This document shows, piece after piece, positions 1 to 64,000 of a stretch of DNA of 64,000 nt; the stretch's first letter is position 1, and every line of letters starts with the position of its first letter. The stretch lies in the NCBI GenBank assembly GCA_900539945.1, contig UQDV01000002.1, positions 88,344 through 152,343 on the forward strand, read 5' to 3'. The translations under genes were made by a program, and so were the position numbers. The DNA comes from an uncultured Faecalibacterium sp. GTDB lineage: Bacteria; Bacillota; Clostridia; Oscillospirales; Ruminococcaceae. Below the pieces are notes generated by a model. That model did no database searches. It worked only from the letters and a program-made list of their open reading frames with translations, and was not told where the DNA came from.

Positions 1-5
1 AATAG

Positions 6-11
6 CCTCCT
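6..11 (-). promoter_or_regulatory. Shine-Dalgarno of a leftward gene outside the window
   Basis: On the minus strand this reads AGGAGG followed by CTATT, so a start codon would fall at or just left of base 1. It implies a gene running leftward out of the window. The rest of bases 1-80 holds no feature I can support. Confidence 0.4.
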
Positions 12-80
12 GAATTGTATGTGTGTTACGTTTCGTAAACCTTTTTATCAAAATGCCCTGTGGACATTTTTGCAAACAGA

Positions 81-581
81 TCAGAGCTTGCCATTCCGGC
101 GCCGTTCATCGAACTTTTCGTTGACGGCCTTTTCCACATTGGGCGTCACGAATTTGCCGATGTCGCTGCCGTAGCGGGCCGCTTCCTTCACGATGGTGGA
201 AGAAAGGTAGCTCCATTTGATGCTGGTGGCCAGAAACATGGTTTCGATGCCGGGCATCAATGCGTGATTCGTCTGAGCCAGCTGGATCTCGTTTTCAAAA
301 TCCGTGACCGCCCGCAGCCCCCGCACCATGACGGATGCGTGCCGCTTTTTGGCGAACTCCACGGTCAGGCCGTCAAAGCTCTCCACGCTGACGTTCGGGA
401 TGCCCTTGCAGCACTCGGTAAGCAGTGCCACACGCTCCTCCACGGTGAACAGCGGGTCTTTTGCGCTGTTGATCAGCACCGCAACGATCAGATGATCGTT
501 GATCTTGGCGGCGCGCTTGATGATGTCGAGATGTCCTTTGGTGACCGGATCGAACGAACCGGGATAAACTGCTGTTGCCAT
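81..581 (-). CDS. coaD: Phosphopantetheine adenylyltransferase
   Basis: Transfers AMP from ATP to 4'-phosphopantetheine, giving dephospho-CoA, the penultimate step of cytoplasmic CoA synthesis. The 166-residue product has the family's usual length. It carries the nucleotidyltransferase motif [10 protein letters not shown] (residues 8-17), RGLR (87-90) and LSSTIVKE (126-133), all typical of CoaD. A longer in-frame start exists at 659, but the ATG at 581 is preceded by a strong AAGGAGGA about 9 nt upstream, and family homology begins there. The gene is monocistronic here and has its own promoter (631-659). Its role in CoA supply fits the neighbouring CoA-transferase, but the two are divergent and not co-transcribed. 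Confidence 0.96.
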
Positions 582-630
582 CGGCCAGTGTCCTCCTTGT
601 GCGCTGTGAAAAGCGCGTTTTGGTTCTGCC

Positions 631-659
631 ATGATAGCACTTTCCAGTCTTGTGTGCAA
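631..659 (-). promoter_or_regulatory. Predicted sigma-A promoter for coaD
   Basis: The minus strand reads TTGCAC, a 17-nt spacer, then TATCAT. This would start transcription near 624, leaving a leader of about 40 nt before coaD. Confidence 0.6.
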
Positions 660-865
660 GCCGCAGAACGATTTATCGTTAAATTTTAAACAATCAATTC
701 TGCACTGCAGGGCAGCTGCTTGCTACGTTATTAGTAAATCACATCGTCAAAATTTTATCAAGTCCTTTTCCCAACTTTTTTGGATTTTACGCACCAAACA
801 ATCGTCACAAAAAGCCAAGAATTTTGGTCAGATTGCCAGATGGCGTATTTTTTCGCCCGAAACTA

Positions 866-894
866 TTGATTCTGCACTTTGTTAATGTTATAAC
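866..894 (+). promoter_or_regulatory. Predicted sigma-A promoter for the CoA-transferase gene
   Basis: TTGATT (866-871), a 17-nt spacer and TATAAC (889-894). Transcription would start near 901, so the mRNA has an untranslated leader of about 165 nt. The remaining intergenic sequence 660-1065 is AT-rich and holds no gene I can support. Confidence 0.6.
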
Positions 895-963
895 TAAGTT
901 GTGCAAACTCATCTGCTCTGTGCCTTATTTATATAGTAACAGACAGATGTGGCAAAGCTGTGT

Positions 964-989
964 ACAGGCACCCCCGCCGGGCGGCCTGT
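964..989 (+). other. GC-rich stem-loop in the leader of the CoA-transferase mRNA
   Basis: ACAGGC (964-969) can pair with GCCTGT (984-989) around a very GC-rich loop. There is no T run, so it is not a classical terminator. It sits within the predicted 5' leader about 75 nt before the start codon. Function is unknown; an RNA stability or translation role is only a guess. Confidence 0.3.
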
Positions 990-1065
990 GCCGCCAAAAT
1001 TTATCCGTGCAGAATTGTAGAAAGTTTACAATTCTTTTATGTTTTTTAGGAGAGGATGGTTTATA

Positions 1066-2412
1066 ATGGATTTTATGGAACTGTACGCTCAGAAACGCAT
1101 GACGGCCGCACAGGCTGCTGCTCTGGTCAAAAGCGGTGACTGGGTGGATTACGGCTGGGCCGTGAACACCCCCGTTGCTGTGGATGCCGAGCTGGCCAAG
1201 CGCCTGCCGGAGCTGGAAGGGGTCAACTTCCGCGGCGGCATTCTGATGTGGGTCCCTGAGATCTTCCAGATCGACGACCCCGCTGCCCACATGACCTGGA
1301 ACAGCTGGCATATGGGCGGCATTGAGCGCAAGGCCATTGCGCAGGGCTTCTCCTTCTATTCCCCCATCCGTTATTCCGAGCTGCCCCGCTACTACCGTGA
1401 GAGCCCGGACCCCGTCGATGTGGCCGTGTTCCAGGTGACCCCCATGGATGAGCACGGTTACTTCAACTTCGGCCCCAGCGCTTCCCATCTGGGTGCCGTG
1501 TGCGAAAAGGCCAAAAAGATCATCGTGGAGGTCAATAAGAACATGCCCCGCTGCCTGGGCGGCATGGAGAACTGCGTGCACATCTCGCAGGTGACCGGCA
1601 TCGTGGAGGGCGACAACCCGCCCATCGGCCAGATGGCCGCTCCCGGTGCTGCCACCGAAGTGGACCTGAAGGTTGCCAACCTGATCGTTCCGCAGATCCC
1701 CAACGGTGCCTGCCTGCAGCTGGGCATCGGCGGCATGCCCAATGCCATCGGCAGCCTGATCGCACAGAGCGATCTGAAGGACCTGGGTGTGCACACCGAG
1801 ATGTATGTGGATGCCTTTGTGGACATTGCCAAGGCCGGCAAGATCACCGGTGCCCGCAAGCAGCTGGACAAGGGCCGTCAGGTCTACGCCTTTGGTGCCG
1901 GCACCCAGAAGATGTATGATTACCTGAACGACAACCCGGAGTGCATGTCCGCTCCCGTGGACTACACCAACGACATCCGCAGCATTTCCGCCTTGGATAA
2001 CTTTATTTCCATCAATAATGCCGTGGATATCGACCTGTTTGGTCAGGTGAACGCCGAGAGCGCCGGTGTGAAGCACATTTCCGGTGCAGGCGGTCAGCTG
2101 GATTTCGTGCTGGGTGCCTACCTGTCCAAGGGCGGCAAGAGCTTCATCTGCCTGTCCTCTACCTTCTTTAATAAAAAGACCGGCAAGTTGGAGAGCCGCA
2201 TCCGTCCCACGTTGGAGAACGGCAGCATTGTCACCGATACCCGTGCCAACGTGCACTATCTGTGCACCGAGTATGGCTGCGTGAACCTGAAGGGTCTGAC
2301 CTCTTGGGAAAAGGCTGAGGCTCTGATCAGCGTGGCACACCCGGATTTCCGCGAGGAGCTGATCCGCGAGGCCGAAAAACTGCATATCTGGCGCAGAAGC
2401 AACAAAATTTAA
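1066..2412 (+). CDS. but: Butyryl-CoA:acetate CoA-transferase
   Basis: Moves CoA from butyryl-CoA to acetate, releasing butyrate and acetyl-CoA in the terminal step of colonic butyrate fermentation. The 448-residue protein resembles the Faecalibacterium/Roseburia butyryl-CoA transferases of the Cat1/4-hydroxybutyrate CoA-transferase family along its whole length. The segment HTEM contains the likely catalytic glutamate (Glu245), and GAGGQ (340-344) is the conserved glycine loop near the CoA site. I chose the ATG at 1066 because AGGAGAGG lies just upstream; an in-frame ATG at 1039 precedes that Shine-Dalgarno and is unlikely. The gene has its own promoter and a long leader. A 4-hydroxybutyrate transferase is the main alternative, but the gut-butyrate-producer resemblance favours But. 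Confidence 0.93.
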
Positions 2413-2460
2413 CAAGCGCTGTGGGTGTTCCCGCTGCCCGCAGCAGGAATGGAGTTTGTC

Positions 2461-3720
2461 ATGATGGACAAAAAACCGCACATCAAACCGTATCTCTATG
2501 GGATGCTCGCAGGGTTTGGTGCCATTGCACTGAGTATCATCTTCTTTTTCCTTATTTACCGCTTTGACGGCTTCGGCTCGGCCATCTCTACCCTGACCGG
2601 CATCCTGATGCCGTTCATCTACGGTGCCGTCATTGCCTATCTGCTCAAGCCGGTGTGCAACACCATTGAGGCGTTCCTGCGCCGGTTCATCCCGGAAAAG
2701 ATGAAGAACCTGATCAACGCCCTGTCCGTGACGTTCACCATCCTGTTCGGGCTCCTGCTGATCTACGCGCTGTGCATGATGATCATCCCGCAGCTGATCA
2801 CCAGCGTGACCACCCTGTACTACACCGCGCAGGCCAATATTACAAAGTTCATGTACTGGGCAAACCATCTGGAGTTCATTGAGAAGAACGAGCAGATCAT
2901 GGAACTGCTCAATTCGGCTTACGCCGCCCTGAATACCAATCTGGACACATGGATCAAGAACACCCTGCTGCCCTCCATGCAGAACATCGTCAGCGGTGCT
3001 GCCATCGGCGTGCTGAATGTGGTGACCGTAGCCAAGAACCTGATCATCGGCATCATCGTGGCCGTGTACATTCTGGCCAGCCGCAAACGCTTTGTGCAGC
3101 AGGCCAAAATGGTGCTTTACAGCCTCGTCAAGCCCCGTTGGGCCAACCTGATCACCGAAGAAGTGAAGTACGCAGACCGGATGTTCGGCGGCTTTATCAA
3201 CGGCAAGATCATGGACTCTGCCATCATCGGCGTCCTGTGCTATATCGGCTGCCTGATTTTCAAGTTCCCCAGTGCGCTGCTGGTCTCGGTGATCATCGGT
3301 GTGACCAACGTGATCCCCTTCTTCGGGCCATTCATCGGTGCCATCCCGGCCACGCTGCTCATTCTGATCCAGAACCCCATCAAAGCGCTGTGGTTCGTCC
3401 TGTTCGTGCTGGTGCTCCAGCAGGCGGACGGCAACATCATCGGGCCCAAGATCCTGGGCAACACCACCGGCCTTTCCAGCTTCTGGGTGCTGTTTGCCAT
3501 CCTGCTGTTCGGCGGCCTGTGGGGCTTTGCCGGCATGATCGTGGGCGTGCCGCTGTTCGCCGTGATCTACGACGTGATCAAAAAGCTGGTCATTCACGGT
3601 CTGCGCCGCAACGAAGAGCTGGATATGCTCAACACCTATCACGACAACTTCGGCGACCCGGAGGATGATCCTCCCGCACCGGAAGCCCCGGCGCAGGCCC
3701 CCTCCGCCGACAAAACGTAA
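2461..3720 (+). CDS. AI-2E family transporter (PerM/YdiK-like permease)
   Basis: Polytopic membrane protein of the AI-2E/UPF0118 family, 419 residues. Members have been linked to autoinducer-2 export or to ion/proton antiport; the substrate here cannot be read from sequence. Hydrophobic helices occupy roughly residues 10-35, 40-65 and 75-105, followed by a long amphipathic loop and a C-terminal bundle of helices with the family-typical glycine/proline-rich segment around GPFIGAIPA. The C-terminus is proline- and alanine-rich and cytoplasmic. The ATG at 2461 follows AGGAATGGAG; an upstream in-frame ATG at 2425 lacks a good ribosome site. It lies 48 nt after the CoA-transferase with no clear terminator between, so read-through from that promoter is likely, although a functional link is not evident. 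Confidence 0.85.
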   Translation: MMDKKPHIKPYLYGMLAGFGAIALSIIFFFLIYRFDGFGSAISTLTGILMPFIYGAVIAYLLKPVCNTIEAFLRRFIPEKMKNLINALSVTFTILFGLLLIYALCMMIIPQLITSVTTLYYTAQANITKFMYWANHLEFIEKNEQIMELLNSAYAALNTNLDTWIKNTLLPSMQNIVSGAAIGVLNVVTVAKNLIIGIIVAVYILASRKRFVQQAKMVLYSLVKPRWANLITEEVKYADRMFGGFINGKIMDSAIIGVLCYIGCLIFKFPSALLVSVIIGVTNVIPFFGPFIGAIPATLLILIQNPIKALWFVLFVLVLQQADGNIIGPKILGNTTGLSSFWVLFAILLFGGLWGFAGMIVGVPLFAVIYDVIKKLVIHGLRRNEELDMLNTYHDNFGDPEDDPPAPEAPAQAPSADKT

Positions 3721-3731
3721 GCATCTTCTCT

Positions 3732-3764
3732 GCCCCGTACCGGCTCCCCAGTGCGGGGCTTTTT
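3732..3764 (+). terminator. Rho-independent terminator after the AI-2E transporter
   Basis: GCCCCG pairs with CGGGGC (an alternative CCCC/GGGG stem is also possible) and is followed directly by TTTTT. Confidence 0.75.
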
Positions 3765-3851
3765 GCTGTCGCCGGGTCGTTCACGCAAACGATTTGAAAT
3801 GGTCTCCGCTGCGCTCTGGCCGTTCCCCATCATTTCTCTCACAGGCAGAAC

Positions 3852-3886
3852 AAAGCCCCTGCATCCGGTCGGGACGCAGGGGCTTT
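3852..3886. terminator. Bidirectional terminator between convergent genes
   Basis: An 11-bp perfect stem, AAAGCCCCTGC with GCAGGGGCTTT, has T-rich tails on both strands. It lies 29 nt beyond the stop of the leftward radical SAM gene and also backs up the plus-strand terminator. Confidence 0.8.
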
Positions 3887-3914
3887 TGTTCCGTTTTATG
3901 ATGTCTGCCGCTGA

Positions 3915-5348
3915 TTACTTTTCAATGGGCTGCGAGGGCTTCCAGTCCTTATAGTTCTCGTAACGGCTCTCGCGGATCTTGGTATGGGACCAGATCTCGT
4001 CTGCCGTGGGCTGCCAGTTGGCGGCGTAAGCCTTGCACTTCTCGCACAGATGCTCCACGGTCTCCGGCGACTGCAGGTCGGTGCTGTGGGCACCGGTCTC
4101 GTGCACCATCTTCTGCAGCAGCTCGGGGTTCTCCAGCATCGGGCAGGGACGCAGGTGATTCTTGTTGAAAGGCTGGCCGTTGTGGTAAGCCATGAACAGC
4201 GGGCTGTGCAGGATCTCCAGGATGCTCTGGTCGTGGATGTTGGCGTTGGAATAGTGGATGAACACGCAGGGCTCTGCGTCGCCGGCCGAGTTGATATGGA
4301 AGTAGTTGCGGCCGCCGGCAATGCAGCCGCCCACAAACTCACCGTCGTTCTGGAAGTCCATGGGGTAGAACGGGATGTCGCACTCCTCGGAACGCAGGTA
4401 GCGGATGCGCTTGATCATATACTGGCGCTGTTCCGGGGTGGGCATCAGCTCCGGAGCAGCATCGTTGCCCACGGGCATGTAGTGGAAGTAGAAGCCGAAG
4501 TGTGCGCCCTTGTCGCACAGAAAACGCATGAAGGTGTCGTTGGTGACAGCCTCAATGTTCTGGCTGGTATAGCAGATGGAGGTGCCGAACACAATGCCGT
4601 GCTTCTTGAGCAGGTCCATGGCGTTCATAACGGCAGCATAGTGGCCCTCACCGCGGCGGGCGTCGTTGGTCTCCGGGGTGCCCTCGATGGACAGCATAAA
4701 GGCAATGTTGCCAAGACGCTGCACTTCCTGGCAGAAGGGCTCGTCGATCAGGGTGGAGTTGGTGTAGATGGCAAACTGCACATCGTTGTGCTTTTCGGCC
4801 AGCTTCAGGATGTCCTTCTTGCGCACCAGCGGCTCGCCGCCGGTCAGCATGTACAGGTACACGCCCAGCTCCTTGCCCTGGGTGATGATCTTGTCCATAT
4901 CCTCAAAGCTGAGGTTGTTCTTGTGGCCGTATTCACCGGCCCAGCAGCCCACGCAGTGCATATTGCAGGCAGAGGTGGGGTCAAACAGGATCAGCCAGGG
5001 AATGTTGCACTGGTACTTCACGCGGTTCTCGCGGATGGTCTTGGTGCCCCGGAAGAAAGCCTCATAGCCCAGGTTCAGGGCCATGGTGCGGGCAACATGG
5101 GGGTCGGTCTGGTCCAGCACACAGTTGATCAGCTTGGACCACTTGCTGTCCGGGTCGCTCAGGGTCTTTTTGGCGCGCTCGTAAGTCTCATCGCTGAAGG
5201 AGCTGCCGTAAAACTGCTTTGCCAGATCCACGATTTGGCCCATGGTCTTTTCAGGATCCTTATCTGCATGAGAAAGCACCACGTCCACCATCTTGCCAAC
5301 GGCGGCGCGCTGCATCTTATGGGTCAAATTTTCAAGAGAAGTGTTCAT
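3915..5348 (-). CDS. Radical SAM protein with C-terminal SPASM-like cysteines
   Basis: A 477-residue radical SAM enzyme of unassigned reaction. The 4Fe-4S/SAM motif is CNMHCVGC (Cys128, Cys132, Cys135), and GGEP (170-173) binds the SAM amino group. Further cysteines in the C-terminal third (GGCIAGG, EPCVF, RPCPM, CEKC) suggest one or more auxiliary iron-sulfur clusters as in SPASM proteins. The N-terminal 110 residues are a helical extension. No peptide precursor gene is visible beside it, so a peptide-maturase role is unsupported. GGAGG lies just before the ATG. It is downstream of, and in the same direction as, a TetR-like gene, with a terminator between them; an inverted repeat ATGG(T/C)ACC at 5404-5433 lies in the gap and could be an operator. 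Confidence 0.88.
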   Translation of the reverse strand: MNTSLENLTHKMQRAAVGKMVDVVLSHADKDPEKTMGQIVDLAKQFYGSSFSDETYERAKKTLSDPDSKWSKLINCVLDQTDPHVARTMALNLGYEAFFRGTKTIRENRVKYQCNIPWLILFDPTSACNMHCVGCWAGEYGHKNNLSFEDMDKIITQGKELGVYLYMLTGGEPLVRKKDILKLAEKHNDVQFAIYTNSTLIDEPFCQEVQRLGNIAFMLSIEGTPETNDARRGEGHYAAVMNAMDLLKKHGIVFGTSICYTSQNIEAVTNDTFMRFLCDKGAHFGFYFHYMPVGNDAAPELMPTPEQRQYMIKRIRYLRSEECDIPFYPMDFQNDGEFVGGCIAGGRNYFHINSAGDAEPCVFIHYSNANIHDQSILEILHSPLFMAYHNGQPFNKNHLRPCPMLENPELLQKMVHETGAHSTDLQSPETVEHLCEKCKAYAANWQPTADEIWSHTKIRESRYENYKDWKPSQPIEK

Positions 5349-5445
5349 AAGTCGTTTTCCTCCAAACAGATTCTGTTGAAATCATCCTTTATTTTATGGA
5401 TGTATGGTACCACGTTCAGTCGAAAGGTGCCATAATCAGAAAATA

Positions 5446-5472
5446 CGCCGTGATGGAAAACCCATCACGGCG
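5446..5472 (-). terminator. Terminator after the TetR-like gene
   Basis: CGCCGTGATGG and CCATCACGGCG form an 11-bp perfect stem with a 5-nt loop; on the minus strand it is followed by TATTTTCTG. Confidence 0.75.
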
Positions 5473-5515
5473 CACTGTTTGATAAGATTTTTACGTTTTC
5501 GGCCGGTTCCGAGGC

Positions 5516-6100
5516 TTAATCCTCGTCCCGTGCGGTGCCGCCCCGGTTGCTGGCCAGTCGGCACAGGGCACGCCGCAGGTCACCGTGGATCATGGTGCCC
5601 AGCCGCTCAGTCATGGCCGCCGGGTCGGTTTTCATGTCACGGCGGATCCATTCCAGCGTCATGCCCACCAGAGCGTACTTGTAAAAGTCCACCACGAACT
5701 GCTTGTCGGCATCCTGGACCGTGATGTCCTTGCACTCGCGGTCGGCATATTCCTTCAGCGTGGGATCCAGCAATTTATAAAGATACTGCTCCACCTGTTC
5801 GCGGCCCACCGAACGGTACACATTCAGCACCAGGGTCTTGTTCTCCTGCAGCTGATGCAGGATGTCCAGAAATGCCTCGTTCCAGGTCTCAAAGCTCTGT
5901 CGGCCCTCCAGGATCTTGGAGGCGTCCTCCACAAGGATCCAGTCCACCAGATCGTAGATGTCTTTGAAATGATAATAGAAGGTCATACGGTTCACACCGC
6001 AGTCCTCGGTGATGTCGTTGATCGTGATCTTGTTGAGGGGCTTCTGGAGCAACAGCTTTTTGAGCGATGCCTCCAGCGCCCGCTTGGTCGTCTGTGACAC
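5516..6100 (-). CDS. TetR family regulator (DhaS-like, C-terminal TetR_C_8 type)
   Basis: Predicted DNA-binding regulator of 194 residues. The N-terminal helix-turn-helix (roughly residues 20-45, ITINDITEDCGVNRMTFYYHF) is the classical TetR type, and the rest matches the TetR subgroup often annotated DhaS-like, whose ligands are mostly unknown. I chose a GTG start at 6100, giving MSQTTKRALEASL, the usual start of this subgroup, with AAAGGA 8 nt upstream. The ATG at 6109 is possible but directly abuts the Shine-Dalgarno, and an ATG at 6220 is too far upstream. The adjacent radical SAM gene is an obvious candidate target, but this is inference. Confidence 0.85.
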   Translation of the reverse strand: MSQTTKRALEASLKKLLLQKPLNKITINDITEDCGVNRMTFYYHFKDIYDLVDWILVEDASKILEGRQSFETWNEAFLDILHQLQENKTLVLNVYRSVGREQVEQYLYKLLDPTLKEYADRECKDITVQDADKQFVVDFYKYALVGMTLEWIRRDMKTDPAAMTERLGTMIHGDLRRALCRLASNRGGTARDED

Positions 6101-6336
6101 AAAAACCATCCTTTCCAGGCAGAAATTTTCCTGCCCTGTGCGGTGAAAGCCGTGAGAAGATTTTCCATGTCCTATTTTACCGCAGAATCCTGTCAAAAAG
6201 CAAGGACAATCTTTGTACACTTTTTGAATTTATTGTGCATTCACGCAAGTTTGTGTTTTGCATCGCGTACATTTTTGGGCATCCGGCCATATCAAATCGG
6301 AATACCTCCTCCACCCTTCCGGCATGTCCGCCCGGC

Positions 6337-6350
6337 TTTGCCGCGGCAAA
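6337..6350. promoter_or_regulatory. 14-bp perfect palindrome upstream of proC
   Basis: TTTGCCGCGGCAAA is exactly self-complementary and ends 16 bp before the proC -35 element. A protein-binding site is possible, but nothing identifies the protein. Confidence 0.3.
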
Positions 6351-6366
6351 AAAGAGGCGGTTCCTC

Positions 6367-6395
6367 TTGATTTTATCGTCCCGCGTGCTTACAAT
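6367..6395 (+). promoter_or_regulatory. Predicted sigma-A promoter for proC-proB-proA
   Basis: TTGATT, 17-nt spacer, TACAAT. Transcription would start around 6402, about 37 nt before proC. The rest of 6101-6366 shows no gene. Confidence 0.65.
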
Positions 6396-6438
6396 GGAGG
6401 CAGGCAGAAATCGTCTGCCGTAAGGGAGGGTATGAATT

Positions 6439-7245
6439 ATGATGGAAACGATCGGTTTTCTGGGCTGCGGCAACATGGGCGGCGCAATTGCGCGGGCCGT
6501 GTGCAAGGCTGCAGACCCTAAAAAGGTCTATCTGGCAAACCGCACCACGGCCAAGGCACAGGCTCTGGCCAAGGAACTGGGCTGCAAAGTGGCGACCAAC
6601 GCTGAGGTGGCCGCGGAATGCGACCTGATCTTTCTGGCGGTGAAGCCCCAGATGATGGAGGCCCTGCTGGCACCGCTGAAGTTCTCGCTGGACGAGCGCC
6701 CGAGCCGTTTCGTGCTGTGCAGCATGGCCGCCGGACTGTCCATTGCCCGCATTCAGGAGATGGCGGGCGAGGACTTCCCGGTGATCCGCATCATGCCCAA
6801 CACCCCGGCTTCCGTGGGCGAAGGCATGATCCAGTACTGCTCCAGCAATGTGACTGCCGAGGAAGAAGAATCTTTCCGGAAGATCATGGCCCCGGCCGGG
6901 CGGCTGGATGCCGTGCCGGAAAACCTGATCGATGCAGCCAGCTGCGTGTCCGGCTGCGGCCCGGCCTGGGTGTACCAGTTCATTGAGGCACTGGCAGACG
7001 GCGGCGTAGCCTGCGGCCTGCCTCGTGCCAAGGCACAGGAATATGCCGCTCAGATGGTCCTGGGCAGCGCCAAGCTGGTGCTGGAAAGCGGCCAGCATCC
7101 CGGTGCCCTCAAGGACGCCGTGTGCAGCCCCGGCGGCAGCACCATTCAGGGCGTGCGCGTGCTGGAAGAGCACGGCCTGCGGGGCGCGGTGATGGACGCT
7201 GTGCTTGCCGCTTACGACAAGACAAAGGAAATGGGAAAGGGTTAA
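6439..7245 (+). CDS. proC: Pyrroline-5-carboxylate reductase
   Basis: Reduces 1-pyrroline-5-carboxylate to L-proline with NAD(P)H, the last step of proline synthesis. The 268-residue protein has the Rossmann motif GFLGCGNMGGA at residues 6-16, and near its C-terminus the P5CR signature with SPGGSTIQG. GGGAGGG lies 8 nt before the ATG at 6439; the next codon is also ATG. It is the first gene of a three-gene operon that also encodes the two enzymes making its substrate, so the cluster covers glutamate to proline. Confidence 0.96.
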   Translation: MMETIGFLGCGNMGGAIARAVCKAADPKKVYLANRTTAKAQALAKELGCKVATNAEVAAECDLIFLAVKPQMMEALLAPLKFSLDERPSRFVLCSMAAGLSIARIQEMAGEDFPVIRIMPNTPASVGEGMIQYCSSNVTAEEEESFRKIMAPAGRLDAVPENLIDAASCVSGCGPAWVYQFIEALADGGVACGLPRAKAQEYAAQMVLGSAKLVLESGQHPGALKDAVCSPGGSTIQGVRVLEEHGLRGAVMDAVLAAYDKTKEMGKG

Positions 7246-7252
7246 TGGACTT

Positions 7253-8038
7253 ATGCGCATCGTTGTGAAGGTAGGCACCTCTACTCTGGCATACGGCACC
7301 GGACGGCTGAACATCCGCCATACGGAGCAGCTGGTCAAGGTGCTGAGCGATTTGAAAAATGAGGGCCACGAGGTCATTCTGGTATCGTCCGGTGCCATTG
7401 GCATGGGCGTGGGCAAGCTGTCGCTGCCGCAGCGCCCAAAGGACACCGCCAGCAAGCAGGCCTGTGCCGCAGTGGGTCAGTGTGAGCTGATGTATACCTA
7501 CGACCGGCTCTTCAATGCCTACAATCACACCGTTGCGCAGATCCTGCTCACCGGCGTGGACGTGGAGCATACTGACCGGCGGGTCAACTTCCAGAACACC
7601 CTGTCCCGCCTGCTGGAGCTGGGGGCTTTGCCCATCATCAACGAAAACGACACCGTTGCCACCGACGAGATCACGTCCATCGGCGACAACGACACCCTGG
7701 CCGCCATCGTGGCCTGCTGCTGCAAAGCCGACCTGCTGGTATTGCTGAGCGACATCGACGGCCTGTACACGGCCAACCCCCACACCCATCCGGACGCTGC
7801 GCTCATCCCGCTGGTGGAAGAGATCACCCCCGAGGTAATGGCACTGGCCGATGGGGCCGGTTCGGCACTGGGCACCGGCGGCATGGCCACCAAGCTGCGG
7901 GCAGCCCGCATGGTCACCGGCAGCGGCGCCGATATGGTCATTGCCAACGGCGCACACCCGGAGGTGCTGTACGACATTGCCGACGGCAAGCCCGCCGGGA
8001 CCCGTTTCAAAGGACGCAGACAGGAGGATCTGGCATGA
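7253..8038 (+). CDS. proB: Glutamate 5-kinase, single-domain form without PUA
   Basis: Phosphorylates L-glutamate to glutamyl 5-phosphate, the first committed step of proline synthesis. The 261-residue protein is an amino-acid-kinase fold with VVKVGTSTL at the N-terminus, SSGAIGMG, and the conserved INENDTV segment. It ends where the kinase domain ends and lacks the roughly 100-residue PUA domain of the E. coli enzyme, a natural short form seen in a number of bacteria. An upstream in-frame start at 7205 lies inside proC; the ATG at 7253 follows GGGAAAGGG and is preferred. It overlaps proA by an ATGA, suggesting coupled translation. Confidence 0.94.
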
Positions 8039-9297
8039 CGACACAGGAGATTCTGGAAGCCGCCCGCGCAGCAAAAACAGTCGTTGCACTGGCAAGCAGC
8101 GAGACCCGCACCCACGCTCTGTGGGCCATGTCCGACTGGCTGTGCCACCCGGAAAACATGGAGGCCATCCTGGCCGCAAACGCCGAGGATATGGCCGCCG
8201 CCAAGGGGCACATCAGCGACGTGATGCTGGACCGGCTGGCCCTGACCGAGGAGCGCATCGGAGCCATGGCCCGGGGCATTCTGGAGGTGGCCGCCCTGCC
8301 GGACCCGGTGGGCCGGGTGCTGAAACGGGTGGAGCGCCCCAACGGGCTGGTGATCGAAAAGACCGCCGTGCCCATGGGCGTGATCGCTATCATCTACGAG
8401 AGCCGCCCCAACGTGACCAGCGACGCCGCCGCCCTTGCCATCAAGAGCGGCAATGCCTGCATCCTGCGCTGCGGCAAAGAGGCCTGGCGCAGCGCCAATG
8501 CCATTGTGAAAGCGCTGCGGCAGGGTCTTGTGGAGAACGGCCTGCCGGAAGCCGCTGTCAGCCTGATCGAGGACACCTCCCACGCCTCGGCCAACGCCCT
8601 GATGACCGCTGTGGGCTATGTGGACCTGCTGATCCCCCGCGGCGGGGCCGGGCTGATCCGCGCCTGCGTGGAAAACGCCAAGGTCCCCTGCATCCAGACC
8701 GGCACCGGCATCTGCCACATTTTTGTGGATGACACCGCCGACCAGGATAAGGCACTGGACATCATTGAGAACGCCAAGGCCAGCCGCCCCAGCGTGTGCA
8801 ATGCCGAGGAAGTATGTCTGGTGCATTCGGCCATTGCGGCAGAGTTTCTGCCCAAGCTGGCTCAGCGCCTCGGCCCGGACCGCACGGCAAAGGGCCTGCA
8901 TCCGGTGGAACTGCGGCTGGACGAGCGCGCCGCGGCCATCATCCCCGGCACCCCGGCAGGCCCGCAGGACTTTGACACCGAGTTTCTGGATTACATTCTG
9001 GCCGTCAAGGTCGTGGACAGCGTGGACGAGGCCATTGCCCACATCGCTGCTCACTCCACCGGCCACAGCGAAGCCATCCTGACCCGGACACAGGCCCACG
9101 CCGACCGGTTCACGGCAGCTGTGGACAGTGCCGCCGTGTATGTAAACTGTTCCACCCGCTTTACCGATGGCGGAGAGTTCGGGCTGGGCTGCGAGATGGG
9201 CATCTCCACCCAGAAGCTGCACGCCCGCGGCCCGATGGGGCTGGAAGAGCTTTGCAGCTACAAGTACATCATCCACGGAGATGGGCAGATCCGCTGA
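8035..9297 (+). CDS. proA: Glutamate-5-semialdehyde dehydrogenase (gamma-glutamyl phosphate reductase)
   Basis: Reduces glutamyl 5-phosphate with NADPH to glutamate 5-semialdehyde, which cyclises to the ProC substrate. The 420-residue aldehyde-dehydrogenase-fold protein keeps the ProA catalytic cysteine context [10 protein letters not shown] and the terminal [20 protein letters not shown] signature. It starts inside the proB stop codon (ATGA overlap), and a terminator follows at 9334-9369. The labile intermediate is thought to be channelled between ProB and ProA, which fits the tight coupling. Confidence 0.96.
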
Positions 9298-9333
9298 GTT
9301 CCCCACCTCCCCAGTGTGAAAATAATTTTCTCG

Positions 9334-9369
9334 TGCAGGCCGACGTCCGACGTCCCGGCCTGCATTTTT
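9334..9369 (+). terminator. Terminator of the proline operon
   Basis: TGCAGGCC pairs with GGCCTGCA and is followed by TTTTT. The loop holds two copies of ACGTCC. Confidence 0.75.
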
Positions 9370-9542
9370 GTTTTATCGGCATGGAGCGTTTTTTCTTCAG
9401 CAACAATTTTTGAAGATTGTTTTCACTTTTGATGATTTTTCCGTGTTTTGGGGCAGACTATTGTATCCAAGTTTTTTCTGTTTCTCACAAATAAAAAGTG
9501 TTACTTTCTCCGTTTTTTCTTGCAAAATCTTCAAAAAAACTC

Positions 9543-9571
9543 TTGACACCCCTGTTTTCGCGCGGTAAAAC
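9543..9571 (+). promoter_or_regulatory. Predicted promoter for the MgsA-like gene
   Basis: A perfect TTGACA at 9543-9548, 17-nt spacer, then TAAAAC, a weak -10. The preceding 150 bases are very A/T rich and could act as an UP element. Nothing else was seen in 9370-9542. Confidence 0.5.
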
Positions 9572-9584
9572 TATATTGGAAATT

Positions 9585-9600
9585 TTGATAACGATTTCAA
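9585..9600. promoter_or_regulatory. LacI/CcpA-type operator (cre-like) next to the promoter
   Basis: TTGATAACGATTTCAA is a pseudopalindrome with a central CG. The inner 14 bases match the published CcpA cre consensus TGWAANCGNTNWCA at all but one position. It lies just downstream of the -10 element, where a bound repressor would block transcription. It overlaps a second small palindrome, AACGCGTT. Confidence 0.5.
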
Positions 9601-9672
9601 CGCGTTTCATCATTCCGTCTCAAAACTGTCCGCCACCCACAACACTATACTGAGAACAAAGGAGAGAACACT

Positions 9673-10116
9673 ATGACGATTGCCATTCTTGCACACGATT
9701 CCCGCAAGGAACTCGCGCTTCAGTTCTGCACTGCCTACAGCGCGATCCTTTCCAAAAATGTAGTCATTGCCACCGGTACTACCGGACGGATGCTGGCGCA
9801 GACCACCGGTCTGCCTGTGCATTGTTATCTCTCCGGCAAGCTGGGCGGCGTACAGCAGATCACTTCCCGCGTTGCCTGCGACGAAGTGGATCTGGTGCTG
9901 TTCTTCCGCGACCCGCTCAAGGTGGATGCTTCCAGCCTGAACGAGCAGAACCTGCTGCGCCTGTGCGATATGCACGGCGTGCCCATTGCCACCAACATCG
10001 CCACCGCCGAGGTGTTGCTGCGCGGTCTGGATCAGGGCGATCTGGACTACCGCGAGGGCATGCACCCGCCGGTTGTGGAGCCCGTGCCCGTACTGGAACA
10101 CCGCGCCGTGTGCTGA
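9673..10116 (+). CDS. Methylglyoxal synthase-fold protein lacking the catalytic aspartate
   Basis: The 147-residue protein aligns with methylglyoxal synthase (dihydroxyacetone phosphate to methylglyoxal plus phosphate) over its full length. It keeps the AHDSRK start, the phosphate-binding GTTG (35-38), SGKLGG (54-59), FFRDPL and IATNIATAE. However, the catalytic Asp (Asp71 in E. coli, GGDQQ) is Val60 here (GGVQQ), and the family His and Asp in PHxPD are replaced (DASSLNEQN). The fold is clear but normal synthase activity is doubtful; a phosphate-ligand sensor or another reaction is possible. The start is supported by GGAGAG upstream. A cre-like site suggests carbon-source control. Confidence 0.85.
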   Translation: MTIAILAHDSRKELALQFCTAYSAILSKNVVIATGTTGRMLAQTTGLPVHCYLSGKLGGVQQITSRVACDEVDLVLFFRDPLKVDASSLNEQNLLRLCDMHGVPIATNIATAEVLLRGLDQGDLDYREGMHPPVVEPVPVLEHRAVC

Positions 10117-10141
10117 GACAGACTTTGTGTATAGAGGGAAA

Positions 10142-10177
10142 CAACGCCGCAGAAATGTTCTGCGGCGCTGTTGTTTT
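10142..10177. terminator. Bidirectional terminator
   Basis: CGCCGCAGAA and TTCTGCGGCG form a perfect 10-bp stem with an ATG loop, extended by further pairing and followed by TTGTTTT. It separates convergent genes. Confidence 0.8.
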
Positions 10178-10179
10178 GT

Positions 10180-10878
10180 TTACTCCTGTTTGCCTTCCGG
10201 GCGGAACACATAGCCCTTGCCCCACACATTGCACAGGTACACCGGCTTTGCGGGGTCCGGCTCGATCTTGCTGCGCAGGTTGTGGATGTGCACCTGCACG
10301 GTGCGCACATCGCCAAGGCTGTCCTTGCCCCAGATCTTCTGGTAGAGCTCATTGGCCGTAAAAAAGGTGTTGGGGTTGCGCACGAACAGGCTGAGGATGC
10401 GGTATTCCATATCGGCCAGATGGATGTCCTCGCCCCGGCAGTGCACACTGCGGTTGTCGGCATCCAGCCGGAAAGCCGGGCAGGTGTAGCCCCGGAGACT
10501 GGGCTCGGCGGCATCCATCTGCACCCGGCGCACGTTGGCCAGAATGCGGGCCACCAGCACCTTGTTGTCGTAGGGCTTGGTGAGGAAATCGTCACCGCCC
10601 AATTCCAGCGCATGCACGATGGTGTCCACATCGTCCAGGCAGGAGGTAAAGATGATGGGGCAGTGATGCCCGCTGCGCAGGGTCTGACACAGCTGCATGC
10701 CGTTGGTGTCCGGCAGCAGGATGTCCAGCAGGATCACGTCAAAGGGGTCTTTTGCGTGGGCCAGTGCTTCCTCGCCGGAGGCTGCACACACCACCTCAAA
10801 CCGCTTCTGACTTTCCAGAAAGATCCGGGTCATTTCCCGGATCATTGCATCATCCTCCACCAACAGGACACGAATCAT
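10180..10878 (-). CDS. OmpR/PhoB-type response regulator
   Basis: Two-component response regulator, 232 residues. The receiver domain (about 1-120) has the acidic pair Glu8-Asp9-Asp10, the phospho-acceptor Asp52 in LLDILLP, and Lys101 in FLTKPYD. The C-terminal winged helix (about 135-228) ends in the OmpR-type GKGYVF hairpin. It is divergent from a histidine kinase gene across a 133-bp gap holding a perfect inverted repeat over predicted promoters, so it probably controls itself and its kinase. The target genes are not evident. Confidence 0.93.
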   Translation of the reverse strand: MIRVLLVEDDAMIREMTRIFLESQKRFEVVCAASGEEALAHAKDPFDVILLDILLPDTNGMQLCQTLRSGHHCPIIFTSCLDDVDTIVHALELGGDDFLTKPYDNKVLVARILANVRRVQMDAAEPSLRGYTCPAFRLDADNRSVHCRGEDIHLADMEYRILSLFVRNPNTFFTANELYQKIWGKDSLGDVRTVQVHIHNLRSKIEPDPAKPVYLCNVWGKGYVFRPEGKQE

Positions 10879-10909
10879 GCCGCCGCTCTCCCTTTTTTGC
10901 CAAAATTCT

Positions 10910-10943
10910 GGTATACTGAAACCACCTTACAGTTCAGTATACC
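10910..10943. promoter_or_regulatory. 11-bp perfect inverted repeat in the divergent promoter region
   Basis: GGTATACTGAA (10910-10920) and TTCAGTATACC (10933-10943) are exact inverted copies separated by 12 bp. Each arm contains a TATACT -10-like hexamer, one per strand. This fits two overlapping divergent promoters with a symmetric operator, probably for the adjacent response regulator. Confidence 0.6.
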
Positions 10944-10964
10944 CTATTTACGATACCCTGACAA
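10936..10964 (-). promoter_or_regulatory. Predicted promoter of the response regulator gene
   Basis: On the minus strand TTGTCA (10964-10959), 17-nt spacer, TATACT (10941-10936). The -10 lies inside the right arm of the inverted repeat. Confidence 0.6.
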
Positions 10965-11011
10965 CCGCTTTTAGCGAGATTCATGCTTGTATTTCTGAGG
11001 AAGGTGTGTTT

Positions 11012-12775
11012 ATGCGGCACAAAACATCCGGCTATTTTCTGCTCTCGGCTCTGCTGGTGAGCCTGATCCTGGGGCTGTGCATCCTGCTCAACCTGCGCTG
11101 TCCGCAGGCGGTCAGCGACGATGCTCTGACCCAGGAACAGCTGACCCGGGGAGTCACCCTGACCGGCTGGCAGCAGACCGGCCCCGGGCACTGGCGTTTT
11201 GCCTTTGAAGCGCCTGCCGACGTCCCGGAACTGGTGCTCTGCCTTTCCACCCGGTCGCTGGACGCCGCGCCGGAAGGGCTGGAGCCCACCGACCAGCGTG
11301 GTGAGGCCTTCTGGGTGCGGCCGGTGCCCGGCCGGACGTCCGAGATCACTGTGACCAGCACCACGGTCCCACAGATGTGGTTGATGCTGCCCGACACCCT
11401 GTGGCACTGGTGCGAACTGCGCAGCAGCCTGCAGCTGATGGCGCTTGTGGCTTTTGCCAGCATGGGTGCGGGCATTCTGGCGCTGTTCTGCTTCAAGCCC
11501 CAGCATGAACTGGGAGTTTTCCTGCTGTATCTGGGCGTCATGTTCGGTTGGGGGTTGGCTGTGCTGCTCCCGGCCGGGCAGACCGGCGCACTGCTCGGGT
11601 TCCTGATGGGGCTGTATTTTCCCTTTGCCGTGCTCACGCCCCTCTGGCTGTGCTGTTCCCTGCTCCATGTGGCCCTTCCCCGGCGCGGCAGCCGACGCTT
11701 TGCGCTCTCGGTCCTGGGCGTCCTGCTGTTTCTGGTGCTGGGTACATCCACCCAGGCGGTGCTGCGCAACGTCACCCTGCTGGCCGGCATGGCAATGGTG
11801 CTGGTGGTGCTGGCCCGGGCACTGGCAAAAAAAGAGCGCCCGGCCTGGTATCTGCTGGCAGGCTACATCCTGACCTTTGGCCTGCGTCTGACGGTCGTAC
11901 TGCCATCCTTCCGGTTCTGGTTTTACCGGGAAAGTTTCCCCTTCTACATGGTGCGCTGTGCCCGGCTGTACGACATTCCCTTTACGCTGGGGTGTCTGGT
12001 GTTTGTCAGCCACCGCTACGCACTGCAATTTGACCGCACCGAGCAGCTGGCGCAGGAGCTGGAAGCCCGGGTGGCACAGCGCACCCAGGCCCTGCAGAAC
12101 GAGACGGACGCCCGCAAGAGCATGATGCTGAACATCTTCCACGACCTGCGCAGCCCGCTGTTCGTCATCGGCAGCGGGCTGGACACGCTGGCCGCCGCGC
12201 CGGACGCCCTGCCCACGCTGCTGCCGGTGCTGCAGGAGCGGGTGGGCTTTGTGCGCAGGCTGACCGAGGACCTGTTTCTGGCGGCTAAGCTGGAGCAGAA
12301 GCAGGTCCTGCTCAACGAGGACCGCGCCCGGCTGGAAGCCCTGACTGCAGCGGTGTGCAGCGCCTGTCAGGCCGAAGCCGCCCACAAAGGAGTGGAGCTG
12401 CGGACCGACACCGGCACTCCCCTGCCCGTGTGGGGCGACGCTGTGCGGCTGGAGCAGATCTTGCAGAACCTTGTGACCAACGCCATCCACTACACCCCCT
12501 CCGGCGGACGGGTCACCGTGGTGTGTGCTGCCGAGAACGGGCAGGCCTGCGTAAAGGTCACGGACACCGGCTGCGGCATCGCGCCGGAGGATCAGCCCGC
12601 CGTGTTTGACCGCTACTTCCACACCACCGCCGACACCAAGCACGATTCCACCGGCCTCGGTCTGACCATTGCGCAGGAACTGGCGCACCTGCACCGGGGC
12701 GAGATCATGCTGCAGAGTGAGCCGGGCAAGGGCAGCTGTTTTACCCTCTGCCTGCCGCTGTTGGACGCTGAATGA
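11012..12775 (+). CDS. Membrane sensor histidine kinase
   Basis: Likely partner of the divergent response regulator. The 587-residue protein starts at the ATG at 11012 after GAGGAAGG; frames upstream of it are not coding. An N-terminal helix (about 8-27) is followed by an extracytoplasmic stretch of about 110 residues and then six or seven membrane helices, an arrangement like 7TM sensor kinases. A coiled coil then leads to the HisKA domain with His377 in FHDLRSP. The ATP-binding domain shows the N box NLVTNAIHYTP, DTGCGI, and GLGLTIAQE. The signal is unknown. A strong bidirectional terminator follows. Confidence 0.9.
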   Translation: MRHKTSGYFLLSALLVSLILGLCILLNLRCPQAVSDDALTQEQLTRGVTLTGWQQTGPGHWRFAFEAPADVPELVLCLSTRSLDAAPEGLEPTDQRGEAFWVRPVPGRTSEITVTSTTVPQMWLMLPDTLWHWCELRSSLQLMALVAFASMGAGILALFCFKPQHELGVFLLYLGVMFGWGLAVLLPAGQTGALLGFLMGLYFPFAVLTPLWLCCSLLHVALPRRGSRRFALSVLGVLLFLVLGTSTQAVLRNVTLLAGMAMVLVVLARALAKKERPAWYLLAGYILTFGLRLTVVLPSFRFWFYRESFPFYMVRCARLYDIPFTLGCLVFVSHRYALQFDRTEQLAQELEARVAQRTQALQNETDARKSMMLNIFHDLRSPLFVIGSGLDTLAAAPDALPTLLPVLQERVGFVRRLTEDLFLAAKLEQKQVLLNEDRARLEALTAAVCSACQAEAAHKGVELRTDTGTPLPVWGDAVRLEQILQNLVTNAIHYTPSGGRVTVVCAAENGQACVKVTDTGCGIAPEDQPAVFDRYFHTTADTKHDSTGLGLTIAQELAHLHRGEIMLQSEPGKGSCFTLCLPLLDAE

Positions 12776-12780
12776 CACAA

Positions 12781-12821
12781 AAAGCCCTGTGGCTTCCCGT
12801 TTTGAGAAGCCACAGGGCTTT
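12781..12821. terminator. Bidirectional terminator
   Basis: A perfect 16-bp stem, AAAGCCCTGTGGCTTC with its complement at 12806-12821, has A-rich and T-rich flanks, serving the kinase gene and the convergent PLP-enzyme gene. Confidence 0.85.
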
Positions 12822-12881
12822 TCTGTTACAGTGCTCAAGCAAGCAGAGCGGACAATTTTGACGTTTTTTTCAATGACCCAA

Positions 12882-14150
12882 TCAGTCCTTGAAATAAGCC
12901 TTCTGGATGGCCAGCAGCACACCGGCGCGGCTGGCGGCAAAGTTCAGGCCGCCCTGCAGGTAGCAGGTGTAGGGCTCGCGCAGCGGGCCGTCGCAGGACA
13001 GCTCGATGGTGCTGCCCTGGGTAAAGCTGCCGCTTGCCATGACCACCTCATCGGTGTAGCCCGGTTCCGGGCTGGGTTCCGGGGCCGCATAGCTGTCCAC
13101 CGGGCTGGCAGCCTGGATACCCTGACAGAAACCGATCAGGGCATCGGCGGTGCCGGCATCAAAGCAGGTCACGATGTCGTTGTGGTCATCACAGTAGCGC
13201 GGCACCGGGTTCTTGCCCAGCAGCTCCAGCATGCACTGCGCATAAATGGCGGTCTTGATGGCCTCACACACCACGCCGGGGGCATAGTAGAAGCCCAGAT
13301 ACATGTCGCGGGGCGTTTCCAGCGTGCAGCCCAGTTCCTTGCCCAGGCCAGGCGCGTTCAGGCGGTAGGCGCACAGCTCCACCAGATCCTTCCGGCCGGC
13401 AATGTAGCCGCCGGTGGGCGCAATTCCGCCGCCGGGGTTCTTGATGAGACTGCCCACCACAAGGTCGGCACCCACCTGGCAGGGCTCCTGCGTCTGGGTG
13501 AACTCGCCGTAGCAGTTGTCCACAAAGATGATGATATCCGGGTTGGCGGCACGGGCGGTGTCGGCAACCTTTTTGATGGTGTCCAGATCAAAGGCGTTGC
13601 GCTGCAGATAGCCGCGGCTGCGCTGGATATGGCACACCTTGGCCCCGGGGGCCTTCTGTGCAATCAGGTCGTAGTCCGGGGTGAAGTCAGCCTTGAGGGG
13701 AGCTTCGTCGTATTGGATGCCGTAGTCCATCAGGGTACCGGTGCCCTTGCCCTTGCCGTCCAGACCGATGACGCCCTCCAGCGTATCGTAGGGACGGCCG
13801 GTGGCGGCCAACAGGGTGTCCCCTGCCCGCAGCAGGCCGAACAGGGCCACCGCCAGCGTATGGGTGCCGCTCTGGAACTGGCTGCGCACCAGTGCATCCT
13901 CTGCGCCCATCACCTCGGCAAAGATCTGTTCCAGCTTTGCGCGGCCGGTGTCCCACAGGCCGTAGCCGGTGGTACCCAGCATATCGGTGGAGGACATCTG
14001 GGTGTCGGCAAAGGCCTTGAGCATCTTGAGCTGGTTGAAATCGCGGATTTCCTCCATATGGCGGAAATAGGGCTGGCACAGCTCCATGGCCTTTTCGTCC
14101 AGTGCCAGCACTTCGGGTTTGTAATCAAAAAAGTGGTTGAGAATCGACAT
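12882..14150 (-). CDS. Methionine gamma-lyase family PLP enzyme (aluminium-resistance-protein type)
   Basis: A fold-type I PLP enzyme of 422 residues in the Met_gamma_lyase family, which includes proteins annotated as aluminium resistance proteins. The true substrate of this subgroup is not settled. The likely PLP lysine is Lys237 in GSLIKNPGG, and Asp211 in FVDNCYGEF should contact the pyridine nitrogen. QSGTHT (93-98) is the likely phosphate-binding loop. AAGGAAA precedes the ATG. It is followed by a bidirectional terminator. The gene upstream on this strand is a GNAT acetyltransferase about 100 nt away, so co-transcription is possible but uncertain. Confidence 0.88.
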   Translation of the reverse strand: MSILNHFFDYKPEVLALDEKAMELCQPYFRHMEEIRDFNQLKMLKAFADTQMSSTDMLGTTGYGLWDTGRAKLEQIFAEVMGAEDALVRSQFQSGTHTLAVALFGLLRAGDTLLAATGRPYDTLEGVIGLDGKGKGTGTLMDYGIQYDEAPLKADFTPDYDLIAQKAPGAKVCHIQRSRGYLQRNAFDLDTIKKVADTARAANPDIIIFVDNCYGEFTQTQEPCQVGADLVVGSLIKNPGGGIAPTGGYIAGRKDLVELCAYRLNAPGLGKELGCTLETPRDMYLGFYYAPGVVCEAIKTAIYAQCMLELLGKNPVPRYCDDHNDIVTCFDAGTADALIGFCQGIQAASPVDSYAAPEPSPEPGYTDEVVMASGSFTQGSTIELSCDGPLREPYTCYLQGGLNFAASRAGVLLAIQKAYFKD

Positions 14151-14250
14151 ATCTGTTTCCTTAATTTAATGTTCTTGTATTTTCAGAAGCATGGACGCTC
14201 CGCTGGGCCAGAGGACAAGAGTGAAACGGAGGGCATTCAAATCGTCCGGC

Positions 14251-15009
14251 TCACGGCGCGGCAAAACGTACATACTCCCCCAGCTTTGCAAAGCCGAGGC
14301 GGGTGTAAAAATGCACCCGTTCCGGGGCGCAGAGGAACACCGGGTGCTCCCCTTCTGCTGCAAGGGCGTTGGCCATCTGCACGATGAGCCGCCCGCCGAT
14401 GCCTTTGCCGCGCAAGGGCTCTGCAGTCTGGCCGCAGGCCATGTAGGCCTGTCCGTTTGCGACCGCATAGGCGCCCACGGTGCACACCGTCTGCTCGCCC
14501 TGCTGCAGCGCCCAGACCACGGCCCGGCCCCGGCTGCGCTTGGAGCACAGCTCTGAATAGGCATCGTCCCGCCGGGCGGGGTCCGTTGGATAAAGCGCCT
14601 GCGCCACCGTCATGGCGGGCGGCTGGGCGTCAAGAGTCAGGCTGCTCCAAAGAGCATCCTCCACAGCAGGCAGGGGCAGCACTTTGCCGGGAGCAAGGCC
14701 GAACACCGTCAGCGTTTCGGCCCGGTGCCAGCCTGTGGGCGGCAGGCAGACGCCCTCGTCCAGAATGACGCTCCCACAGCCGCAGAAGGCCAGAAAGCTT
14801 GCCAGCTCCTCCGGGTTTGCATGCCCGGCTGCCCATGCCGTGCGGCCGCTGAGTTCCAGCGCCAGTGTGGGGCCGGCATAGAACCGGCCGGGCTGGCTTT
14901 TGCCGAAGATCTGCCGATCCAGCGGCAGCAGGGCGTCCAGCACCCAGCGCCCCCGGCAAGCGTTCCGGAAGCGGGCACGGCGCGCCGGGGTGTTGACCCG
15001 TGCGATCAC
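14251..15009 (-). CDS. GNAT family N-acetyltransferase
   Basis: A 252-residue protein with a C-terminal GNAT domain (about residues 135-250). The acetyl-CoA pyrophosphate loop is RGKGIGG starting at Arg200, and FYTRLGFAKLGEY near the end is the typical GNAT terminus. The first 130 residues are a less conserved domain, as in two-domain GNATs; no substrate can be named. Its start codon overlaps the murD stop codon (ATGA), so it is translated from the murD mRNA. That arrangement hints at a cell-envelope link, but this is only context. Confidence 0.85.
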   Translation of the reverse strand: MIARVNTPARRARFRNACRGRWVLDALLPLDRQIFGKSQPGRFYAGPTLALELSGRTAWAAGHANPEELASFLAFCGCGSVILDEGVCLPPTGWHRAETLTVFGLAPGKVLPLPAVEDALWSSLTLDAQPPAMTVAQALYPTDPARRDDAYSELCSKRSRGRAVVWALQQGEQTVCTVGAYAVANGQAYMACGQTAEPLRGKGIGGRLIVQMANALAAEGEHPVFLCAPERVHFYTRLGFAKLGEYVRFAAP

Positions 15010-16406
15010 TTGAGCGCGTTGACGATCTTCTTGAACTCACGGCCGCGCACCTCAAAGTTGGGGTACAGGTCGAACGAAGCACTGGCCGGAGACAGGATGA
15101 TGATGTCGCCGGGCTTTGCGGCGGCGCGGGCCAGCTCCACAGCGTGCTGCATGTTGTCGGCGTGCTGGATGGGCAGAGCTGCTTCGTCAAAGCCTTCGCA
15201 TTCGCGCACAGCTTTCTCAATGCGGGGGCCGGTGGCCCCCATCAGCACCAGGTTCTTGACGTGGGCAATGACTTCCGGTGCCAGCGGCTCATACGGGATG
15301 TGCTTGTCGTAGCCGCCCGCAATGAGGATGACCTTCTGGTTGAAGCTGCGCAGGCCCGCAATGGTGCGGGTGGGGCTGGTACCGATGGAGTCGTTGTAGT
15401 ACAGCACGCCGTCCAGGGTGCGCACCGGCTCAATGCGGTGCTCCACACCGGTAAAGGTGCTGCCCACCTGCTGGATGGCTTCCACCGGCACGAGGCCCCA
15501 CACGGCAGCCGCAGCAGCCAGCAGGTTCTCGATGTTGTGCAGGCCGCGCAGCTTCACGTCCTTCTGAGCCAGGAACGGGGTCACCACACCGTCCTCGGCC
15601 ATGCAGAGCATGCCGTCCTTGCGCAGGAAGGCACCGTTGTCGGTGTCGTGCAAGCGGGTGAACCACACCTGCTTGCCCTTGCAGTCCTTCTGCATGGAGC
15701 GGCTGATCTCGTTCTCATAGCCCAGCACGGCACGGCAGGGCGGGGTCTGGTACAGCAGGATGTTGCGCTTGGCGTCGATGTACTCCTGCATATCCTTGTG
15801 GTGGTCCAGATGGTTGGGGGTGACGTTGGTCACCACGGCCACATTGGGGCTGGAATGCATGCTGATGAGCTGGAAGCTGGACAGTTCTACCACGGCCACA
15901 TCGTCGGGGCTCACCTCGGGCAGCATGGGCAGCAGCGCTGCACCGATGTTGCCGCCCAGATGTACCTTGCGGCCAGCGGCCTCGAAGAACTTGGCGATCA
16001 GGGTCGTGGTGGTGGTCTTGCCGTCGGAGCCGGTCACAGCCACGATGGGGCAGGGGCAGAAATCAAAGAACAGTTCCACCTCGCTGGTGACCATGGTACC
16101 GGCCGCCATGGCATCCTGCAGGGGTTTCTCAAAGTAGCCCACAAAGCCGGGGGTGCGCATAATGATATCCTGGCCCTTGAAGCCGTCCAGATAGTTCTCG
16201 CCCAGGCTCAGGTCGATGCCCAGCTCCCGGATGGTGGCGGCGTAATCTCCGAAGTCCTCCACGCTCTTTTTCTGGTCGCACAGGGTAACGTGTGCCCCCA
16301 GCTCCACAAATTCTTTGATCAGGGTCTTGTGGCTGACGCCCGCGCCGATAAAGGCCACCTTTTTGCCCTTGATGAGCTGTTCGAGCTTCTGTTGATCCTT
16401 CTGCAT
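15006..16406 (-). CDS. murD: UDP-N-acetylmuramoyl-L-alanine--D-glutamate ligase
   Basis: Adds D-glutamate to UDP-MurNAc-L-alanine in cytoplasmic peptidoglycan precursor synthesis. The 466-residue Mur ligase has an N-terminal UDP-binding Rossmann region (VAFIGAGVSHKT), the ATP loop GSDGKTTTT (126-134), and the central NVTPNHLDHH motif. I chose the ATG at 16406, where family homology starts, with GGAGG about 9 nt upstream; an in-frame ATG 50 codons upstream has no ribosome site and crosses the promoter. Other dcw-cluster genes are absent here, so murD stands apart with a GNAT gene. Confidence 0.95.
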   Translation of the reverse strand: MQKDQQKLEQLIKGKKVAFIGAGVSHKTLIKEFVELGAHVTLCDQKKSVEDFGDYAATIRELGIDLSLGENYLDGFKGQDIIMRTPGFVGYFEKPLQDAMAAGTMVTSEVELFFDFCPCPIVAVTGSDGKTTTTTLIAKFFEAAGRKVHLGGNIGAALLPMLPEVSPDDVAVVELSSFQLISMHSSPNVAVVTNVTPNHLDHHKDMQEYIDAKRNILLYQTPPCRAVLGYENEISRSMQKDCKGKQVWFTRLHDTDNGAFLRKDGMLCMAEDGVVTPFLAQKDVKLRGLHNIENLLAAAAAVWGLVPVEAIQQVGSTFTGVEHRIEPVRTLDGVLYYNDSIGTSPTRTIAGLRSFNQKVILIAGGYDKHIPYEPLAPEVIAHVKNLVLMGATGPRIEKAVRECEGFDEAALPIQHADNMQHAVELARAAAKPGDIIILSPASASFDLYPNFEVRGREFKKIVNALK

Positions 16407-16484
16407 AAAAACAGATCCTCCTTCGTACAGTATCGTATTCTGAACACGCCGGAACTGCCCGGCATTTGTGAGTTTCGCTGTACT

Positions 16485-16513
16485 ATTATAGTCCATTTGG
16501 CCGCGCTTGGCAA
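16485..16513 (-). promoter_or_regulatory. Predicted sigma-A promoter for murD
   Basis: Minus strand TTGCCA, 17-nt spacer, perfect TATAAT. The leader is about 70 nt. Confidence 0.7.
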
Positions 16514-16566
16514 CGGAAAACCGTGCACTCGGCACCAAAAAGCGCGGTAAATTCACAAAAAGGCAA

Positions 16567-16595
16567 TTGTTTTTTGTCTGTGTTTCTGCTACACT
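16567..16595 (+). promoter_or_regulatory. Predicted promoter for the peptide-binding lipoprotein
   Basis: TTGTTT, 17-nt spacer, TACACT; start near 16602, giving a leader of about 30 nt. Confidence 0.55.
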
Positions 16596-16631
16596 TGTCG
16601 ATGCAGAGCCGTTTTTGAGGGTTTCTGCACC

Positions 16632-18227
16632 ATGATGAACGGAATGAGGGTTTCTTTTTTGAATCGTTTTTTGCGCATGACCGCAGTGGTGCTTGCCGCT
16701 GCGTTTGCTTTTCTGCTTGCGGGCTGCGGCGGCAGCTCCGCCAGCACCAGCTTTACCTGGTTTGTGGACAATATCCCCGCAAACCTTGACCCGCAGGTAG
16801 CCACCAAGGCCGAGGATGTGATCGCCTGCGAGAACCTGTACGGCGGACTCGTGCGCCGCAATGCCAGCGGCGAGCTGGTGCCGGACCTGTGTGAGCGGTG
16901 GGAGATCTCCTCCGACGGGCTCACCTATACCTTTTATTTAAAGAGCGGCCTGACCTACACCGGCACAAAAGGTTCCGCCACGGACTACGCCATCACCGCT
17001 GAAGATTTCGTGTATGCATTTCGCCGGGTGTTCGACCCCCAGACAGCCTCGCCCTATGCGGTGGAGTTTTCTGCCATCCAGAACAGTGCCGCCGTGCTGG
17101 ACGGCACTGCCGACCCCGGCACGCTGGGCGTGTCGGCCATCGGAGAACTGACGCTGGTGTTCCGCCTGAGCGAGCGGGACGACACCTTCCTTTCCAAACT
17201 CACCCTGCCGGGTGCCATGCCCTGTGACGAAGCCTTTTTTGAGAGCACCCGCGGCACCTACGGTCTGAGCAGTGCATCCACTCTGTCCAGCGGCAGCTTT
17301 TACATCTACAACTGGACGGCCAGCGGCCTATTCCTGCGCCGCAGTGCCGCGTCCCCGCTGGTGAACAACCTGCGCCTTGTGCAGAACACCAGCAACACCG
17401 ACAAGAGTGCCGCCCAGCTCATTGCAGACGAAAAGTGCTCGGCCGCCCTGGATGACACCGCCGAAGCCACTTCCCTGCAGAGCGTGGAATACTCCGACAC
17501 CACCTGGGCCCTGCTGTTCAACGCATCGGAAGGCTCGGTGTTCGCGGTTGCATCCCTGCGGCAGGCGCTGGCCGGCATCGCCCTGCAGAACCTGTCGGTG
17601 CCCTCCTCGGGGCTGTTCACGGAGGTAACCGGCCTTGTTCCGGACGGCCTGACCGTGGACGGCATCGACTACCGCGATGCTGCCGGGGACCTGCTGCCCA
17701 CCATCCCGGATGCAAAGGCATTGTACATGCAGGCCCGGCAAGGCATGGCCAGCTCCGACTTCAACGGGGTGACCATTCTGCTGCCCCAGGGCTCCGGCCT
17801 GACCGAGACGGTGGAGCAGATCAACGGTGCCTGGCAGAAAGACTGTTCCCTCTTCTTCTCGGTGGAAGAGGTGCCGCAGGAGGAGTTCGACGCCCGCCTT
17901 GCCAGCGGCAAATACACCATCGCACTGGCTCCCATCCGGGCCGAGGGCGGCAGCGTATACCAGATGCTGCAGCAATTTGCCGGAGACAACAATCTGACCG
18001 GCATCACCGATCCGCTCTATGCCGGGACCCTGTCTGAAAGCATCCAGCGCACCGGCTCCGCACGCTGCCAGCTGCTGCGCGATTGTGAACGCCAGCTGCT
18101 GGAGGGCTGCACCGTGGTGCCGCTTGCTGCCCAGCAGAAGCGTCTGCTGGTGGCTGACGGCGTGGAAGGGCTGGTGTTCGACCCCTTTACCCCGGTGCTG
18201 GACCTGACCTACACCACGAAGAACTGA
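16632..18227 (+). CDS. Peptide/oligopeptide ABC transporter substrate-binding lipoprotein (OppA-like)
   Basis: A 531-residue extracytoplasmic binding protein of the SBP_bac_5 family. The N-terminus has a positively charged start, a hydrophobic helix and the lipobox LLAGC, so it is lipid-anchored after signal peptidase II cleavage. The segment NIPANLDPQVATKAEDV followed by ENLYGGLVR is the typical start of OppA/DppA folds. The ATG at 16632 is followed at once by a second ATG; GAGGG lies upstream. No permease or ATPase gene is adjacent, so it must share a transporter encoded elsewhere or act as a sensor/chaperone. The ligand is unknown. Confidence 0.87.
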   Translation: MMNGMRVSFLNRFLRMTAVVLAAAFAFLLAGCGGSSASTSFTWFVDNIPANLDPQVATKAEDVIACENLYGGLVRRNASGELVPDLCERWEISSDGLTYTFYLKSGLTYTGTKGSATDYAITAEDFVYAFRRVFDPQTASPYAVEFSAIQNSAAVLDGTADPGTLGVSAIGELTLVFRLSERDDTFLSKLTLPGAMPCDEAFFESTRGTYGLSSASTLSSGSFYIYNWTASGLFLRRSAASPLVNNLRLVQNTSNTDKSAAQLIADEKCSAALDDTAEATSLQSVEYSDTTWALLFNASEGSVFAVASLRQALAGIALQNLSVPSSGLFTEVTGLVPDGLTVDGIDYRDAAGDLLPTIPDAKALYMQARQGMASSDFNGVTILLPQGSGLTETVEQINGAWQKDCSLFFSVEEVPQEEFDARLASGKYTIALAPIRAEGGSVYQMLQQFAGDNNLTGITDPLYAGTLSESIQRTGSARCQLLRDCERQLLEGCTVVPLAAQQKRLLVADGVEGLVFDPFTPVLDLTYTTKN

Positions 18228-18254
18228 CCCGACCGTTTTCGACGCGATCCGCTC

Positions 18255-18283
18255 TTGACATTTGTCCCCTGCTTTGCTACAAT
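18255..18283 (+). promoter_or_regulatory. Strong sigma-A promoter for tRNA-Gly
   Basis: Perfect TTGACA, 17-nt spacer, TACAAT, ending 13 bp before the tRNA. Confidence 0.8.
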
Positions 18284-18296
18284 GATAAAGCAGTGT

Positions 18297-18372
18297 GCAG
18301 GGTTAGCTCATCCGGTAGAGCGACTGCTTCCCAAGCAGTAGGCGGCGGGTTCGAGTCCCGTATCCTGCTCCA
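18297..18372 (+). tRNA. tRNA-Gly (CCC anticodon)
   Basis: The 76-nt cloverleaf folds completely. Acceptor arms are GCAGGGT and ATCCTGC (one G-T pair); the D stem is GCTC/GAGC; the anticodon stem is ACTGC/GCAGT with loop TTCCCAA, so anticodon CCC; the T loop is TTCGAGT. The discriminator T is followed by an encoded CCA (18370-18372). It has its own promoter and terminator. Confidence 0.96.
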
Positions 18373-18376
18373 GCAC

Positions 18377-18428
18377 AACAAGCCCCCGGTCTTGCATGAA
18401 TTTCGTGTAGGGTCGGGGGCTTGTTTTA
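18377..18428 (+). terminator. Terminator of the tRNA transcript
   Basis: ACAAGCCCCCG pairs with CGGGGGCTTGT across a 25-nt loop and is followed by TTTAT. Confidence 0.75.
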
Positions 18429-18436
18429 TGCCGCTC

Positions 18437-18465
18437 TTGCGTTTTTCCCGGTACTGTGCTATACT
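18437..18465 (+). promoter_or_regulatory. Promoter of the cobalamin riboswitch transcript
   Basis: TTGCGT, 17-nt spacer, TATACT. Transcription would start about 15 nt before the riboswitch. Confidence 0.65.
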
Positions 18466-18484
18466 TCTCTGCGAACTGAACAAA

Positions 18485-18682
18485 AACAGCAGGTGCGTTC
18501 CGCCGCAGGCGCTTTGCCGCGGCAGGAACGTTAAAAGGGAAGCGGGTGCAAATCCCGCACGATCTCGTCACTGTGATAAGGGAGCCCGCGGCCCGGGTGC
18601 TTCTGGCACCGGCCACTGAAGCGTTGCTTTGGGAAGGCGGCGGCGGGCGCAGATCTTTCAGCCAGGAAACCTGCCTGCTGTT
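18485..18682 (+). ncRNA. Cobalamin (adenosylcobalamin-class) riboswitch
   Basis: The region has the conserved parts of a B12 riboswitch in order: the AAAAGGGAA segment with GCGGGTGCAAATCCCGC, GTCACTGTGA, and the B12 box AGCCAGGAAACCTGCC near 18660-18675. The outer P1 stem is visible: AACAGCAGG (18485-18493) with CCTGCTGTT (18674-18682). It lies about 190 nt before the cobaltochelatase gene. Downstream hairpins (18734-18755 and 18765-18799) suggest B12-induced transcription termination. Confidence 0.93.
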
Positions 18683-18733
18683 GGTACAGGAGCGCACCGC
18701 TCCGGACCACGAGGAATTGGTCGTGCCGAAAAG

Positions 18734-18755
18734 CCTATGGATCATGGGTCTTTTT
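18734..18755 (+). terminator. Expression-platform terminator of the riboswitch
   Basis: CCTATG pairs with CATGGG around a 3-nt loop, then TC and TTTTT. It is short but well placed to act as the regulated terminator when the aptamer is ligand-bound. Confidence 0.55.
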
Positions 18756-18764
18756 GTGTTGCCA

Positions 18765-18799
18765 TTCCGCAAGCAGAAAGGCCTTTTTTGTTTGCGGAA
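18765..18799 (+). other. Second leader hairpin before the cobaltochelatase gene
   Basis: TTCCGCAAGCA pairs with TGTTTGCGGAA, about 11 bp, with AGGCCTTTTTT in the loop. There is no T run after the stem. It may be an mRNA-stabilising or antiterminator structure; unproven. Confidence 0.35.
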
Positions 18800-18870
18800 A
18801 ACGCCCTTTCAGAGCCTTGTTCAGGGGTATGCAAACTGTTCTATACGAACAAAAAGGAAAGGAATTCATC

Positions 18871-20109
18871 ATGAGAAAACGCAACATCCGCAAGGCTGCT
18901 GCCGCCCTGACTGCCCTGGCTCTGTGTGCCGGTGTGCTCAGCGGCTGCGGCGGCGCCGCATCCAGCACCGCTTCCAGCGCAGCAAGTTCTTCTGCCGCTG
19001 CCAGCAGCGAAGCATCCGGCGAGGACGCCGACGAGGCTGCCGCAAAGAACGTGGCAGACCTGATCGACGCCATCTATGTACAGGAGCGCAACGACAGCAC
19101 CGACGAGCAGTGTGCTGCTGCCAAGGCTGCCTGGGACGCCTTGACCGACGCTCAGAAGGAGCTGGTGGAAGGCGAAAATGCTGACCCCGATTACTTTGGC
19201 CGTGACACCGGCGATGCTTCCAAGGATGCCGCCCGCAACGAGGACAACATCGGCGAGAACGAGCTGCTGGTGGTCTCCTTTGGCACCTCCTTCAACGACA
19301 GCCGTGTGAAGGACATCAAGGGCATCGAGGACGCCCTGCAGGCCGCCTACCCTGACTGGAGCGTGCGCCGCGCCTTTACCGCACAGATCATCATCAACCA
19401 TGTGCAGGCCCGTGACGGCGAGAAGATCGACAACATGCAGCAGGCCATGGACCGCGCTGTGGCCAACGGCGTGAAGAACCTGATCGTGCAGCCCACCCAT
19501 CTGATGCACGGTGCCGAGTACGACGAGATGATGGAGATGATCGACTCCTACCGCGACAAGTTCGAGAGCGTTGCCGTGGCTGAGCCCCTGCTGGGCGAGG
19601 TCGGCTCTGACGCCACCGTGATCAACTCCGACAAGGAAGTGGTTGCCAAGGCCGTGACCGAGGCCGCCGTGAAGGATGCCGGTTACGAGAGCCTGGACGC
19701 CGCCGCTGCCGAGAAGGTCGCCTTCGTGTTCATGGGCCACGGCACTTCCCACACTGCAAAGGTGAGCTACAGCCAGATGCAGACCACCATGCAGACCCTG
19801 GGCTATGACAATGTGTTCATCGGCACCGTGGAGGGTGAGCCCGAGGAAACCGCCTGCGAGAACGTGATCGAGGCTGTGAAGGCCGCCGGTTACACCAAGG
19901 TCGTCCTGCGTCCCCTGATGGTAGTGGCAGGCGATCACGCCAACAACGACATGGCCGGTTCCGACGAGGATTCCTGGCTGAGCCAGTTCAACGCTTCCGG
20001 CGCATTTGAGTCTGTGGACTGCCAGATCGCCGGTCTGGGCGAAGTGCCCTCCATTCAGGAGCTGTACGTTGCCCACACCAAGGCTGCCATTGATTCTCTG
20101 AACGGCTGA
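18871..20109 (+). CDS. cbiK: Sirohydrochlorin cobaltochelatase with a lipoprotein signal (CbiK type)
   Basis: Inserts cobalt into sirohydrochlorin at the start of anaerobic B12 synthesis. The 412-residue protein has an N-terminal signal with lipobox LSGC (Cys26), a Ser/Ala-rich linker, a short helical segment (about 55-110), and then the CbiK chelatase domain from ELLVVSFGTSFNDSR near residue 130. Likely metal or catalytic histidines are in VQPTHLMHG and FMGHGTSHTAKVSY. The ATG at 18871 follows AGGAAAGGA. A membrane-anchored extracytoplasmic chelatase is unusual because sirohydrochlorin is made in the cytosol; exported CbiK forms are known in Desulfovibrio. Its mRNA is under the B12 riboswitch and ends at a terminator. 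Confidence 0.9.
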   Translation: MRKRNIRKAAAALTALALCAGVLSGCGGAASSTASSAASSSAAASSEASGEDADEAAAKNVADLIDAIYVQERNDSTDEQCAAAKAAWDALTDAQKELVEGENADPDYFGRDTGDASKDAARNEDNIGENELLVVSFGTSFNDSRVKDIKGIEDALQAAYPDWSVRRAFTAQIIINHVQARDGEKIDNMQQAMDRAVANGVKNLIVQPTHLMHGAEYDEMMEMIDSYRDKFESVAVAEPLLGEVGSDATVINSDKEVVAKAVTEAAVKDAGYESLDAAAAEKVAFVFMGHGTSHTAKVSYSQMQTTMQTLGYDNVFIGTVEGEPEETACENVIEAVKAAGYTKVVLRPLMVVAGDHANNDMAGSDEDSWLSQFNASGAFESVDCQIAGLGEVPSIQELYVAHTKAAIDSLNG

Positions 20110-20120
20110 AGATAACTGCC

Positions 20121-20156
20121 AAATTGCCCGGAGGGAGTGATCTTTTCGGGCAATTT
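20121..20156 (+). terminator. Terminator after the cobaltochelatase gene
   Basis: AAATTGCCCG and CGGGCAATTT form a perfect 10-bp stem followed by TTCTTTTT. It separates cbiK from the following transport/B12 operon. Confidence 0.75.
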
Positions 20157-20174
20157 TTCTTTTTGATAGGATTG

Positions 20175-20183
20175 TGGTATACT
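20175..20183 (+). promoter_or_regulatory. Extended -10 promoter of the transport/B12 operon
   Basis: TGTGGTATACT contains a TGn-TATACT extended -10; no good -35 is present. The 15 bases around it, TGGTATACTGAGACC, recur almost exactly at 10909-10923. No second riboswitch was found after it. Confidence 0.45.
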
Positions 20184-20238
20184 GAGACCTGCAGGGAGTT
20201 TCTCCCTTTCTGATTCTGAAACATTGAGGTATTTTTCT

Positions 20239-21090
20239 ATGCGCTGCAAACAGATGCTTTCCCTTTCCGTTGTCACCGTGCTGCTGGCCGCTTCTCTGGC
20301 AGGCTGCGGCGCTTCTTCCACCGCTCCGTCGGCCGTCTCTTCCGAGGCCCCTTCCAGCGCGGCAAGTTCCGCCGCATCCGAAGTCACGGAGACCGCCGCT
20401 CTGCCGGACGGCGTATACACTGCCGAGTTTGATACCGACAGCGGCATGTTCCATGCCAACGAGGCCTGCGACGGCAAAGGCACCCTGACCGTCAAGGACG
20501 GCAAGATGACCTTCCACGTCAGCCTGGTGTCCAAAAAGATCGTGAACCTGTACCCCGGCCTGGCCGCTGATGCCGAGGCCCACAAAACGGACTGGCTGCT
20601 GCCCACCACCGACACTGTGACCTACTCCGACGGCACCAGCGAAGAGGTGTACGGCTATGACATCCCGGTCACCGCATTGGATGAGGACTTCCCGCTGGCC
20701 ATTCTGGGCTCCAAGGGTACCTGGTACGATCACACCGTGAGCGTGCGCAATGCCCAGCCAAAGACCGAGGAGACCTCCGAGACCCCCGCAGACGGCGAAT
20801 ACACCGTATCTGTGGCACTGGAGGGCGGCTCCGGCCGTGCCACCGTGGACAGCCCCGCCACTCTGACCGTGGCCGACGGCAAGATGACCGCCACCATCGC
20901 ATGGAGCAGCCCCAACTATGACTATATGGTCGTGGACGGCGAGAAGTACCTGCCCACCAACACCGAGGGCAACTCCACCTTTGAGATCCCGGTCGCTGCC
21001 CTGGGCGCCCCGCTGGCCGTGACCGCCGACACGGTGGCCATGAGCACCCCGCACGAGATCGAATACACCCTGACCTTTACTTTGGAGTAA
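20239..21090 (+). CDS. Surface lipoprotein with two tandem beta-type domains
   Basis: A 283-residue lipoprotein of unassigned function. The lipobox is LAGC (Cys23), followed by a Ser/Ala-rich linker to about residue 55. Two related domains follow: about 57-170 (opening DGVYTAEF) and about 185-283 (opening DGEYTVSV). They share the pattern DG-Y, then L-TV-DGKMT, then a later VPxTAL/VAAL strand. The second holds a tyrosine-rich YDYMVVDGEKY stretch reminiscent of, but not proven to be, haem-binding NEAT motifs. The ATG at 20239 follows GAGG; an in-frame TTG at 20224 is less likely. It is 6 nt from the binding-protein gene of a metal-chelate importer, so it may capture or pass on that ligand. Confidence 0.75.
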   Translation: MRCKQMLSLSVVTVLLAASLAGCGASSTAPSAVSSEAPSSAASSAASEVTETAALPDGVYTAEFDTDSGMFHANEACDGKGTLTVKDGKMTFHVSLVSKKIVNLYPGLAADAEAHKTDWLLPTTDTVTYSDGTSEEVYGYDIPVTALDEDFPLAILGSKGTWYDHTVSVRNAQPKTEETSETPADGEYTVSVALEGGSGRATVDSPATLTVADGKMTATIAWSSPNYDYMVVDGEKYLPTNTEGNSTFEIPVAALGAPLAVTADTVAMSTPHEIEYTLTFTLE

Positions 21091-21096
21091 CCTTCC

Positions 21097-22233
21097 ATGA
21101 AGCTGACCCGCGCTCAATTTTTAAAGGCACTGCCCGCCGCGGTGCTGGCGCTTGCAGGCTGCACTGCCGCGCCTACTGCACCGGCCGATACGGACGAGCT
21201 GGTGTTTGACCACGCCTACCCGCTGGACTACGCCACCCAGTTTACCGCCGACTGCTATGCGGACGGCTCTACCCTGCTGACCATCCCGGACGCACAGGCA
21301 AAGTTCCTTGTCCGGCCGGAAGGCGCTGCCACCCTGCGCACTGTGCCCGAGGGCGTGACCGTTTTGCAGCAGCCGGTGCAGAACCTCTATCTGGTGTCCA
21401 CCTCGGTGATGGACCTGTTCCTTGCACTGGACGCACTGGACTGCATCGCCCTGAGCGGCACCCGCGCCGAGGGCTGGTATCTGGACGAGGCCCGGCAGGC
21501 CATGCTGGACGGGCGCATTGCCTATGCGGGCAAATACAGCGCCCCGGACTACGAGCAGATCCTTGCCGCGAATTGCGGCCTTGCCATCGAGAACACCATG
21601 ATCTACCACACCCCGGAGGTTAAGGAGCAGCTGGAGCGCTTCGGCATCCCGGTGCTGGTGGAGCGTTCCAGCTACGAGAGCGGCCCGCTGGCCCGCATGG
21701 AGTGGATCAAATTCTACGGCATCCTGCTGGGCAAGGAGGAACTGGCACAGCAGGTGTTTGACCGACAGGCGGAGCGCATCGCTCCCCTGCTGAACCAGCA
21801 GTCCACCGGCAAGAGCTGCGCGTTCTTTTCTATCTCGGCCAACAATCTGGCCAACGTGCGCAAGGGCGGCGACTATGTGGCCCGCATGATCGAGATGGCC
21901 GGGGCCGACTATGTGTTTGCCGATCTGACCGACAGCGGCAACAGCCTTTCCACCATGAACCTGCCGCTGGAAGACTTCTACGCCGGTGCACGGGACGCCG
22001 ACTTCCTGATCTACAACAGTACCATTGAGGGCGTTGTCTCCACCACCGACGAGCTGGTGGCCAAGTGCTCCCTGCTGGCGGACTTCAAGGCTGTGCAGAA
22101 TGGGCATGTCTGGTGCGTTGCCCAGAGCTTTTTCCAGCAGAGCATGGAATTGGCCGATTTTATCCTGGAGCTGCACCGTCTGTTCACCGAGGATGCGCCG
22201 GACGGATTGCAGTATTTCATTCACGTTGAGTAA
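21097..22233 (+). CDS. Metal-chelate/corrinoid ABC importer, substrate-binding lipoprotein (BtuF/FepB-like)
   Basis: A 378-residue extracytoplasmic binding protein of the type III family for iron complexes and B12. The signal peptide ends in lipobox LAGC (Cys22). The two-lobed fold is implied by segments such as MDLFLALDALDCIALSG and the conserved helix-linking region. The permease and ATPase genes follow directly. Whether it binds corrinoids, haem or siderophores cannot be decided from sequence; its place at the head of a B12 operon favours a corrinoid or cobalt-loaded tetrapyrrole. Confidence 0.87.
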   Translation: MKLTRAQFLKALPAAVLALAGCTAAPTAPADTDELVFDHAYPLDYATQFTADCYADGSTLLTIPDAQAKFLVRPEGAATLRTVPEGVTVLQQPVQNLYLVSTSVMDLFLALDALDCIALSGTRAEGWYLDEARQAMLDGRIAYAGKYSAPDYEQILAANCGLAIENTMIYHTPEVKEQLERFGIPVLVERSSYESGPLARMEWIKFYGILLGKEELAQQVFDRQAERIAPLLNQQSTGKSCAFFSISANNLANVRKGGDYVARMIEMAGADYVFADLTDSGNSLSTMNLPLEDFYAGARDADFLIYNSTIEGVVSTTDELVAKCSLLADFKAVQNGHVWCVAQSFFQQSMELADFILELHRLFTEDAPDGLQYFIHVE

Positions 22234-22243
22234 GGAACCGTTT

Positions 22244-23260
22244 ATGACCCGCAAAAAACGCTATCTGTTTTCTTATCTCCTGCTGGCGCTGGCGCTGGTG
22301 GTTCTGTTTGCCGCCAACCTGTTCTGGGGCAGTGTTGCCCTGACCCCCGGTGCCGTGCTGGCGGCCCTGACCGGCCGCGGGCAGGACGCACTGTCGGTGG
22401 GCATCATCACCCAGCTGCGCCTGCCCCGGGCCGTGATGGTGGTGTTGCTGGGCGCGGCACTCTCTGCAGCAGGCTATCTGCTGCAGACCTTTTTTGCCAA
22501 CCCCATCGCCGGGCCTTTTGTCATGGGCATTTCCAGCGGAGCCAAGCTGGCCGTAGCACTGGTGATGGTGGTGTTCCTGAACCACGGCCTGCTCACCAGC
22601 TCCCTCACCCTGATCCTGGCCGCCTTTGCGGGGGCTATGGCCGCCATGGCCTTTGTGCTGGCGGTGGCCCGTCGGGTGCAACGCATGAGCATTCTGGTCA
22701 TCTGCGGCGTCATGATCGGTTACATCTGTTCCGCTGTCACCGAGTTCGTGGTGGCATTTGCGCAGGACTCCAACATCGTCAACCTGCACAACTGGTCACA
22801 GGGCAGCTTTTCCGGCATGACCTGGGGCAATGTACAGGCGGCGGCACTGGTGGTGCTGCCTGCGCTGGCAGCAGCCTTCTGCCTCTCCAAACCCATGAGC
22901 GCCTACCAGATGGGCGAAGCCTATGCCCAGAGCGTGGGCGTGAACGTGAAGCGTTTTTCCCGGCTGCTGGTACTGCTTTCCAGTCTGCTGGCGGCCTGTG
23001 TCACGGCCTTTGCGGGGCCCATCTCTTTTGTGGGCATCGCAGTGCCGCATCTGGTCAAGCAGCTGCTGGGCAGCGCAAAGCCGCTGGTGGTGCTGCCGGG
23101 CTGCTGCCTGGGCGGGGCCGCCTTCTGTTTGCTGTGCGATCTGATCGCCCGCAGCCTGTTTGCTCCCACGGAGCTTTCCATCAGCGCGGTCACCGCCGTG
23201 TTTGGTGCGCCGGTGGTCATCGGGCTGCTCATCCGCCGGAACCGGGAGGGTGCACAATGA
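22244..23260 (+). CDS. FecCD/BtuC-family ABC importer permease
   Basis: A 338-residue membrane protein with about ten hydrophobic helices, belonging to the FecCD family of permeases for iron complexes and vitamin B12. The family segment LPRAVMVVLLGAALSAAG lies in the N-terminal third, and PISFVGIAVPHLVKQLLG near residue 255-275 is the typical ATPase-contacting region. The ATG at 22244 follows TAAGGAACCG, 10 nt after the binding-protein stop. It overlaps the next gene by ATGA, giving strict translational coupling to its ATPase. Confidence 0.92.
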   Translation: MTRKKRYLFSYLLLALALVVLFAANLFWGSVALTPGAVLAALTGRGQDALSVGIITQLRLPRAVMVVLLGAALSAAGYLLQTFFANPIAGPFVMGISSGAKLAVALVMVVFLNHGLLTSSLTLILAAFAGAMAAMAFVLAVARRVQRMSILVICGVMIGYICSAVTEFVVAFAQDSNIVNLHNWSQGSFSGMTWGNVQAAALVVLPALAAAFCLSKPMSAYQMGEAYAQSVGVNVKRFSRLLVLLSSLLAACVTAFAGPISFVGIAVPHLVKQLLGSAKPLVVLPGCCLGGAAFCLLCDLIARSLFAPTELSISAVTAVFGAPVVIGLLIRRNREGAQ

Positions 23261-25176
23261 AGGAATTTCTCTGTGAAACGCAGGAGCTTGCCATCGGCTA
23301 CGGCAAAACGCCGCTGGCCTCCGGCATTGCACTGGGGGCAAATCCGGGGCAGATCCTTGTCCTTGTCGGCCCCAACGGCGCGGGCAAATCCACCCTGCTC
23401 AAAACACTGGCCGGACAGCTGGCCCCGCTGGGCGGCACTGTGCTGCTGGACGGGCAGGACCTGACCGCCTACACCGGCACGGCCCGGGCGCAGAAGCTGG
23501 CTCTGATGCTGCCTCACACCCGCCGCACCGAGCTGACCACCTGCTTTGAGTTTGCCGCGGCCGGGCGCATCCCTTACACCGGGCGGCTGGGCATTCTGTC
23601 CGACGCCGACCGGCAGGCCGTGCAGGATGCACTGGAAATTGCCGGAGCTGCGCATCTCGCGGACCGGGACTTCAACTGCATCAGTGATGGTCAGCGTCAG
23701 CGTGTTTTGCTGGCCCGTGCCATCTGCCAGCAGCCTAAAGTGCTGCTGCTGGACGAGCCCACCTCCTTTCTGGATATCAAGGGCAAGATCGAGCTGCTGA
23801 CCATCCTGCAGAAGCTGGCCCATGAACAGGGCCTTGCGGTCATCGTGAGCCTGCATGAGCTGGACATGGCACAGAAGATCGCGGACGCCGTGGTGTGCGT
23901 GTTCCCGGACCACGTTTCCGGCGTGCTGACCCCGGATGCCGCCTTTGCCCCGGACAACATCCGTGCCCTCTACGCGCTGAGCGAAGAACAGTATACGGCC
24001 CTGTTCGGGCAGGCAAAGCCCCAAAAGCCCACGTTCGAGCACTACGTCCGCAGCGGGCAGAAGCTGCTGCGCTGCGGCTATACCACCGGCACCTGTGCGG
24101 CGCTGGGGGCAGCGGGCGCGGCCCGGCTGCTGCTCACCGGCCATGCGCCGGAGACGGTGGCGCTGCGCACCCCAAAGGGCATCGTGGTGGAGGTAGCACC
24201 CCTGTTCTGCCGCCGCACCGACACTGGGGCCGAATGCGCCATTGAAAAGGACGGCGGCGACGACGTGGACGTGACCACCGGCCTGCCGGTGATCGCCACA
24301 GTGGAACTGCTGCCGGACTGTACGGACATCCGCATCGACGGCGGCAGAGGTGTGGGCCGGGTGACCAAACCCGGCCTCGACCAACCCGTTGGTGCCGCCG
24401 CCATCAACCATGTGCCCCGGCAGATGATCGCCGAGGCCCTGCGCCGGGAGGCTGAAGCCGCCTGTTATACCGGCGGCTTTGCGGTGACCATTTCCATCCA
24501 GAACGGCGAGGAAGTGGCCCGGCGCACCTTCAACCCGCACATCGGGGTGAAGGGTGGCCTTTCGGTGCTGGGCACCAGCGGCATCGTGGAGCCCATGAGC
24601 CAGCAGGCCATCCTGGACACCATCCAGCTGGAAATGAACCAGGCTGTTTTGCGGGCCGGTACCCCAAAGCGGCTCATCCTTGCCCCGGGCAACTACGGGC
24701 TGGACTACCTGCACGACACCTACCCGGCCTTTGCGGCCATCCCGGTGGTCAAGACCTCCAACTTCATCGGAGATACGCTGGATATGGCAGCTTCTGCCGG
24801 GTTTGAACAGGTGCTGCTGGTGGGCCATGTGGGCAAGCTGGTCAAGGTGGCCGGCGGCATCATGAACACCCACTCCCACACGGCCGACTGCCGCACCGAG
24901 CTGTTCTGTGCCCATGCCGCCCTCTGTGGGGCAAGCCGGGAGCTGTGCGCGGCTTTGTACGCCGCCGCCACCACCGACGCCTGTCTGGAGCTGCTGGACG
25001 CCGCCGGACTGCGCGCCCCGGTGCTGGAAAGCCTGCTGGATGCCATCCAGCTGCACCTCGACCGCCGGGCGGGCGAAGCCTTCCGGGTGGGTGCAGTGCT
25101 GTTTTCCAACCAGCACGGGCCGCTTGGCACAACACAAACTGCAAAGGAGCTGCTTAAACAATGGAACAACGCATGA
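23257..25176 (+). CDS. cbiD: Fusion of ABC importer ATPase and CbiD (cobalt-precorrin-5B C1-methyltransferase)
   Basis: A single uninterrupted frame of 639 residues with two complete domains. Residues 1 to about 255 are an ABC ATPase: Walker A GPNGAGKST (38-46), signature ISDGQ (142-146), Walker B VLLLDEP (162-168) and H-loop His200. From about 264 comes CbiD, with the typical opening CGYTTGTCAA (273-282) and NTHSHTADCR further on. CbiD methylates C1 of the corrin ring and with CbiG handles ring contraction. The ATPase serves the permease encoded just upstream. The start is set by an ATGA overlap with the permease gene. The linker is only about 10-15 residues, which would place a cytosolic biosynthetic enzyme on the membrane transporter. 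Confidence 0.93.
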   Translation: MKEFLCETQELAIGYGKTPLASGIALGANPGQILVLVGPNGAGKSTLLKTLAGQLAPLGGTVLLDGQDLTAYTGTARAQKLALMLPHTRRTELTTCFEFAAAGRIPYTGRLGILSDADRQAVQDALEIAGAAHLADRDFNCISDGQRQRVLLARAICQQPKVLLLDEPTSFLDIKGKIELLTILQKLAHEQGLAVIVSLHELDMAQKIADAVVCVFPDHVSGVLTPDAAFAPDNIRALYALSEEQYTALFGQAKPQKPTFEHYVRSGQKLLRCGYTTGTCAALGAAGAARLLLTGHAPETVALRTPKGIVVEVAPLFCRRTDTGAECAIEKDGGDDVDVTTGLPVIATVELLPDCTDIRIDGGRGVGRVTKPGLDQPVGAAAINHVPRQMIAEALRREAEAACYTGGFAVTISIQNGEEVARRTFNPHIGVKGGLSVLGTSGIVEPMSQQAILDTIQLEMNQAVLRAGTPKRLILAPGNYGLDYLHDTYPAFAAIPVVKTSNFIGDTLDMAASAGFEQVLLVGHVGKLVKVAGGIMNTHSHTADCRTELFCAHAALCGASRELCAALYAAATTDACLELLDAAGLRAPVLESLLDAIQLHLDRRAGEAFRVGAVLFSNQHGPLGTTQTAKELLKQWNNA

Positions 25177-25877
25177 CCGGCACCTTTTACGGGGTCAGCG
25201 TCGGCCCCGGCGACCCGGAGCTGCTGACTTTGCAGGCCGTGCGTCTGCTGCGGCAGTGCCCGGTGCTGGCTGCGCCGCAGACCGCTTCCGGGCAGATGCT
25301 GGCGCTGGACATCGCCCGCCGGGCACTGGGCGCAGAGCTGGACGGCAAGACCATTCTGCCCTTGCAGTTTGCCATGAGCCGGGACGCCGCCGTGCTGCGC
25401 GCCTCTCACGAGACCGCTGCCAGCGCAGTGCGGCTCTTTCTGGATGCCGGGCAGGATGTGGCCATGCTGAACCTGGGTGACGTGTCCATTTATGCCACCT
25501 TTGGCTATCTGCAGGAGATCCTGCAGGCGCAGGGCTATGCCACCGCGATGGCAGCGGGTGTGCCCAGCTTCTGCGCGGCAGCAGCCCGGCTGAACCAGCC
25601 CCTTACCGGCGGCATGGACGCTCCGCTGACCATCGCCCCCGGCAGCCGGGCCGACGAGGTATTGGACGCCCCCGGCACGAAAGTCCTGATGAAAACCGGG
25701 CGTCAGCTGCCCGCCCTGCTGGACACCCTGGACGCCCACGGTGCGTTGAGCCGCAGTGCCCTCGTGTGCAGCTGCGGCCTGCCGGATGAAACGATCTTCC
25801 CCGACCTTTCGACTGCGCGCCCGCCGCAGGATGGCAGCAAGGCCGGATATTTTGCAACGGTACTGGTAAAGGAGTAA
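25161..25877 (+). CDS. cbiL: Precorrin-2/cobalt-factor-2 C20-methyltransferase
   Basis: Uses SAM to methylate C20 of cobalt-factor II in early corrin synthesis. The 238-residue tetrapyrrole methylase opens with FYGVSVGPGDPELLTLQA, the family's SAM/substrate motif, and has LNLGDVSIYATF in the centre, as in CbiL/CobI. The ATG at 25161 lies inside the cbiD 3' end with AAAGGAG about 11 nt upstream; the ATG at 25173, in the ATGA stop overlap, is an equally plausible start four codons later. Confidence 0.92.
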   Translation: MEQRMTGTFYGVSVGPGDPELLTLQAVRLLRQCPVLAAPQTASGQMLALDIARRALGAELDGKTILPLQFAMSRDAAVLRASHETAASAVRLFLDAGQDVAMLNLGDVSIYATFGYLQEILQAQGYATAMAAGVPSFCAAAARLNQPLTGGMDAPLTIAPGSRADEVLDAPGTKVLMKTGRQLPALLDTLDAHGALSRSALVCSCGLPDETIFPDLSTARPPQDGSKAGYFATVLVKE

Positions 25878-25882
25878 CTGCT

Positions 25883-26644
25883 ATGGTACACTTTGTAGGC
25901 GCGGGGCCCGGTGCCCCGGACCTGATCACTCGGCGGGGCGCAGCCCTGCTGCAGGAGGCTGATTGCATCATTTATGCGGGCAGTCTGGTCAACCCGGCCC
26001 TGCTGGGACTGGCAAAACCCGGCTGCGCCATTTACAACAGCGCCGAGATGACGTTGGAACAGGTGCTGGATGTGATGCGCACCATGGAGGCAGACGGCAA
26101 AATCACCGTGCGCCTGCACACCGGCGACCCCTGCCTGTACGGGGCCATCCGAGAGCAGATGGATGCACTGGATGCCGACGACATCGCCTACGATGACACG
26201 CCCGGCGTGTCCAGCTTCTGCGGCGCGGCGGCGGCACTGAATGCCGAATACACCCTGCCCACCGTGAGCCAGACCGTGATCATCACCCGCATGGAAGGCC
26301 GCACCCCGGTGCCCGAGCGGGAAAAGCTGGCCAGTCTTGCCGCCCACGGGGCCACTATGGTGATTTTCCTGTCCATCGGTCTGGTGGACAAGGTGCAGGA
26401 TGCTCTGCTGCAGGGCGGTGCCTACACGCCGGACACCCCCGCCGCCGTGGTATACAAGGCCACCTGGCCGGAGCAGAAAACCGTGCGCTGTACCGTGGGT
26501 TCTCTGGCGCAGAGCGTGCACGACGCCGGCATCACCAAAACAGCGCTCATCGTGGCAGGCGATTTTCTTGGCACCCGGTACGAGCGCAGCAAGCTGTACG
26601 ACCCCGGTTTTACCACCGAGTTCCGCAAGGGGTCCGACCAATGA
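25883..26644 (+). CDS. cbiF: Cobalt-precorrin-4 C11-methyltransferase
   Basis: Methylates C11 of cobalt-precorrin-4. The 253-residue tetrapyrrole methylase starts VHFVGAGPGAPDLIT and contains YAGSLV, HTGDPCLYG and the CbiF/CobM-typical TRMEGRTPVP. It begins 5 nt after cbiL and overlaps cbiG by ATGA, consistent with the CbiF-CbiG-CbiD section of the anaerobic route. Confidence 0.94.
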   Translation: MVHFVGAGPGAPDLITRRGAALLQEADCIIYAGSLVNPALLGLAKPGCAIYNSAEMTLEQVLDVMRTMEADGKITVRLHTGDPCLYGAIREQMDALDADDIAYDDTPGVSSFCGAAAALNAEYTLPTVSQTVIITRMEGRTPVPEREKLASLAAHGATMVIFLSIGLVDKVQDALLQGGAYTPDTPAAVVYKATWPEQKTVRCTVGSLAQSVHDAGITKTALIVAGDFLGTRYERSKLYDPGFTTEFRKGSDQ

Positions 26645-27639
26645 CCCGGGCCTATCTGGCCTTTACCGACACCGGTCTGGCACTGGCCCGGCGGCTGGCA
26701 GACGCCCTGCCCGGCAGTGTGGACCACTGCGGCAGCGGCGGCGTCTCCCTTGCCGGGTGGACCGCCCTGCAGTTTGCGCAGAGCGACGCCCTTGTTTTTG
26801 TGGGAGCCGTGGGCATTGCGGTGCGGGCCATTGCGCCGCACTGCCGCAGCAAGGCATCAGACCCGGCGGTGGTGGTACTGGACGAATGCGGCCGCTTTGC
26901 GGTGCCGGTGCTGTCCGGTCATCTGGGCGGTGCCAATGACCTGGCCCGTGCACTGGCCGCCGTGTGCGGAGCCGTTCCGGTGATCACCACAGCCACCGAC
27001 GCCCACGGCATTTTTGCGGTGGACGAGTGGGCAAAGCACCAGAACTGCACGGTGCTGGAAGCGGAGCGCATCAAGCATATCAGCAGCAAGCTGCTGGCCG
27101 GGCAGTCGGTGCGGTTTGCCGCTGAGTTTCCCGTGCAGGGCACCCCGCCCGCCGGGGTGGATCCTGCACGGACCCCTGCCGAAGCCGATTTTGCCCTTAC
27201 CCTCTCCCCTGCCGGGGACGCTTTGCATCTGGTGCCCCGCATCGGGGTGCTGGGCATCGGCTGCCGCAGGGGGACGTGTGCCGAGCAGTTGGAAGCCGCC
27301 TTTGCGGACTTCTGTGCCCGGCACAGCCTTGCCCCGGCGTGCATCACGGCGGCGGCCAGCATCGACCTGAAGGCTGACGAGGCCGGGCTGCTGGCGTTCT
27401 GCCGGGCCCACGGCTGGCCCATCACATTTTATTCTACGGAGCAGCTGCGGGCACTGTCCGGGCCGTTCACACCATCTCCCTTCGTGCAAAGCGTCACCGG
27501 GGTGGACAACGTGTGTGAGCGGGCCGCTGTGCTGGCGTCCGGCGGCTGCATCCGCATCCCGAAACAGGCGGGCGGCGGTGTGACCTTTGCGCTGGCGCTG
27601 TGCCCCTATGCCCCGGACTGGAGGTGGCTGAATGGCTGA
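26641..27639 (+). CDS. cbiG: Cobalt-precorrin-5A hydrolase
   Basis: Opens the delta-lactone of cobalt-precorrin-5A and releases the C20 unit as acetaldehyde, a step specific to the anaerobic pathway. The 332-residue protein has the N- and C-terminal CbiG domains: FVGAVGIAVRAIAPH with LSGHLGGANDLA in the first half, and GIGCRRGT opening the C-terminal domain, with SIDLKADEAGL after it. It is joined to cbiF (ATGA) and overlaps cbiH by 8 nt. Confidence 0.94.
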   Translation: MTRAYLAFTDTGLALARRLADALPGSVDHCGSGGVSLAGWTALQFAQSDALVFVGAVGIAVRAIAPHCRSKASDPAVVVLDECGRFAVPVLSGHLGGANDLARALAAVCGAVPVITTATDAHGIFAVDEWAKHQNCTVLEAERIKHISSKLLAGQSVRFAAEFPVQGTPPAGVDPARTPAEADFALTLSPAGDALHLVPRIGVLGIGCRRGTCAEQLEAAFADFCARHSLAPACITAAASIDLKADEAGLLAFCRAHGWPITFYSTEQLRALSGPFTPSPFVQSVTGVDNVCERAAVLASGGCIRIPKQAGGGVTFALALCPYAPDWRWLNG

Positions 27640-28366
27640 TATCGTATATGTGGTCGGGCTTGGCCCCGGCGACCCGCAGTTTTTGACCGCACAGGCGCAG
27701 AGCGCCCTGGAAGAAGCCGAGGTGCTGTGCGGCTATCCGGTCTATCTGGATCTGGTACGCCCCTATTACCCGGAAAAAGAATATTACGCCACCGGCATGA
27801 CCAAAGAACTGGACCGCTGCCGCTGGGCACTGGAAACTGCCCACAGCGGCCGGACCGTGGCTCTGGTGTGCAGCGGCGACGCCGGAGTGTACGGCATGGC
27901 CAGCCCTCTGCTGGAGCTGGCCGAAGGCTGCCCGGACGTGACCGTGGAGGTGGTGCCCGGCCTGACTGCCGCCCTGAGCGGCGGCGCGGTGCTGGGTGCC
28001 CCGCTGGCCCATGATTTCTGTGTGCTCTCTCTTTCCGACCGGCTCACCCCGTGGAAGGTCATCGAAAAGCGGCTGGCCGCAGCGGCCATGGGCGATTTCT
28101 GCATGGCGGTGTACAACCCTTCTTCCAAGGGGCGGCCGGACTATCTGGCCCGGGCCGTGCGCATCCTGCTGCAAAACGGCAAGGCCCCGGACACCGTCTG
28201 TGGGCTGGTGCGCAACATCGGCCGGGAGGGCCAGAGCGCTCAGGTGCTGACGCTGGCTCAGCTGGAGCAGACGCCCGTGGATATGTTCACCACCGTGTAC
28301 ATCGGCAACCGCAACACCCGGGTGCTGCAGGGCCGCATGGTCACGCCGCGGGGGTACCGCGTATGA
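27632..28366 (+). CDS. cbiH: Cobalt-precorrin-3 (precorrin-3B) C17-methyltransferase
   Basis: Methylates C17 and drives ring contraction in the anaerobic pathway. The 244-residue tetrapyrrole methylase has VVGLGPGDPQFLT at the N-terminus, LVCSGDAGVYGMA, and the CbiH/CobJ-specific YNPSSKGRPDYL. No extra ferredoxin-like extension is present, so this is the basic form. It overlaps cbiG by 8 nt and the next gene by ATGA. Confidence 0.94.
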   Translation: MADIVYVVGLGPGDPQFLTAQAQSALEEAEVLCGYPVYLDLVRPYYPEKEYYATGMTKELDRCRWALETAHSGRTVALVCSGDAGVYGMASPLLELAEGCPDVTVEVVPGLTAALSGGAVLGAPLAHDFCVLSLSDRLTPWKVIEKRLAAAAMGDFCMAVYNPSSKGRPDYLARAVRILLQNGKAPDTVCGLVRNIGREGQSAQVLTLAQLEQTPVDMFTTVYIGNRNTRVLQGRMVTPRGYRV

Positions 28367-29103
28367 GGGCAGTGGTGTTCAGCGGCACCACCGAGGGCCG
28401 CATTTTTTCCCGGCAGCTGGCCCAGTTTGGAGCGGACGTTCTGGTGAGCGTGGCCACCCCGCTGGGCAGCGAGGAACAGGGCAGCTTTGCCGGCATCACA
28501 GTGCACTGCGGTCGGTTGACCCCGGACGAGATGGCCGCCCTTGTGCAGGGAGCCGACCTGTGCGTAGACGCCACCCACCCCTATGCGGTGGACGCCACCC
28601 GCAACATCCGCACGGCCTGCCGCACCGCCGGGGTGGAATATCACCGGCTGCTGCGTGCGCAAAGCCCCCTGCCTGCCGGGAGCATGGTGTTCCAGTCGGC
28701 GGCACATGTGGCGGATTTTCTGGTCCAAACGCAGGGCAATGTCCTGCTGGCCACCGGGGCCAAGGAGCTGCCTGCCTTTGCGCAGCTGACCCCGGAACGG
28801 CTGTACCCCCGTGTGCTGCCCACGCTGGACGGCATTGCCGCCTGCGAGGCCGCGCACATCCCCCACAAGAATATCCTTGCTTTGCAGGGGCCGTTCTCCT
28901 ACGCGCTGAACCGGGCCCTGCTGGAGCAGTTCTCCATTCGCTTTCTCGTGACCAAGGACGGCGGGGCCGCCGGTGGCTTTGCCGAGAAAGCGCAGGCTGC
29001 CGCCGACACCGGCGTCCAGCTCATCGTGATCCGCCGCCCGGCCGAGACCGGTGAGACGGCAGACCAGATCCTGACCCGCTGCAGGGAGGTGCTGAAAGGA
29101 TGA
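28363..29103 (+). CDS. cbiJ: Cobalt-precorrin-6A reductase
   Basis: NAD(P)H-dependent reduction of the corrin ring of cobalt-precorrin-6A. The 246-residue protein starts at the ATG inside the cbiH stop codon (ATGA) and shows the CobK/CbiJ motifs VFSGTTEGR at the N-terminus, DATHPYAVDAT in the centre and VTKDGGAAGGFAEK near the C-terminus. Confidence 0.93.
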   Translation: MRAVVFSGTTEGRIFSRQLAQFGADVLVSVATPLGSEEQGSFAGITVHCGRLTPDEMAALVQGADLCVDATHPYAVDATRNIRTACRTAGVEYHRLLRAQSPLPAGSMVFQSAAHVADFLVQTQGNVLLATGAKELPAFAQLTPERLYPRVLPTLDGIAACEAAHIPHKNILALQGPFSYALNRALLEQFSIRFLVTKDGGAAGGFAEKAQAAADTGVQLIVIRRPAETGETADQILTRCREVLKG

Positions 29104-30296
29104 TCACACTCATTGGTATGGGCTCCGGCACCCCCGGCAGCCTGACCGCACAGGGTCTTGCCGCCCTGCAGGGTGCCGACCGCATCCTGGGCGCAAAGCG
29201 GCTGCTGGCCACACTGCCGGAGGGCTGCACCGAAAACCTGCAGGCCCTGTACAAACCGGACGAAATTCTGGCCTGTCTGGCCGCGCACCCGGACGAGGAA
29301 ATTGCGCTGGTGTACAGCGGCGATACCGGGTTCTACTCCGGCGCATCCCAGCTGCTGCCCATGCTGCGGGCCTTTGGCATCTCCTGCCGGGTGCTGCCCG
29401 GCCTTTCCAGCGTACAGCTGCTGGCCGCCGCCGTAGGCCGCCCCTGGCAGGGCTGGACTCTTGTTTCTGCCCACGGCTGTGCCTGCGACCCGGTGTCCGC
29501 CTGCATGAACCATAAAACCGTATTCTTTCTCACCGGCGGGGCCGAGACCCCGGCCACCCTGTGTGCCGCACTGACCGCCGCCGGGCTGGGCGATGCCCAC
29601 GCCCTTGTGGGCGAAAACCTTGGCACGCCCGACGAAAAGATCCACTTTGGCACCGCACAGGAACTGGCCGGGCAGGCCTTTGCTTCCCTGAGCGTCCTGC
29701 TGGTGGAACATGCCGTTCACCCGGAACGCCGCACCCCCGGCCTGCCGGATGAGGCCTTCATCCGGGGCGAGGTGCCCATGACCAAGCAGGAAGTGCGGGC
29801 CGCCGCGCTGGCCAAACTGGCCGTGCGCCCCGCCGATACCCTGTGGGACGTGGGGGCCGGTACCGGCAGCGTGAGCGTGGAGCTGGCACTGGCCGCCCCG
29901 CAGGGGCATGTGTATGCGGTGGAGTGTGAGCCGGACGCCTGCGCCCTCATCCGCCGGAACCGCGAAAAATTTGCGGCGTGGAACCTCTCCCTCATTGAGG
30001 GCCGTGCCCCTGCCGCACTGGAAGCCCTGCCTGCCCCGGATGCCGTGTTCATTGGCGGCACCAAGGGCAGCATGGCCGCGGTGGTGGACACGGTTCTGGC
30101 CAAAAACGCCAATGCGCGCATCTGCATTGCCGCCATTGCGCTGGAATCCCTGAGCGCCGCCATTGCAGCCCTTACGGCTCATGGCCTTTCCGCTGAGGTG
30201 ACCCAGCTTGCCGTGAGCCGTACCAGACCGGCAGGCAGGCTCCACCTGCTGACCGCCAACAACCCCATTTTTCTGATCACGGGGGAACGCAAATGA
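29100..30296 (+). CDS. cobL: Fused CbiE-CbiT: precorrin-6Y C5,15-methyltransferase (decarboxylating)
   Basis: Two enzymes in one 398-residue chain. The N-terminal half (about 1-200) is CbiE, a tetrapyrrole methylase (ITLIGMGSGTPG; YSGDTGFYSGA). The C-terminal half (about 215-398) is CbiT, a Rossmann methyltransferase with the SAM loop DVGAGTGSVSVE starting at Asp250. Together they methylate C5 and C15 and remove the C12 acetate carboxyl. The organisation is that of CobL; separate cbiE and cbiT are commoner in anaerobic clusters. ATGA overlaps occur at both ends. Confidence 0.94.
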   Translation: MITLIGMGSGTPGSLTAQGLAALQGADRILGAKRLLATLPEGCTENLQALYKPDEILACLAAHPDEEIALVYSGDTGFYSGASQLLPMLRAFGISCRVLPGLSSVQLLAAAVGRPWQGWTLVSAHGCACDPVSACMNHKTVFFLTGGAETPATLCAALTAAGLGDAHALVGENLGTPDEKIHFGTAQELAGQAFASLSVLLVEHAVHPERRTPGLPDEAFIRGEVPMTKQEVRAAALAKLAVRPADTLWDVGAGTGSVSVELALAAPQGHVYAVECEPDACALIRRNREKFAAWNLSLIEGRAPAALEALPAPDAVFIGGTKGSMAAVVDTVLAKNANARICIAAIALESLSAAIAALTAHGLSAEVTQLAVSRTRPAGRLHLLTANNPIFLITGERK

Positions 30297-31651
30297 TGCA
30301 GTTCGTCATCGCCGCACCGCGTTCCGGCAGCGGCAAGACCACCGTCACCTGCGCCCTGCTGGCCGCTTTGAAAAAGCGGGGCATGGACCCCTGCGCCTTC
30401 AAGAGCGGGCCGGACTACATCGACCCCATGTTCCACCGGTCGGTGCTGGGGGTGGAGAGCCACAATCTGGATCTTTATCTTTCTGCCAAAAATACGGTAC
30501 GGGAACTGTACGCCCATTATGCCGCCGGACACGGGGCTGTGGTGTGCGAAGGGGCCATGGGTTTTTACGATGGGCAGGGCCTGACCACCCGCGCCAGTGC
30601 CTGGGAGCTGGCCGATGCGCTGGACCTGCCGGTACTGTTGGTGGTACAGCCCAAGGGGGCCAGTGTGACGCTGGCAGCAGAGATCCAGGGCCTTGTGCAT
30701 TTCAAACCGGAGAGCCACATTGCAGGCATCCTGCTGAATGACTGCTCCGAAAAGCTCTTCCGGATGCTCAAGCCCCTGCTGGAAACCGAGACCGGCCTGC
30801 CGGTGCTGGGGTATCTGCCCCGCCTGCCGCAGGCGGTGGTGGAGAGCCGTCATCTGGGCCTGAAAACCGCCGGAGAGATCACCGATCTTGCCCAGAAGAT
30901 CGGCCTGCTGGCCGATGCGCTGGAAGCAAATCTGGACTGGGCAACGCTGGAAGCGCTGACCGAACGACCGGCTCCTGCCCCGGTGCCGCCGCCTGCTCTG
31001 CAAACGGCGGGCGTCCGCATTGCTGTGGCACAGGATAAGGCATTCTGCTTTGCCTACGCCGAAACGCTGGACTGCCTGCGCACTGCCGGGGCAGAGCTGG
31101 TGTTCTTCAGTCCGGTGCACGACACCACCCTGCCGGAGGACATCTGCGGGCTGTATCTGCCCGGCGGCTACCCGGAACTGTATGCCCGGCCGCTGAGCGA
31201 AAACAAAACCATGCGCGATGCCATCCGGGATGCCGTAAATGGCGGCCTGCCCACGGTGGCAGAGTGCGGCGGCTTTCTGTATCTGGGGCAGACGCTGGAA
31301 GATGCCAGCGGTACCGCCTGGCCCATGGCAGGCGTTCTGCCCGGCAAAGGCGTCAAGGTGGGGCGGCTGGTGCGGTTCGGCTATGCCGACATGACCGCCA
31401 AAGCCGACAGCCTGCTGTTCCATGCCGGAGAGCATTTGTATATTCACGAATTCCACCACTGGGATTCCACCGACAATGGTTCAGACTTTTCCGTTTGGAA
31501 AAGCGAAAAAGTACAGTGGGAATGCGGATTTGCAAGCATGAGTTTGTACGCCGGTTTCCCGCATCTTTACTGGGTAGGCACTCCCCTGCCCCGCCGCTTT
31601 GTGAGCGGTGCAAAGTTCTATCAACGACAAAAGAGAAACACACATGACTGA
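30293..31651 (+). CDS. cbiA: Cobyrinate a,c-diamide synthase
   Basis: ATP- and glutamine-dependent amidation of the a and c side chains of cobyrinate. The 452-residue protein has the N-terminal Walker A SGSGKTT (11-17), FKSGPDYIDPMFH, and a C-terminal class I glutamine amidotransferase domain with the nucleophile cysteine in AECGGFLYLG and the LPGGYPELY oxyanion region. The start overlaps the cobL stop. The final 8 nt overlap cobT. Confidence 0.95.
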   Translation: MMQFVIAAPRSGSGKTTVTCALLAALKKRGMDPCAFKSGPDYIDPMFHRSVLGVESHNLDLYLSAKNTVRELYAHYAAGHGAVVCEGAMGFYDGQGLTTRASAWELADALDLPVLLVVQPKGASVTLAAEIQGLVHFKPESHIAGILLNDCSEKLFRMLKPLLETETGLPVLGYLPRLPQAVVESRHLGLKTAGEITDLAQKIGLLADALEANLDWATLEALTERPAPAPVPPPALQTAGVRIAVAQDKAFCFAYAETLDCLRTAGAELVFFSPVHDTTLPEDICGLYLPGGYPELYARPLSENKTMRDAIRDAVNGGLPTVAECGGFLYLGQTLEDASGTAWPMAGVLPGKGVKVGRLVRFGYADMTAKADSLLFHAGEHLYIHEFHHWDSTDNGSDFSVWKSEKVQWECGFASMSLYAGFPHLYWVGTPLPRRFVSGAKFYQRQKRNTHD

Positions 31652-32708
31652 AACGGAACTGAAAACTTTACTTTCCGGCATCACCCCGCCGGATGAAGCT
31701 GCCCGCGCCGCCGCCCACGCCCACTGGGCCGGGTTGGCCAAACCTCTGGGCGGGCTGGGCGCACTGGAAACTTTGCTGGAAGATGCCGCCGCCCTCACCG
31801 GCAGTGCGGCGCTGGATGTTTCCCGCCGGGCTGTGCTGGTGCTCTGCTCCGACAACGGCGTGGTGGCTCAGGGCGTGAGCCAGACCGACCAGAGCGTGAC
31901 CCGCGCAGTGGCGGAGAATCTGGCTGCCCGGCGTACCAGCGTGTGCCAGATGGCCCGTACTGCCCACTGCGATGTGGTGCCCGTGGACATGGGCATAGCC
32001 GGAGACCCGGTGCCGGGGGTGGCAGACTGCCGCATTGCCGCCGGTACTGCCGATTTCACGCAGGGTCCCGCCATGACCCGCGCCCAGGCTGTGGAGGCCG
32101 TCGGCCGGGGCATCCGGCTGGTGCAGGAGCAGAAAGCTGCCGGTGTGCAGCTGCTGGCCACCGGCGAAATGGGCATTGGCAACACCACCACTTCCAGTGC
32201 GGTGGCAGCGGTGCTGCTGGGCCAGCCGGTGGAACGGATGACCGGCCGGGGAGCCGGCCTTTCGGATGAAGGGCTGGCCCGCAAGGTGGATGCCATCTGC
32301 CGGGGCATCCTGCGCAACGAGCCGGACCCCACAGACCCTCTGGACGTGCTGGCCAAGCTGGGCGGCTTTGATCTTGCCGGGCTGTGCGGCGTCTTTCTGG
32401 GCGGTGCGCTGGAAGGCGTGCCCGTGGTAATGGACGGCTTCATCAGCGGCGTGGCGGCCCTGTGCGCCGTGCGGCTGTGCCCTGCCGCGGCCAAAGCGGT
32501 GTTTGCCAGTCACTGTTCCTCGGAGCCTGCCGCCCGTCTGGTGCTGGATGCACTGGGCAAGGCCCCGCTTCTCACCGCCGGGCTGCATCTGGGCGAGGGC
32601 ACCGGCGCTGTGGCCAGCCTCCCGCTGTGGGACATGGCACTGGCGGTGTACGACCACTGTTATTCCTTTGCGGAGGGCGGCATCACGCCGTACACCCCGC
32701 AATGCTGA
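31644..32708 (+). CDS. cobT: Nicotinate-nucleotide--dimethylbenzimidazole phosphoribosyltransferase
   Basis: Makes alpha-ribazole 5'-phosphate from a lower-ligand base and nicotinate mononucleotide for the nucleotide loop. The 354-residue protein includes GEMGIGNTTTSSA and, near the C-terminus, LGEGTGAV with the family's catalytic glutamate. I used the ATG at 31644, which overlaps cbiA by 8 nt; its ribosome site is weak, so translation probably relies on coupling. The base attached (dimethylbenzimidazole, adenine or a phenolic) cannot be told from sequence. Confidence 0.94.
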   Translation: MTETELKTLLSGITPPDEAARAAAHAHWAGLAKPLGGLGALETLLEDAAALTGSAALDVSRRAVLVLCSDNGVVAQGVSQTDQSVTRAVAENLAARRTSVCQMARTAHCDVVPVDMGIAGDPVPGVADCRIAAGTADFTQGPAMTRAQAVEAVGRGIRLVQEQKAAGVQLLATGEMGIGNTTTSSAVAAVLLGQPVERMTGRGAGLSDEGLARKVDAICRGILRNEPDPTDPLDVLAKLGGFDLAGLCGVFLGGALEGVPVVMDGFISGVAALCAVRLCPAAAKAVFASHCSSEPAARLVLDALGKAPLLTAGLHLGEGTGAVASLPLWDMALAVYDHCYSFAEGGITPYTPQC

Positions 32709-33223
32709 CGCTGGTGATCGGCGGGGCGGCCAGCGGAAAAAGCGAATACGCCGAGAGTCTGGTACTGCGCAGCACTCTGCCGCGCTATTATCTTGCCACC
32801 ATGCAGGTGTGGGACGCCGAATGTGCCGCCCGGGTGGAAAAGCACCGCAGAATGCGGGCGGCAAAACAGTTTGAAACGGTGGAGTGCCCCCTGCATCTGG
32901 ACGCCGTGCATCTGCCCGCCCGTGGTACCGCGTTGCTGGAAGATCTGGGCAACCTGACTGCCAACGAGCTCTATGATCCCGCCGGGGCCGGGCCGCAGAC
33001 CGCGCAGGCCATTCTTTCCGGGCTGGACGCCGTGTATGCCCAGTGTGAAACCCTGATCGTCGTCTCCAACGAGGTGTTCAGCGGCGGGGCCGACTACGCA
33101 GGCGACACCGACCGCTATCTGCTGGCGCTGGCGCAGGTGAACAATGCACTGGCCGCCCGGGCCGACGCCGTGGTGCGGGTGGTGTGCGGCATCCCTGTTT
33201 ATTATAAAGGAGTGGAAAAATGA
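32702..33223 (+). CDS. cobU: Adenosylcobinamide kinase / adenosylcobinamide-phosphate guanylyltransferase
   Basis: Phosphorylates adenosylcobinamide and then transfers GMP to it, activating it for nucleotide-loop assembly. The 173-residue protein has the P-loop IGGAASGKSEYAE (6-18), a likely guanylylated histidine in RVEKHRRMR, and VVCGIPVYYKG at the C-terminus. The usual SNEVGxGxVP motif is altered to SNEVFSGGADY. A second, shorter CobU-like gene follows cobS and retains that motif. It overlaps cobT by 7 nt and cobS by ATGA. Confidence 0.92.
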   Translation: MLTLVIGGAASGKSEYAESLVLRSTLPRYYLATMQVWDAECAARVEKHRRMRAAKQFETVECPLHLDAVHLPARGTALLEDLGNLTANELYDPAGAGPQTAQAILSGLDAVYAQCETLIVVSNEVFSGGADYAGDTDRYLLALAQVNNALAARADAVVRVVCGIPVYYKGVEK

Positions 33224-33972
33224 TCGTTTTGCAGACCGTTGCCGTGGCGTTCGCCATGTTTTCGGCTGTGCCGGTGCCGCAGTTCAACTGGACCGAAAAG
33301 AACATGCGGTATGCGATGTGTGCCTTCCCGCTCATCGGGGTGGTCATCGGGCTGCTGTGGTTCCTGTGCGGCATGCTGCCCCTGCCGGGTGCGGTGCGGG
33401 CGGCGGGCTTCTGCCTGATCCCGGTCTGGGTCACCGGCGGCATCCATCTGGACGGCTACGCCGACACCTGCGACGCACTTTCGAGCTACGGCGACCGGGA
33501 AAAGAAGCTGGAGATCTTAAAGGACCCTCACTGCGGGGCCTTTGCCGTGATCCGTCTGTGCAGCTACTTTGCGGCCTATCTGGCCCTGTGCGCCTGTGTA
33601 CAGTTCACCCTGCAGGCAGGGCTGCTTTGGATGATGGCACTGGTGCTGGAACGGGCGCTCTCCGGCTATGCGGTGACGGCGTTCCCCATGGCAAAGAACA
33701 CCGGCCTTGCCCACACCTTTGCCTCGGCAGCCGACAGAGCCACTGTACGCCGGGTGCTGGCCCTTCTGGCCGCTGTACTGTGCTGCGCCATGCTGGCACT
33801 GGGTGGTTGGGCGCTGGTGCTGGCCGCACTGGCTGTGCTGTGGCGGTACCACGCCGTTGCCTGCAAGCAGTTCGGCGGCATCACCGGTGATCTGGCCGGG
33901 TGGTTTTTGCAGAAAACCGAGATCTGGATGCTGGCGGCACTGTGTGCCTGCCAGTGGGGAGGGCTGTTATGA
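33220..33972 (+). CDS. cobS: Adenosylcobinamide-GDP ribazoletransferase (cobalamin synthase)
   Basis: Membrane enzyme joining adenosylcobinamide-GDP and alpha-ribazole (or its phosphate), which completes the cobalamin skeleton. The 250-residue protein has several hydrophobic helices, the acidic motif GGIHLDGYADTCDAL, and FGGITGDLAGW near the C-terminus, both diagnostic for CobS. ATGA overlaps tie it to both CobU-like genes, which produce its substrate. Confidence 0.95.
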   Translation: MIVLQTVAVAFAMFSAVPVPQFNWTEKNMRYAMCAFPLIGVVIGLLWFLCGMLPLPGAVRAAGFCLIPVWVTGGIHLDGYADTCDALSSYGDREKKLEILKDPHCGAFAVIRLCSYFAAYLALCACVQFTLQAGLLWMMALVLERALSGYAVTAFPMAKNTGLAHTFASAADRATVRRVLALLAAVLCCAMLALGGWALVLAALAVLWRYHAVACKQFGGITGDLAGWFLQKTEIWMLAALCACQWGGLL

Positions 33973-34286
33973 TCTTTATCACCGGGCCGCTTTACAGCGG
34001 CAAGCGCACCTTTGCCAAGACCCTGCCCGGACGGTGCATCTGCGATGTACAGGAGTTGGCCGCCGGGGCCGAAAATCTGGAAAAACTCGCGGACGAGCTG
34101 TCCGCTTACGATATCGTGCTTGCCACCGAGGTGGGCGGCGGCGTGGTACCCATGGACCCCGCCGAACGTGCCGGACGCGAAGCCGCCGGGCGGCTGGCCT
34201 GTCTGCTGGCCGCACGGGCAGACTGCGTTGTGCAGATGTTCTGCGGCATCCCCACCGTTCTGAAAGGAGAACTGCCAACATGCTGA
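33969..34286 (+). CDS. Mini CobU-like P-loop protein
   Basis: Only 105 residues, yet clearly related to CobU. It has the P-loop ITGPLYSGKRTFA (4-16), then ATEVGGGVVPMDP, matching the canonical CobU EVGxGxVP motif, and MFCGIPTVLKG at the end, mirroring the full CobU. About 60-70 central residues, including the histidine that carries GMP, are missing. The frame is intact with normal codon use and ATGA/7-nt overlaps on both sides, so it is unlikely to be decaying. It may be a kinase-only enzyme or a subunit that complements the full-length CobU, which lacks the canonical EVG motif. This is inference. Confidence 0.8.
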   Translation: MIFITGPLYSGKRTFAKTLPGRCICDVQELAAGAENLEKLADELSAYDIVLATEVGGGVVPMDPAERAGREAAGRLACLLAARADCVVQMFCGIPTVLKGELPTC

Positions 34287-34879
34287 TCTATTTCCTGCGC
34301 CACGGCCTGACCGAATACAATGCCGAGAAACGCTATCAGGGCCAGCGGGACATCCCGCTTTCTGCCGCTGGCCGCGCGATGCTGCGCAAGGCAGACATCG
34401 AGCCTCAAACCGTGTACATCACCCCGCTGTGCCGCACCCGGCAGACCGCTGAGGTGCTGTTCCCCACTGCAAAGCTGGTGGTGGTGGATGGCCTGAAGGA
34501 GATGTGCTTCGGCAGCTTTGAGGGCCGCAATTACATTGAGATGGAGCACGACCCGGACTATCTGGCCTGGGTGGCCGCCAACTGTGAGAGCCCCTGCCCG
34601 GACGGCGAGACCAAGGCTGCTTTTTCTGAGCGCATCTGCCGCGCCTTTTCGGCACTGGTGGACAAGGCACTGGCCGACGGCGAAGAATTGCTGGTCATCC
34701 TGGCCCACGGCGGCACCCAGATGGCCGCGTTGGAGCGCTACGCCCTGCCCCATAAAGACTACTACGAATGGTGCGGCCCCAACGCGGGCGGCTTTGTGCT
34801 GGACGCCGCCGACTGGGCCGACAAGCGGGTGCTGCACCTTGTAAAGACCGTGCAGTACACCAGGGAGGCCGACGTATGA
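34280..34879 (+). CDS. cobC: Histidine phosphatase family protein, probable alpha-ribazole phosphatase
   Basis: Phosphoglycerate-mutase-like phosphatase of 199 residues, expected to remove phosphate from alpha-ribazole 5'-phosphate or adenosylcobalamin 5'-phosphate. The catalytic LRHGLTEYN is at the N-terminus, and FGSFEGRNYIEM plus VILAHGGTQMA give the remaining active-site Arg/Glu/His. The family is broad; the CobC assignment rests on its place between cobS and cbiB. AGGAGA lies before the ATG at 34280, which overlaps the mini-CobU gene. Confidence 0.87.
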   Translation: MLIYFLRHGLTEYNAEKRYQGQRDIPLSAAGRAMLRKADIEPQTVYITPLCRTRQTAEVLFPTAKLVVVDGLKEMCFGSFEGRNYIEMEHDPDYLAWVAANCESPCPDGETKAAFSERICRAFSALVDKALADGEELLVILAHGGTQMAALERYALPHKDYYEWCGPNAGGFVLDAADWADKRVLHLVKTVQYTREADV

Positions 34880-35829
34880 CCGGGCTGGCCGTTCTGGGCG
34901 GCTTTGTGCTGGACACCCTCTTCGGCGACCCCGCGTGGCTGCCCCACCCGGTGGTGCTCATGGGCAAGGCCATCTCCGCGCTGGAAAAGCGCCTGCGCGC
35001 CCGCCTGCCCAAAACGCCCCAGGGCGAACTGCTGGGCGGCGGCATCGTGGCTTTTTGCCTGCCGGTGGGCACCTTTGTGTGCACCGGCCTTGTCTGCCTG
35101 GGCGCAGCAAAGCTCAGCCCGTGGCTGGGGCTGGCCGTGCAGATGTTCTGGTGCGGGCAGGCACTGGCCGCAAAGGGCCTTGCGCAGGAGAGCATGAACG
35201 TGCACAAAGAGCTTGTAAAAGGCGACCTGCCCGCAGCCCGCAAGGCTGTGAGCCGTATCGTGGGCCGCGACACTCAGGACCTGACCGCTGAGGGTGTGAC
35301 CAAAGCCGCCGTGGAGACCGTGGCCGAAAACGCCAGCGACGGCGTGATCGCGCCGCTGCTGTATATGCTCATCGGCGGGGCACCGCTGGCGCTGACCTAC
35401 AAGGCCATCAACACCATGGACAGCATGCTGGGCTACAAAAACGAAACGTACCTTTCTTTCGGCCGCATCCCCGCCAAGCTGGACGACGCGGCAAACTATC
35501 TGCCCAGCCGTCTGGCGGGTCTGCTGTGGTGCGCGGCGGCGGCCCTGACCGGCAACAGCGCCAAAAGGGCGTGGCGTATCTGGCGGCGGGACCGGCGCAA
35601 CCATGCCAGCCCCAACAGTGCCCAGACCGAGAGCGCGTGTGCCGGAGCACTGGGCGTGCAGTTGGCCGGGCCTGCCTACTATTTTGGGGAATATTACCCC
35701 AAGCCTACCATTGGCGACGCCCTGCGTCCCATTGAGCCGGAGGACATCCGCCGCGCCAATAAAATGATGTATGCCGAAAGCCTGCTGGCCCTGCTGCTGG
35801 GACTGGCGATCCGAGGGGTGATCTTATGA
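34876..35829 (+). CDS. cbiB: Adenosylcobinamide-phosphate synthase
   Basis: Membrane enzyme that condenses adenosylcobyric acid with (R)-1-amino-2-propanol phosphate. The 317-residue protein has the family opening LGGFVLDTLFGDPAWLPHPV, TVAENASDGVIAPL in the centre, and the NTMDSMLGYK segment, with hydrophobic helices at both ends. It starts within the cobC stop (ATGA) and ends overlapping cobD, which makes its amine substrate. Confidence 0.95.
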   Translation: MTGLAVLGGFVLDTLFGDPAWLPHPVVLMGKAISALEKRLRARLPKTPQGELLGGGIVAFCLPVGTFVCTGLVCLGAAKLSPWLGLAVQMFWCGQALAAKGLAQESMNVHKELVKGDLPAARKAVSRIVGRDTQDLTAEGVTKAAVETVAENASDGVIAPLLYMLIGGAPLALTYKAINTMDSMLGYKNETYLSFGRIPAKLDDAANYLPSRLAGLLWCAAAALTGNSAKRAWRIWRRDRRNHASPNSAQTESACAGALGVQLAGPAYYFGEYYPKPTIGDALRPIEPEDIRRANKMMYAESLLALLLGLAIRGVIL

Positions 35830-36878
35830 CACAGCTGACACACGGCGGCGACTGGGCCGGATATCGGGCACAGTACGGGCACGACGCGCTGGATTTTTCG
35901 GCCAACGTGAGCCCGCTGGGCCTGCCGCAGGGCGTGGCGAACGCCATTGCTGCCGCCCTGCCTCACGCCGACCGCTACCCCGACCCCCTGTGCCGGGCAC
36001 TGCGGGCAAAGCTGGCCCCGCACGAGGGGATCCCGGCAGAATCTATCCTCTGCGGCAACGGCGCGGCAGACCTGATCTTCCGGCTGGCGTGGGCGGCAAA
36101 GCCCCGCACCGCGCTGGTGACCGCCCCCACTTTTGCCGAGTACGCCGCCGCGCTGGAAAGTGCGGGCTGTGCGGTGCGGCGACATTTTCTGCAGGCAGAG
36201 GTCGATTTTGCCGTGACGGATTCCATCCTCTCCTCCATCACGCCGGAGGTGGACATGGTATTTCTCTGCCAGCCCAACAACCCCACCGGACAGCTCACGC
36301 CGCTGCCCCTTGTGGAGCGCATCCTGCGCCGGTGCGAAGCCTGCGGGGCACTGCTGGTGGTGGACGAATGTTTTCTGGATTTTCTGCCCGACTGCGACGC
36401 CCTGACCGCCAAAGCCCTGCTGGACAGCAAAAATCTGCTGATTCTCAAGGCCTTTACCAAGCTGTACGGCATGGCCGGGGTGCGGCTGGGGTACTGCCTG
36501 TGTGCCAACACGGCCCTGCTGGAAGCCATGCAGGCCGCCGGGCAACCGTGGGCGGTGTCCAGTCTGGCGCAGGCCGCCGGGCTTGCCGCACTGGACGAAA
36601 CGGCCTATGTGGCACAGGTGCGGGCACTCATTGCGCAGCAGCGGCCCCGGCTCACGGCCGGGCTGCGGGCACTGGGCCTGCGGGTGCTGGGCGGCCGAGC
36701 AAACTACCTGCTGTTCCAGGGGCCGGAAACGCTGGGCGATGCCCTGCGGCAGTGGGGCGTGGTGCTGCGCAGCTGCAGCAACTACCCCGGGCTGGACGGC
36801 AGCTGGTACCGCACCGCCGTGCGTACCGGGCCGGAAAACGATGAACTGTTAAAGACCCTTGCGGAGGTACTGGCATGA
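35826..36878 (+). CDS. cobD: Threonine-phosphate decarboxylase
   Basis: PLP enzyme forming (R)-1-amino-2-propanol O-2-phosphate from L-threonine O-3-phosphate for CbiB. The 350-residue fold-type I protein opens HGGDWAGY, has CQPNNPTGQLTP, and its PLP lysine is in LKAFTKLYGMAGVRLGY. The resemblance to histidinol-phosphate aminotransferase is expected for the family, but the N-terminal HGG motif and the context support CobD. No PduX-like threonine kinase gene is present in the window. Confidence 0.93.
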   Translation: MTQLTHGGDWAGYRAQYGHDALDFSANVSPLGLPQGVANAIAAALPHADRYPDPLCRALRAKLAPHEGIPAESILCGNGAADLIFRLAWAAKPRTALVTAPTFAEYAAALESAGCAVRRHFLQAEVDFAVTDSILSSITPEVDMVFLCQPNNPTGQLTPLPLVERILRRCEACGALLVVDECFLDFLPDCDALTAKALLDSKNLLILKAFTKLYGMAGVRLGYCLCANTALLEAMQAAGQPWAVSSLAQAAGLAALDETAYVAQVRALIAQQRPRLTAGLRALGLRVLGGRANYLLFQGPETLGDALRQWGVVLRSCSNYPGLDGSWYRTAVRTGPENDELLKTLAEVLA

Positions 36879-38377
36879 ACAAAGCAACCTGCATTATGGT
36901 GCAGGGCACCATGAGCGGTGCAGGCAAAAGCCTGCTGTGCGCCGCACTGTGCCGCATTTTTGCACAGGACGGCTACCGGGTGGCTCCTTTCAAGAGCCAG
37001 AACATGGCCCTGAACAGCTTTGTGACCCGGGACGGGCTGGAAATGGGCCGGGCGCAGGTGGTGCAGGCGCAGGCCGCCGGGATGGAACCGGACGTGCGCA
37101 TGAACCCCATCCTGCTCAAACCCAGCAGCGACACCGGCAGTCAAGTGATCGTGAACGGCGAGGTGCGGGGGCAGATGCCCGCCGCCGCCTACTTTAAAAT
37201 GAAGCGGTCGCTGATCCCGGACATCCTTGCCGCCTACAACAGTCTGGCCGAAGAGGTGGACATCATCGTCATTGAGGGAGCTGGCAGCCCGGCCGAGATC
37301 AACCTGAGAGCCGACGACATTGTGAACATGGGCCTTGCCAAGCTGGTGGACGCCCCTGTGCTGCTGGCCGGAGACATCGACCGGGGCGGCGTCTTTGCAC
37401 AGCTGTACGGCACGGTGGCCCTGCTGGAGCCGGACGAGCGGACCCGTATCAAGGGGCTGCTCATCAACAAGTTCCGGGGCGACGTGGAGATCCTGCGTCC
37501 CGGCCTTGCCATGCTGGAAGAAAAAACGCAGCTGCCGGTGCTGGGGGTCATCCCCTACCTGAAGGTGGACATTGAGGATGAGGATTCCCTTTCCACCCGG
37601 CTGGAGGCAGGGCGGGCCGTCAAACCACTGGATGCGGCCATTCTGCGCCTGCCGCACATCTCCAACTTCACCGACTTCATGCCGCTGGAACAGCACCCGC
37701 TGCTGGGGGTGCGCTATGTGCAGAGCCCCCGCCAGCTGGGCACGCCGGATGTGGTGATCCTGCCCGGCACCAAAAACACCATAGACGACCTGCTGTGGCT
37801 GCGTCAGTGCGGGCTGGAAGCGGCGGTGCTCAAGCTGGCCGCGCAGGGCACCCCTGTGCTGGGCGTGTGCGGCGGCTACCAGATGCTGGGGCACACCCTT
37901 GCCGATCCGGACGGCGAAGAAAGCGGCACCCCCTGCACCCTGCGCGGGCTGGCGCTTCTGCCCACGGACACCGTGTTCAACGCCGAAAAGCAGCTGCGCC
38001 AGACCCATGCCACCGCCGAGGCCATCCCCTTTGCCGGGGCAAAGCTGACCGGCTACGAGATCCACGCCGGGCGCACGACAGTGCAGGGCAGCCCGTTCTG
38101 CATTCTGGCCGACGGCACGCCGGAAGGGTGTGTGCAGGCCAATGTGTTCGGCACCTACCTGCATGGGCTGTTTGACACCGGCGAGCTGACCGAAAAGCTC
38201 ACCGCATTTTTGTGCAAAAAGAAGGGCATCTCCCCCGCCGACGCACCGTTGCTCTCGATGGAGCAGTACCGGCAGCAGCAGTTCGACCTGCTGGCCGACG
38301 GCGTGCGGGCCGCGCTGGACATGGATGCCGTATACGCCGCCATGGGCATGGACCGCAAAGGAGGGAACCGCGTATGA
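36875..38377 (+). CDS. cbiP: Cobyric acid synthase
   Basis: Amidates side chains b, d, e and g of adenosylcobyrinate a,c-diamide with glutamine and ATP. The 500-residue protein has the P-loop-like GTMSGAGKSLL at the N-terminus, FKSQNMALNSFVT, IEGAGSPAEINL, and a C-terminal amidotransferase domain with the cysteine in GVCGGYQMLG. ATGA overlaps join cobD and cbiC. Confidence 0.95.
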   Translation: MNKATCIMVQGTMSGAGKSLLCAALCRIFAQDGYRVAPFKSQNMALNSFVTRDGLEMGRAQVVQAQAAGMEPDVRMNPILLKPSSDTGSQVIVNGEVRGQMPAAAYFKMKRSLIPDILAAYNSLAEEVDIIVIEGAGSPAEINLRADDIVNMGLAKLVDAPVLLAGDIDRGGVFAQLYGTVALLEPDERTRIKGLLINKFRGDVEILRPGLAMLEEKTQLPVLGVIPYLKVDIEDEDSLSTRLEAGRAVKPLDAAILRLPHISNFTDFMPLEQHPLLGVRYVQSPRQLGTPDVVILPGTKNTIDDLLWLRQCGLEAAVLKLAAQGTPVLGVCGGYQMLGHTLADPDGEESGTPCTLRGLALLPTDTVFNAEKQLRQTHATAEAIPFAGAKLTGYEIHAGRTTVQGSPFCILADGTPEGCVQANVFGTYLHGLFDTGELTEKLTAFLCKKKGISPADAPLLSMEQYRQQQFDLLADGVRAALDMDAVYAAMGMDRKGGNRV

Positions 38378-39045
38378 CCCTGCAGCATCATCTGCCCGCC
38401 GACATCGAGCGGACAAGCCTTTCCATCATCACAGCCGAGCTGGCGGAACTTGGCCTGACGCCTCCGCCGGAAACCGCCGCCGTGGTCAAGCGGGTGATCC
38501 ACACCACCGCCGACTTTGACTATGCCCGGAATCTGCGCTTCACCCCCGGTGCCGTGGCGGCCGGGGTGAAGGCCCTGCGGGCGGGCACTCCCATCATCAC
38601 CGACACGAACATGGCGCTGGCCGGCATCACCAAGCCCGGCCTTGCCCGCCTGGGCGGCACGGCCCTGTGCTACATGGCTGACCCGGAGGTGGCCGCCCTT
38701 GCCAAAGCAGGCGGCACCACCCGGGCGGTAGCTTCCATGCAGCGGGCCGCGCAGGAGCACCCCGGTGCCGTGCTGGCCGTGGGCAACGCCCCCACCGCCC
38801 TGCTGACCATCGCCGACCAGATCGAAGCCGGGCTGCGTCCTGCACTGGTCATTGGCGTACCGGTGGGGTTCGTGAATGTGGTGGAGAGCAAGGAGCGGCT
38901 GTTTGCCACCTGCGAAGCCTTTGGCGTACCCGCCATCGTGGCCATGGGCCGCAAGGGCGGCAGCAACGTGGCCGCCGCCATCTGCAATGCCCTGCTCTAC
39001 TCTGCCGCCGAAATGCTGGACCCCGCGGCCCGGGGCTGGCGGTGA
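38374..39045 (+). CDS. cbiC: Cobalt-precorrin-8X methylmutase
   Basis: Moves the C11 methyl group to C12, giving cobyrinate. The 223-residue protein starts in the cbiP stop (ATGA) after GGAGGG. VIHTTADFDYA contains the family's catalytic histidine, and ITDTNMALAGI, GNAPTAL and the terminal RKGGSNVAAAICNALLY are typical. It is the last gene of the run; a 16-bp terminator follows. Confidence 0.95.
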   Translation: MTLQHHLPADIERTSLSIITAELAELGLTPPPETAAVVKRVIHTTADFDYARNLRFTPGAVAAGVKALRAGTPIITDTNMALAGITKPGLARLGGTALCYMADPEVAALAKAGGTTRAVASMQRAAQEHPGAVLAVGNAPTALLTIADQIEAGLRPALVIGVPVGFVNVVESKERLFATCEAFGVPAIVAMGRKGGSNVAAAICNALLYSAAEMLDPAARGWR

Positions 39046-39067
39046 CCTATTTTTGACCGGAATACGC

Positions 39068-39107
39068 AAAAAGGACAGAACTGCCGCCATGCAGTTCTGT
39101 CCTTTTT
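39068..39107 (+). terminator. Terminator of the B12 operon
   Basis: AAAAAGGACAGAACTG and its exact complement (39092-39107) form a 16-bp stem ending in TTTTTCTT. Confidence 0.85.
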
Positions 39108-39118
39108 CTTGTGTCAGC

Positions 39119-39275
39119 TCAGGGGCTCACCGGGTAAATCTCGGTTGACGGTCTCTCATTTTTTTTTTGGGGGGGGGTAAGAAGGTACTTCCGGACAGCA
39201 CGCTCCAGCACCGCAATGTCCACCGGCTTGGACAGATGCTCGTCCATACAATAATTCCGCCCAATCCCATAATCT
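39119..39275 (-). pseudogene. C-terminal fragment of a hybrid histidine kinase receiver domain
   Basis: On the minus strand a frame reads CMDEHLSKPVDIAVLERAV and continues through KYLLTPPQKK to a stop at 39119. This is the end of a response-regulator receiver domain as found at the C-terminus of hybrid kinases. Upstream the frame is shifted and closed by a stop, so only the last 40-50 residues remain. The frame passes through a run of nine C and ten A (T10G9 on the plus strand, 39159-39177). Confidence 0.65.
39159..39177 (+). repeat. Homopolymer junction T10-G9
   Basis: Ten T followed by nine G, the longest homopolymers seen in the window. It lies in the remnant receiver-domain tail. Such tracts are prone to slippage and to sequencing error. 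Confidence 0.9.
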
Positions 39276-39309
39276 CGTCCTCTATGTTTTTAATGTAAAA
39301 CCAAAACAC

Positions 39310-39535
39310 TCATATCATCTGTCGAGCCGTTTTCCGCCGCAGCAGTGCCGGGTCTCCCGCCCCAAAACAGGCCGTGATCTCATTTTTGCGCGGGAAGGAT
39401 TCCGCAGAAGAAGCATCCAGCTGCCCGGTCGCCAGCAGATATTCCAGCGTGGTGTCATCCCGTGTCAGCTATTTCAGATATTTTCCGTTGACCACCGAAT
39501 AGACCCGGGTGTTGCCCACATATAAGGCTTCGTTC
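39310..39535 (-). pseudogene. Fragment of a PP2C-type serine/threonine phosphatase
   Basis: The minus-strand frame reads LYVGNTRVYSVVNGKYLK, an in-frame TAG (39469-39471), then LTRDDTTLEYLLATGQL and RKNEITACFGAG to a stop at 39310. This is the characteristic centre of PP2C phosphatases. The N-terminal metal-binding half is absent, and a CAG-to-TAG change is likely at the internal stop. Confidence 0.7.
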
Positions 39536-39615
39536 TAACACTCTTCAAAAAGAACTGGTCGTAGGAACAACTTTTTATCGATCCTATCTGGTTCAGCATA
39601 GAAGAGTATAACGAA

Positions 39616-39658
39616 AAAACGGTGACGTTCCGTATTGTGGAAAGTCACCGTTTTCTCT
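39616..39658. terminator. Hairpin/terminator at the left edge of the lacto-N-biose cassette
   Basis: AAAACGGTGAC pairs with GTCACCGTTTT, with further TTCC/GGAA pairing inside. T runs lie on both sides. It would end the GH112 transcript. Its sequence resembles the hairpin at 48103-48140. Confidence 0.75.
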
Positions 39659-39703
39659 TATGCTGTGCAGTGGTCGTTCACTGCACAGATTGATAAGGAG
39701 AAC

Positions 39704-41863
39704 TTAAATTTCATACCATCTGATTTCATTGGCATCCAGATGCAGGTCAAAGCTGTTGCCATCCGTCGTATAAACTGTGGTATCCTGCGGCTCGTAAGTG
39801 TTGTTCACAACGCAATACTTGCCATTTTTGACATAAGCATGGACTTCCACATTGTAGTTGGAACTGAACCAAGTGTGCAGTTCATCCTCGCTGTGGGCAC
39901 TCCACAAGATGGCTCGGTAAAGGGTGCGGCTGTTGGCAAAACTATACGGTACACCGCTGATGTATACGGCACGTCCCTTGCCGAAATCATGCGCCGCCAT
40001 CTGCACTTCCTTATTCCGCTGCACCAGCACTTCCGTGCCTTCCAGGGCATAAATGTTCTTCTTTCCCTCACCGAAGTCGATGGGCTGGTCCGCATCCTGC
40101 AAGATGAAATGATTCGGATGCTCTTCCCAGTTGTACTTGTCGTAGTTCAGGGTAAAGCCATTTTCTTCCTCCACGCCCAGAACACTGGCCATCTGGAGGA
40201 TATGACCCTGATATGGATGACCGGACGGTTCTCCAACGCCGATGAAGCCGCCGCCGTTCCAGACGAACCGGCGAATGGCGGAGGAGATTTCCGGGTCTTC
40301 CCACCAGATACCGCCTGTGTGGGCGGTGTCGGCATCGCCTACGTTGATGATGACATCCAGGCTGTCCAGCAGGGCCGGGTCCTTCTTGATGTCCTCAAAG
40401 CTGATGAACTTCACGTCAAAGGGAGCACCGGACAGCATCTCGATGACCCCGGCGTAGCTGTAGTTCTGTTTGTAGTAGAGGGCATGGTGGACCATGTGGC
40501 AGCCCCAGGCACGCATCTTGCCCCAGCAGTTCAGCACTGCCACACGCTTGACGCAGTAGGGGGTGGTGCCCTTGATGTTCTCGTACAGCTCCCGGAACTC
40601 GTTGCAGACGCTTTCCACATAGTCCACAAACTCCGGGAAGTCCAGAGCCAGCTTCAGGTAGCCGCCGTAGCCAATGCGGTCAATGGGCTTGCGCAGGATG
40701 GCGCGGCGGGCTGTGACCCAGTTTTCCTTGGCTTCTTTCACCGGGTCGCCGCCCTCATGGAACGTGTCCGGGAAGAAGTAAGGCAGAAAGCGTCCTTCCG
40801 TGTACTTCACGCCCTCAATGTCGGAGATCAGGCGCAGCGTGGAGCCATTGCCCACACTGCCCACCACGGCATCCAGCCCGATGGTCTTGAACTCCGGCAT
40901 GAAAGGCTCGGTGCCGATCCAGTGATCGCCCAGGAACATCATCGCCTCGCAGCCGCACTCGTGCGTGATGTCCACCATTTCTTTGGCCAGCTTTGCTACT
41001 TCGCGCCGCTGGAACGCCTGAAAATCACGGTATTCCTTGCTGGGCACACGATACTGGTTGTTGTAGTAGCCCTGGTCGATGATATACTCCGGGCGGAACT
41101 TGTAACCCACTTCCTGCTCAAACTGATTCAGGATATAGGGGCTGACGGAAGCAGAATAGCCATACCAGTCCACGAATTTTTCCCGCTTGAGTTCATCGAA
41201 GATCAGGGTGAACTGATGGAAGAACGTGGTATAGCGGATGACGTTCACATACGGATGCTCTGCAATGAATTTCCGCAGACGCTCCATGGAATATTTGTGG
41301 GTTTTCGGCTGGCGCACATCAAACGTGATCTGATGCTCGAAATTCGTCCAGCCGTTGGTGGTGGCATTGTACATATGCACCGGGTCCCAGATGAGGTAGG
41401 CAAGGAAACTCACGGTATACTCATGGAACGGCACCGCCTGCACGGTCACGCTGCCATCCGCATAACTCCATTGTTCTGGCGGCACAGGCTGACCCGTGGA
41501 GCGATCCATGACCTCCCACCAGCGGGTGATGTCATCGTGATCGTTCACTTTCATCAGCTCCGGGCTGATGCCTTTCATCAGAGGGATGGTCACGGTGTTG
41601 CCGGGGGCGGTGTAGAAGCCCGTCATAATGTAGCACTGCTGCACCTCGTCCGGGTTTGCTTTGGCCCATGCGTTATCCTTGCGCGTGGTATAATAGGTGG
41701 AATAGATCTTTGCATCGGCGTTTTTCAGTTCCTGCGGAAAATCCGTACCATCACAGTCACGGATGGCATCCGCACCCCACTTTTTCAGAATCTCCAACGT
41801 TTCGGGCACCACATCCAGGTCGGTCGGAATGGTAACGCGCCCGGTCTTGCACTTATCTTCCAT
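39704..41863 (-). CDS. lnpA: 1,3-beta-galactosyl-N-acetylhexosamine phosphorylase (GH112)
   Basis: Cytoplasmic phosphorylase that splits lacto-N-biose or galacto-N-biose with phosphate into galactose 1-phosphate and N-acetylglucosamine or N-acetylgalactosamine. The 719-residue protein matches GH112 along its length: RVTIPTDLDVVPETLEILKK at the start, the TIM-barrel core with FLGDHWIGTEP, and the GATase-like domain with GGGFIGVGEPSGHPYQG. Such enzymes in bifidobacteria use human-milk and mucin glycans. GAGGAAAAC precedes the ATG. It is last in an operon with an ABC importer and is matched by a divergent N-acetylhexosamine kinase. The LNB versus GNB preference cannot be read. Confidence 0.95.
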   Translation of the reverse strand: MEDKCKTGRVTIPTDLDVVPETLEILKKWGADAIRDCDGTDFPQELKNADAKIYSTYYTTRKDNAWAKANPDEVQQCYIMTGFYTAPGNTVTIPLMKGISPELMKVNDHDDITRWWEVMDRSTGQPVPPEQWSYADGSVTVQAVPFHEYTVSFLAYLIWDPVHMYNATTNGWTNFEHQITFDVRQPKTHKYSMERLRKFIAEHPYVNVIRYTTFFHQFTLIFDELKREKFVDWYGYSASVSPYILNQFEQEVGYKFRPEYIIDQGYYNNQYRVPSKEYRDFQAFQRREVAKLAKEMVDITHECGCEAMMFLGDHWIGTEPFMPEFKTIGLDAVVGSVGNGSTLRLISDIEGVKYTEGRFLPYFFPDTFHEGGDPVKEAKENWVTARRAILRKPIDRIGYGGYLKLALDFPEFVDYVESVCNEFRELYENIKGTTPYCVKRVAVLNCWGKMRAWGCHMVHHALYYKQNYSYAGVIEMLSGAPFDVKFISFEDIKKDPALLDSLDVIINVGDADTAHTGGIWWEDPEISSAIRRFVWNGGGFIGVGEPSGHPYQGHILQMASVLGVEEENGFTLNYDKYNWEEHPNHFILQDADQPIDFGEGKKNIYALEGTEVLVQRNKEVQMAAHDFGKGRAVYISGVPYSFANSRTLYRAILWSAHSEDELHTWFSSNYNVEVHAYVKNGKYCVVNNTYEPQDTTVYTTDGNSFDLHLDANEIRWYEI

Positions 41864-41881
41864 AGTTTTCCTCTCTTATCC

Positions 41882-42073
41882 TCAATCCTGATAGGTTGCG
41901 TTGTAAATGGCCAATACTGCCAGCAGCAGTGCCACGCCCACAAGCATGATGCCCAGCCCTGCCAGCTGTCCGGTCATTTTCCAGCCTGCCACCACCAATG
42001 CAATGGACAGCACAAACAGCACGATCATCAGCACGATGCGCAGGGCAGGATGCGTTTTCCAGAATGTTTTCAT
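41882..42073 (-). CDS. Small two-helix membrane protein
   Basis: 63 residues with hydrophobic segments at about 13-30 and 37-57 and a charged N-terminus. It resembles small membrane proteins (DUF6903-like) found beside carbohydrate ABC transporters; the family name is from memory. It lies 12 nt after the second permease and 18 nt before the phosphorylase, so it is part of the operon. It may assist the permease complex; function unknown. Confidence 0.7.
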   Translation of the reverse strand: MKTFWKTHPALRIVLMIVLFVLSIALVVAGWKMTGQLAGLGIMLVGVALLLAVLAIYNATYQD

Positions 42074-42084
42074 GTTTTGTCACC

Positions 42085-42981
42085 TTATCCTTTCAAGCCG
42101 CCCACCGTCATGCCCTGCGTCAGCTGCTTCTGCACACAGATGTACAAAATCAGAGTAGGCAGCATCACCAGCACAAGACCTGCGTACATGGTGCCGTACT
42201 GCGCAGCACTCTGCTGAGCCTGCATCAGATTCAGCAGACCCACTGGCAGAGTACGGGGTGCGTTGGTGGAACTCATCAGGGTCATGGAGATGATGTACTC
42301 ATTCCAGAAAGACAGGAAGTTGAACAGGATAATGGTGATGATCGACGGCTTCGCCATTGGGAAAATGATACGGGTCATGGTGGAGAAGTAGCTTGCACCG
42401 TCGATGTAGGCTGCTTCTTCAAAGTCGTGGGGCAGGGTGGCAAAATAGCCCGACAGCAGATAGATGGTAAAGGGCAGTGCCGTAGCTGCATACACGACCG
42501 CCAGAAGGAACAGGTTGTTCAGCAAAAAGCCGCTGCCAATATGGTTTTTCAGCCACACATCACCGTCACGCAGCATCAGGAAGATGGGCACCACAATGTA
42601 GTTCACGTTGATGAACAGACCTGCCATAAACAGGGTGTTCAGCAGCTTGCGCCCCTTGAACCGGAAACGGGACAAGCAGTAAGCTGCCGGAAGCGCAATC
42701 ACCAGCAACAGCACCAGAGCCAGCGCTGTGACCAGAACGGAGTTGAGCATATATTCGCCCATCTTGGCTCCATTCCACGCATTGACGAAGTTCTGCCAGT
42801 AGAATCCGGCAGGCAGTGCCCACGGATTGCCGTAGAACTCCGAGTTCTGCTTGATGGATGCCATAAACACCCATGCCACCGGCACAATGATCGTCACAGC
42901 CAGCAGGATCAGCACAAAATAGATAAAAAATTTGTACAGGCTCTCCGCCGAACGGGAGGATTTTTCTTCCGTTTTCTTCAT
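42085..42981 (-). CDS. Carbohydrate ABC transporter permease (MalG/GltC-type)
   Basis: 298 residues with six hydrophobic helices. The cytoplasmic EAAYIDGASYFSTMTRIIFP segment is the EAA motif that docks the ATPase. With the preceding permease and the binding protein it should import lacto-N-biose/galacto-N-biose. No ATPase gene is present in the cassette, so a shared MsmK/UgpC-type ATPase encoded elsewhere is likely. The start is supported by AGGAGG about 9 nt upstream. Confidence 0.93.
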   Translation of the reverse strand: MKKTEEKSSRSAESLYKFFIYFVLILLAVTIIVPVAWVFMASIKQNSEFYGNPWALPAGFYWQNFVNAWNGAKMGEYMLNSVLVTALALVLLLVIALPAAYCLSRFRFKGRKLLNTLFMAGLFINVNYIVVPIFLMLRDGDVWLKNHIGSGFLLNNLFLLAVVYAATALPFTIYLLSGYFATLPHDFEEAAYIDGASYFSTMTRIIFPMAKPSIITIILFNFLSFWNEYIISMTLMSSTNAPRTLPVGLLNLMQAQQSAAQYGTMYAGLVLVMLPTLILYICVQKQLTQGMTVGGLKG

Positions 42982-42992
42982 ATTTTTCCTCC

Positions 42993-43877
42993 TTAAAACT
43001 CCAGCGGTTCACGGCTGGTGGCACGGTTAACACAGGCGGACAAGGCGAACGAGAACAGGAAGATAACCACACCGATTGCCATGCTGTAACCGTACAGACC
43101 TGCATCTTTCTGGCTGTACATATAGTTCAGAGCCACATCCGAGGCACCGTTCGGCCCGCCGCTGGTCATCGCCTTGACGAACAGGAACGCCATATTGATG
43201 GTGGAAATGATAAAGAAGGTCAGGGTGGTACGGATGTTCGTCCAGACCAGCGGAATCGTGATCTGGAAGAACTGGGTCAGACGGCCCGCTCCGTCCAGAT
43301 TGGCACTCTCGTACAAGCTGGCAGGCACCGAGGACATGGAAGCCATATACATCACCATATAGTAGCCCACAGCCTGCCAAACCATTGCAATGATGATGGA
43401 CGGAATGACCAGCTTTTCGCCTTTCCAGAGGATAGGGTCAGTCATATCCCGGAACAGCCCGATGATGCTGTTCAGCATGCCATTCTCCGGCTTATAGATG
43501 GCAGAGAAGATACCGGCGATGACGACCACAGACAGGATGTTCGGGATGTAGAAAATGATGCGGAAGAAATTCTGCCCCTTGATTTTTTCGCGGGTCAGGA
43601 TGGCTGCAAACACCAGCGCAAACGCAAAGGTGATGATGGTAACGACCACCACCAGCAGGATCATGTTCTGCATGGAGCGGATGAACTGGGTGTCCTTCAG
43701 CAGATGCTGAAAATTTTTCAGCCCGACAAAGGTTTCGTTTGGCGAGTAGGCTCCACGCTCATACAGGCTCATGCGGAACACATTAAGGGTTGGCAAAATC
43801 ATAAAAATGAAAAACAGGATGGTGGCCGGTGCCACACAGAGGAACACGAACCGTTTGCGGCTTTTGTCAGATTTCAT
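42993..43877 (-). CDS. Carbohydrate ABC transporter permease (MalF/GltB-type)
   Basis: 294 residues, six predicted helices, with ESANLDGAGRLTQFFQITIP as the EAA-like loop. I placed the start at 43877 (MKSDKSRKRF) after GGAACGG; a longer frame to 44045 runs back through a hairpin and into the binding-protein gene, so it is not used. The hairpin at 43919-43946 lies between the binding-protein gene and this one. Confidence 0.92.
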   Translation of the reverse strand: MKSDKSRKRFVFLCVAPATILFFIFMILPTLNVFRMSLYERGAYSPNETFVGLKNFQHLLKDTQFIRSMQNMILLVVVVTIITFAFALVFAAILTREKIKGQNFFRIIFYIPNILSVVVIAGIFSAIYKPENGMLNSIIGLFRDMTDPILWKGEKLVIPSIIIAMVWQAVGYYMVMYMASMSSVPASLYESANLDGAGRLTQFFQITIPLVWTNIRTTLTFFIISTINMAFLFVKAMTSGGPNGASDVALNYMYSQKDAGLYGYSMAIGVVIFLFSFALSACVNRATSREPLEF

Positions 43878-43918
43878 AGACAAACCGTTCCTTTCTACTG
43901 GAATCCAGAAACCCAAAA

Positions 43919-43946
43919 AGCGGAGGCGGTCAAAACCGCCTCCGCT
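43919..43946 (-). terminator. Intra-operon hairpin between binding-protein and permease genes
   Basis: AGCGGAGGCGGT and ACCGCCTCCGCT form a perfect 12-bp stem with loop CAAA; on the minus strand TTTTTGGG follows. It should act as a partial terminator, leaving more binding-protein than permease mRNA. Confidence 0.65.
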
Positions 43947-43987
43947 GGGCAGGGCCTTGGAAGCTGTTTTCGGATGCAGCTTCGTTT

Positions 43988-45352
43988 TTACTCGATGATG
44001 TTGGCGCGCATCTGGTCGCTGGCGGACTTGATGCCGTCGATCCACTGCTGCTCGGTCATGCTGCCGGACACCAGAGAGTTGACAGGGTCAAAGAACACGG
44101 TGCGGACTTCCACACCGGGGATAGCGGTGAAGGAAGCAAAGTTGCCCATAGCTGCCTTTGCGCCGTTGTCGTAGATGGAGTAGAACATCTTGTTGTCGCC
44201 TTCCAGACTGTCGGCGATGCCCAGCACAGGCTGGATCGCGCCGCTTTCGGCAAACAGCTTGCAGGCTTCGTCGCTGTACAGGTAAGCCACGAACTGCTTG
44301 GCAGCATCCAGATGCTCGGCACCGGCCGGGATCCATGCCTGCTCAAACCAGGTGTAGCTGTAGCCGTCGCCGCCAGCCTGCACAGCCGGCAGAGCGGTCA
44401 TGCCCCACTCAAAGCCATCCGCACGGGGAGCCTCGGCCATCTCGCCCACGATCCAGGTGCCGTTGGGCATGAACAGAGCCTTGTTGTCCAGCACCAGCTG
44501 CTGGTTCTGGGTAAAGTCCTGATCGTTGGCCTGGGCAGGGGTGATGGGGTTGGTGTAGGAGGCCAGCTTAGCCACGATATCAAAGCAGGTCTTTGCCTCG
44601 GGGGTGTCCCAGATGCCCTCGGTGTAGTGGGTGGCCTTGTTGAAGAACTCGGGGCCGCCTGCTGCGTACATCAGAGCATAGAAGAAAGCGTCGAAGTAAC
44701 CGGTGGTGGGGTAGGTGAACAGGTAAGTGCCCTCAGCCTTTGCCTTTTCGCCCAGCTCCCACATCTCGTCCCAGGTCTTGGGCACGTCCCAGCCCTTTTC
44801 CTTCAGGAAGCCGGCGTTGTAGAACAGGCCGCAGGGGCTGTAGAACATGGGGGCCAGGTAGGTCTTGCCATCGCCGTAGGGGTTGGTGAGAGAAGTGTCG
44901 GTAAAGCCGCCGGCGATCTTCTCGCTGACCTTCTTGCTCTCGCCGGGCACGGTCATGCTCAGCACGTCGGTGATGTCAGCGATCAGGTTGCCCTTGATGA
45001 ACTGCTCCGTGAGGGCAGCCTCACGGCCGGTAGCCAGGTGGATCACGTCGGGGTAATCGCCGCCCTGCATGGAAGGTCCGATGACGTCCTCCAGCTTCTT
45101 ATCGGTGGTCAGCTCCACCTTGATGCCGGTCTGAGCGGTAAAGGCCTCGGTGACCTTCTTCCACATCTCTGCACCATAGCCAGTCTCGATGGCAGCAACC
45201 TTGATGATCACGTCCTCAGCTGCAGCAGAAGCAGCGGAAGAAGCGGTGCTGGGGGCAGTGGAGCTGGCAGCACCACCACAGGCAGCCAGGCTCAGTGCAG
45301 CGGCACCCACGCCAGCCACCTTCAGGAAATTGCGACGAGAAATGCGTTTCAT
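43988..45352 (-). CDS. Carbohydrate-binding lipoprotein of the lacto-N-biose importer, Tat-type signal
   Basis: 454-residue solute-binding protein of the SBP_bac_1 family. The N-terminus combines a twin-arginine motif SRRNFLK with lipobox LAAC, so it may be exported folded by the Tat system and then lipid-anchored. A Ser/Ala-rich linker follows. Two lobes are suggested by GGDYPDVIHLATGREAAL and NKALFMPNGTWIVGEMA. First gene of the leftward operon. The ligand is inferred from the GH112 and N-acetylhexosamine kinase genes. Confidence 0.92.
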   Translation of the reverse strand: MKRISRRNFLKVAGVGAAALSLAACGGAASSTAPSTASSAASAAAEDVIIKVAAIETGYGAEMWKKVTEAFTAQTGIKVELTTDKKLEDVIGPSMQGGDYPDVIHLATGREAALTEQFIKGNLIADITDVLSMTVPGESKKVSEKIAGGFTDTSLTNPYGDGKTYLAPMFYSPCGLFYNAGFLKEKGWDVPKTWDEMWELGEKAKAEGTYLFTYPTTGYFDAFFYALMYAAGGPEFFNKATHYTEGIWDTPEAKTCFDIVAKLASYTNPITPAQANDQDFTQNQQLVLDNKALFMPNGTWIVGEMAEAPRADGFEWGMTALPAVQAGGDGYSYTWFEQAWIPAGAEHLDAAKQFVAYLYSDEACKLFAESGAIQPVLGIADSLEGDNKMFYSIYDNGAKAAMGNFASFTAIPGVEVRTVFFDPVNSLVSGSMTEQQWIDGIKSASDQMRANIIE

Positions 45353-45383
45353 AGTGTATCCTCCATCATTTGATCTCGTTCAA

Positions 45384-45424
45384 ACACAGCCGGGGCAAAC
45401 AGGTTCTGCCCGGGAGGGCTGTGT
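45384..45424 (-). other. Leader stem-loop upstream of the binding-protein gene
   Basis: ACACAGCC (45384-45391) pairs with GGCTGTGT (45417-45424), with an inner GGGCA/TGCCC stem. It lies in the 5' leader, about 30 nt before the start codon; role unknown. Confidence 0.4.
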
Positions 45425-45438
45425 GTTTTTCTGTCTCC

Positions 45439-45467
45439 AATATAAGTTTTTTCGCCTTCTCGAACAA
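45439..45467 (-). promoter_or_regulatory. Predicted promoter of the lacto-N-biose operon
   Basis: Minus strand TTGTTC, 17-nt spacer, TATATT. Its weak -35 suggests activation by the divergent AraC-type regulator. Confidence 0.55.
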
Positions 45468-45636
45468 GGGGTTTGTTGTTTCTTTTTTTAGAAATCTTGC
45501 TCTCTGGAATTTTCTTTCAGCAAAGTCGCTAAATTCAAGAGGTTGCTTTGGGCAAATTGCCTTTATCTGTAACCTTTTTGACATATTCCAAAGTTTTTCC
45601 GGAACAAAAAATAGAGGACCCACTAAAAAACAGGGC

Positions 45637-45665
45637 TTGCTTTTTTCTCGCTTTCCCTCTATAAT
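45637..45665 (+). promoter_or_regulatory. Predicted promoter of the araC-type regulator and kinase genes
   Basis: TTGCTT, 17-nt spacer, perfect TATAAT, leaving a leader of about 95 nt. Between the two divergent promoters (45468-45636) I see only a small palindrome, GGCAAATTGCC at 45551-45561, as a possible operator. Confidence 0.6.
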
Positions 45666-45767
45666 GGAAAAAAGCCTACGAGACATCGTATCATTTTGAC
45701 ATCTCTTTTTTAATTATCTTGCTTTTATTTTTATGTTTTTTGCATCACTCAAAGGAGCCGTTGTGTT

Positions 45768-46634
45768 ATGAGCACCCAACGCTTTGATATCCAGCACGCC
45801 CCTGCCCCCCGGGAGTCCTTCCGGCTGCTGTACATCAGCAAAAGCCGGTTTGGCGGTGACTGGAACAGCACCACCCACACCCATTCCTGCACGGAGCTGT
45901 TCTATTGCCTGAGCGGAGAAGGGCAGTTCTACCTTGCCGGGCAGCTGTTTCCGGTAAAGCCCGACGACATGGTCATCGTGAACCCCCAGGTGGAGCACAC
46001 GGAATTGAGTCTGAACGCTTCACCGCTTGAATATATCGTTCTGGGTGTGGCTGGCATTGAGATCTTATTCGGCAAGGCTGATTCTTCTTATGCTATCTTC
46101 AACTGCCGTGAAAACCGGGAACGGATGGTCACTCTGCTGCATATGCTGCTTGCCGAAGCCGACCGCAGTCTGGATGGCTGCGAAACCGTCTGTCAGGACT
46201 TGCTGGAGGTGCTGCTGATCTGGCTGGTACGCTGCACAACGCTCTCTTTGCAGGTGGAAGAAACGCCACGGTCTGACAGCCGGGAGTGTGTAGAGATCAA
46301 GCGATATCTGGACAGCAACTTCCGGGAGGACATCTCGCTTGACCGTCTGGCAGAGATCGCACACATCAACAAATATTATCTGGCCCATACCTTTCAAAAG
46401 GAGTACGGCATCTCTCCCATCACCTATCTGAATTGCCGCCGCATTGAGGAAAGCAAATATATGCTGGGCAATACAGGTTACAGCTTGGCTCAGATCAGTG
46501 AACTGATGGGCTTTTCGTCCCCCAGCTATTTTTCCCAGTGCTTCCGCAAAGCGGAGGGGCTGACTCCCAACGAATACCGCCGTCAGGTACGGCAGGGACA
46601 ACGCCCTGCCCCGGCAAAACGGCATGAAAGATAA
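45768..46634 (+). CDS. AraC family transcriptional regulator
   Basis: 288 residues. The N-terminal cupin-like sensor domain (about 20-110) includes HTHSCTELFYCLSGEG and VNPQVEH, the usual sugar-sensing fold. The C-terminal double helix-turn-helix (about 180-280) has DISLDRLAEIAHINKYYLAHTF in the first helix pair and GFSSPSYFSQCFRK in the second. Divergent from the lacto-N-biose import/phosphorylase operon and 18 nt before the kinase gene, so it is the likely activator of both, responding to the disaccharide or a product. Confidence 0.92.
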   Translation: MSTQRFDIQHAPAPRESFRLLYISKSRFGGDWNSTTHTHSCTELFYCLSGEGQFYLAGQLFPVKPDDMVIVNPQVEHTELSLNASPLEYIVLGVAGIEILFGKADSSYAIFNCRENRERMVTLLHMLLAEADRSLDGCETVCQDLLEVLLIWLVRCTTLSLQVEETPRSDSRECVEIKRYLDSNFREDISLDRLAEIAHINKYYLAHTFQKEYGISPITYLNCRRIEESKYMLGNTGYSLAQISELMGFSSPSYFSQCFRKAEGLTPNEYRRQVRQGQRPAPAKRHER

Positions 46635-46652
46635 AGAAACGAGGATCACATC

Positions 46653-47765
46653 ATGAAACCTGTAACAGAACCCATTCTCCTGGCAGCAGCAAACGCCTTT
46701 GATTTTGGCGGACCGGTGGTCTGCGACGGCCGCCACTACGGCGAGGGCCATATCAACGACACCTATCTGGTCTGGCGGGCCGACCACTCCAAGCGGTTCA
46801 TCCTGCAGCGTATCAACACCGACACCTTCACGGACCCGGTGGGCCTGATGGAGAACGTCTGCGGCGTTACCCGGCACCTGAGCCGCAAGATCCTGGCAGA
46901 GGGCGGCGACCCCATGCGTGAGACCCTGAACGTGGTCCCCACCCTGTCCGGCAGCACCTGCTACCTGGACGCTGAGGGCGGTGCCTGGCGTGCCTACGAC
47001 TTTGTGGAGGGCACTGTCTGCCTGCAGCAGGTGGGCAGCGAGGGAGATTTCCGCACCGTAGCCGAGACTCTGGGCAAGTTCCAGAACCAGCTGGCAGACT
47101 ACCCTGCCTCCACCCTCCACGAGACCATTGCCCGGTTCCACGACACCGCCAACCGCTACGCCAATTTTGAAAAGGCCCTGGCTGCCGACAGCATGGGCCG
47201 GGCCGCCAAGATCGCTGAGGAGATCGCCTTTGTCCGTGCCCGGGAGGCCGACTGCCATGTGCTGCTGGACCAGCTGGCTGCCGGAGAGATCCCCCTGCGT
47301 GTCACCCACAACGACACCAAGATCAACAACGTCCTCATTGACGAGGCCACCGGCAAGGGTCTGTGCGTCATCGACCTGGACACTGTAATGCCGGGCCTGT
47401 CCGCCTATGATTTTGGCGACTCCATCCGCACCGGTGCCAACGACTGTGCCGAGGACGAACCGGACCAGAGCAAGGTCCACTTTGACCTGCACCTGTATGA
47501 GGTGTTCGCCCAGGGCTATCTGTCCACCGCCGGGGCTTCCATGAGCCTGGCCGAGAAAAAGAGCCTGGCCTGGGGTGCACGGCTCATGACCCTGGAGTGC
47601 GGCACCCGGTTCCTCACCGACTACCTGGAGGGGGACCACTACTTCCACACCGCCCGTCCGAACCACAACCTCGACCGTGCCCGCACCCAGTTCACGCTGG
47701 TACGACAGATGGAAGATGTATTCGATCAGATGACTGCAATCGTTTGCCCGGAAACCGACCTCTGA
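46653..47765 (+). CDS. nahK: N-acetylhexosamine 1-kinase
   Basis: Phosphorylates GlcNAc or GalNAc at C1, the second step after phosphorolysis of lacto-N-biose/galacto-N-biose. The 370-residue aminoglycoside-phosphotransferase-fold kinase has YGEGHINDTYLV at the N-terminus, the catalytic THNDTKINNVLID loop and VIDLDTVMPG metal-binding motif. The bifidobacterial equivalent is lnpB. The uridylyltransferase and epimerase partners (lnpC, lnpD) are not in this window. GAGGATC precedes the start. Confidence 0.93.
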   Translation: MKPVTEPILLAAANAFDFGGPVVCDGRHYGEGHINDTYLVWRADHSKRFILQRINTDTFTDPVGLMENVCGVTRHLSRKILAEGGDPMRETLNVVPTLSGSTCYLDAEGGAWRAYDFVEGTVCLQQVGSEGDFRTVAETLGKFQNQLADYPASTLHETIARFHDTANRYANFEKALAADSMGRAAKIAEEIAFVRAREADCHVLLDQLAAGEIPLRVTHNDTKINNVLIDEATGKGLCVIDLDTVMPGLSAYDFGDSIRTGANDCAEDEPDQSKVHFDLHLYEVFAQGYLSTAGASMSLAEKKSLAWGARLMTLECGTRFLTDYLEGDHYFHTARPNHNLDRARTQFTLVRQMEDVFDQMTAIVCPETDL

Positions 47766-47783
47766 TCCAAATGTGATTTCACA

Positions 47784-47835
47784 AAACAAAGCAGTTCAGT
47801 CGATTGTTTTATCCGACTGAACTGCTTTGTTGTCT
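47784..47835. terminator. Terminator after the N-acetylhexosamine kinase gene
   Basis: ACAAAGCAGTTCAGTCG and its exact complement (47814-47830) form a 17-bp stem with an 11-nt loop. Tails are TTGTTGTC on the plus strand and TTTTGTG on the minus. Confidence 0.75.
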
Positions 47836-48088
47836 CTCTGCTAAATTTTCTGCCTCTATTGATTCCGTTGCGGAACGCCTGACCGTTGAGTTCCAAAAGG
47901 CTGCAAAATCCTTGGAACTGATGCCGCAGCGTTGCCCATGGCTCAAGGGCGAATACATCCCACGGAATGTCTACCGCTTTATCCTGTTTGAAAAACGCTA
48001 TATGCTTATCTTCCAGATCGTAGATCATACAGTTTATGCGGATTATGTGGTAGATTGCAGACAGGATTACGGCTGGCTGCTCCGATAA
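47831..48088 (+). pseudogene. Truncated RelE/ParE-family toxin gene
   Basis: The frame keeps the C-terminal two thirds of a RelE/ParE-type toxin: VAERLTVEFQKAAKSLELMP, then GEYIPRNVYRFILFEKRYML, and VYADYVVDCRQDYGWLL to the stop. The N-terminal strand and first helix are replaced by sequence from the kinase terminator, and an ATG at 47804 inside that hairpin has no ribosome site. No antitoxin gene is adjacent. Confidence 0.7.
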
Positions 48089-48102
48089 GCTGAAACAGAA
48101 AA

Positions 48103-48140
48103 CCGGTGACTTTCTCCATTGCGGAAAGTCACCGGCTTTT
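48103..48140. terminator. Hairpin/terminator at the right edge of the lacto-N-biose cassette
   Basis: CCGGTGACTTTC pairs with GAAAGTCACCGG and is followed by CTTTTGTT; the left flank is A-rich. It shares GGTGAC, ATTG and GGAAAGTCACCG with the hairpin at 39616-39658. Confidence 0.75.
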
Positions 48141-48141
48141 G

Positions 48142-48816
48142 TTATCTTACACTCTGCCCGAAGGTCTTGACCACCGGAATGCCCCGGACGTATTCCACGG
48201 CCTCGTTGGACATGGCCTCCAAGGCGTTGCCGTACTGCCGCATTTTTTCAACCATGCGCTTGCCGGTCATGGTTGCCATAATGAGGAAAGCCAGCACCAC
48301 CGGCGCAAGGCTCAACAGCCCCAACCTCCAGTCGAACGCCAACAGCAGCACCAGCAGCCCCACCGGGGTGGCGATGGCGTTGTACTGGTCGGGCAGCTGG
48401 TGGGCAAGATAGGTCTCGGCGGCTCCGGTGCTTTCGTGGATGATCTTGCGCAGCTTACCGCTGCCGAAGGTCTCGGCAAAGCCCAGCGGAAGCACTGCCA
48501 GATGCTCCGACACCGCCAGCCGCAGATTCGTCGCCACCCGGAACGCCGACAGATGGGAGCACATCAGCGCCGCAATGTAAATAAGGTAAGACAGCACCGC
48601 GAACAGCACTGCCATCCAGCCGTAATGAGGGATGTTCACCGCCTGTGCATAGTCCGGTGCGGCGTTCAGCACATCCCGCAGGATCTTCCAGATGTACACA
48701 AAAGGCACCAGCGCCACCAGCGCACTGGCCGCAGACAACGCCCACGAAGCGTAGGTGAAATATCGGTAGTTCCCGGCGTAACCCATCAGCCGGGAAAGAT
48801 CGGACTGTTTTTTCAC
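48142..48816 (-). pseudogene. ABC exporter transmembrane domain, truncated before the ATPase domain
   Basis: 224 residues covering the membrane domain of a type IV ABC exporter: helices at about 25-60, 70-100 and 130-180, then the coupling-helix region ending EAVEYVRGIPVVKTFG. A normal half-exporter continues for about 350 residues with Walker motifs; here the frame stops two codons later at the cassette-edge hairpin. The start is a GTG at 48816 with AGGAGG 7 nt upstream. It is probably the last gene of the operon from 54009 and cannot work alone; a functional partner elsewhere is possible but unlikely. Confidence 0.75.
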
Positions 48817-48918
48817 GAAAGAACCTCCTTCAAAAAAACGCATCATGTCAAAATCTCTGTCAACCTGCGAGATACGCAGAGTGCTTTTTTCTCATAAACC
48901 ACCCTGCGCTCCTCCTAT

Positions 48919-49554
48919 TTATTTTCCTTTCTTTTTGTACCCGCAGTCGCAGTAGGGCCCGCCGGAGGCAAGGGTATACTGCCGCACAAAGTTCGTTACG
49001 CCGCCCGCTTCGCTCATGGTGTAGTCCAGATGGCACATAGCGGGGGTCAGGTCATAAAGCCCCAGCTCCTGCATCAGCGTGCAGATGCCGCATTTCGTAA
49101 AGCGCCCCTCGTAACCGCTGCCATCCGGGTATTCGTAAAAGTCCATGTTCCACGAGTAGGGGTTGCGGTCGGCGGCTTTCAGAGCAGCGGTGGCTTTCAT
49201 GGCAGCAATGTCCTTTGCGGTAAACTTGCTTTTTCCGCTCTTGCGGCAGAACCACTTCATCAACGGCGTCATCTGAGCGTTCTCATAGTAGTCGGTCAGG
49301 CTTTCCACATCGGGACGGTGCGGCATGGAGAGGACAAACGCCCCCAGCATGGCGCATCCAATGATGTTCATGCTGAACCGATCACCTTTTTCAAATTTGG
49401 GCAGCTTTGCGATGATCTCTTTGTATTTCGGCTTGGCGGTTTTGGTGATCTGCTTTGCGGTAACTGCATCATAGCCCAGCACCGCCGTCAGCTGCGTCTG
49501 AAACGATCTGGCAAACACCGCCCACATGGCCATGGGCATCCCCGTCCAACGCAT
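48919..49554 (-). CDS. L-2-amino-thiazoline-4-carboxylic acid hydrolase-like protein (first copy)
   Basis: 211 residues resembling the ATC-hydrolase family, named for the Pseudomonas enzyme that opens aminothiazoline carboxylate on the way to cysteine. The family-like C-terminal half has FTKCGICTLMQELG, PAMCHLDYTMSEAGG and a closing GGPYCDCGY, rich in cysteine. Many family members have unknown substrates. It starts 1 nt from the acyl-hydrolase stop and is in the same operon as a second, diverged copy (51830-52531). Confidence 0.72.
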   Translation of the reverse strand: MRWTGMPMAMWAVFARSFQTQLTAVLGYDAVTAKQITKTAKPKYKEIIAKLPKFEKGDRFSMNIIGCAMLGAFVLSMPHRPDVESLTDYYENAQMTPLMKWFCRKSGKSKFTAKDIAAMKATAALKAADRNPYSWNMDFYEYPDGSGYEGRFTKCGICTLMQELGLYDLTPAMCHLDYTMSEAGGVTNFVRQYTLASGGPYCDCGYKKKGK

Positions 49555-49555
49555 C

Positions 49556-50488
49556 TCACTTTGCTCCTTTCCATTTCGCTAACACCCGGCACATCCGTTT
49601 CTCGATGTCTATCCGGGTCTGGCGGCATTCCTTCGGATATTTTTTTGCTGCCTGAAACGCGAACTTCACAAATAGACCGGAGCCAACCGGCAGCATGATC
49701 TTCAGCATCCCCTCCGGGAAAACGAAGTGGGTGCCGTGGGCATAAACCATCGTCTCGATCTCACATTCATGCGGTTTTTCGGCAAGGCGCTTTTCCATCC
49801 GGCGGATATACTTTGCGGTGTCCCACAGCGCATCGTCCTCCGCGCCGATCAGCAGCAGCTTTCCCCGGATGTTTTCAACGGGAATGTATTCTTCCGGCTC
49901 GATCGGATGAGCTGTCTCGGAATCGTCAAACAGCTTGCGGGAGTTTACCATATCGCCGGCGCGTTTGCTCTCGGCGGCGATGCAATGCCAATAGTCGGGA
50001 TGCTGATAGCAAAACGGCATATAGGGCAGCGGCTTGCCCCGGTAGGAGAACAGCGATTCACCCTCGACCGGCCACTCCTTGCAGCCGTCCCTTTTGCCCT
50101 GCAGAAAGCCCTGCCACACAAAGTCGCTGGGTGTCATGGCAATGGTCAGGGTGATATCCGGGAACATGGCAGCCGCTGTCAGCGCAAGCGTCCCGGTGGT
50201 CGATGCACCGGCAATGCCGATCTTTCTGTTACCGTTAGCTTTCAGCCATGAAATTGCCGTCTCCACACGCTCAAGCGGGTAATTATGATGTCCGTAATCT
50301 TTTTTCGCGGGCGACATTGTGAGCACGTTTACACCGCACCCGCAAAGCCATTTCACTGCCGAGCGCGCAAGCCGATCCTCCGGATCATCCCCGATCATCG
50401 TGATGACTGCACAGTCTGAACCGCCGGCACACGCCCAATACGCACCGTAAAAGCCATTGCGTTCCACATCAAAGTGCAGATGTTTCAT
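49556..50488 (-). CDS. Alpha/beta hydrolase of the acyl-CoA thioesterase/BAAT C-terminal type
   Basis: 310-residue serine-type hydrolase. The nucleophile elbow is GASTTG, followed by TPSDFVWQGFLQG and YRGKPLPYMPF, segments like those in bile-acid-CoA:amino-acid N-acyltransferase/acyl-CoA thioesterase C-terminal domains. The catalytic Asp and His are probably in GAEDDALWD and HGTHFVFPEG. Start at 50488 after GGAGGGAG, overlapping the methyltransferase stop by ATGA. The acyl substrate is unknown. Confidence 0.82.
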   Translation of the reverse strand: MKHLHFDVERNGFYGAYWACAGGSDCAVITMIGDDPEDRLARSAVKWLCGCGVNVLTMSPAKKDYGHHNYPLERVETAISWLKANGNRKIGIAGASTTGTLALTAAAMFPDITLTIAMTPSDFVWQGFLQGKRDGCKEWPVEGESLFSYRGKPLPYMPFCYQHPDYWHCIAAESKRAGDMVNSRKLFDDSETAHPIEPEEYIPVENIRGKLLLIGAEDDALWDTAKYIRRMEKRLAEKPHECEIETMVYAHGTHFVFPEGMLKIMLPVGSGLFVKFAFQAAKKYPKECRQTRIDIEKRMCRVLAKWKGAK

Positions 50489-51327
50489 GCTCTCCCTCCA
50501 AATTTGATCTTTACAATCTGCATTTTCATCCCGTTGTCCCCAATCCTTGCAAGGAATCGGAAAAAGCCGCTGACGGAAGGGTCTTTCAGGTCGCTGTAAC
50601 CCAGCATATAGCCCCGGCTGGACACCTGCAGGCGGCTGTCCCATGGGGAAAGCTCACTTTTGGCATCCGAAACCGCGAAATATGCCCCCACATCCTTGAT
50701 CTTTGCAGTCTTGAGCCATGTTTTTGCGATCATCTTCACCGCCGTGCGGTTGGCGGCATCAAAGACCAGCACACCGCCGGGGAATGCGTCCGCCATCCCC
50801 CGCACCAGTTCCCGGACCTGCTGGGTCGGGAAGTAATAGAACACCCCGGAGGCAAAGAACACCGCCCCGCCGGAGGCATCGATCTTGTCAAACCATGCGG
50901 GGTCTTTCAGGTCGCAGGGGATGTTTTGCTCTCGCTCCCCGGCGGGCAGCAGCTGCTGCCGCAAGGCAATCACATCCGGGAAGTCCAGATTGTAGATCTT
51001 GCAGCTGCCGTTGTCGCAGGCTTTGCCGGTGTTGTCCAACCCGCAGCCCAGATTGACCACCGCTGCGCTGGGGTGCGTTTTCAGGTATGCCCGCACCTCA
51101 AAGGCAAGGTCATTCTGCCGCATGGCCACCTCCAGCGCACCGAACCGCTGCATCAGACTGCGGGAGCTTTTCTCCGCCTCTGAAAAATCGTAGTCGATCT
51201 GGTCGAGCAGACGAACCGCTGTTTCATCCCGGTAAAGGTTCGGGTACAGCTCCGTACACAGCTTCCGGGAATACAGCGGGAGGATCAGCGTCTCCTGCAC
51301 GGTGTTTTTCTCGATTTTATATTTCAT
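50485..51327 (-). CDS. Class I SAM-dependent O-methyltransferase (LCM family)
   Basis: 280-residue methyltransferase of the leucine-carboxyl-methyltransferase-like family. The SAM loop is VVNLGCGLDNTG, preceded by the family-typical long N-terminal helices (TAVRLLDQIDYDFSEAEK). Members methylate carboxyl groups of small molecules as well as proteins. Start at 51327 after GAGGGAGGGG; the frame upstream of it overlaps the membrane protein gene and is not used. ATGA-coupled to the hydrolase gene. Confidence 0.85.
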   Translation of the reverse strand: MKYKIEKNTVQETLILPLYSRKLCTELYPNLYRDETAVRLLDQIDYDFSEAEKSSRSLMQRFGALEVAMRQNDLAFEVRAYLKTHPSAAVVNLGCGLDNTGKACDNGSCKIYNLDFPDVIALRQQLLPAGEREQNIPCDLKDPAWFDKIDASGGAVFFASGVFYYFPTQQVRELVRGMADAFPGGVLVFDAANRTAVKMIAKTWLKTAKIKDVGAYFAVSDAKSELSPWDSRLQVSSRGYMLGYSDLKDPSVSGFFRFLARIGDNGMKMQIVKIKFGGRA

Positions 51328-51338
51328 GGGCCCCTCCC

Positions 51339-51830
51339 TCAGTGAAGAAAAATAGTCATAATTGCCGCCAGAACCATCGCTATGACTGCCATGCCCACCG
51401 TGCCGAATAGCCACTTTTTCTGCTTGTCTTTTGCAGTAATGTAGGGCTTCAGATCCTCTGTTCCGGGGATCGTCCATGCGTTCGTGTGCCCCACCCAGTA
51501 ACCATCGATCAAAAAGCGGTCAATAAGATTCATAATGGACAAGATGACGAGCAGCTGCCAGAAGCCCACCGCAAAGCTGCGCGCACCGTTTATCCCATAG
51601 ACACAGACCAGCACATAGCTGATATAGCCGGGAATGCAAACGGCTTTGAAAATCAGAGAATTGCGCTTGATTTTCTCGTGTGTTGTAAGTCCCAGCTTCA
51701 CGCACCGCTGCTGCACCGCCGGGCTGTAAAGATGCACCATCCCAACAGCCCCTTTGCGGATGCCCACGGCACAGACGAGAACCAACAGGATTCCCAGCCC
51801 AAGACCTTCCAGAATCACCTGTAAAAGCAT
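51339..51830 (-). CDS. Polytopic membrane protein of unknown function
   Basis: 163 residues with four hydrophobic segments at about 3-24, 62-82, 88-108 and 142-162. Between helices there are a basic stretch and WTIPGTEDLKPYITAKDKQK. I do not recognise the family. It is coupled to the upstream ATC-hydrolase-like gene (shared base at 51830) and 11 nt from the methyltransferase gene, so it belongs to the operon and might host or export its product. Confidence 0.7.
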   Translation of the reverse strand: MLLQVILEGLGLGILLVLVCAVGIRKGAVGMVHLYSPAVQQRCVKLGLTTHEKIKRNSLIFKAVCIPGYISYVLVCVYGINGARSFAVGFWQLLVILSIMNLIDRFLIDGYWVGHTNAWTIPGTEDLKPYITAKDKQKKWLFGTVGMAVIAMVLAAIMTIFLH

Positions 51831-52531
51831 TACTTATTCCTCCTGTATCCGTTTTCATCCCGATATTCGGGATGTTCCTTTACGTATGGATCCTTATCGC
51901 CGCAGATGGTATAGTCGCATCGGCAGCCGTCCACACAGGTGGTCGTCCGCACGAGCTTGGCTTGGAGCAGTTCCATGGACGCATAGTCCACATTGCACAG
52001 GGCGGGCATAATGTCCGTAAATCCGAACCGCTTGGCAAATTCCGCCGCCGGGCACGCCGTAAATTCATAATAAATAGGCTTGTCGGTTTCATAAGGCGCA
52101 ACCGACATCTCGTAATCGTGCCATTTGTCGCAGCCGCTTTTCGCACGAACAAACGCCTTGTACATCAGCTTTTTCCAGAATGGCTTGTTGATGTCAACGA
52201 ATCGCAGCTTCCGGAAGGACGGCAGAATCAGATTTTCTTCTATCTCTTCCATTTCGCGGAATGTGACCACATCCCGGCACACATCGTAAAAGCACATGAT
52301 GGCGATGCAGTCGTAGGTGCCGCCTACGCCGTTGTGAAAATTCTTTTTACCGCCGAGGTCGGTGCGCCACTTGGAAAGAAGCTCTGCGTATCTCAGCTGC
52401 ACCTGCTCCCAGACCGCCTCGCGCTCCACCTCCGGATAGTGCAGAGTGATTTTCGCCAGAATTTCCTTTTTGCAGGGTTTGGAATATAGCACATGGCAGC
52501 TACGGTCAATTTGTAATTCGCTGTCCTTCAT
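51830..52531 (-). CDS. L-2-amino-thiazoline-4-carboxylic acid hydrolase-like protein (second copy)
   Basis: 233 residues, same family as 48919-49554 but strongly diverged. Recognisable parts are YYEFTACPAAEFAKRFG, PALCNVDYASMELLQAKLV and the cysteine-rich RTTTCVDGCRCDYTICGD. The N-terminal half is helical with YDCIAIMCFYDVCRD. It overlaps the MBL-fold gene by ATGA. Two diverged family members in one operon suggest different steps or a heteromer rather than a recent duplication. Confidence 0.75.
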   Translation of the reverse strand: MKDSELQIDRSCHVLYSKPCKKEILAKITLHYPEVEREAVWEQVQLRYAELLSKWRTDLGGKKNFHNGVGGTYDCIAIMCFYDVCRDVVTFREMEEIEENLILPSFRKLRFVDINKPFWKKLMYKAFVRAKSGCDKWHDYEMSVAPYETDKPIYYEFTACPAAEFAKRFGFTDIMPALCNVDYASMELLQAKLVRTTTCVDGCRCDYTICGDKDPYVKEHPEYRDENGYRRNK

Positions 52532-53391
52532 CTTCCCACGCCTTTCAGAAAACCGCTCTTTGCATTTTCTTCGGTGTCGTCCGATTCGTCGTAGGCATCA
52601 TAGGATGCCGATGGGTCGTGGGCTCTTTTTTTGAAAGGCGAGCACAGCTCATTTTTGTGCGCAAAGGCAAACTCCATGTTGTCCGTCCAGCCGGTGTGGC
52701 CGGTAATAAACAGCGGATGCAGTCCGCGTTTTTTCAGCTTTTTCTCCAGCAGTGTCAGAGACTTCACTGCCAGCTTGTTATCCTCTGCCAGCGCAGAAAT
52801 AAAGCTGTAGCCGCCGTCCGCGCCAAACCACAGCGTGTCGCCGGTAAAAAGGTACTTATCGTCAATGAGGTAGACCATATGTCCCCATGTATGACCGGGA
52901 ACGAGAAAACACTCGATTTTGATGCCGTCAATGTCAAGTACCTGCCCATCGTGCAGCAGTACCTTTTCGTTGTTGATCGTGACCTGCGGCAATTTATAGA
53001 GATGATAGATGACTTTTCGCCGCACCTCGCCGGTGAGATACCGGTTCTCGATCTCGCCGATGTACAGCTTTGCATTCTGAAACAGCCCCGGACTGTCCGC
53101 CTCCACCGCACCCACATGGTCGGTGTCCTGATGGGTGATAAGGATATGGCGTATCGACTTCGGATCAATCCCAAGCCAGCCCATTTTTCCGGCAAGGCGG
53201 TCGTAGTTATATCCCGCATCGACCATAATGGTCGTATCGCCTTTGCGGTAGAAGAAGATATTCGCCACCCATTCGCGCACGCAGGCAACATTCTCGTCGA
53301 TGCAGCCAGTGTTCAAAGGCTTGAAGATCTCCTTGCCCCGGTACATCCAGCTCATTGCTTTTCTTTGAAATTCCGTTGTCTTTTTCGACAT
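52528..53391 (-). CDS. Metallo-beta-lactamase-fold hydrolase
   Basis: 287 residues. The metal motif reads THQDTDHVG, so the second histidine of the usual HxHxDH is aspartate; this HQDxDH form is a known subgroup. Further ligands are in VPGHTWGHM, FTGDTLWFG and the late FITGHTGW. The C-terminal 40 residues are acidic and low-complexity. The substrate is unknown. ATGA-coupled to the second ATC-hydrolase-like gene and 9 nt from the methyltransferase gene. Confidence 0.87.
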   Translation of the reverse strand: MSKKTTEFQRKAMSWMYRGKEIFKPLNTGCIDENVACVREWVANIFFYRKGDTTIMVDAGYNYDRLAGKMGWLGIDPKSIRHILITHQDTDHVGAVEADSPGLFQNAKLYIGEIENRYLTGEVRRKVIYHLYKLPQVTINNEKVLLHDGQVLDIDGIKIECFLVPGHTWGHMVYLIDDKYLFTGDTLWFGADGGYSFISALAEDNKLAVKSLTLLEKKLKKRGLHPLFITGHTGWTDNMEFAFAHKNELCSPFKKRAHDPSASYDAYDESDDTEENAKSGFLKGVGR

Positions 53392-53400
53392 GATCGCACC

Positions 53401-54009
53401 TCATTTCTGTGCTGTGATGCACAGCCAGCCCTTTTTGTTTTTGTGGCTCTGAATCTTACAGAATCCTGCCTGCGCCAGATATGCTTTCAGGGCAGTATCC
53501 GTGTAGATGGTCATCCCATTGATGATCTGTGTCCATTTGTCGTCTTTTGCGGTTTCGCCGTTTGCTTCATTGCAGATGAAAAAGACCCCGCCGGGCTTCA
53601 GCACCCGATAGACCTCTCTGAAATTCTGCACAAGTTCCGGCCAGAAATAGACCGTTTCAAAGGCGGTCACTACCTCAAACTGCTCCGGTCCAAACGGCAG
53701 TTCTGCCACACTTGCCTGCTGCACGGTACACCGTCCTGCCGCAATGGCACCCGCATTGACCTTTCGCGCTTTTTCTACGCTGACAGCCGAATAGTCGATG
53801 CCCTGCACCTTGCCTTTGGGGCACAGCTTCAACAGCGTTTTGATGTTCGCCCCGCCGCCGCAGCCGCAATCCAGCACCATGGCATCCGGGGCAGGCTGCA
53901 AAAAACGCAGCCCCCACGCTGCCATTGCGCTGTGGCCAACGTTCATCATGGCAACCATGATTTTCCCGCCAAGACCTACGGGCTTGCGGGTGTTTTCAAA
54001 AAAGGACAT
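53401..54009 (-). CDS. Class I SAM-dependent methyltransferase
   Basis: 202 residues with the UbiE/Methyltransf_11 pattern: VLDCGCGGGANIKTLL as the SAM loop, GIDYSAVSVEKAR as the acidic loop, and REVYRVLKPGGVFFI. A small-molecule C- or O-methyltransferase is likely. First gene of the leftward eight-gene operon; AGAGAGTGG is a modest ribosome site. Upstream lie a palindromic operator (54106-54125) and a promoter. Confidence 0.87.
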   Translation of the reverse strand: MSFFENTRKPVGLGGKIMVAMMNVGHSAMAAWGLRFLQPAPDAMVLDCGCGGGANIKTLLKLCPKGKVQGIDYSAVSVEKARKVNAGAIAAGRCTVQQASVAELPFGPEQFEVVTAFETVYFWPELVQNFREVYRVLKPGGVFFICNEANGETAKDDKWTQIINGMTIYTDTALKAYLAQAGFCKIQSHKNKKGWLCITAQK

Positions 54010-54105
54010 AACACCACTCTCTTTCTATTTACAGTTCACAATGCAATGCTTTTCACAAGGTGCGCCCATCGCTCCGGGTGGCAGGCCAGCAGTTCCTTGT
54101 GTCGT

Positions 54106-54125
54106 AAGTTAGATAATGCTAACTT
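54106..54125. promoter_or_regulatory. Operator A: AAGTTAG-N6-CTAACTT
   Basis: Perfect 7-bp arms separated by ATAATG. It lies about 40 bp downstream of the predicted promoter start and about 100 bp before the methyltransferase gene. Related sites occur at 55055, 55289, 55348 and 59243. Confidence 0.6.
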
Positions 54126-54135
54126 TTTGCTCTAT

Positions 54136-54155
54136 AAAAATCCGCTTTTCAGCGG
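54136..54155 (-). terminator. Short hairpin with T run between promoter and operator A
   Basis: On the minus strand CCGCT-GAAA-AGCGG is followed by ATTTTT. It could end transcripts within about 25 nt of the promoter start. Confidence 0.4.
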
Positions 54156-54168
54156 TCCTTCTGCCAAA

Positions 54169-54197
54169 ATAATACGCCCTGCGGTCGCCTCTGTCAA
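54169..54197 (-). promoter_or_regulatory. Predicted promoter of the uncharacterised operon
   Basis: Minus strand perfect TTGACA (54197-54192), 17-nt spacer, TATTAT (54174-54169). Confidence 0.6.
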
Positions 54198-54255
54198 GAA
54201 GTTCAGGCATTTTCGGAGATTCCGAAAGAGATTTCGTTTTCAAGCCCCCCAACCG

Positions 54256-55038
54256 TCACCCCAGTGCCACATCCAGCACCATCATCACGCTGAAGCCTAC
54301 CGCAAAAAACACGGTGCCAACGTTGGAGTGCTGCCCCTGTGACATTTCCGGGATCAGTTCCTCCACCACAACATACAGCATGGCTCCGGCGGCAAAACTG
54401 AGCAGATAGGGCAAAGCGGGCACCACGATGCCTGCCGCCAGAATCGTCAGCACTGCCCCGATGGGCTCTACGATGCCGGACAGTACGCCGCCCCAGAACG
54501 CCCGGCCTTTTTTCATTCCTTCCGCCCGCAGGGGCATGGAGATGATGGCACCCTCCGGGAAGTTCTGGATAGCAATGCCAAGAGAAAGCGCCAGCGCCCC
54601 GGCGGCAGTGATCTGAGCGGTCCCGGCAAGATATCCGGCATAGACTACGCCTACTGCCATGCCCTCCGGGATGTTGTGCAGCGTCACCGCCAGAACCATC
54701 ATGGTGGTGCGCTGGAGCTGGCTTTTGGGGCCTTCGGCCTGCAAACTATTCTGGTGCAGATGCGGGATAAGATGATCCAGCAGCAGCAAAAACAGGATCC
54801 CCAGCCAGAAACCCACCGCCGCCGGGAAAAACGCCAGCCTGCCCAGATCTGCAGCCTGCTCCATGGCCGGGATCAGCAAACTCCAAACCGATGCCGCCAC
54901 CATGACCCCGGCTGCAAAGCCGGTGAGGGCACGCTGGATGCCGTCGCTCAGGGACTTTTTCAAAAAGAATACACAGCCTGCCCCAAGACTTGTGCCCAGA
55001 AAGGGGATCAGGATCCCCCAGAATGCGTCTTGTATCAT
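54256..55038 (-). CDS. ZIP family divalent metal transporter (ZupT/GufA-like)
   Basis: 260 residues, about eight hydrophobic helices. The metal-binding helices carry LHNIPEGMAVG and QNFPEGAIIS, the paired HNxPEG/NxPEG motifs of ZIP proteins, with a histidine-bearing loop DHLIPHLHQ between helices. It would import Zn, Mn or Fe. AAGGAGG precedes the ATG. An operator-like repeat sits between its -10 and start codon, so repression by a metal-loaded regulator is likely. Confidence 0.93.
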   Translation of the reverse strand: MIQDAFWGILIPFLGTSLGAGCVFFLKKSLSDGIQRALTGFAAGVMVAASVWSLLIPAMEQAADLGRLAFFPAAVGFWLGILFLLLLDHLIPHLHQNSLQAEGPKSQLQRTTMMVLAVTLHNIPEGMAVGVVYAGYLAGTAQITAAGALALSLGIAIQNFPEGAIISMPLRAEGMKKGRAFWGGVLSGIVEPIGAVLTILAAGIVVPALPYLLSFAAGAMLYVVVEELIPEMSQGQHSNVGTVFFAVGFSVMMVLDVALG

Positions 55039-55054
55039 GTCGAACCTCCTTGTG

Positions 55055-55070
55055 GTTAAACATAACTAAC
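55055..55070. promoter_or_regulatory. Operator B upstream of the ZIP gene: GTTAA-N6-CTAAC
   Basis: One mismatch from the GTTAG-N6-CTAAC pattern. It lies from about 10 bp downstream of the ZIP -10 element, a position suited to repression. Confidence 0.55.
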
Positions 55071-55079
55071 TACATAAAA

Positions 55080-55108
55080 AGTATACTGCGCTCCGACAAA
55101 AAGGTCAA
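55080..55108 (-). promoter_or_regulatory. Promoter of the ZIP gene
   Basis: Minus strand TTGACC, 17-nt spacer, TATACT. Confidence 0.7.
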
Positions 55109-55189
55109 GGGCAATCCCGCATAATTCTAAGTGCCGCAGCCGCCGGAACGGTGCTCAAGCCGTCAGGCGGGAATTGTGCGGTGTTGCCC
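55109..55189. repeat. Element with 18-bp imperfect terminal inverted repeats
   Basis: Bases 55109-55126 (GGGCAATCCCGCATAATT) can pair with 55172-55189 with one mismatch and a few G-T pairs, enclosing a GC-rich centre that can also fold. It fills the space between the ZIP -35 and the next promoter. It could be a small MITE/REP-like element or a structured regulatory region. Confidence 0.5.
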
Positions 55190-55248
55190 AAGGGCTTTGC
55201 GGCACCTTCTGCCAAAAAATTAACCTCCATAAACATTCCCACTTTTTC

Positions 55249-55277
55249 TTGACAAGGCTCTGCAGGCGTGCTATTTT
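55249..55277 (+). promoter_or_regulatory. Promoter of the Tp47-C-like secreted protein gene
   Basis: Perfect TTGACA, 17-nt spacer, TATTTT. Confidence 0.65.
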
Positions 55278-55288
55278 AAGTTTCGTCA

Positions 55289-55304
55289 ATTAGCTCATCC
55301 TAAC
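55289..55304. promoter_or_regulatory. Operator C: ATTAG-N6-CTAAC
   Basis: Overlaps the expected transcription start of the promoter at 55249-55277; one base from the shared pattern. Confidence 0.55.
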
Positions 55305-55307
55305 CAT

Positions 55308-55334
55308 CTGAGGGGCCTCGCCCCGCAGGTTTTT
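55308..55334 (+). terminator. Leader hairpin/terminator between operators C and D
   Basis: CTGAGGGGC and GCCCCGCAG pair with one mismatch around a CTC loop, followed by GTTTTTCTTT. It lies inside the 5' leader of the downstream gene and could act as an attenuator. Confidence 0.55.
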
Positions 55335-55347
55335 CTTTGCACGAAAT

Positions 55348-55363
55348 GTTAGGCCGAGCTAAC
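55348..55363. promoter_or_regulatory. Operator D: GTTAG-N6-CTAAC
   Basis: Exact arms with spacer GCCGAG, just beyond the leader terminator and 37 bp before the start codon. Confidence 0.55.
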
Positions 55364-55399
55364 CGTGTATTTTCAAGCCAGAGACAGAGGTGTGTTACA

Positions 55400-56236
55400 A
55401 TGAGATTGAAAAAAGTATTTGCAGGTGTCCTTGCGGCCGCCATGCTGGTGTGCGCTGTGGCAGTCCCGGCCTTCGCTGCGGAAGAGGTGGAGCAGGAGAA
55501 CGGCCTGTCCTCCAGCTATGTCCAGATGAACATCCCTTACGCCGATTTCTACAAAGCTGCCGGTGTGGACAATGCATCTGAGATCGATGCTGTGACCAGC
55601 GCCACCAAAAACAAGACCCGTGCAGGCAAGCTTGCCGCCGGTTCCTACCATGTCAACGCCGACGGCACCGACATCACCGGCGTTTCCTTCCCGGTCAAGG
55701 TGCTGACCCCGTGGGCGCTGAAGAATGCAAAGCAGGTCACCGATGCCGACAGCTACGACATTACCGTTACCCTGAAGGGCAAGGAATCCACCACCACCTA
55801 CACTGGCGCAGATGCCTTGTTTGAGAACGAGAGCTACGCTTACTACAAGCTCAGCGAGACCCCTGCCTGCTACATCACCGCATGGTATAACCTGCTGAGC
55901 GGCAAGTGGGAGTTTGGCAAGGTCCACGCCACCGAGACCACCGTAGAGGGCACCACTGTGGAGCTGAATACCAACGGTCACCACACCACCTACGAGATGA
56001 AGATCTCCGGTTTTGATCTGGACTACAAGGCCAACAAGGTCTACGGCGTAGTGCTGACCACCGCCGATGGCAGCGAGTACGGCCTGCATCATGTGACCAA
56101 CATCTGGCATGGTACCAAGCTGGGCTTCAATGCCGATGATCCTTACTTTGCATCCATCATCGGTAAGACTGTTACTCAGATCACCTACTACACCGCCGAC
56201 GGTGTGTATGTCCTGCCGGTCAGCGTGGCACTGTGA
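55400..56236 (+). CDS. Secreted protein resembling penicillin-binding Tp47 domain C
   Basis: 278 residues with a Sec signal peptide ending AVPAFA, so exported without a lipid anchor. The mature part opens NIPYADFYKAAG and holds DAVTSATKNKT, then repeated beta segments (SYDITVTLKGKEST; ISGFDLDYKANKVYGV). It recalls proteins annotated as Tp47 domain C-containing; the role is unknown and penicillin binding is not implied. The ATG at 55400 follows AGAGGTG; in-frame starts upstream overlap operator D. The DAVTSAT motif also resembles that of FMN-binding domains. Two operators and an attenuator precede it, which ties it to the neighbouring metal transporters. Confidence 0.75.
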   Translation: MRLKKVFAGVLAAAMLVCAVAVPAFAAEEVEQENGLSSSYVQMNIPYADFYKAAGVDNASEIDAVTSATKNKTRAGKLAAGSYHVNADGTDITGVSFPVKVLTPWALKNAKQVTDADSYDITVTLKGKESTTTYTGADALFENESYAYYKLSETPACYITAWYNLLSGKWEFGKVHATETTVEGTTVELNTNGHHTTYEMKISGFDLDYKANKVYGVVLTTADGSEYGLHHVTNIWHGTKLGFNADDPYFASIIGKTVTQITYYTADGVYVLPVSVAL

Positions 56237-56274
56237 GGTCGCGGAAAACTGCCTGATCCAGCAAAATACAGTAC

Positions 56275-56315
56275 AGAAAAGCAAGGTCGCTTGAAGCAGG
56301 CGGCCTTGCTTTTCT
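56275..56315 (+). terminator. Terminator of the Tp47-C-like gene
   Basis: AGAAAAGCAAGG pairs with CCTTGCTTTTCT, with inner CGC/GCG pairing and a 9-nt loop. Confidence 0.7.
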
Positions 56316-56334
56316 GTGTCAGGAGAAGATGGAA

Positions 56335-56619
56335 TGAACAAAAAACAATACAATGCGCTGCTGCCGTGCTTTTTGCCCTGCCCCGCACTGTGCCGGTGCT
56401 GGCTGCTGTGCCGGAAAGACTGACAGCTGTGGTGGAACAGCCGGTGGAAGCCCAGAGCTGGGAAGTGGATGCCGTTTCCGGCGCTCCCCTCACGGCAGAA
56501 GGTCAAATATCTGCCGGTGGGATAGGACATTGTGCAAGCGCCTGTGGCTGCCGGTACTGGCGAAGGCGCTGCTCTTCTTCCTGCTGGGCTGCTGGCTGGG
56601 TTTCTGCCGGTTTATCTGA
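56335..56619 (+). pseudogene. Frameshifted remnant of a small exported/membrane protein
   Basis: After GGAGAAG an ATG begins NKKQYNALL. A one-base shift near 56350 would instead give a hydrophobic signal-like segment AAAVLFALPRTVPVLAAVP and then EVDAVSGAPLTAEGQ, like the DAVSGAT motif of FMN-binding domains. A second shift leads to a C-terminal membrane helix (LAKALLFFLLGCWLGFC). Coding signal in three frames in sequence suggests decay of one gene. Confidence 0.45.
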
Positions 56620-56624
56620 ACCAA

Positions 56625-56667
56625 AAAAGGAGGCTGCCGCACGGTATTTGTGCAGCAGCCTCCTTTT
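56625..56667. terminator. Bidirectional terminator
   Basis: AAAAGGAGGCTGC and GCAGCCTCCTTTT form a 13-bp stem with further GCAC/GTGC pairing; it lies 22 bp beyond the stop of the P-type ATPase gene. Confidence 0.8.
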
Positions 56668-56688
56668 GGCTGGGATGATTTGTCATTT

Positions 56689-58779
56689 TTACAGGGAATG
56701 CTTCTGCTCCAACAGATCTGTCATGCTGTGCAGACTGATGCCAAGGGTGGAAAGGTTATGCAGCATGGCGCTGGTAGCCGGGGGCAGGATGCCCAGTGCG
56801 CCCAGAAGGATGAGCGCTGAGTTGAAGCTGAGCACAAAGCGGTAATTGCTGCCCACCCGCTTTTGCAGGGCGTTGGCAATGGCTTTTAAGGTCACCAGCT
56901 CTTCCAGACTATCCGCACGAATGGTCACATCGGCGATCTCCCGGGCGATGGCAGCGCCGGAATGGATGGCAATCCCGATATCTGCCGCCGACAGGGCAGG
57001 CGAATCATTGATGCCGTCGCCGATCATCACCACCGTATGTCCCTCGGCCCTGGCATTGCTGACAAAGGCGGCTTTATCCTCCGGCAGCACCTCCGCAAAG
57101 CAGCGGTCTACCCCCACCTGCGCCGCAATGGCACGGGCGGTGCGGTCGCTGTCGCCGGTCATCATAACGGTCTGGGTGATGCCCAGTTTCCGGAGCTTAT
57201 GCAGCACCTGTGCCGCCTCCGGGCGCAGGGGGTCTGCGATGCAGATGACCCCCGCCAGTACCCCGGACGCTGCCAGATACAGGTGGGAATACTGCGGGTC
57301 CAGCGCATCGAACTTTGCCTGTTCCTCTGCCGGGATGGTGCAGCCCTCGTCCTCAAAAATGAAGTGGGCGCTGCCAATGACCACCCGCGTGCCGCCTACC
57401 CGGCTGGCAATGCCGTGCGCCACGATGTATTCCACCTCGGAGTGCATCTCTTCGTGAGAGATCCCCTGCTCCTTGGCGGCACGGACCACAGCGTTTGCCA
57501 TGGAATGGGGGAAATGTTCTTCCAGACAGGCGGCAAGCTGCAATACTTCCTGCTCCCCGCAGCCGGAGAAGGGCACTACCTGCACCACCTGCGGAGTGGC
57601 GCGGGTGAGGGTACCGGTCTTATCAAACACGATGGTATCCGCCTGCGCCAGCGCTTCCAGATACTTGCCGCCCTTTACGGTGATGTGGTATTCCCCGCAC
57701 TCCCGCATGGCAGAGAGCACCGCAAGCGGCATGGAGAGTTTCAATGCGCAGGAAAAGTCCACCATCAGGATGGAGATGGCGCGGGTAACGTTGCGGGTAA
57801 AGGCATAGGTGGCCGCCGTACCGGCAAGGCACCACGGCACCAAGCGGTCAGCCAGCTGCAAGGCCCGGTTCTCGGTGCCGGACTTGAGCTTTTCCGATTC
57901 CTCGATCATGGCCACGATCTTATCGTAGCGGTTGGCACCACCCTCTGCCTTGGCCACAAGGACGCATTCGCCCTCTTCCACCACTGTTCCGGCGTAGACG
58001 GTGGCACCGGTGGTCTTGCGTACCGGCATAGATTCTCCGGTGAGGGCAGCTTGGTTCACCATGGCCTCCCCTTCCAGCACCATGCCGTCCAACGGGATCA
58101 TGTTGCCGGAGCGCACCACCACTTCGTCCCCGGCGTGAACGCGGGTCAACGGCACCAGCACCTCGCCCTGCGGGGTGCGCACCCAGACCTTATCCACATT
58201 CAGCGCCATGCTGCGGGCAAGGTCGTCCAAGCTCTTTTTCCGCGTCCACTCCTCCAGCAGGCTGCCCACCGTCAGCAGGAACATCACCGAGCCTGCCGTG
58301 CTGTAATCGCCCCGCAGGAGGGAGGCGGTGATGCTGAGCGCATCCAGCACCTCTACTTCCAGCTTGCGGTGCAGCAGACAGCGGACGCCCTTCCAGATAA
58401 AGGCGATGGAGCGCCACACCGTGTATGCTGCCGCGATGGGCGCAGGCAGAAACACTTTGCGGAACGCCCTGCCTGCCACAAGGCTGACCATCTTTTCCTG
58501 ATATTCCTGATTGATCTTCCGGCTGTCGTGGGAGGTGACCAGCACCTCTAACTCTTCGTTGTCAAAGCGGTAGGAGGCCAGCAGGGCGGCGGCATCCTTC
58601 CGGCTGCCCCGGTAGGTCAGCACCACATCTCCGGTGCGCTCGTAGACGGTGGCTTTTTGAATGTTGTCCTGCCCGTTCAGGTAGGCTTCCAGCACATCTG
58701 CCCGGTGCAGGGTCATGCGCACGGCGCAGACGTGCACCCGCATCCGTCCCTTTCCTTCATGTAAGATCGTACATTTCAT
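56689..58779 (-). CDS. Heavy-metal P-type ATPase with an SCA transmembrane motif
   Basis: 696-residue P1B-like pump. The N-terminal 80 residues resemble an HMA_2-type domain without a CxxC metal site. TGES (247-250) is the actuator motif, DKTGTLT (386-392) holds the phosphorylated Asp386, and GDGINDSPALS closes the P domain. The transmembrane metal motif normally CPC/SPC/TPC is FSCALKLS (342-349), so specificity is not obvious; Mn, Zn or Fe export is suggested by the operators nearby. The start at 58779 follows GGGGTAAG. It is preceded by a small-protein gene and an intervening terminator. Confidence 0.9.
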   Translation of the reverse strand: MKCTILHEGKGRMRVHVCAVRMTLHRADVLEAYLNGQDNIQKATVYERTGDVVLTYRGSRKDAAALLASYRFDNEELEVLVTSHDSRKINQEYQEKMVSLVAGRAFRKVFLPAPIAAAYTVWRSIAFIWKGVRCLLHRKLEVEVLDALSITASLLRGDYSTAGSVMFLLTVGSLLEEWTRKKSLDDLARSMALNVDKVWVRTPQGEVLVPLTRVHAGDEVVVRSGNMIPLDGMVLEGEAMVNQAALTGESMPVRKTTGATVYAGTVVEEGECVLVAKAEGGANRYDKIVAMIEESEKLKSGTENRALQLADRLVPWCLAGTAATYAFTRNVTRAISILMVDFSCALKLSMPLAVLSAMRECGEYHITVKGGKYLEALAQADTIVFDKTGTLTRATPQVVQVVPFSGCGEQEVLQLAACLEEHFPHSMANAVVRAAKEQGISHEEMHSEVEYIVAHGIASRVGGTRVVIGSAHFIFEDEGCTIPAEEQAKFDALDPQYSHLYLAASGVLAGVICIADPLRPEAAQVLHKLRKLGITQTVMMTGDSDRTARAIAAQVGVDRCFAEVLPEDKAAFVSNARAEGHTVVMIGDGINDSPALSAADIGIAIHSGAAIAREIADVTIRADSLEELVTLKAIANALQKRVGSNYRFVLSFNSALILLGALGILPPATSAMLHNLSTLGISLHSMTDLLEQKHSL

Positions 58780-58807
58780 TGCTTTTCTTACCCCTCTGCG
58801 TAAAAAA

Positions 58808-58827
58808 GAGCCGCCCAAGGGCGGCTC
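58808..58827 (-). terminator. Terminator between the small-protein gene and the P-type ATPase gene
   Basis: GAGCCGCCC and GGGCGGCTC form a 9-bp stem with a 2-nt loop, followed on the minus strand by TTTTTTA. It looks strong, so ATPase expression depends on read-through. Confidence 0.7.
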
Positions 58828-58839
58828 CGCTGCGTTGTA

Positions 58840-59127
58840 TCACTGTGCAGTCTGCTCTGCGGGCTGCTCTTCAGCCGTATCCTCAATGACCTCCTGTGCA
58901 GCCTCGGCGGCGCGGCTCTCGTTGATGGCCTTTGCATCGGCAAGGATGTCTCCTGCCTCTTCCTGCACCTTGTTCACGGTCTGCATGGTGCAGTCCTTCA
59001 TCCGCAGCACCGCAGCAGTGGTCTGGGTGTAGACCTTTTTGGCGTCCTTGCTGGACAGCACCTTGAAGCCGGCAGAGCCGAACACTACACCGCCCAAAAA
59101 CAGTGCGAGCTTTTTTGTATCAAACAT
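58840..59127 (-). CDS. Small protein next to the P-type ATPase (DUF6110-like)
   Basis: 95 residues. An N-terminal glycine-rich hydrophobic helix (KLALFLGGVVFGSAGFKVL) is followed by a helical region (KKVYTQTTAAVLRMKDCTM) and an acidic Glu/Ala-rich tail. It resembles DUF6110 proteins, which I recall as neighbours of this kind of ATPase. A membrane-anchored accessory or metal-buffer role is conceivable but unproven. GAGGAATA precedes the ATG; the promoter lies at 59201-59228. Confidence 0.75.
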   Translation of the reverse strand: MFDTKKLALFLGGVVFGSAGFKVLSSKDAKKVYTQTTAAVLRMKDCTMQTVNKVQEEAGDILADAKAINESRAAEAAQEVIEDTAEEQPAEQTAQ

Positions 59128-59200
59128 ATTTATTCCTCGTTTCTGTGTTTCCTGTTTAAGCGCCCATGCCCTTGAGCGAGGGCAGGCTCTTTATCTTTGT

Positions 59201-59228
59201 ATTATAGCACGCTTTCGGAGCTTTTCAA
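59201..59228 (-). promoter_or_regulatory. Promoter of the small-protein/P-type ATPase unit
   Basis: Minus strand TTGAAA, 16-nt spacer, perfect TATAAT. Confidence 0.7.
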
Positions 59229-59242
59229 TATTTTCCGACGAT

Positions 59243-59258
59243 GTTAGGACGCATTAAC
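59243..59258. promoter_or_regulatory. Operator E: GTTAG-N6-TTAAC
   Basis: One base from the shared pattern, about 15 bp upstream of the -35 element, with a further GTTAG at 59262. Unlike sites A-C it lies upstream of its promoter, a position more typical of activation. The rest of 59259-59356 shows no gene. Confidence 0.5.
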
Positions 59259-59356
59259 ATTGTTAGCAGCAGCTCGATATGGAGGATCATTTTGGTCATG
59301 CTCCCTTGCAGAAATTAGCAGACCGCAGTCTATAAAGGCAGCAGAAAACTAAAAAA

Positions 59357-59402
59357 TCCGCCGAGGATGCCTCCCCAAAACGGGAAGGCTCCCCGGCGGT
59401 AT
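59357..59402 (-). terminator. Terminator after the first hybrid histidine kinase gene
   Basis: A long imperfect hairpin with outer CCGCCG/CGGCGG and inner AGGC/GCCT pairings is followed on the minus strand by ATTTTTTAG. Confidence 0.65.
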
Positions 59403-59464
59403 TCGTTTATAGGTTGCATTGCAGTCTACTGGTCGTTTTTATGTGCGACAGCTTTCTGTCCGCA

Positions 59465-62311
59465 TCAAAGGTATTTCCGCAAAGTCGGCACAAGAACATT
59501 CATATTGATCGGCTTTGCGATATGATCGTTCATTCCGGCATCCAGTGCCACCTGTCTATCTTCGGTAAAGGCATTTGCCGTCATGGCGATGATGGGGATA
59601 TTTGCTTTTTGGGGGTCGTCCAGCCCACGTATTTTTCTTGCCGCATCGTAGCCGTTCATCACCGGCATCTGGATGTCCATAAGGATCAACTGATACGTTC
59701 CGTTTGCAGCCTTTTCCAGCATATCCACACATTCCACACCATCTTTTGCGCGGTCTACCGTACAGCCTTCTTCCTGCAGCAGCTCGGTGGCGATCTCCGC
59801 ATTGAGGTCGTTGTCCTCGGTCAGCAGGATCCTTGTACCACACAGGCACTTTTGGTCCGAAGGGTTTGTTTCTCGTTTCGCCTGTGTTTCATCCTCGGAC
59901 GCAATGCGGCAGGGAATGGTCACGGTAAACGTGGAGCCAACACCGATCTTGCTCTCCACTGCCACGGTGCCGCCCATCAGCCCGACCAGCTTTTTCACGA
60001 TGCCCATCCCGATGCCGCTGCCTTCCACCCTGCTGACGGTGGATGTACGTTCCCGTTCAAAGGGTTCAAAAATGTGCTTCTGAAACTCCTGCGATATTCC
60101 GATGCCGTTATCAGCAACCGTGACCACCGTATCGCACCAGCCCTCTTTTTCGCCGGGCTTCTGCGTAACATTGCAGCGGATCGTGCCGCCGGCTCCCGTG
60201 TATTTGACTGCATTGCTGACAAGGTTCGTACACACCTCGGTCAGGTGCGGAATATCCGCATAGACATACGGATGCAGCAGATGTGTTGTCACCGTAAGCG
60301 TCTGCCCTTTGCTGTCTGCCTGATTCCGGAACATGGCAACGCAATTACGGAAATCCTTGTCGACATCCGAAACAGAATACTCCATCTCCGTCTTATCGTT
60401 CTCGATTCGGGCAAGATCCAGAACATTGTTCAGCAGCATCAGCAGGTTCTGTCCGCACACCTGAATGTTCTCCATGTAATTTTTCAGCTTTGCAGGGTCG
60501 TCCGAATGCCGGGAGGCAAGGTCTGCGTAACCGATAATGGCGTTCATGGGCGTGCGGATATCATGCGACATATTGAACAGGAAGGTAGACTTGGCGCGGT
60601 TCGCGCTCTCCGCTTTTTCCACGGCAACCTGCAATTTTGCATTCAGCTCCTGCGTATCGTTTGCGGCTTTCTTTGCAGCAGCTTCGGCTTTGCGCGCCTT
60701 CTGGAGCAGCTTTAAAATCGTGAGCAGAACAGCTGCAACCGCAATGCTGCTGACCAGCAGAACCATAAAGAAGTTATCCTTTATAAAATCGCTCAGGGTA
60801 ACCTTCCGCGCGGAGCTCTTATGCATCGCCAGAGAGCTGGTAAGCATATTGGCTGGCATGGCCTTGATCGTTTTGTTCAGGATGGACAGCAGGCTGCGGT
60901 TTCCGCTCTTGACCGCAAAGCAGGAATTGGCAGGGTTAGGCAGCGGAACGCTGTAAAACCCATGATTCTTGCTGTATTTCGCCTCGCTGCTGACCCCTGT
61001 GACAAAACAGTCTGCCTGTCCGTCCTTGACCAGTTTTATCGCATCCTCCTGTGTATCGCAGTCCACGATTTCCCACTGCGGATAATAAAACGCAAGGTAC
61101 CTTGTTAGGGAAATCTTGTTTTGGGGAACGGCAACGCGGTTCACTTGGTTTTCGATAAAGAGCTGTTTGTTCGTGACCACCATCATATTGGCGGTCCAAG
61201 TTGTGTTGGTTCTGGCAAGGCGATATTCTTCAGCCAGATTGGGACTCTGGTCGAAATGGAAGATCATGTCGATCTCGCCTGATTTCAGCGCATTGAGTTC
61301 CGCCTCTTTGTCGTCATAACCGACCAACTGAAATTCCAGCTCCTGATTTCCCAGACAATCTGCGGCAAACTGAATATAGTCCGTTATTGTTCCGGTAATC
61401 TCCCCGGTGGCAGGGTCATAGGTGCTGACGCCGCGATCACTCGTCAGAAAGCCCATCCGGATCGCACCGTGCTCTTTGAGCCACGCCTTTTCCTCTCCCG
61501 TAAGGATGGGCTTATAATCCAGCGAGAAATACTTTTTACACAGATCCGCCGTATAAAAAGGAGCCTCTTCGTCCAACGTGCTCATCGCATTGTCCAGTTC
61601 TTCCTTGAGATCCGGACGGTCTTTATTGAGCACATAGTAGATGCTGGATTTTCCCACGCGGGTTATAGTCGAGATGCCAAGCTCTGCCCAGTAGGATTCT
61701 TCCAGCGAAACAAAGCAGTCGATCTCGTGATTTGCCAGCTTTTGCTTCACATCCTCGTTGTTGGAGATGTTGACGTGCTGCGTTTTTATGCCGTGTTTTT
61801 CCTCCCATTCGGTCAGCATCACTTCCGGCTCCGTTCCCATCACAACGCCGATCTTTTTGCCGTCCAGTGTTTTGAAGTCAGAGGCGGAGATATCTGCGCG
61901 CGAAAGGTCGGCATAGAGGTAATATTTTTCCTCCCCCATCGGTTCGTCCGAAAACAGCATCTCCTCAGCGCGATCCTCTGTATAAGAAATACCGCCCATG
62001 ATGTCGATTTCGCCGTTTTCAAGTTTTTCAAAGCAGTCTGACCAGTCGCAGGTCACATATTCGAACTGCCAGCCCGTATAGCCGGATAGTGTTTCCAGCA
62101 ACTCGTAGCCGTAGCCCTTTCTTGCGCCCTTCTCATTGCAATAGTTGAAGGTGTCCTCAAACGAACCAACGCGGACGACCTTTACAGGGGCGGTTTCTGC
62201 GGCAGCCTTCACAGGGAGCACGACTGACAGCAACAGCAGCAGGCACAGCATCGCACAGACGCTTTTCCGCATCAGCGTCTGCATGGTTTCGCTCGTTCCA
62301 AAGTTTTTCAT
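59465..62311 (-). CDS. Hybrid sensor histidine kinase with two solute-binding sensor domains (BvgS/EvgS-like)
   Basis: 948 residues. A signal/anchor helix (about 15-35) is followed by two SBP_bac_3-type domains (about 40-260 and 285-490), a membrane helix near 515-540, a coiled coil, HisKA with MSHDIRTPMNAIIGYADLA, an HATPase domain (NLVSNAVKYTG, DNGIGI, GSGIGMGIVKKL) and a C-terminal receiver with the phospho-Asp in LILMDIQMPVMNG. There is no Hpt domain. The ligand is probably a small amino-acid-like solute. I chose the ATG at 62311; a TTG at 62320 has a better-spaced GGAG, and ATGs at 62284 or 62272 would also leave a signal peptide. Confidence 0.92.
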   Translation of the reverse strand: MKNFGTSETMQTLMRKSVCAMLCLLLLLSVVLPVKAAAETAPVKVVRVGSFEDTFNYCNEKGARKGYGYELLETLSGYTGWQFEYVTCDWSDCFEKLENGEIDIMGGISYTEDRAEEMLFSDEPMGEEKYYLYADLSRADISASDFKTLDGKKIGVVMGTEPEVMLTEWEEKHGIKTQHVNISNNEDVKQKLANHEIDCFVSLEESYWAELGISTITRVGKSSIYYVLNKDRPDLKEELDNAMSTLDEEAPFYTADLCKKYFSLDYKPILTGEEKAWLKEHGAIRMGFLTSDRGVSTYDPATGEITGTITDYIQFAADCLGNQELEFQLVGYDDKEAELNALKSGEIDMIFHFDQSPNLAEEYRLARTNTTWTANMMVVTNKQLFIENQVNRVAVPQNKISLTRYLAFYYPQWEIVDCDTQEDAIKLVKDGQADCFVTGVSSEAKYSKNHGFYSVPLPNPANSCFAVKSGNRSLLSILNKTIKAMPANMLTSSLAMHKSSARKVTLSDFIKDNFFMVLLVSSIAVAAVLLTILKLLQKARKAEAAAKKAANDTQELNAKLQVAVEKAESANRAKSTFLFNMSHDIRTPMNAIIGYADLASRHSDDPAKLKNYMENIQVCGQNLLMLLNNVLDLARIENDKTEMEYSVSDVDKDFRNCVAMFRNQADSKGQTLTVTTHLLHPYVYADIPHLTEVCTNLVSNAVKYTGAGGTIRCNVTQKPGEKEGWCDTVVTVADNGIGISQEFQKHIFEPFERERTSTVSRVEGSGIGMGIVKKLVGLMGGTVAVESKIGVGSTFTVTIPCRIASEDETQAKRETNPSDQKCLCGTRILLTEDNDLNAEIATELLQEEGCTVDRAKDGVECVDMLEKAANGTYQLILMDIQMPVMNGYDAARKIRGLDDPQKANIPIIAMTANAFTEDRQVALDAGMNDHIAKPINMNVLVPTLRKYL

Positions 62312-62469
62312 TTTTCCCAATCTTTCTCCGCCCCAGACGGTCGCAGTTTGAGTTCATTTCCGTACCGCCGATTTTAGATTTGATGCCGTTGATCCGCACA
62401 TCGGTCCGGTCGATGGTATACACGATTTTGGGAATGATGTCTTTTCGTCCTTTTAACAAATTCGATCTT

Positions 62470-64000
62470 TTATCGTACATACCTTAAAATCGTTTTTATA
62501 ACTTCATCCATCACGATCGGCTTTGACAAATGTGCGTTCATTCCTGCATCCAGTGATGCCTGAACATCTTCTGCAAATGAATTAGCTGTCATTGCTATAA
62601 TAGGAATGTTTTTTCCATCTGGTCTGTCATTCATTGCCCTGATTACTTTTACAGCTTCATAACCATTCATTTCAGGCATCATGATATCCATCAGGATTAC
62701 ATCAAATGTGCCTTCCGGATGATTTCTGAAAATCTCAACAGCATTCTTTCCATCCACAGCTCTTTCTACATTCATCCCGAACTCTTCCAACTGCACGGTA
62801 GCAATCTCTGCATTCAGTTCATTATCCTCTGCAAGAAGGACATTCACACCTGTAAGATTTACCTTTTCAGAAAAACCTGTGTCTGACTTATTACATTCCT
62901 TATCTGTAATTTCCAAAGGAATATCCACAGTAAATGTAGTTCCCTCATGCTTTTTACTCTGAACGGAAATGGTTCCACCCATCATATATACATACTTCTT
63001 TACGATAGCCATCCCCAGTCCAACTCCATGGTACTGCGTTCTCACATCGGAATCTTCCTGTGCAAACTCCTCAAAAACTTCTTTTGTAAATTCCTCACTC
63101 ATGCCAATACCAGTATCCGAAATGCGGTAACGCATATTTATATATCCATCCCCGCTCTTTTCCTGACACTGGGCTTCAAATGTAATCGTCCCTCCATCCG
63201 GAGTGAATTTTACGGCATTGCTCAGAATATTGACCAGCACATCACGCAGGCGTGCAGGATCCGCAAGTACATTTAGAATCTTTGCTTCTTCACGCTGAAT
63301 CTTAAAGTTGATATCCCTGTTCGTAAGAAAACCTTTTGTAATATCCAATACAGAATCTGTAATGTTTTTCACATCCACCGGTACCGGATTGTAATTCACT
63401 TTTCCACTTTCGATGCTGGTCAGATCTAATATATCATTGATCAGCGACAGTAAATGCTCTGAGCTTTCGTCAATCTTTTCCAGACAATTTTTCACTTCGT
63501 CTGACGGATTGTTTTTCATTGCAATACCGGTAAATCCTATGATTGCATTCATCGGTGTCCTCATATCATGGGACATATGTGACAGAAATGCTGTTTTTGC
63601 CTTGTTTGCAGCCTGTGCATGCTCTGCCAGTTCCGCCATTTCCTCAGCTTTCTCCTGGGCCGCCTTCTGAGCTTTTTTTCTTGCACTGAGACGCACCATT
63701 ATCACAGCCATAGCAGCCAGCAGCCATCCAAAAATAAGAAGAACCCAAACAGTAACAACGGGATGCAGACGGATCCCGTCAACAACTGTCAGCTCTGTTG
63801 CTTTGTATGTGGTATACTGTGCTGCAAGATCTTCAACAAGATTTTGAGGCATGGCATACATTGCTTTCGTCAGAATACCAGCCAGCGCATGGTTCTTCGT
63901 TGATGAAATCACCATGCGGTAGGTGAATGTAGGCTGTTCCAGCAGAGTATATGTCATGGTGCCCGTAGTGTCACTGTTCACAAACGCCTGTGCCATGTAA
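62470..64000 (-). CDS. Hybrid sensor histidine kinase, 5' end beyond the window
   Basis: Partial. The frame stays open to base 64000, so the N-terminus lies outside; an ATG at 63996 is internal. The visible part begins in the end of a solute-binding sensor domain (YTLLEQPTFTYRMV), then a membrane helix (VVTVWVLLIFGWLLAAMAVIM), HisKA with MSHDMRTPMNAIIGFTGIA, HATPase (NILSNAVKFTP, DTGIGM, GVGLGMAIVKKY) and a receiver with VILMDIMMPEMNG. Domain order matches the kinase downstream. Base composition is visibly richer in A/T than all neighbouring genes, suggesting a different origin. The 149 bp between the two kinase genes hold no clear promoter or gene. Confidence 0.9.
   Translation of the reverse strand, partial: YMAQAFVNSDTTGTMTYTLLEQPTFTYRMVISSTKNHALAGILTKAMYAMPQNLVEDLAAQYTTYKATELTVVDGIRLHPVVTVWVLLIFGWLLAAMAVIMVRLSARKKAQKAAQEKAEEMAELAEHAQAANKAKTAFLSHMSHDMRTPMNAIIGFTGIAMKNNPSDEVKNCLEKIDESSEHLLSLINDILDLTSIESGKVNYNPVPVDVKNITDSVLDITKGFLTNRDINFKIQREEAKILNVLADPARLRDVLVNILSNAVKFTPDGGTITFEAQCQEKSGDGYINMRYRISDTGIGMSEEFTKEVFEEFAQEDSDVRTQYHGVGLGMAIVKKYVYMMGGTISVQSKKHEGTTFTVDIPLEITDKECNKSDTGFSEKVNLTGVNVLLAEDNELNAEIATVQLEEFGMNVERAVDGKNAVEIFRNHPEGTFDVILMDIMMPEMNGYEAVKVIRAMNDRPDGKNIPIIAMTANSFAEDVQASLDAGMNAHLSKPIVMDEVIKTILRYVR

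Follow-up and report, generated by a model that had tools for sequence, protein, structure and literature searches.

What does a run of methyltransferase and hydrolase genes do beside the metal transporters of a gut anaerobe? The iron-shortage response of dominant gut anaerobes such as Faecalibacterium is poorly known, and the genes at 48142-54009 of the Faecalibacterium DNA analysed here (the window, 64 kb in full) may belong to it. In this study, we argue that they form a probable operon whose predicted membership of an EqbA-type iron-box regulon is well supported, that the set is made up of modules and moves by transfer among gut bacteria, and that the operon products probably process iron-binding molecules under iron scarcity. 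A sequence-only reading had held the set to be without a described counterpart; the literature that we searched likewise did not yield a description of such a methyltransferase-hydrolase gene set.

Table 1. Genes, operators and promoter of the operon region (positions in the window).
Feature	Position	Strand	Details
ABC half-transporter remnant, exporter fold	48142..48846	-	234 aa; PF00664 ABC_membrane fragment 5.6e-13
ATC_hydrolase-like protein b (ATCb)	48919..49554	-	211 aa; PF14196 7.5e-21
BAAT_C-type alpha/beta hydrolase	49556..50488	-	310 aa, start corrected; PF08840 3.6e-15
LCM-type methyltransferase	50485..51327	-	280 aa, start corrected; PF04072 2.6e-9
Four-helix membrane protein	51339..51830	-	163 aa; without Pfam/NCBIfam family
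ATC_hydrolase-like protein a (ATCa)	51830..52531	-	233 aa; PF14196 3.8e-12
MBL-fold hydrolase	52528..53391	-	287 aa; motif HQDTDH; PF00753 8.2e-18
Class I SAM methyltransferase	53401..54009	-	202 aa; PF08241 4.2e-21
Operator GTTAG-N6-CTAAC, front of operon	54108..54123	-	core = EqbA (DtxR-family, Fe2+) box
Sigma-70-like promoter TTGACA-17-TATTAT, upstream of operator	54169..54197	-	11/12
ZIP metal transporter	54256..55038	-	own box
Relaxed operator GTTAR-N6-YTAAC, front of ZIP gene	55055..55070	-	
Operator at start of plus-strand ORF 55337-56236	55348..55363	+	
Heavy-metal P-type ATPase	56689-58818		behind relaxed operator 59243..59258
DUF6110 gene	58840-59127		behind relaxed operator 59243..59258
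Relaxed operator upstream of DUF6110 and heavy-metal P-type ATPase	59243..59258	-	

The eight genes are all found on the minus strand, as first read, and ATGA couplings, claimed then as well, are seen between MBL and ATCa and between LCM and BAAT. Seven genes are intact, whereas the eighth is an ABC-transporter remnant. Internal stops are absent from the seven complete genes in the window, and dN/dS was 0.067-0.167 in 16 comparisons covering them. Pfam matches bear out the families named earlier, that is the methyltransferases, the MBL-fold hydrolase, two PF14196 proteins, the BAAT-like hydrolase and the ABC fragment, and the four-helix protein is present as well. The BAAT_C-type hydrolase carries the motifs GASTT, GAEDD and AHGTH, which we take to be its catalytic triad. 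Open reading frames and a profile search revealed no NRPS genes in the operon, in agreement with the early claim that an assembly-line synthetase is missing there.

Control of the operon by metal status had been proposed from the operator upstream. The core of this box is that of the promoter palindrome bound in Streptococcus equi by EqbA, the Fe2+-responsive DtxR-family repressor of equibactin (PMC3672683), and the proposed control is thereby tied to iron. Four sites of the relaxed pattern are found in 64 kb against 0.02 expected; the plus-strand reading frame that starts at one operator appears signal-peptide-like by eye and has no Pfam family. In 68 of 74 relatives, which share descent and are therefore not independent, the box stands upstream at a distance of no more than 6.5 kb, as compared to 0 of 74 for each of six control patterns. 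It is missing in six, including the nearest relative in the LCM tree (L001) and L019, which is masked at that place. Among LCM relatives of at least 29% identity it is close by in 15 of 22, and among more distant ones in none of eight. The sigma-70-like promoter is weak evidence, because the scan of the region gave seven promoter-like sites versus 4.9 (sd 1.9) in shuffles.

In other genomes, the same box precedes feoAB (FeoA/FeoB), Nramp, ZIP, flavodoxin and pyruvate formate-lyase (PFL) genes, some box-regulon genes being identified by eye from protein starts. Other boxes stand before enolase, a GNAT, a permease or an integrase, or have no called gene nearby (L103), and a Collinsella genome (G004) has two boxes versus one in the reversed control. 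For the relatives, genes were called with an in-house ORF caller, and the calls contain errors in places. Membership of the iron regulon is read from the box and the accompanying iron genes, and from these we infer the repressor and the direction of control: a DtxR-family repressor of EqbA type would keep the operon off with Fe2+, and iron scarcity would switch it on. A DtxR-family gene is present in eight of eight genomes, likewise in 13 of 14 control genomes; the box is carried by only two of 20 DtxR loci fetched, L058 being a third case. TetR genes stand directly before the box in L030, L033, L035, L038 and L042 (TetR_N being assigned by Pfam in L033 and L042), as would be expected if a TetR-family regulator responding to an organic ligand bound the box and iron were an indirect signal only. 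We regard this as highly improbable, since the iron-transport, flavodoxin and PFL genes listed above share the box, the same-core palindrome of S. equi is bound by the DtxR-family protein EqbA, and the operon of the window is without a TetR gene.

The eight genes had also been taken for one pathway, a view that does not hold, for they are not a fixed set. The relatives (n = 80) were collected with the LCM-type methyltransferase as query. The families do co-occur elsewhere, nine of the 80 having four or more of the remaining seven at no less than 60% identity; on the other hand, none of the seven was found at 60% identity in 29 of 78 loci counted, and two relatives out of 80 had no match at the 60% threshold. 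The class I methyltransferase has a match of at least 60% identity in 38/80 and the ZIP transporter is present in 13/80, in several of them inside the gene run. The smallest relatives consist of the box and one to three methyltransferases; larger versions add hydrolases, PF14196 proteins, four-helix proteins and ABC pairs, and some have ECF transporters. Coriobacteriia copies nest within Bacillota, and 21 of 24 Coriobacteriia loci have, besides the class I and LCM methyltransferases, no other window family, so the system does not necessarily include import. An ABC pair lies nearby in the Coriobacteriia locus L010, and a P-type ATPase and a BAAT-like gene are found in L011 and L027. Methyltransferase-only versions, the several membrane proteins and the flavodoxin and PFL genes behind the same box would also suit an iron-sparing or stress metabolism, in which the enzymes remodel a compound of the cell (a quinone, lipid or cofactor) at low iron and are unconnected with metal ligands. 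This we consider quite unlikely, given the recurrence in the loci of ABC and ECF transporters like those of equibactin and yersiniabactin.

For the transporter, the earlier label of an ABC exporter fragment stands as to the fragment. Over its residues 11-233 the remnant matches residues 1-223 of a 589-aa relative with 97% identity and then ends, and intact pairs (589 and 575 aa) are found in L001 and L042. Among 31 Faecalibacterium genomes, the genus of L001, 16 match 47820-48360, none of them across the edge near 48150. The word exporter is doubtful, because the L042 subunit, the sole intact one compared, scores best among the matches listed with the siderophore importer YbtQ as a single half-transporter chain (288.7 bits versus 252.9 for Sav1866); YbtP, IrtA and IrtB are also among these matches.

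The main rival to ligand disarming is a pathway that makes a metallophore with neither NRPS nor NIS enzymes: a common metabolite would be tailored by the methyltransferases and hydrolases to a secreted chelator, exported by the ABC pair and re-imported by ECF transporters. The iron box and the exporter-fold ABC pair agree with it, as do ApbA/PanE-like reductases and HMA domains that occur next to boxes or within related loci. NRPS condensation domains were found in three of 17 other carrier genomes examined and an NIS synthetase (IucA/IucC) in none of the 17. In most of these, therefore, the ligand would not be an NRPS or NIS siderophore of the cell's own making, and the 14 carriers having neither would fit synthesis by another route. 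Against such synthesis, no scaffold-building enzyme was recognised, the smallest versions hold methyltransferases only and hydrolases prevail among the named families; we judge it unlikely.

Both PF14196 proteins exceed the Pfam cut-off (47.7 and 75.9 bits versus 28.1). With 17% identity to each other they are strongly diverged paralogues. Chemistry of ATC hydrolases (PF14196) is thiazoline ring opening, and the suggestion that the operon acts on a sulfur/nitrogen heterocycle was derived from this family name only. The predicted model of ATCb has an H-NOX/V4R-like fold. V4R proteins have a metal site and H-NOX heme sensors a conserved proximal His; the invariant residues of ATCb are C155, C174, D177, R191 and C202, and no His is invariant in 28 aligned PF14196 members. 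The predicted fold, together with the like-named TolI of the tolyporphin cluster, could speak for tetrapyrrole handling, in which PF14196 proteins would bind heme or some other tetrapyrrole, on whose propionates carboxyl methyltransferases and esterases would act for iron. Such a role is very unlikely in our estimate: an invariant His as heme ligand is missing in the 28 members, the fold by itself reveals no ligand, and the identified families include no heme-opening enzyme. The four-helix protein had no Pfam or NCBIfam match at E 0.01; D104 and D109 are invariant in 28 aligned members. Its family occurs in 20 of 148 family genomes, and 17 of 23 regions around it have the box. These 23 regions hold methyltransferases in 12 cases, ABC in 11, PF14196 in six and ECF S in five, the methyltransferase, ABC and hydrolase counts being without background control.

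We tentatively favour a system for iron starvation, in which an organic metal complex is imported and its ligand disarmed through methylation and hydrolysis, and give this reading somewhat less than an even chance. An organic metal ligand from outside would enter via the YbtPQ/IrtAB-like ABC pairs and ECF transporters of the relatives with the same box. Its donor groups would be capped, carboxylates by the LCM enzyme and phenolate, thiol or amine by the class I enzyme, while the MBL, alpha/beta and PF14196 proteins may cleave the scaffold. Capped and cut, the ligand would lose its hold on the metal and be disposed of. Since the ABC gene is a remnant in this strain, either a different transporter would have to serve uptake or the locus has half decayed. 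Whether the loci together are a mobile toolkit of gut Bacillota and acquiring Coriobacteriia, which frees iron by disarming foreign metal ligands inside the cell, is more doubtful, though possible.

Because the box is shared with a tested repressor, the members of an iron regulon can be read off sequences throughout gut Bacillota, and the box points to a horizontally shared set of methyltransferases, hydrolases and membrane proteins within that regulon. Should siderophores be what the enzymes disarm, commensals would be in chemical competition with Enterobacteria that make them, a point relevant to iron therapy and gut inflammation. Xenosiderophores would then be used by a route other than reduction or the cleavage of esters; a new four-helix membrane family and the H-NOX/V4R-like PF14196 proteins would be among its parts.

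Known systems share some traits with the operon, judged by the portions of the papers drawn on (PMC3672683, PMC9674144, PMC8401325). TolI carries the assigned name of the ATC hydrolase family in a small-molecule cluster, but its tolyporphin pathway, as far as described there, makes a tetrapyrrole with hem genes, which were not recognised here. The ATC hydrolase family takes in both PF14196 proteins by score, yet they differ from it by divergence and predicted fold. The exporter-fold siderophore importers YbtPQ and IrtAB are among the listed matches of the one intact ABC subunit compared, YbtQ being its best single half-transporter match there; unlike in these systems, no receptor or reductase was recognised and the copy in the window is a remnant. 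The equibactin locus eqbA-N of S. equi ICESe2 includes NRPS genes and, as described in those portions, is without the PF14196, LCM, MBL and four-helix families; the S. equi paper considers that EqbKL could be exporters. It nevertheless resembles the loci studied here in its DtxR-family-type box core, its YbtPQ-like ABC pair, a separate uptake transporter, an alpha/beta hydrolase and its horizontal movement.

The operon consists of eight genes on the minus strand of the window, for which Pfam gives a class I methyltransferase (MT), an MBL hydrolase, two ATC_hydrolase (PF14196) proteins (ATCa and ATCb), an LCM methyltransferase, a BAAT_C alpha/beta hydrolase and an ABC transmembrane fragment. 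The four-helix membrane protein (4TM, 163 aa) has no family match in the Pfam and NCBIfam searches. Seven of the eight genes are intact, with dN/dS values of 0.067-0.167 across 16 comparisons of these seven. The closest LCM relative is found in Faecalibacterium sp. I4-3-84 (95% identity). The ABC gene is a remnant. Residues 11-233 of the fragment share 97% identity with residues 1-223 of a 589-aa relative, and the edge near 48150 is spanned by no match among 31 genomes of the genus carrying locus L001, where sequences matching either side map apart. Intact versions, which the sequence-only reading had proposed to look for, are present as a pair of 589 and 575 aa in the relatives L001 and L042. 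Among the best 60 of 289 matches to the L042 subunit, YbtQ is the top single half-transporter chain (288.7 bits), Sav1866 scores below it (252.9 bits), and YbtP, IrtA and IrtB are also matched; among the matches listed, two-domain proteins such as P-glycoprotein outscore YbtQ in total, via two matched stretches.

The operon is preceded by a palindromic box, GTTAG-N6-CTAAC (relaxed form GTTAR-N6-YTAAC). Four box sites occur in the 64 kb versus 0.02 expected, with a maximum of 1 in 100 first-order Markov simulations. The ZIP neighbour of the operon is 98-100% identical to ZIP proteins of the Faecalibacterium loci L002, L006 and L008, which together with the closest LCM relative makes Faecalibacterium the most likely host.

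Features of the window and of two loci from other genomes
Feature	Position	Strand	Remark
Cobalamin riboswitch	18477-18692		108.7 bits; heads the following gene run
Gene run	18829-39045	+	
CobB/CobQ-type gene	36875-38377		within the riboswitch-headed run
Lacto-N-biose phosphorylase, sugar-type solute-binding protein, AraC regulator, APH-type kinase	39704-47765		likely a host-glycan use locus
Operon	48142-54009	-	
Exact box	54108-54123	-	precedes operon
Relaxed box	55055	-	precedes ZIP gene
Protein without Pfam family	55337-56236		begins at iron box
Exact box	55348-55363	+	precedes plus-strand ORF
Relaxed box	59243	-	precedes DUF6110/P-type ATPase pair
Hybrid histidine kinase	59465-62320		two SBP_bac_3 (solute-binding) stretches and receiver
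Second hybrid kinase	62470-63996		comes after the first
L169, stretch with a relative of the protein without Pfam family	5155-7688		relative adjoins Tp47-domain protein, also next to a box
L043, predicted 534-aa ORF	9236-10840		LCM methyltransferase forms its end; additional N-terminal part where relatives have hydrolase gene; possibly a natural fusion

Relatives were found with the LCM protein, and the best 80 of 105 candidate loci were kept; the box was counted in the 74 whose upstream sequence exceeds 1.5 kb. The relaxed box lies at most 6.5 kb upstream in 68 of the 74 loci, which are not 68 independent events because the loci share descent, and 67 carry the exact form. Control patterns (reversed, swapped, or with spacers of 4, 5, 7 and 8) were found in none of the 74. 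The centre of the box is variable, with 74 different six-base centres among 137 exact sites. Six of the 74 loci are without a box upstream (L001, L019, L047, L052, L054 and L076), of which L019 is masked over 1177 bases there and L047 reaches upstream for just 1.9 kb. In eight whole genomes, exact versus reversed boxes number 12 vs 2, 8 vs 2, 10 vs 1, 2 vs 1, 11 vs 2, 13 vs 2, 20 vs 3 and 17 vs 4.

The regulon was read from 47 box regions (39 + 8), a subset of the boxes in these genomes. Genes named by tools beside the box encode FeoA with FeoB (L129, L130), FeoA (L104), Nramp (L120), ZIP (L117, L132), flavodoxin (L100, L170), DUF3793 (L109), a FUR-family protein (L121), ApbA/PanE-like reductases (L110, L113), HMA (L113), an ECF S component with AraC (L124), a PF14196 protein (L107) and a DtxR-family protein (L058). 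Pyruvate formate-lyase lies 26 bp from the box in L098 and L115, and in L174 an enolase-like gene stands between them. By eye, more methyltransferases and four-helix proteins are seen beside boxes. Taken together, the genes have the makeup of an iron-starvation response, which does not account for the boxes before an integrase region (L101), a permease (L112), an enolase (L118) and a GNAT (L119). The box before pyruvate formate-lyase or flavodoxin (L098, L115, L100, L170) suggests that Faecalibacterium switches its central metabolism to spare iron, and iron-sparing metabolism is also a rival explanation for the operon itself.

That the families also occur together in other loci, as the sequence-only reading required, is borne out at an identity of at least 60%: at least four other window families accompany LCM in 9 of the 80 loci. 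At this threshold MT is present in 38, ATCa and ATCb in 15 each, MBL and 4TM in 10 each, BAAT in 7 and ABC in 5. Minimal versions consist of box and LCM (L039, L040) or, in Coriobacteriia, of box, two class I MTs and LCM. Several Faecalibacterium loci hold ZIP, MT and LCM, joined by an ATC gene in L006 and by a piece of one in L002, L007 and L008. In the LCM tree, 24 Coriobacteriia rows form a single clade next to Faecalibacterium/Gemmiger, within Bacillota (100/99). A Sphaerochaeta MAG groups with Hominifimenecus with moderate support (89/82), possibly as a mis-binned contig. The simple reading of the tree is transfer between phyla.

Among 197 order genomes, 24 contain LCM relatives, and 30 of the 34 matched places were checked for the box over about 1.5 kb on each side. 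It accompanies 15 of 22 relatives of at least 29% identity (one in relaxed form) and none of the eight below 29%. Members of the four-helix family were found in 20 of the 148 family genomes, and 18 of these supplied the 23 regions evaluated, with G001 and G007 counted apart (the G001 locus is without box, both G007 loci have one). Seventeen of the 23 regions carry the box. The box therefore tracks these subfamilies and not the wider superfamily. The 23 regions further hold class I MT (12), exporter-type ABC (11) and ABhydrolase (7), all large families counted without background, as well as AraC (7), PF14196 (6), ECF S (5) and LCM (5). A 19.5-kb stretch of genome G156 (L239) combines six four-helix proteins, two ECF S components, ABC genes, several methyltransferases, an ICMT/PEMT-like protein, an ApbA-like reductase and an HMA domain; the box is absent from this stretch.

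Of 17 carrier genomes, three have NRPS condensation domains and none has an IucA/IucC synthetase; therefore, in most carriers examined, the enzymes tailor no home-made NRPS/NIS siderophore. Metallophore synthesis without NRPS is a rival explanation. We infer that the operon enzymes work on an imported metal ligand, because transporters like the siderophore importers YbtPQ/IrtAB and ECF transporters accompany the box in relatives. This ligand may be disarmed by methylation and hydrolysis, a hypothesis in keeping with a core of methyltransferases, with the presence of the LCM family and with how many hydrolases there are; handling of tetrapyrroles is a rival to it.

Regarding control, an Fe2+-loaded DtxR protein would shut off the operon. 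Of 20 DtxR-family loci fetched, only L137 (relaxed form) and L140 bear the box. TetR control is a rival explanation. Targeted searches of open-licence papers listed no description of this gene set; in one study, a co-expression module of F. prausnitzii has an enrichment term with the name of the PF14196 hydrolase (PMC9674144). Sequence, together with one published binding study in another species, shows the iron box and its gene company. According to that study, the equibactin locus is repressed by EqbA, a DtxR-family protein; its binding requires the palindrome and is increased by Fe2+ and Zn2+, with a smaller effect of Mn2+, and its operator holds a core identical to the box of the window (PMC3672683).
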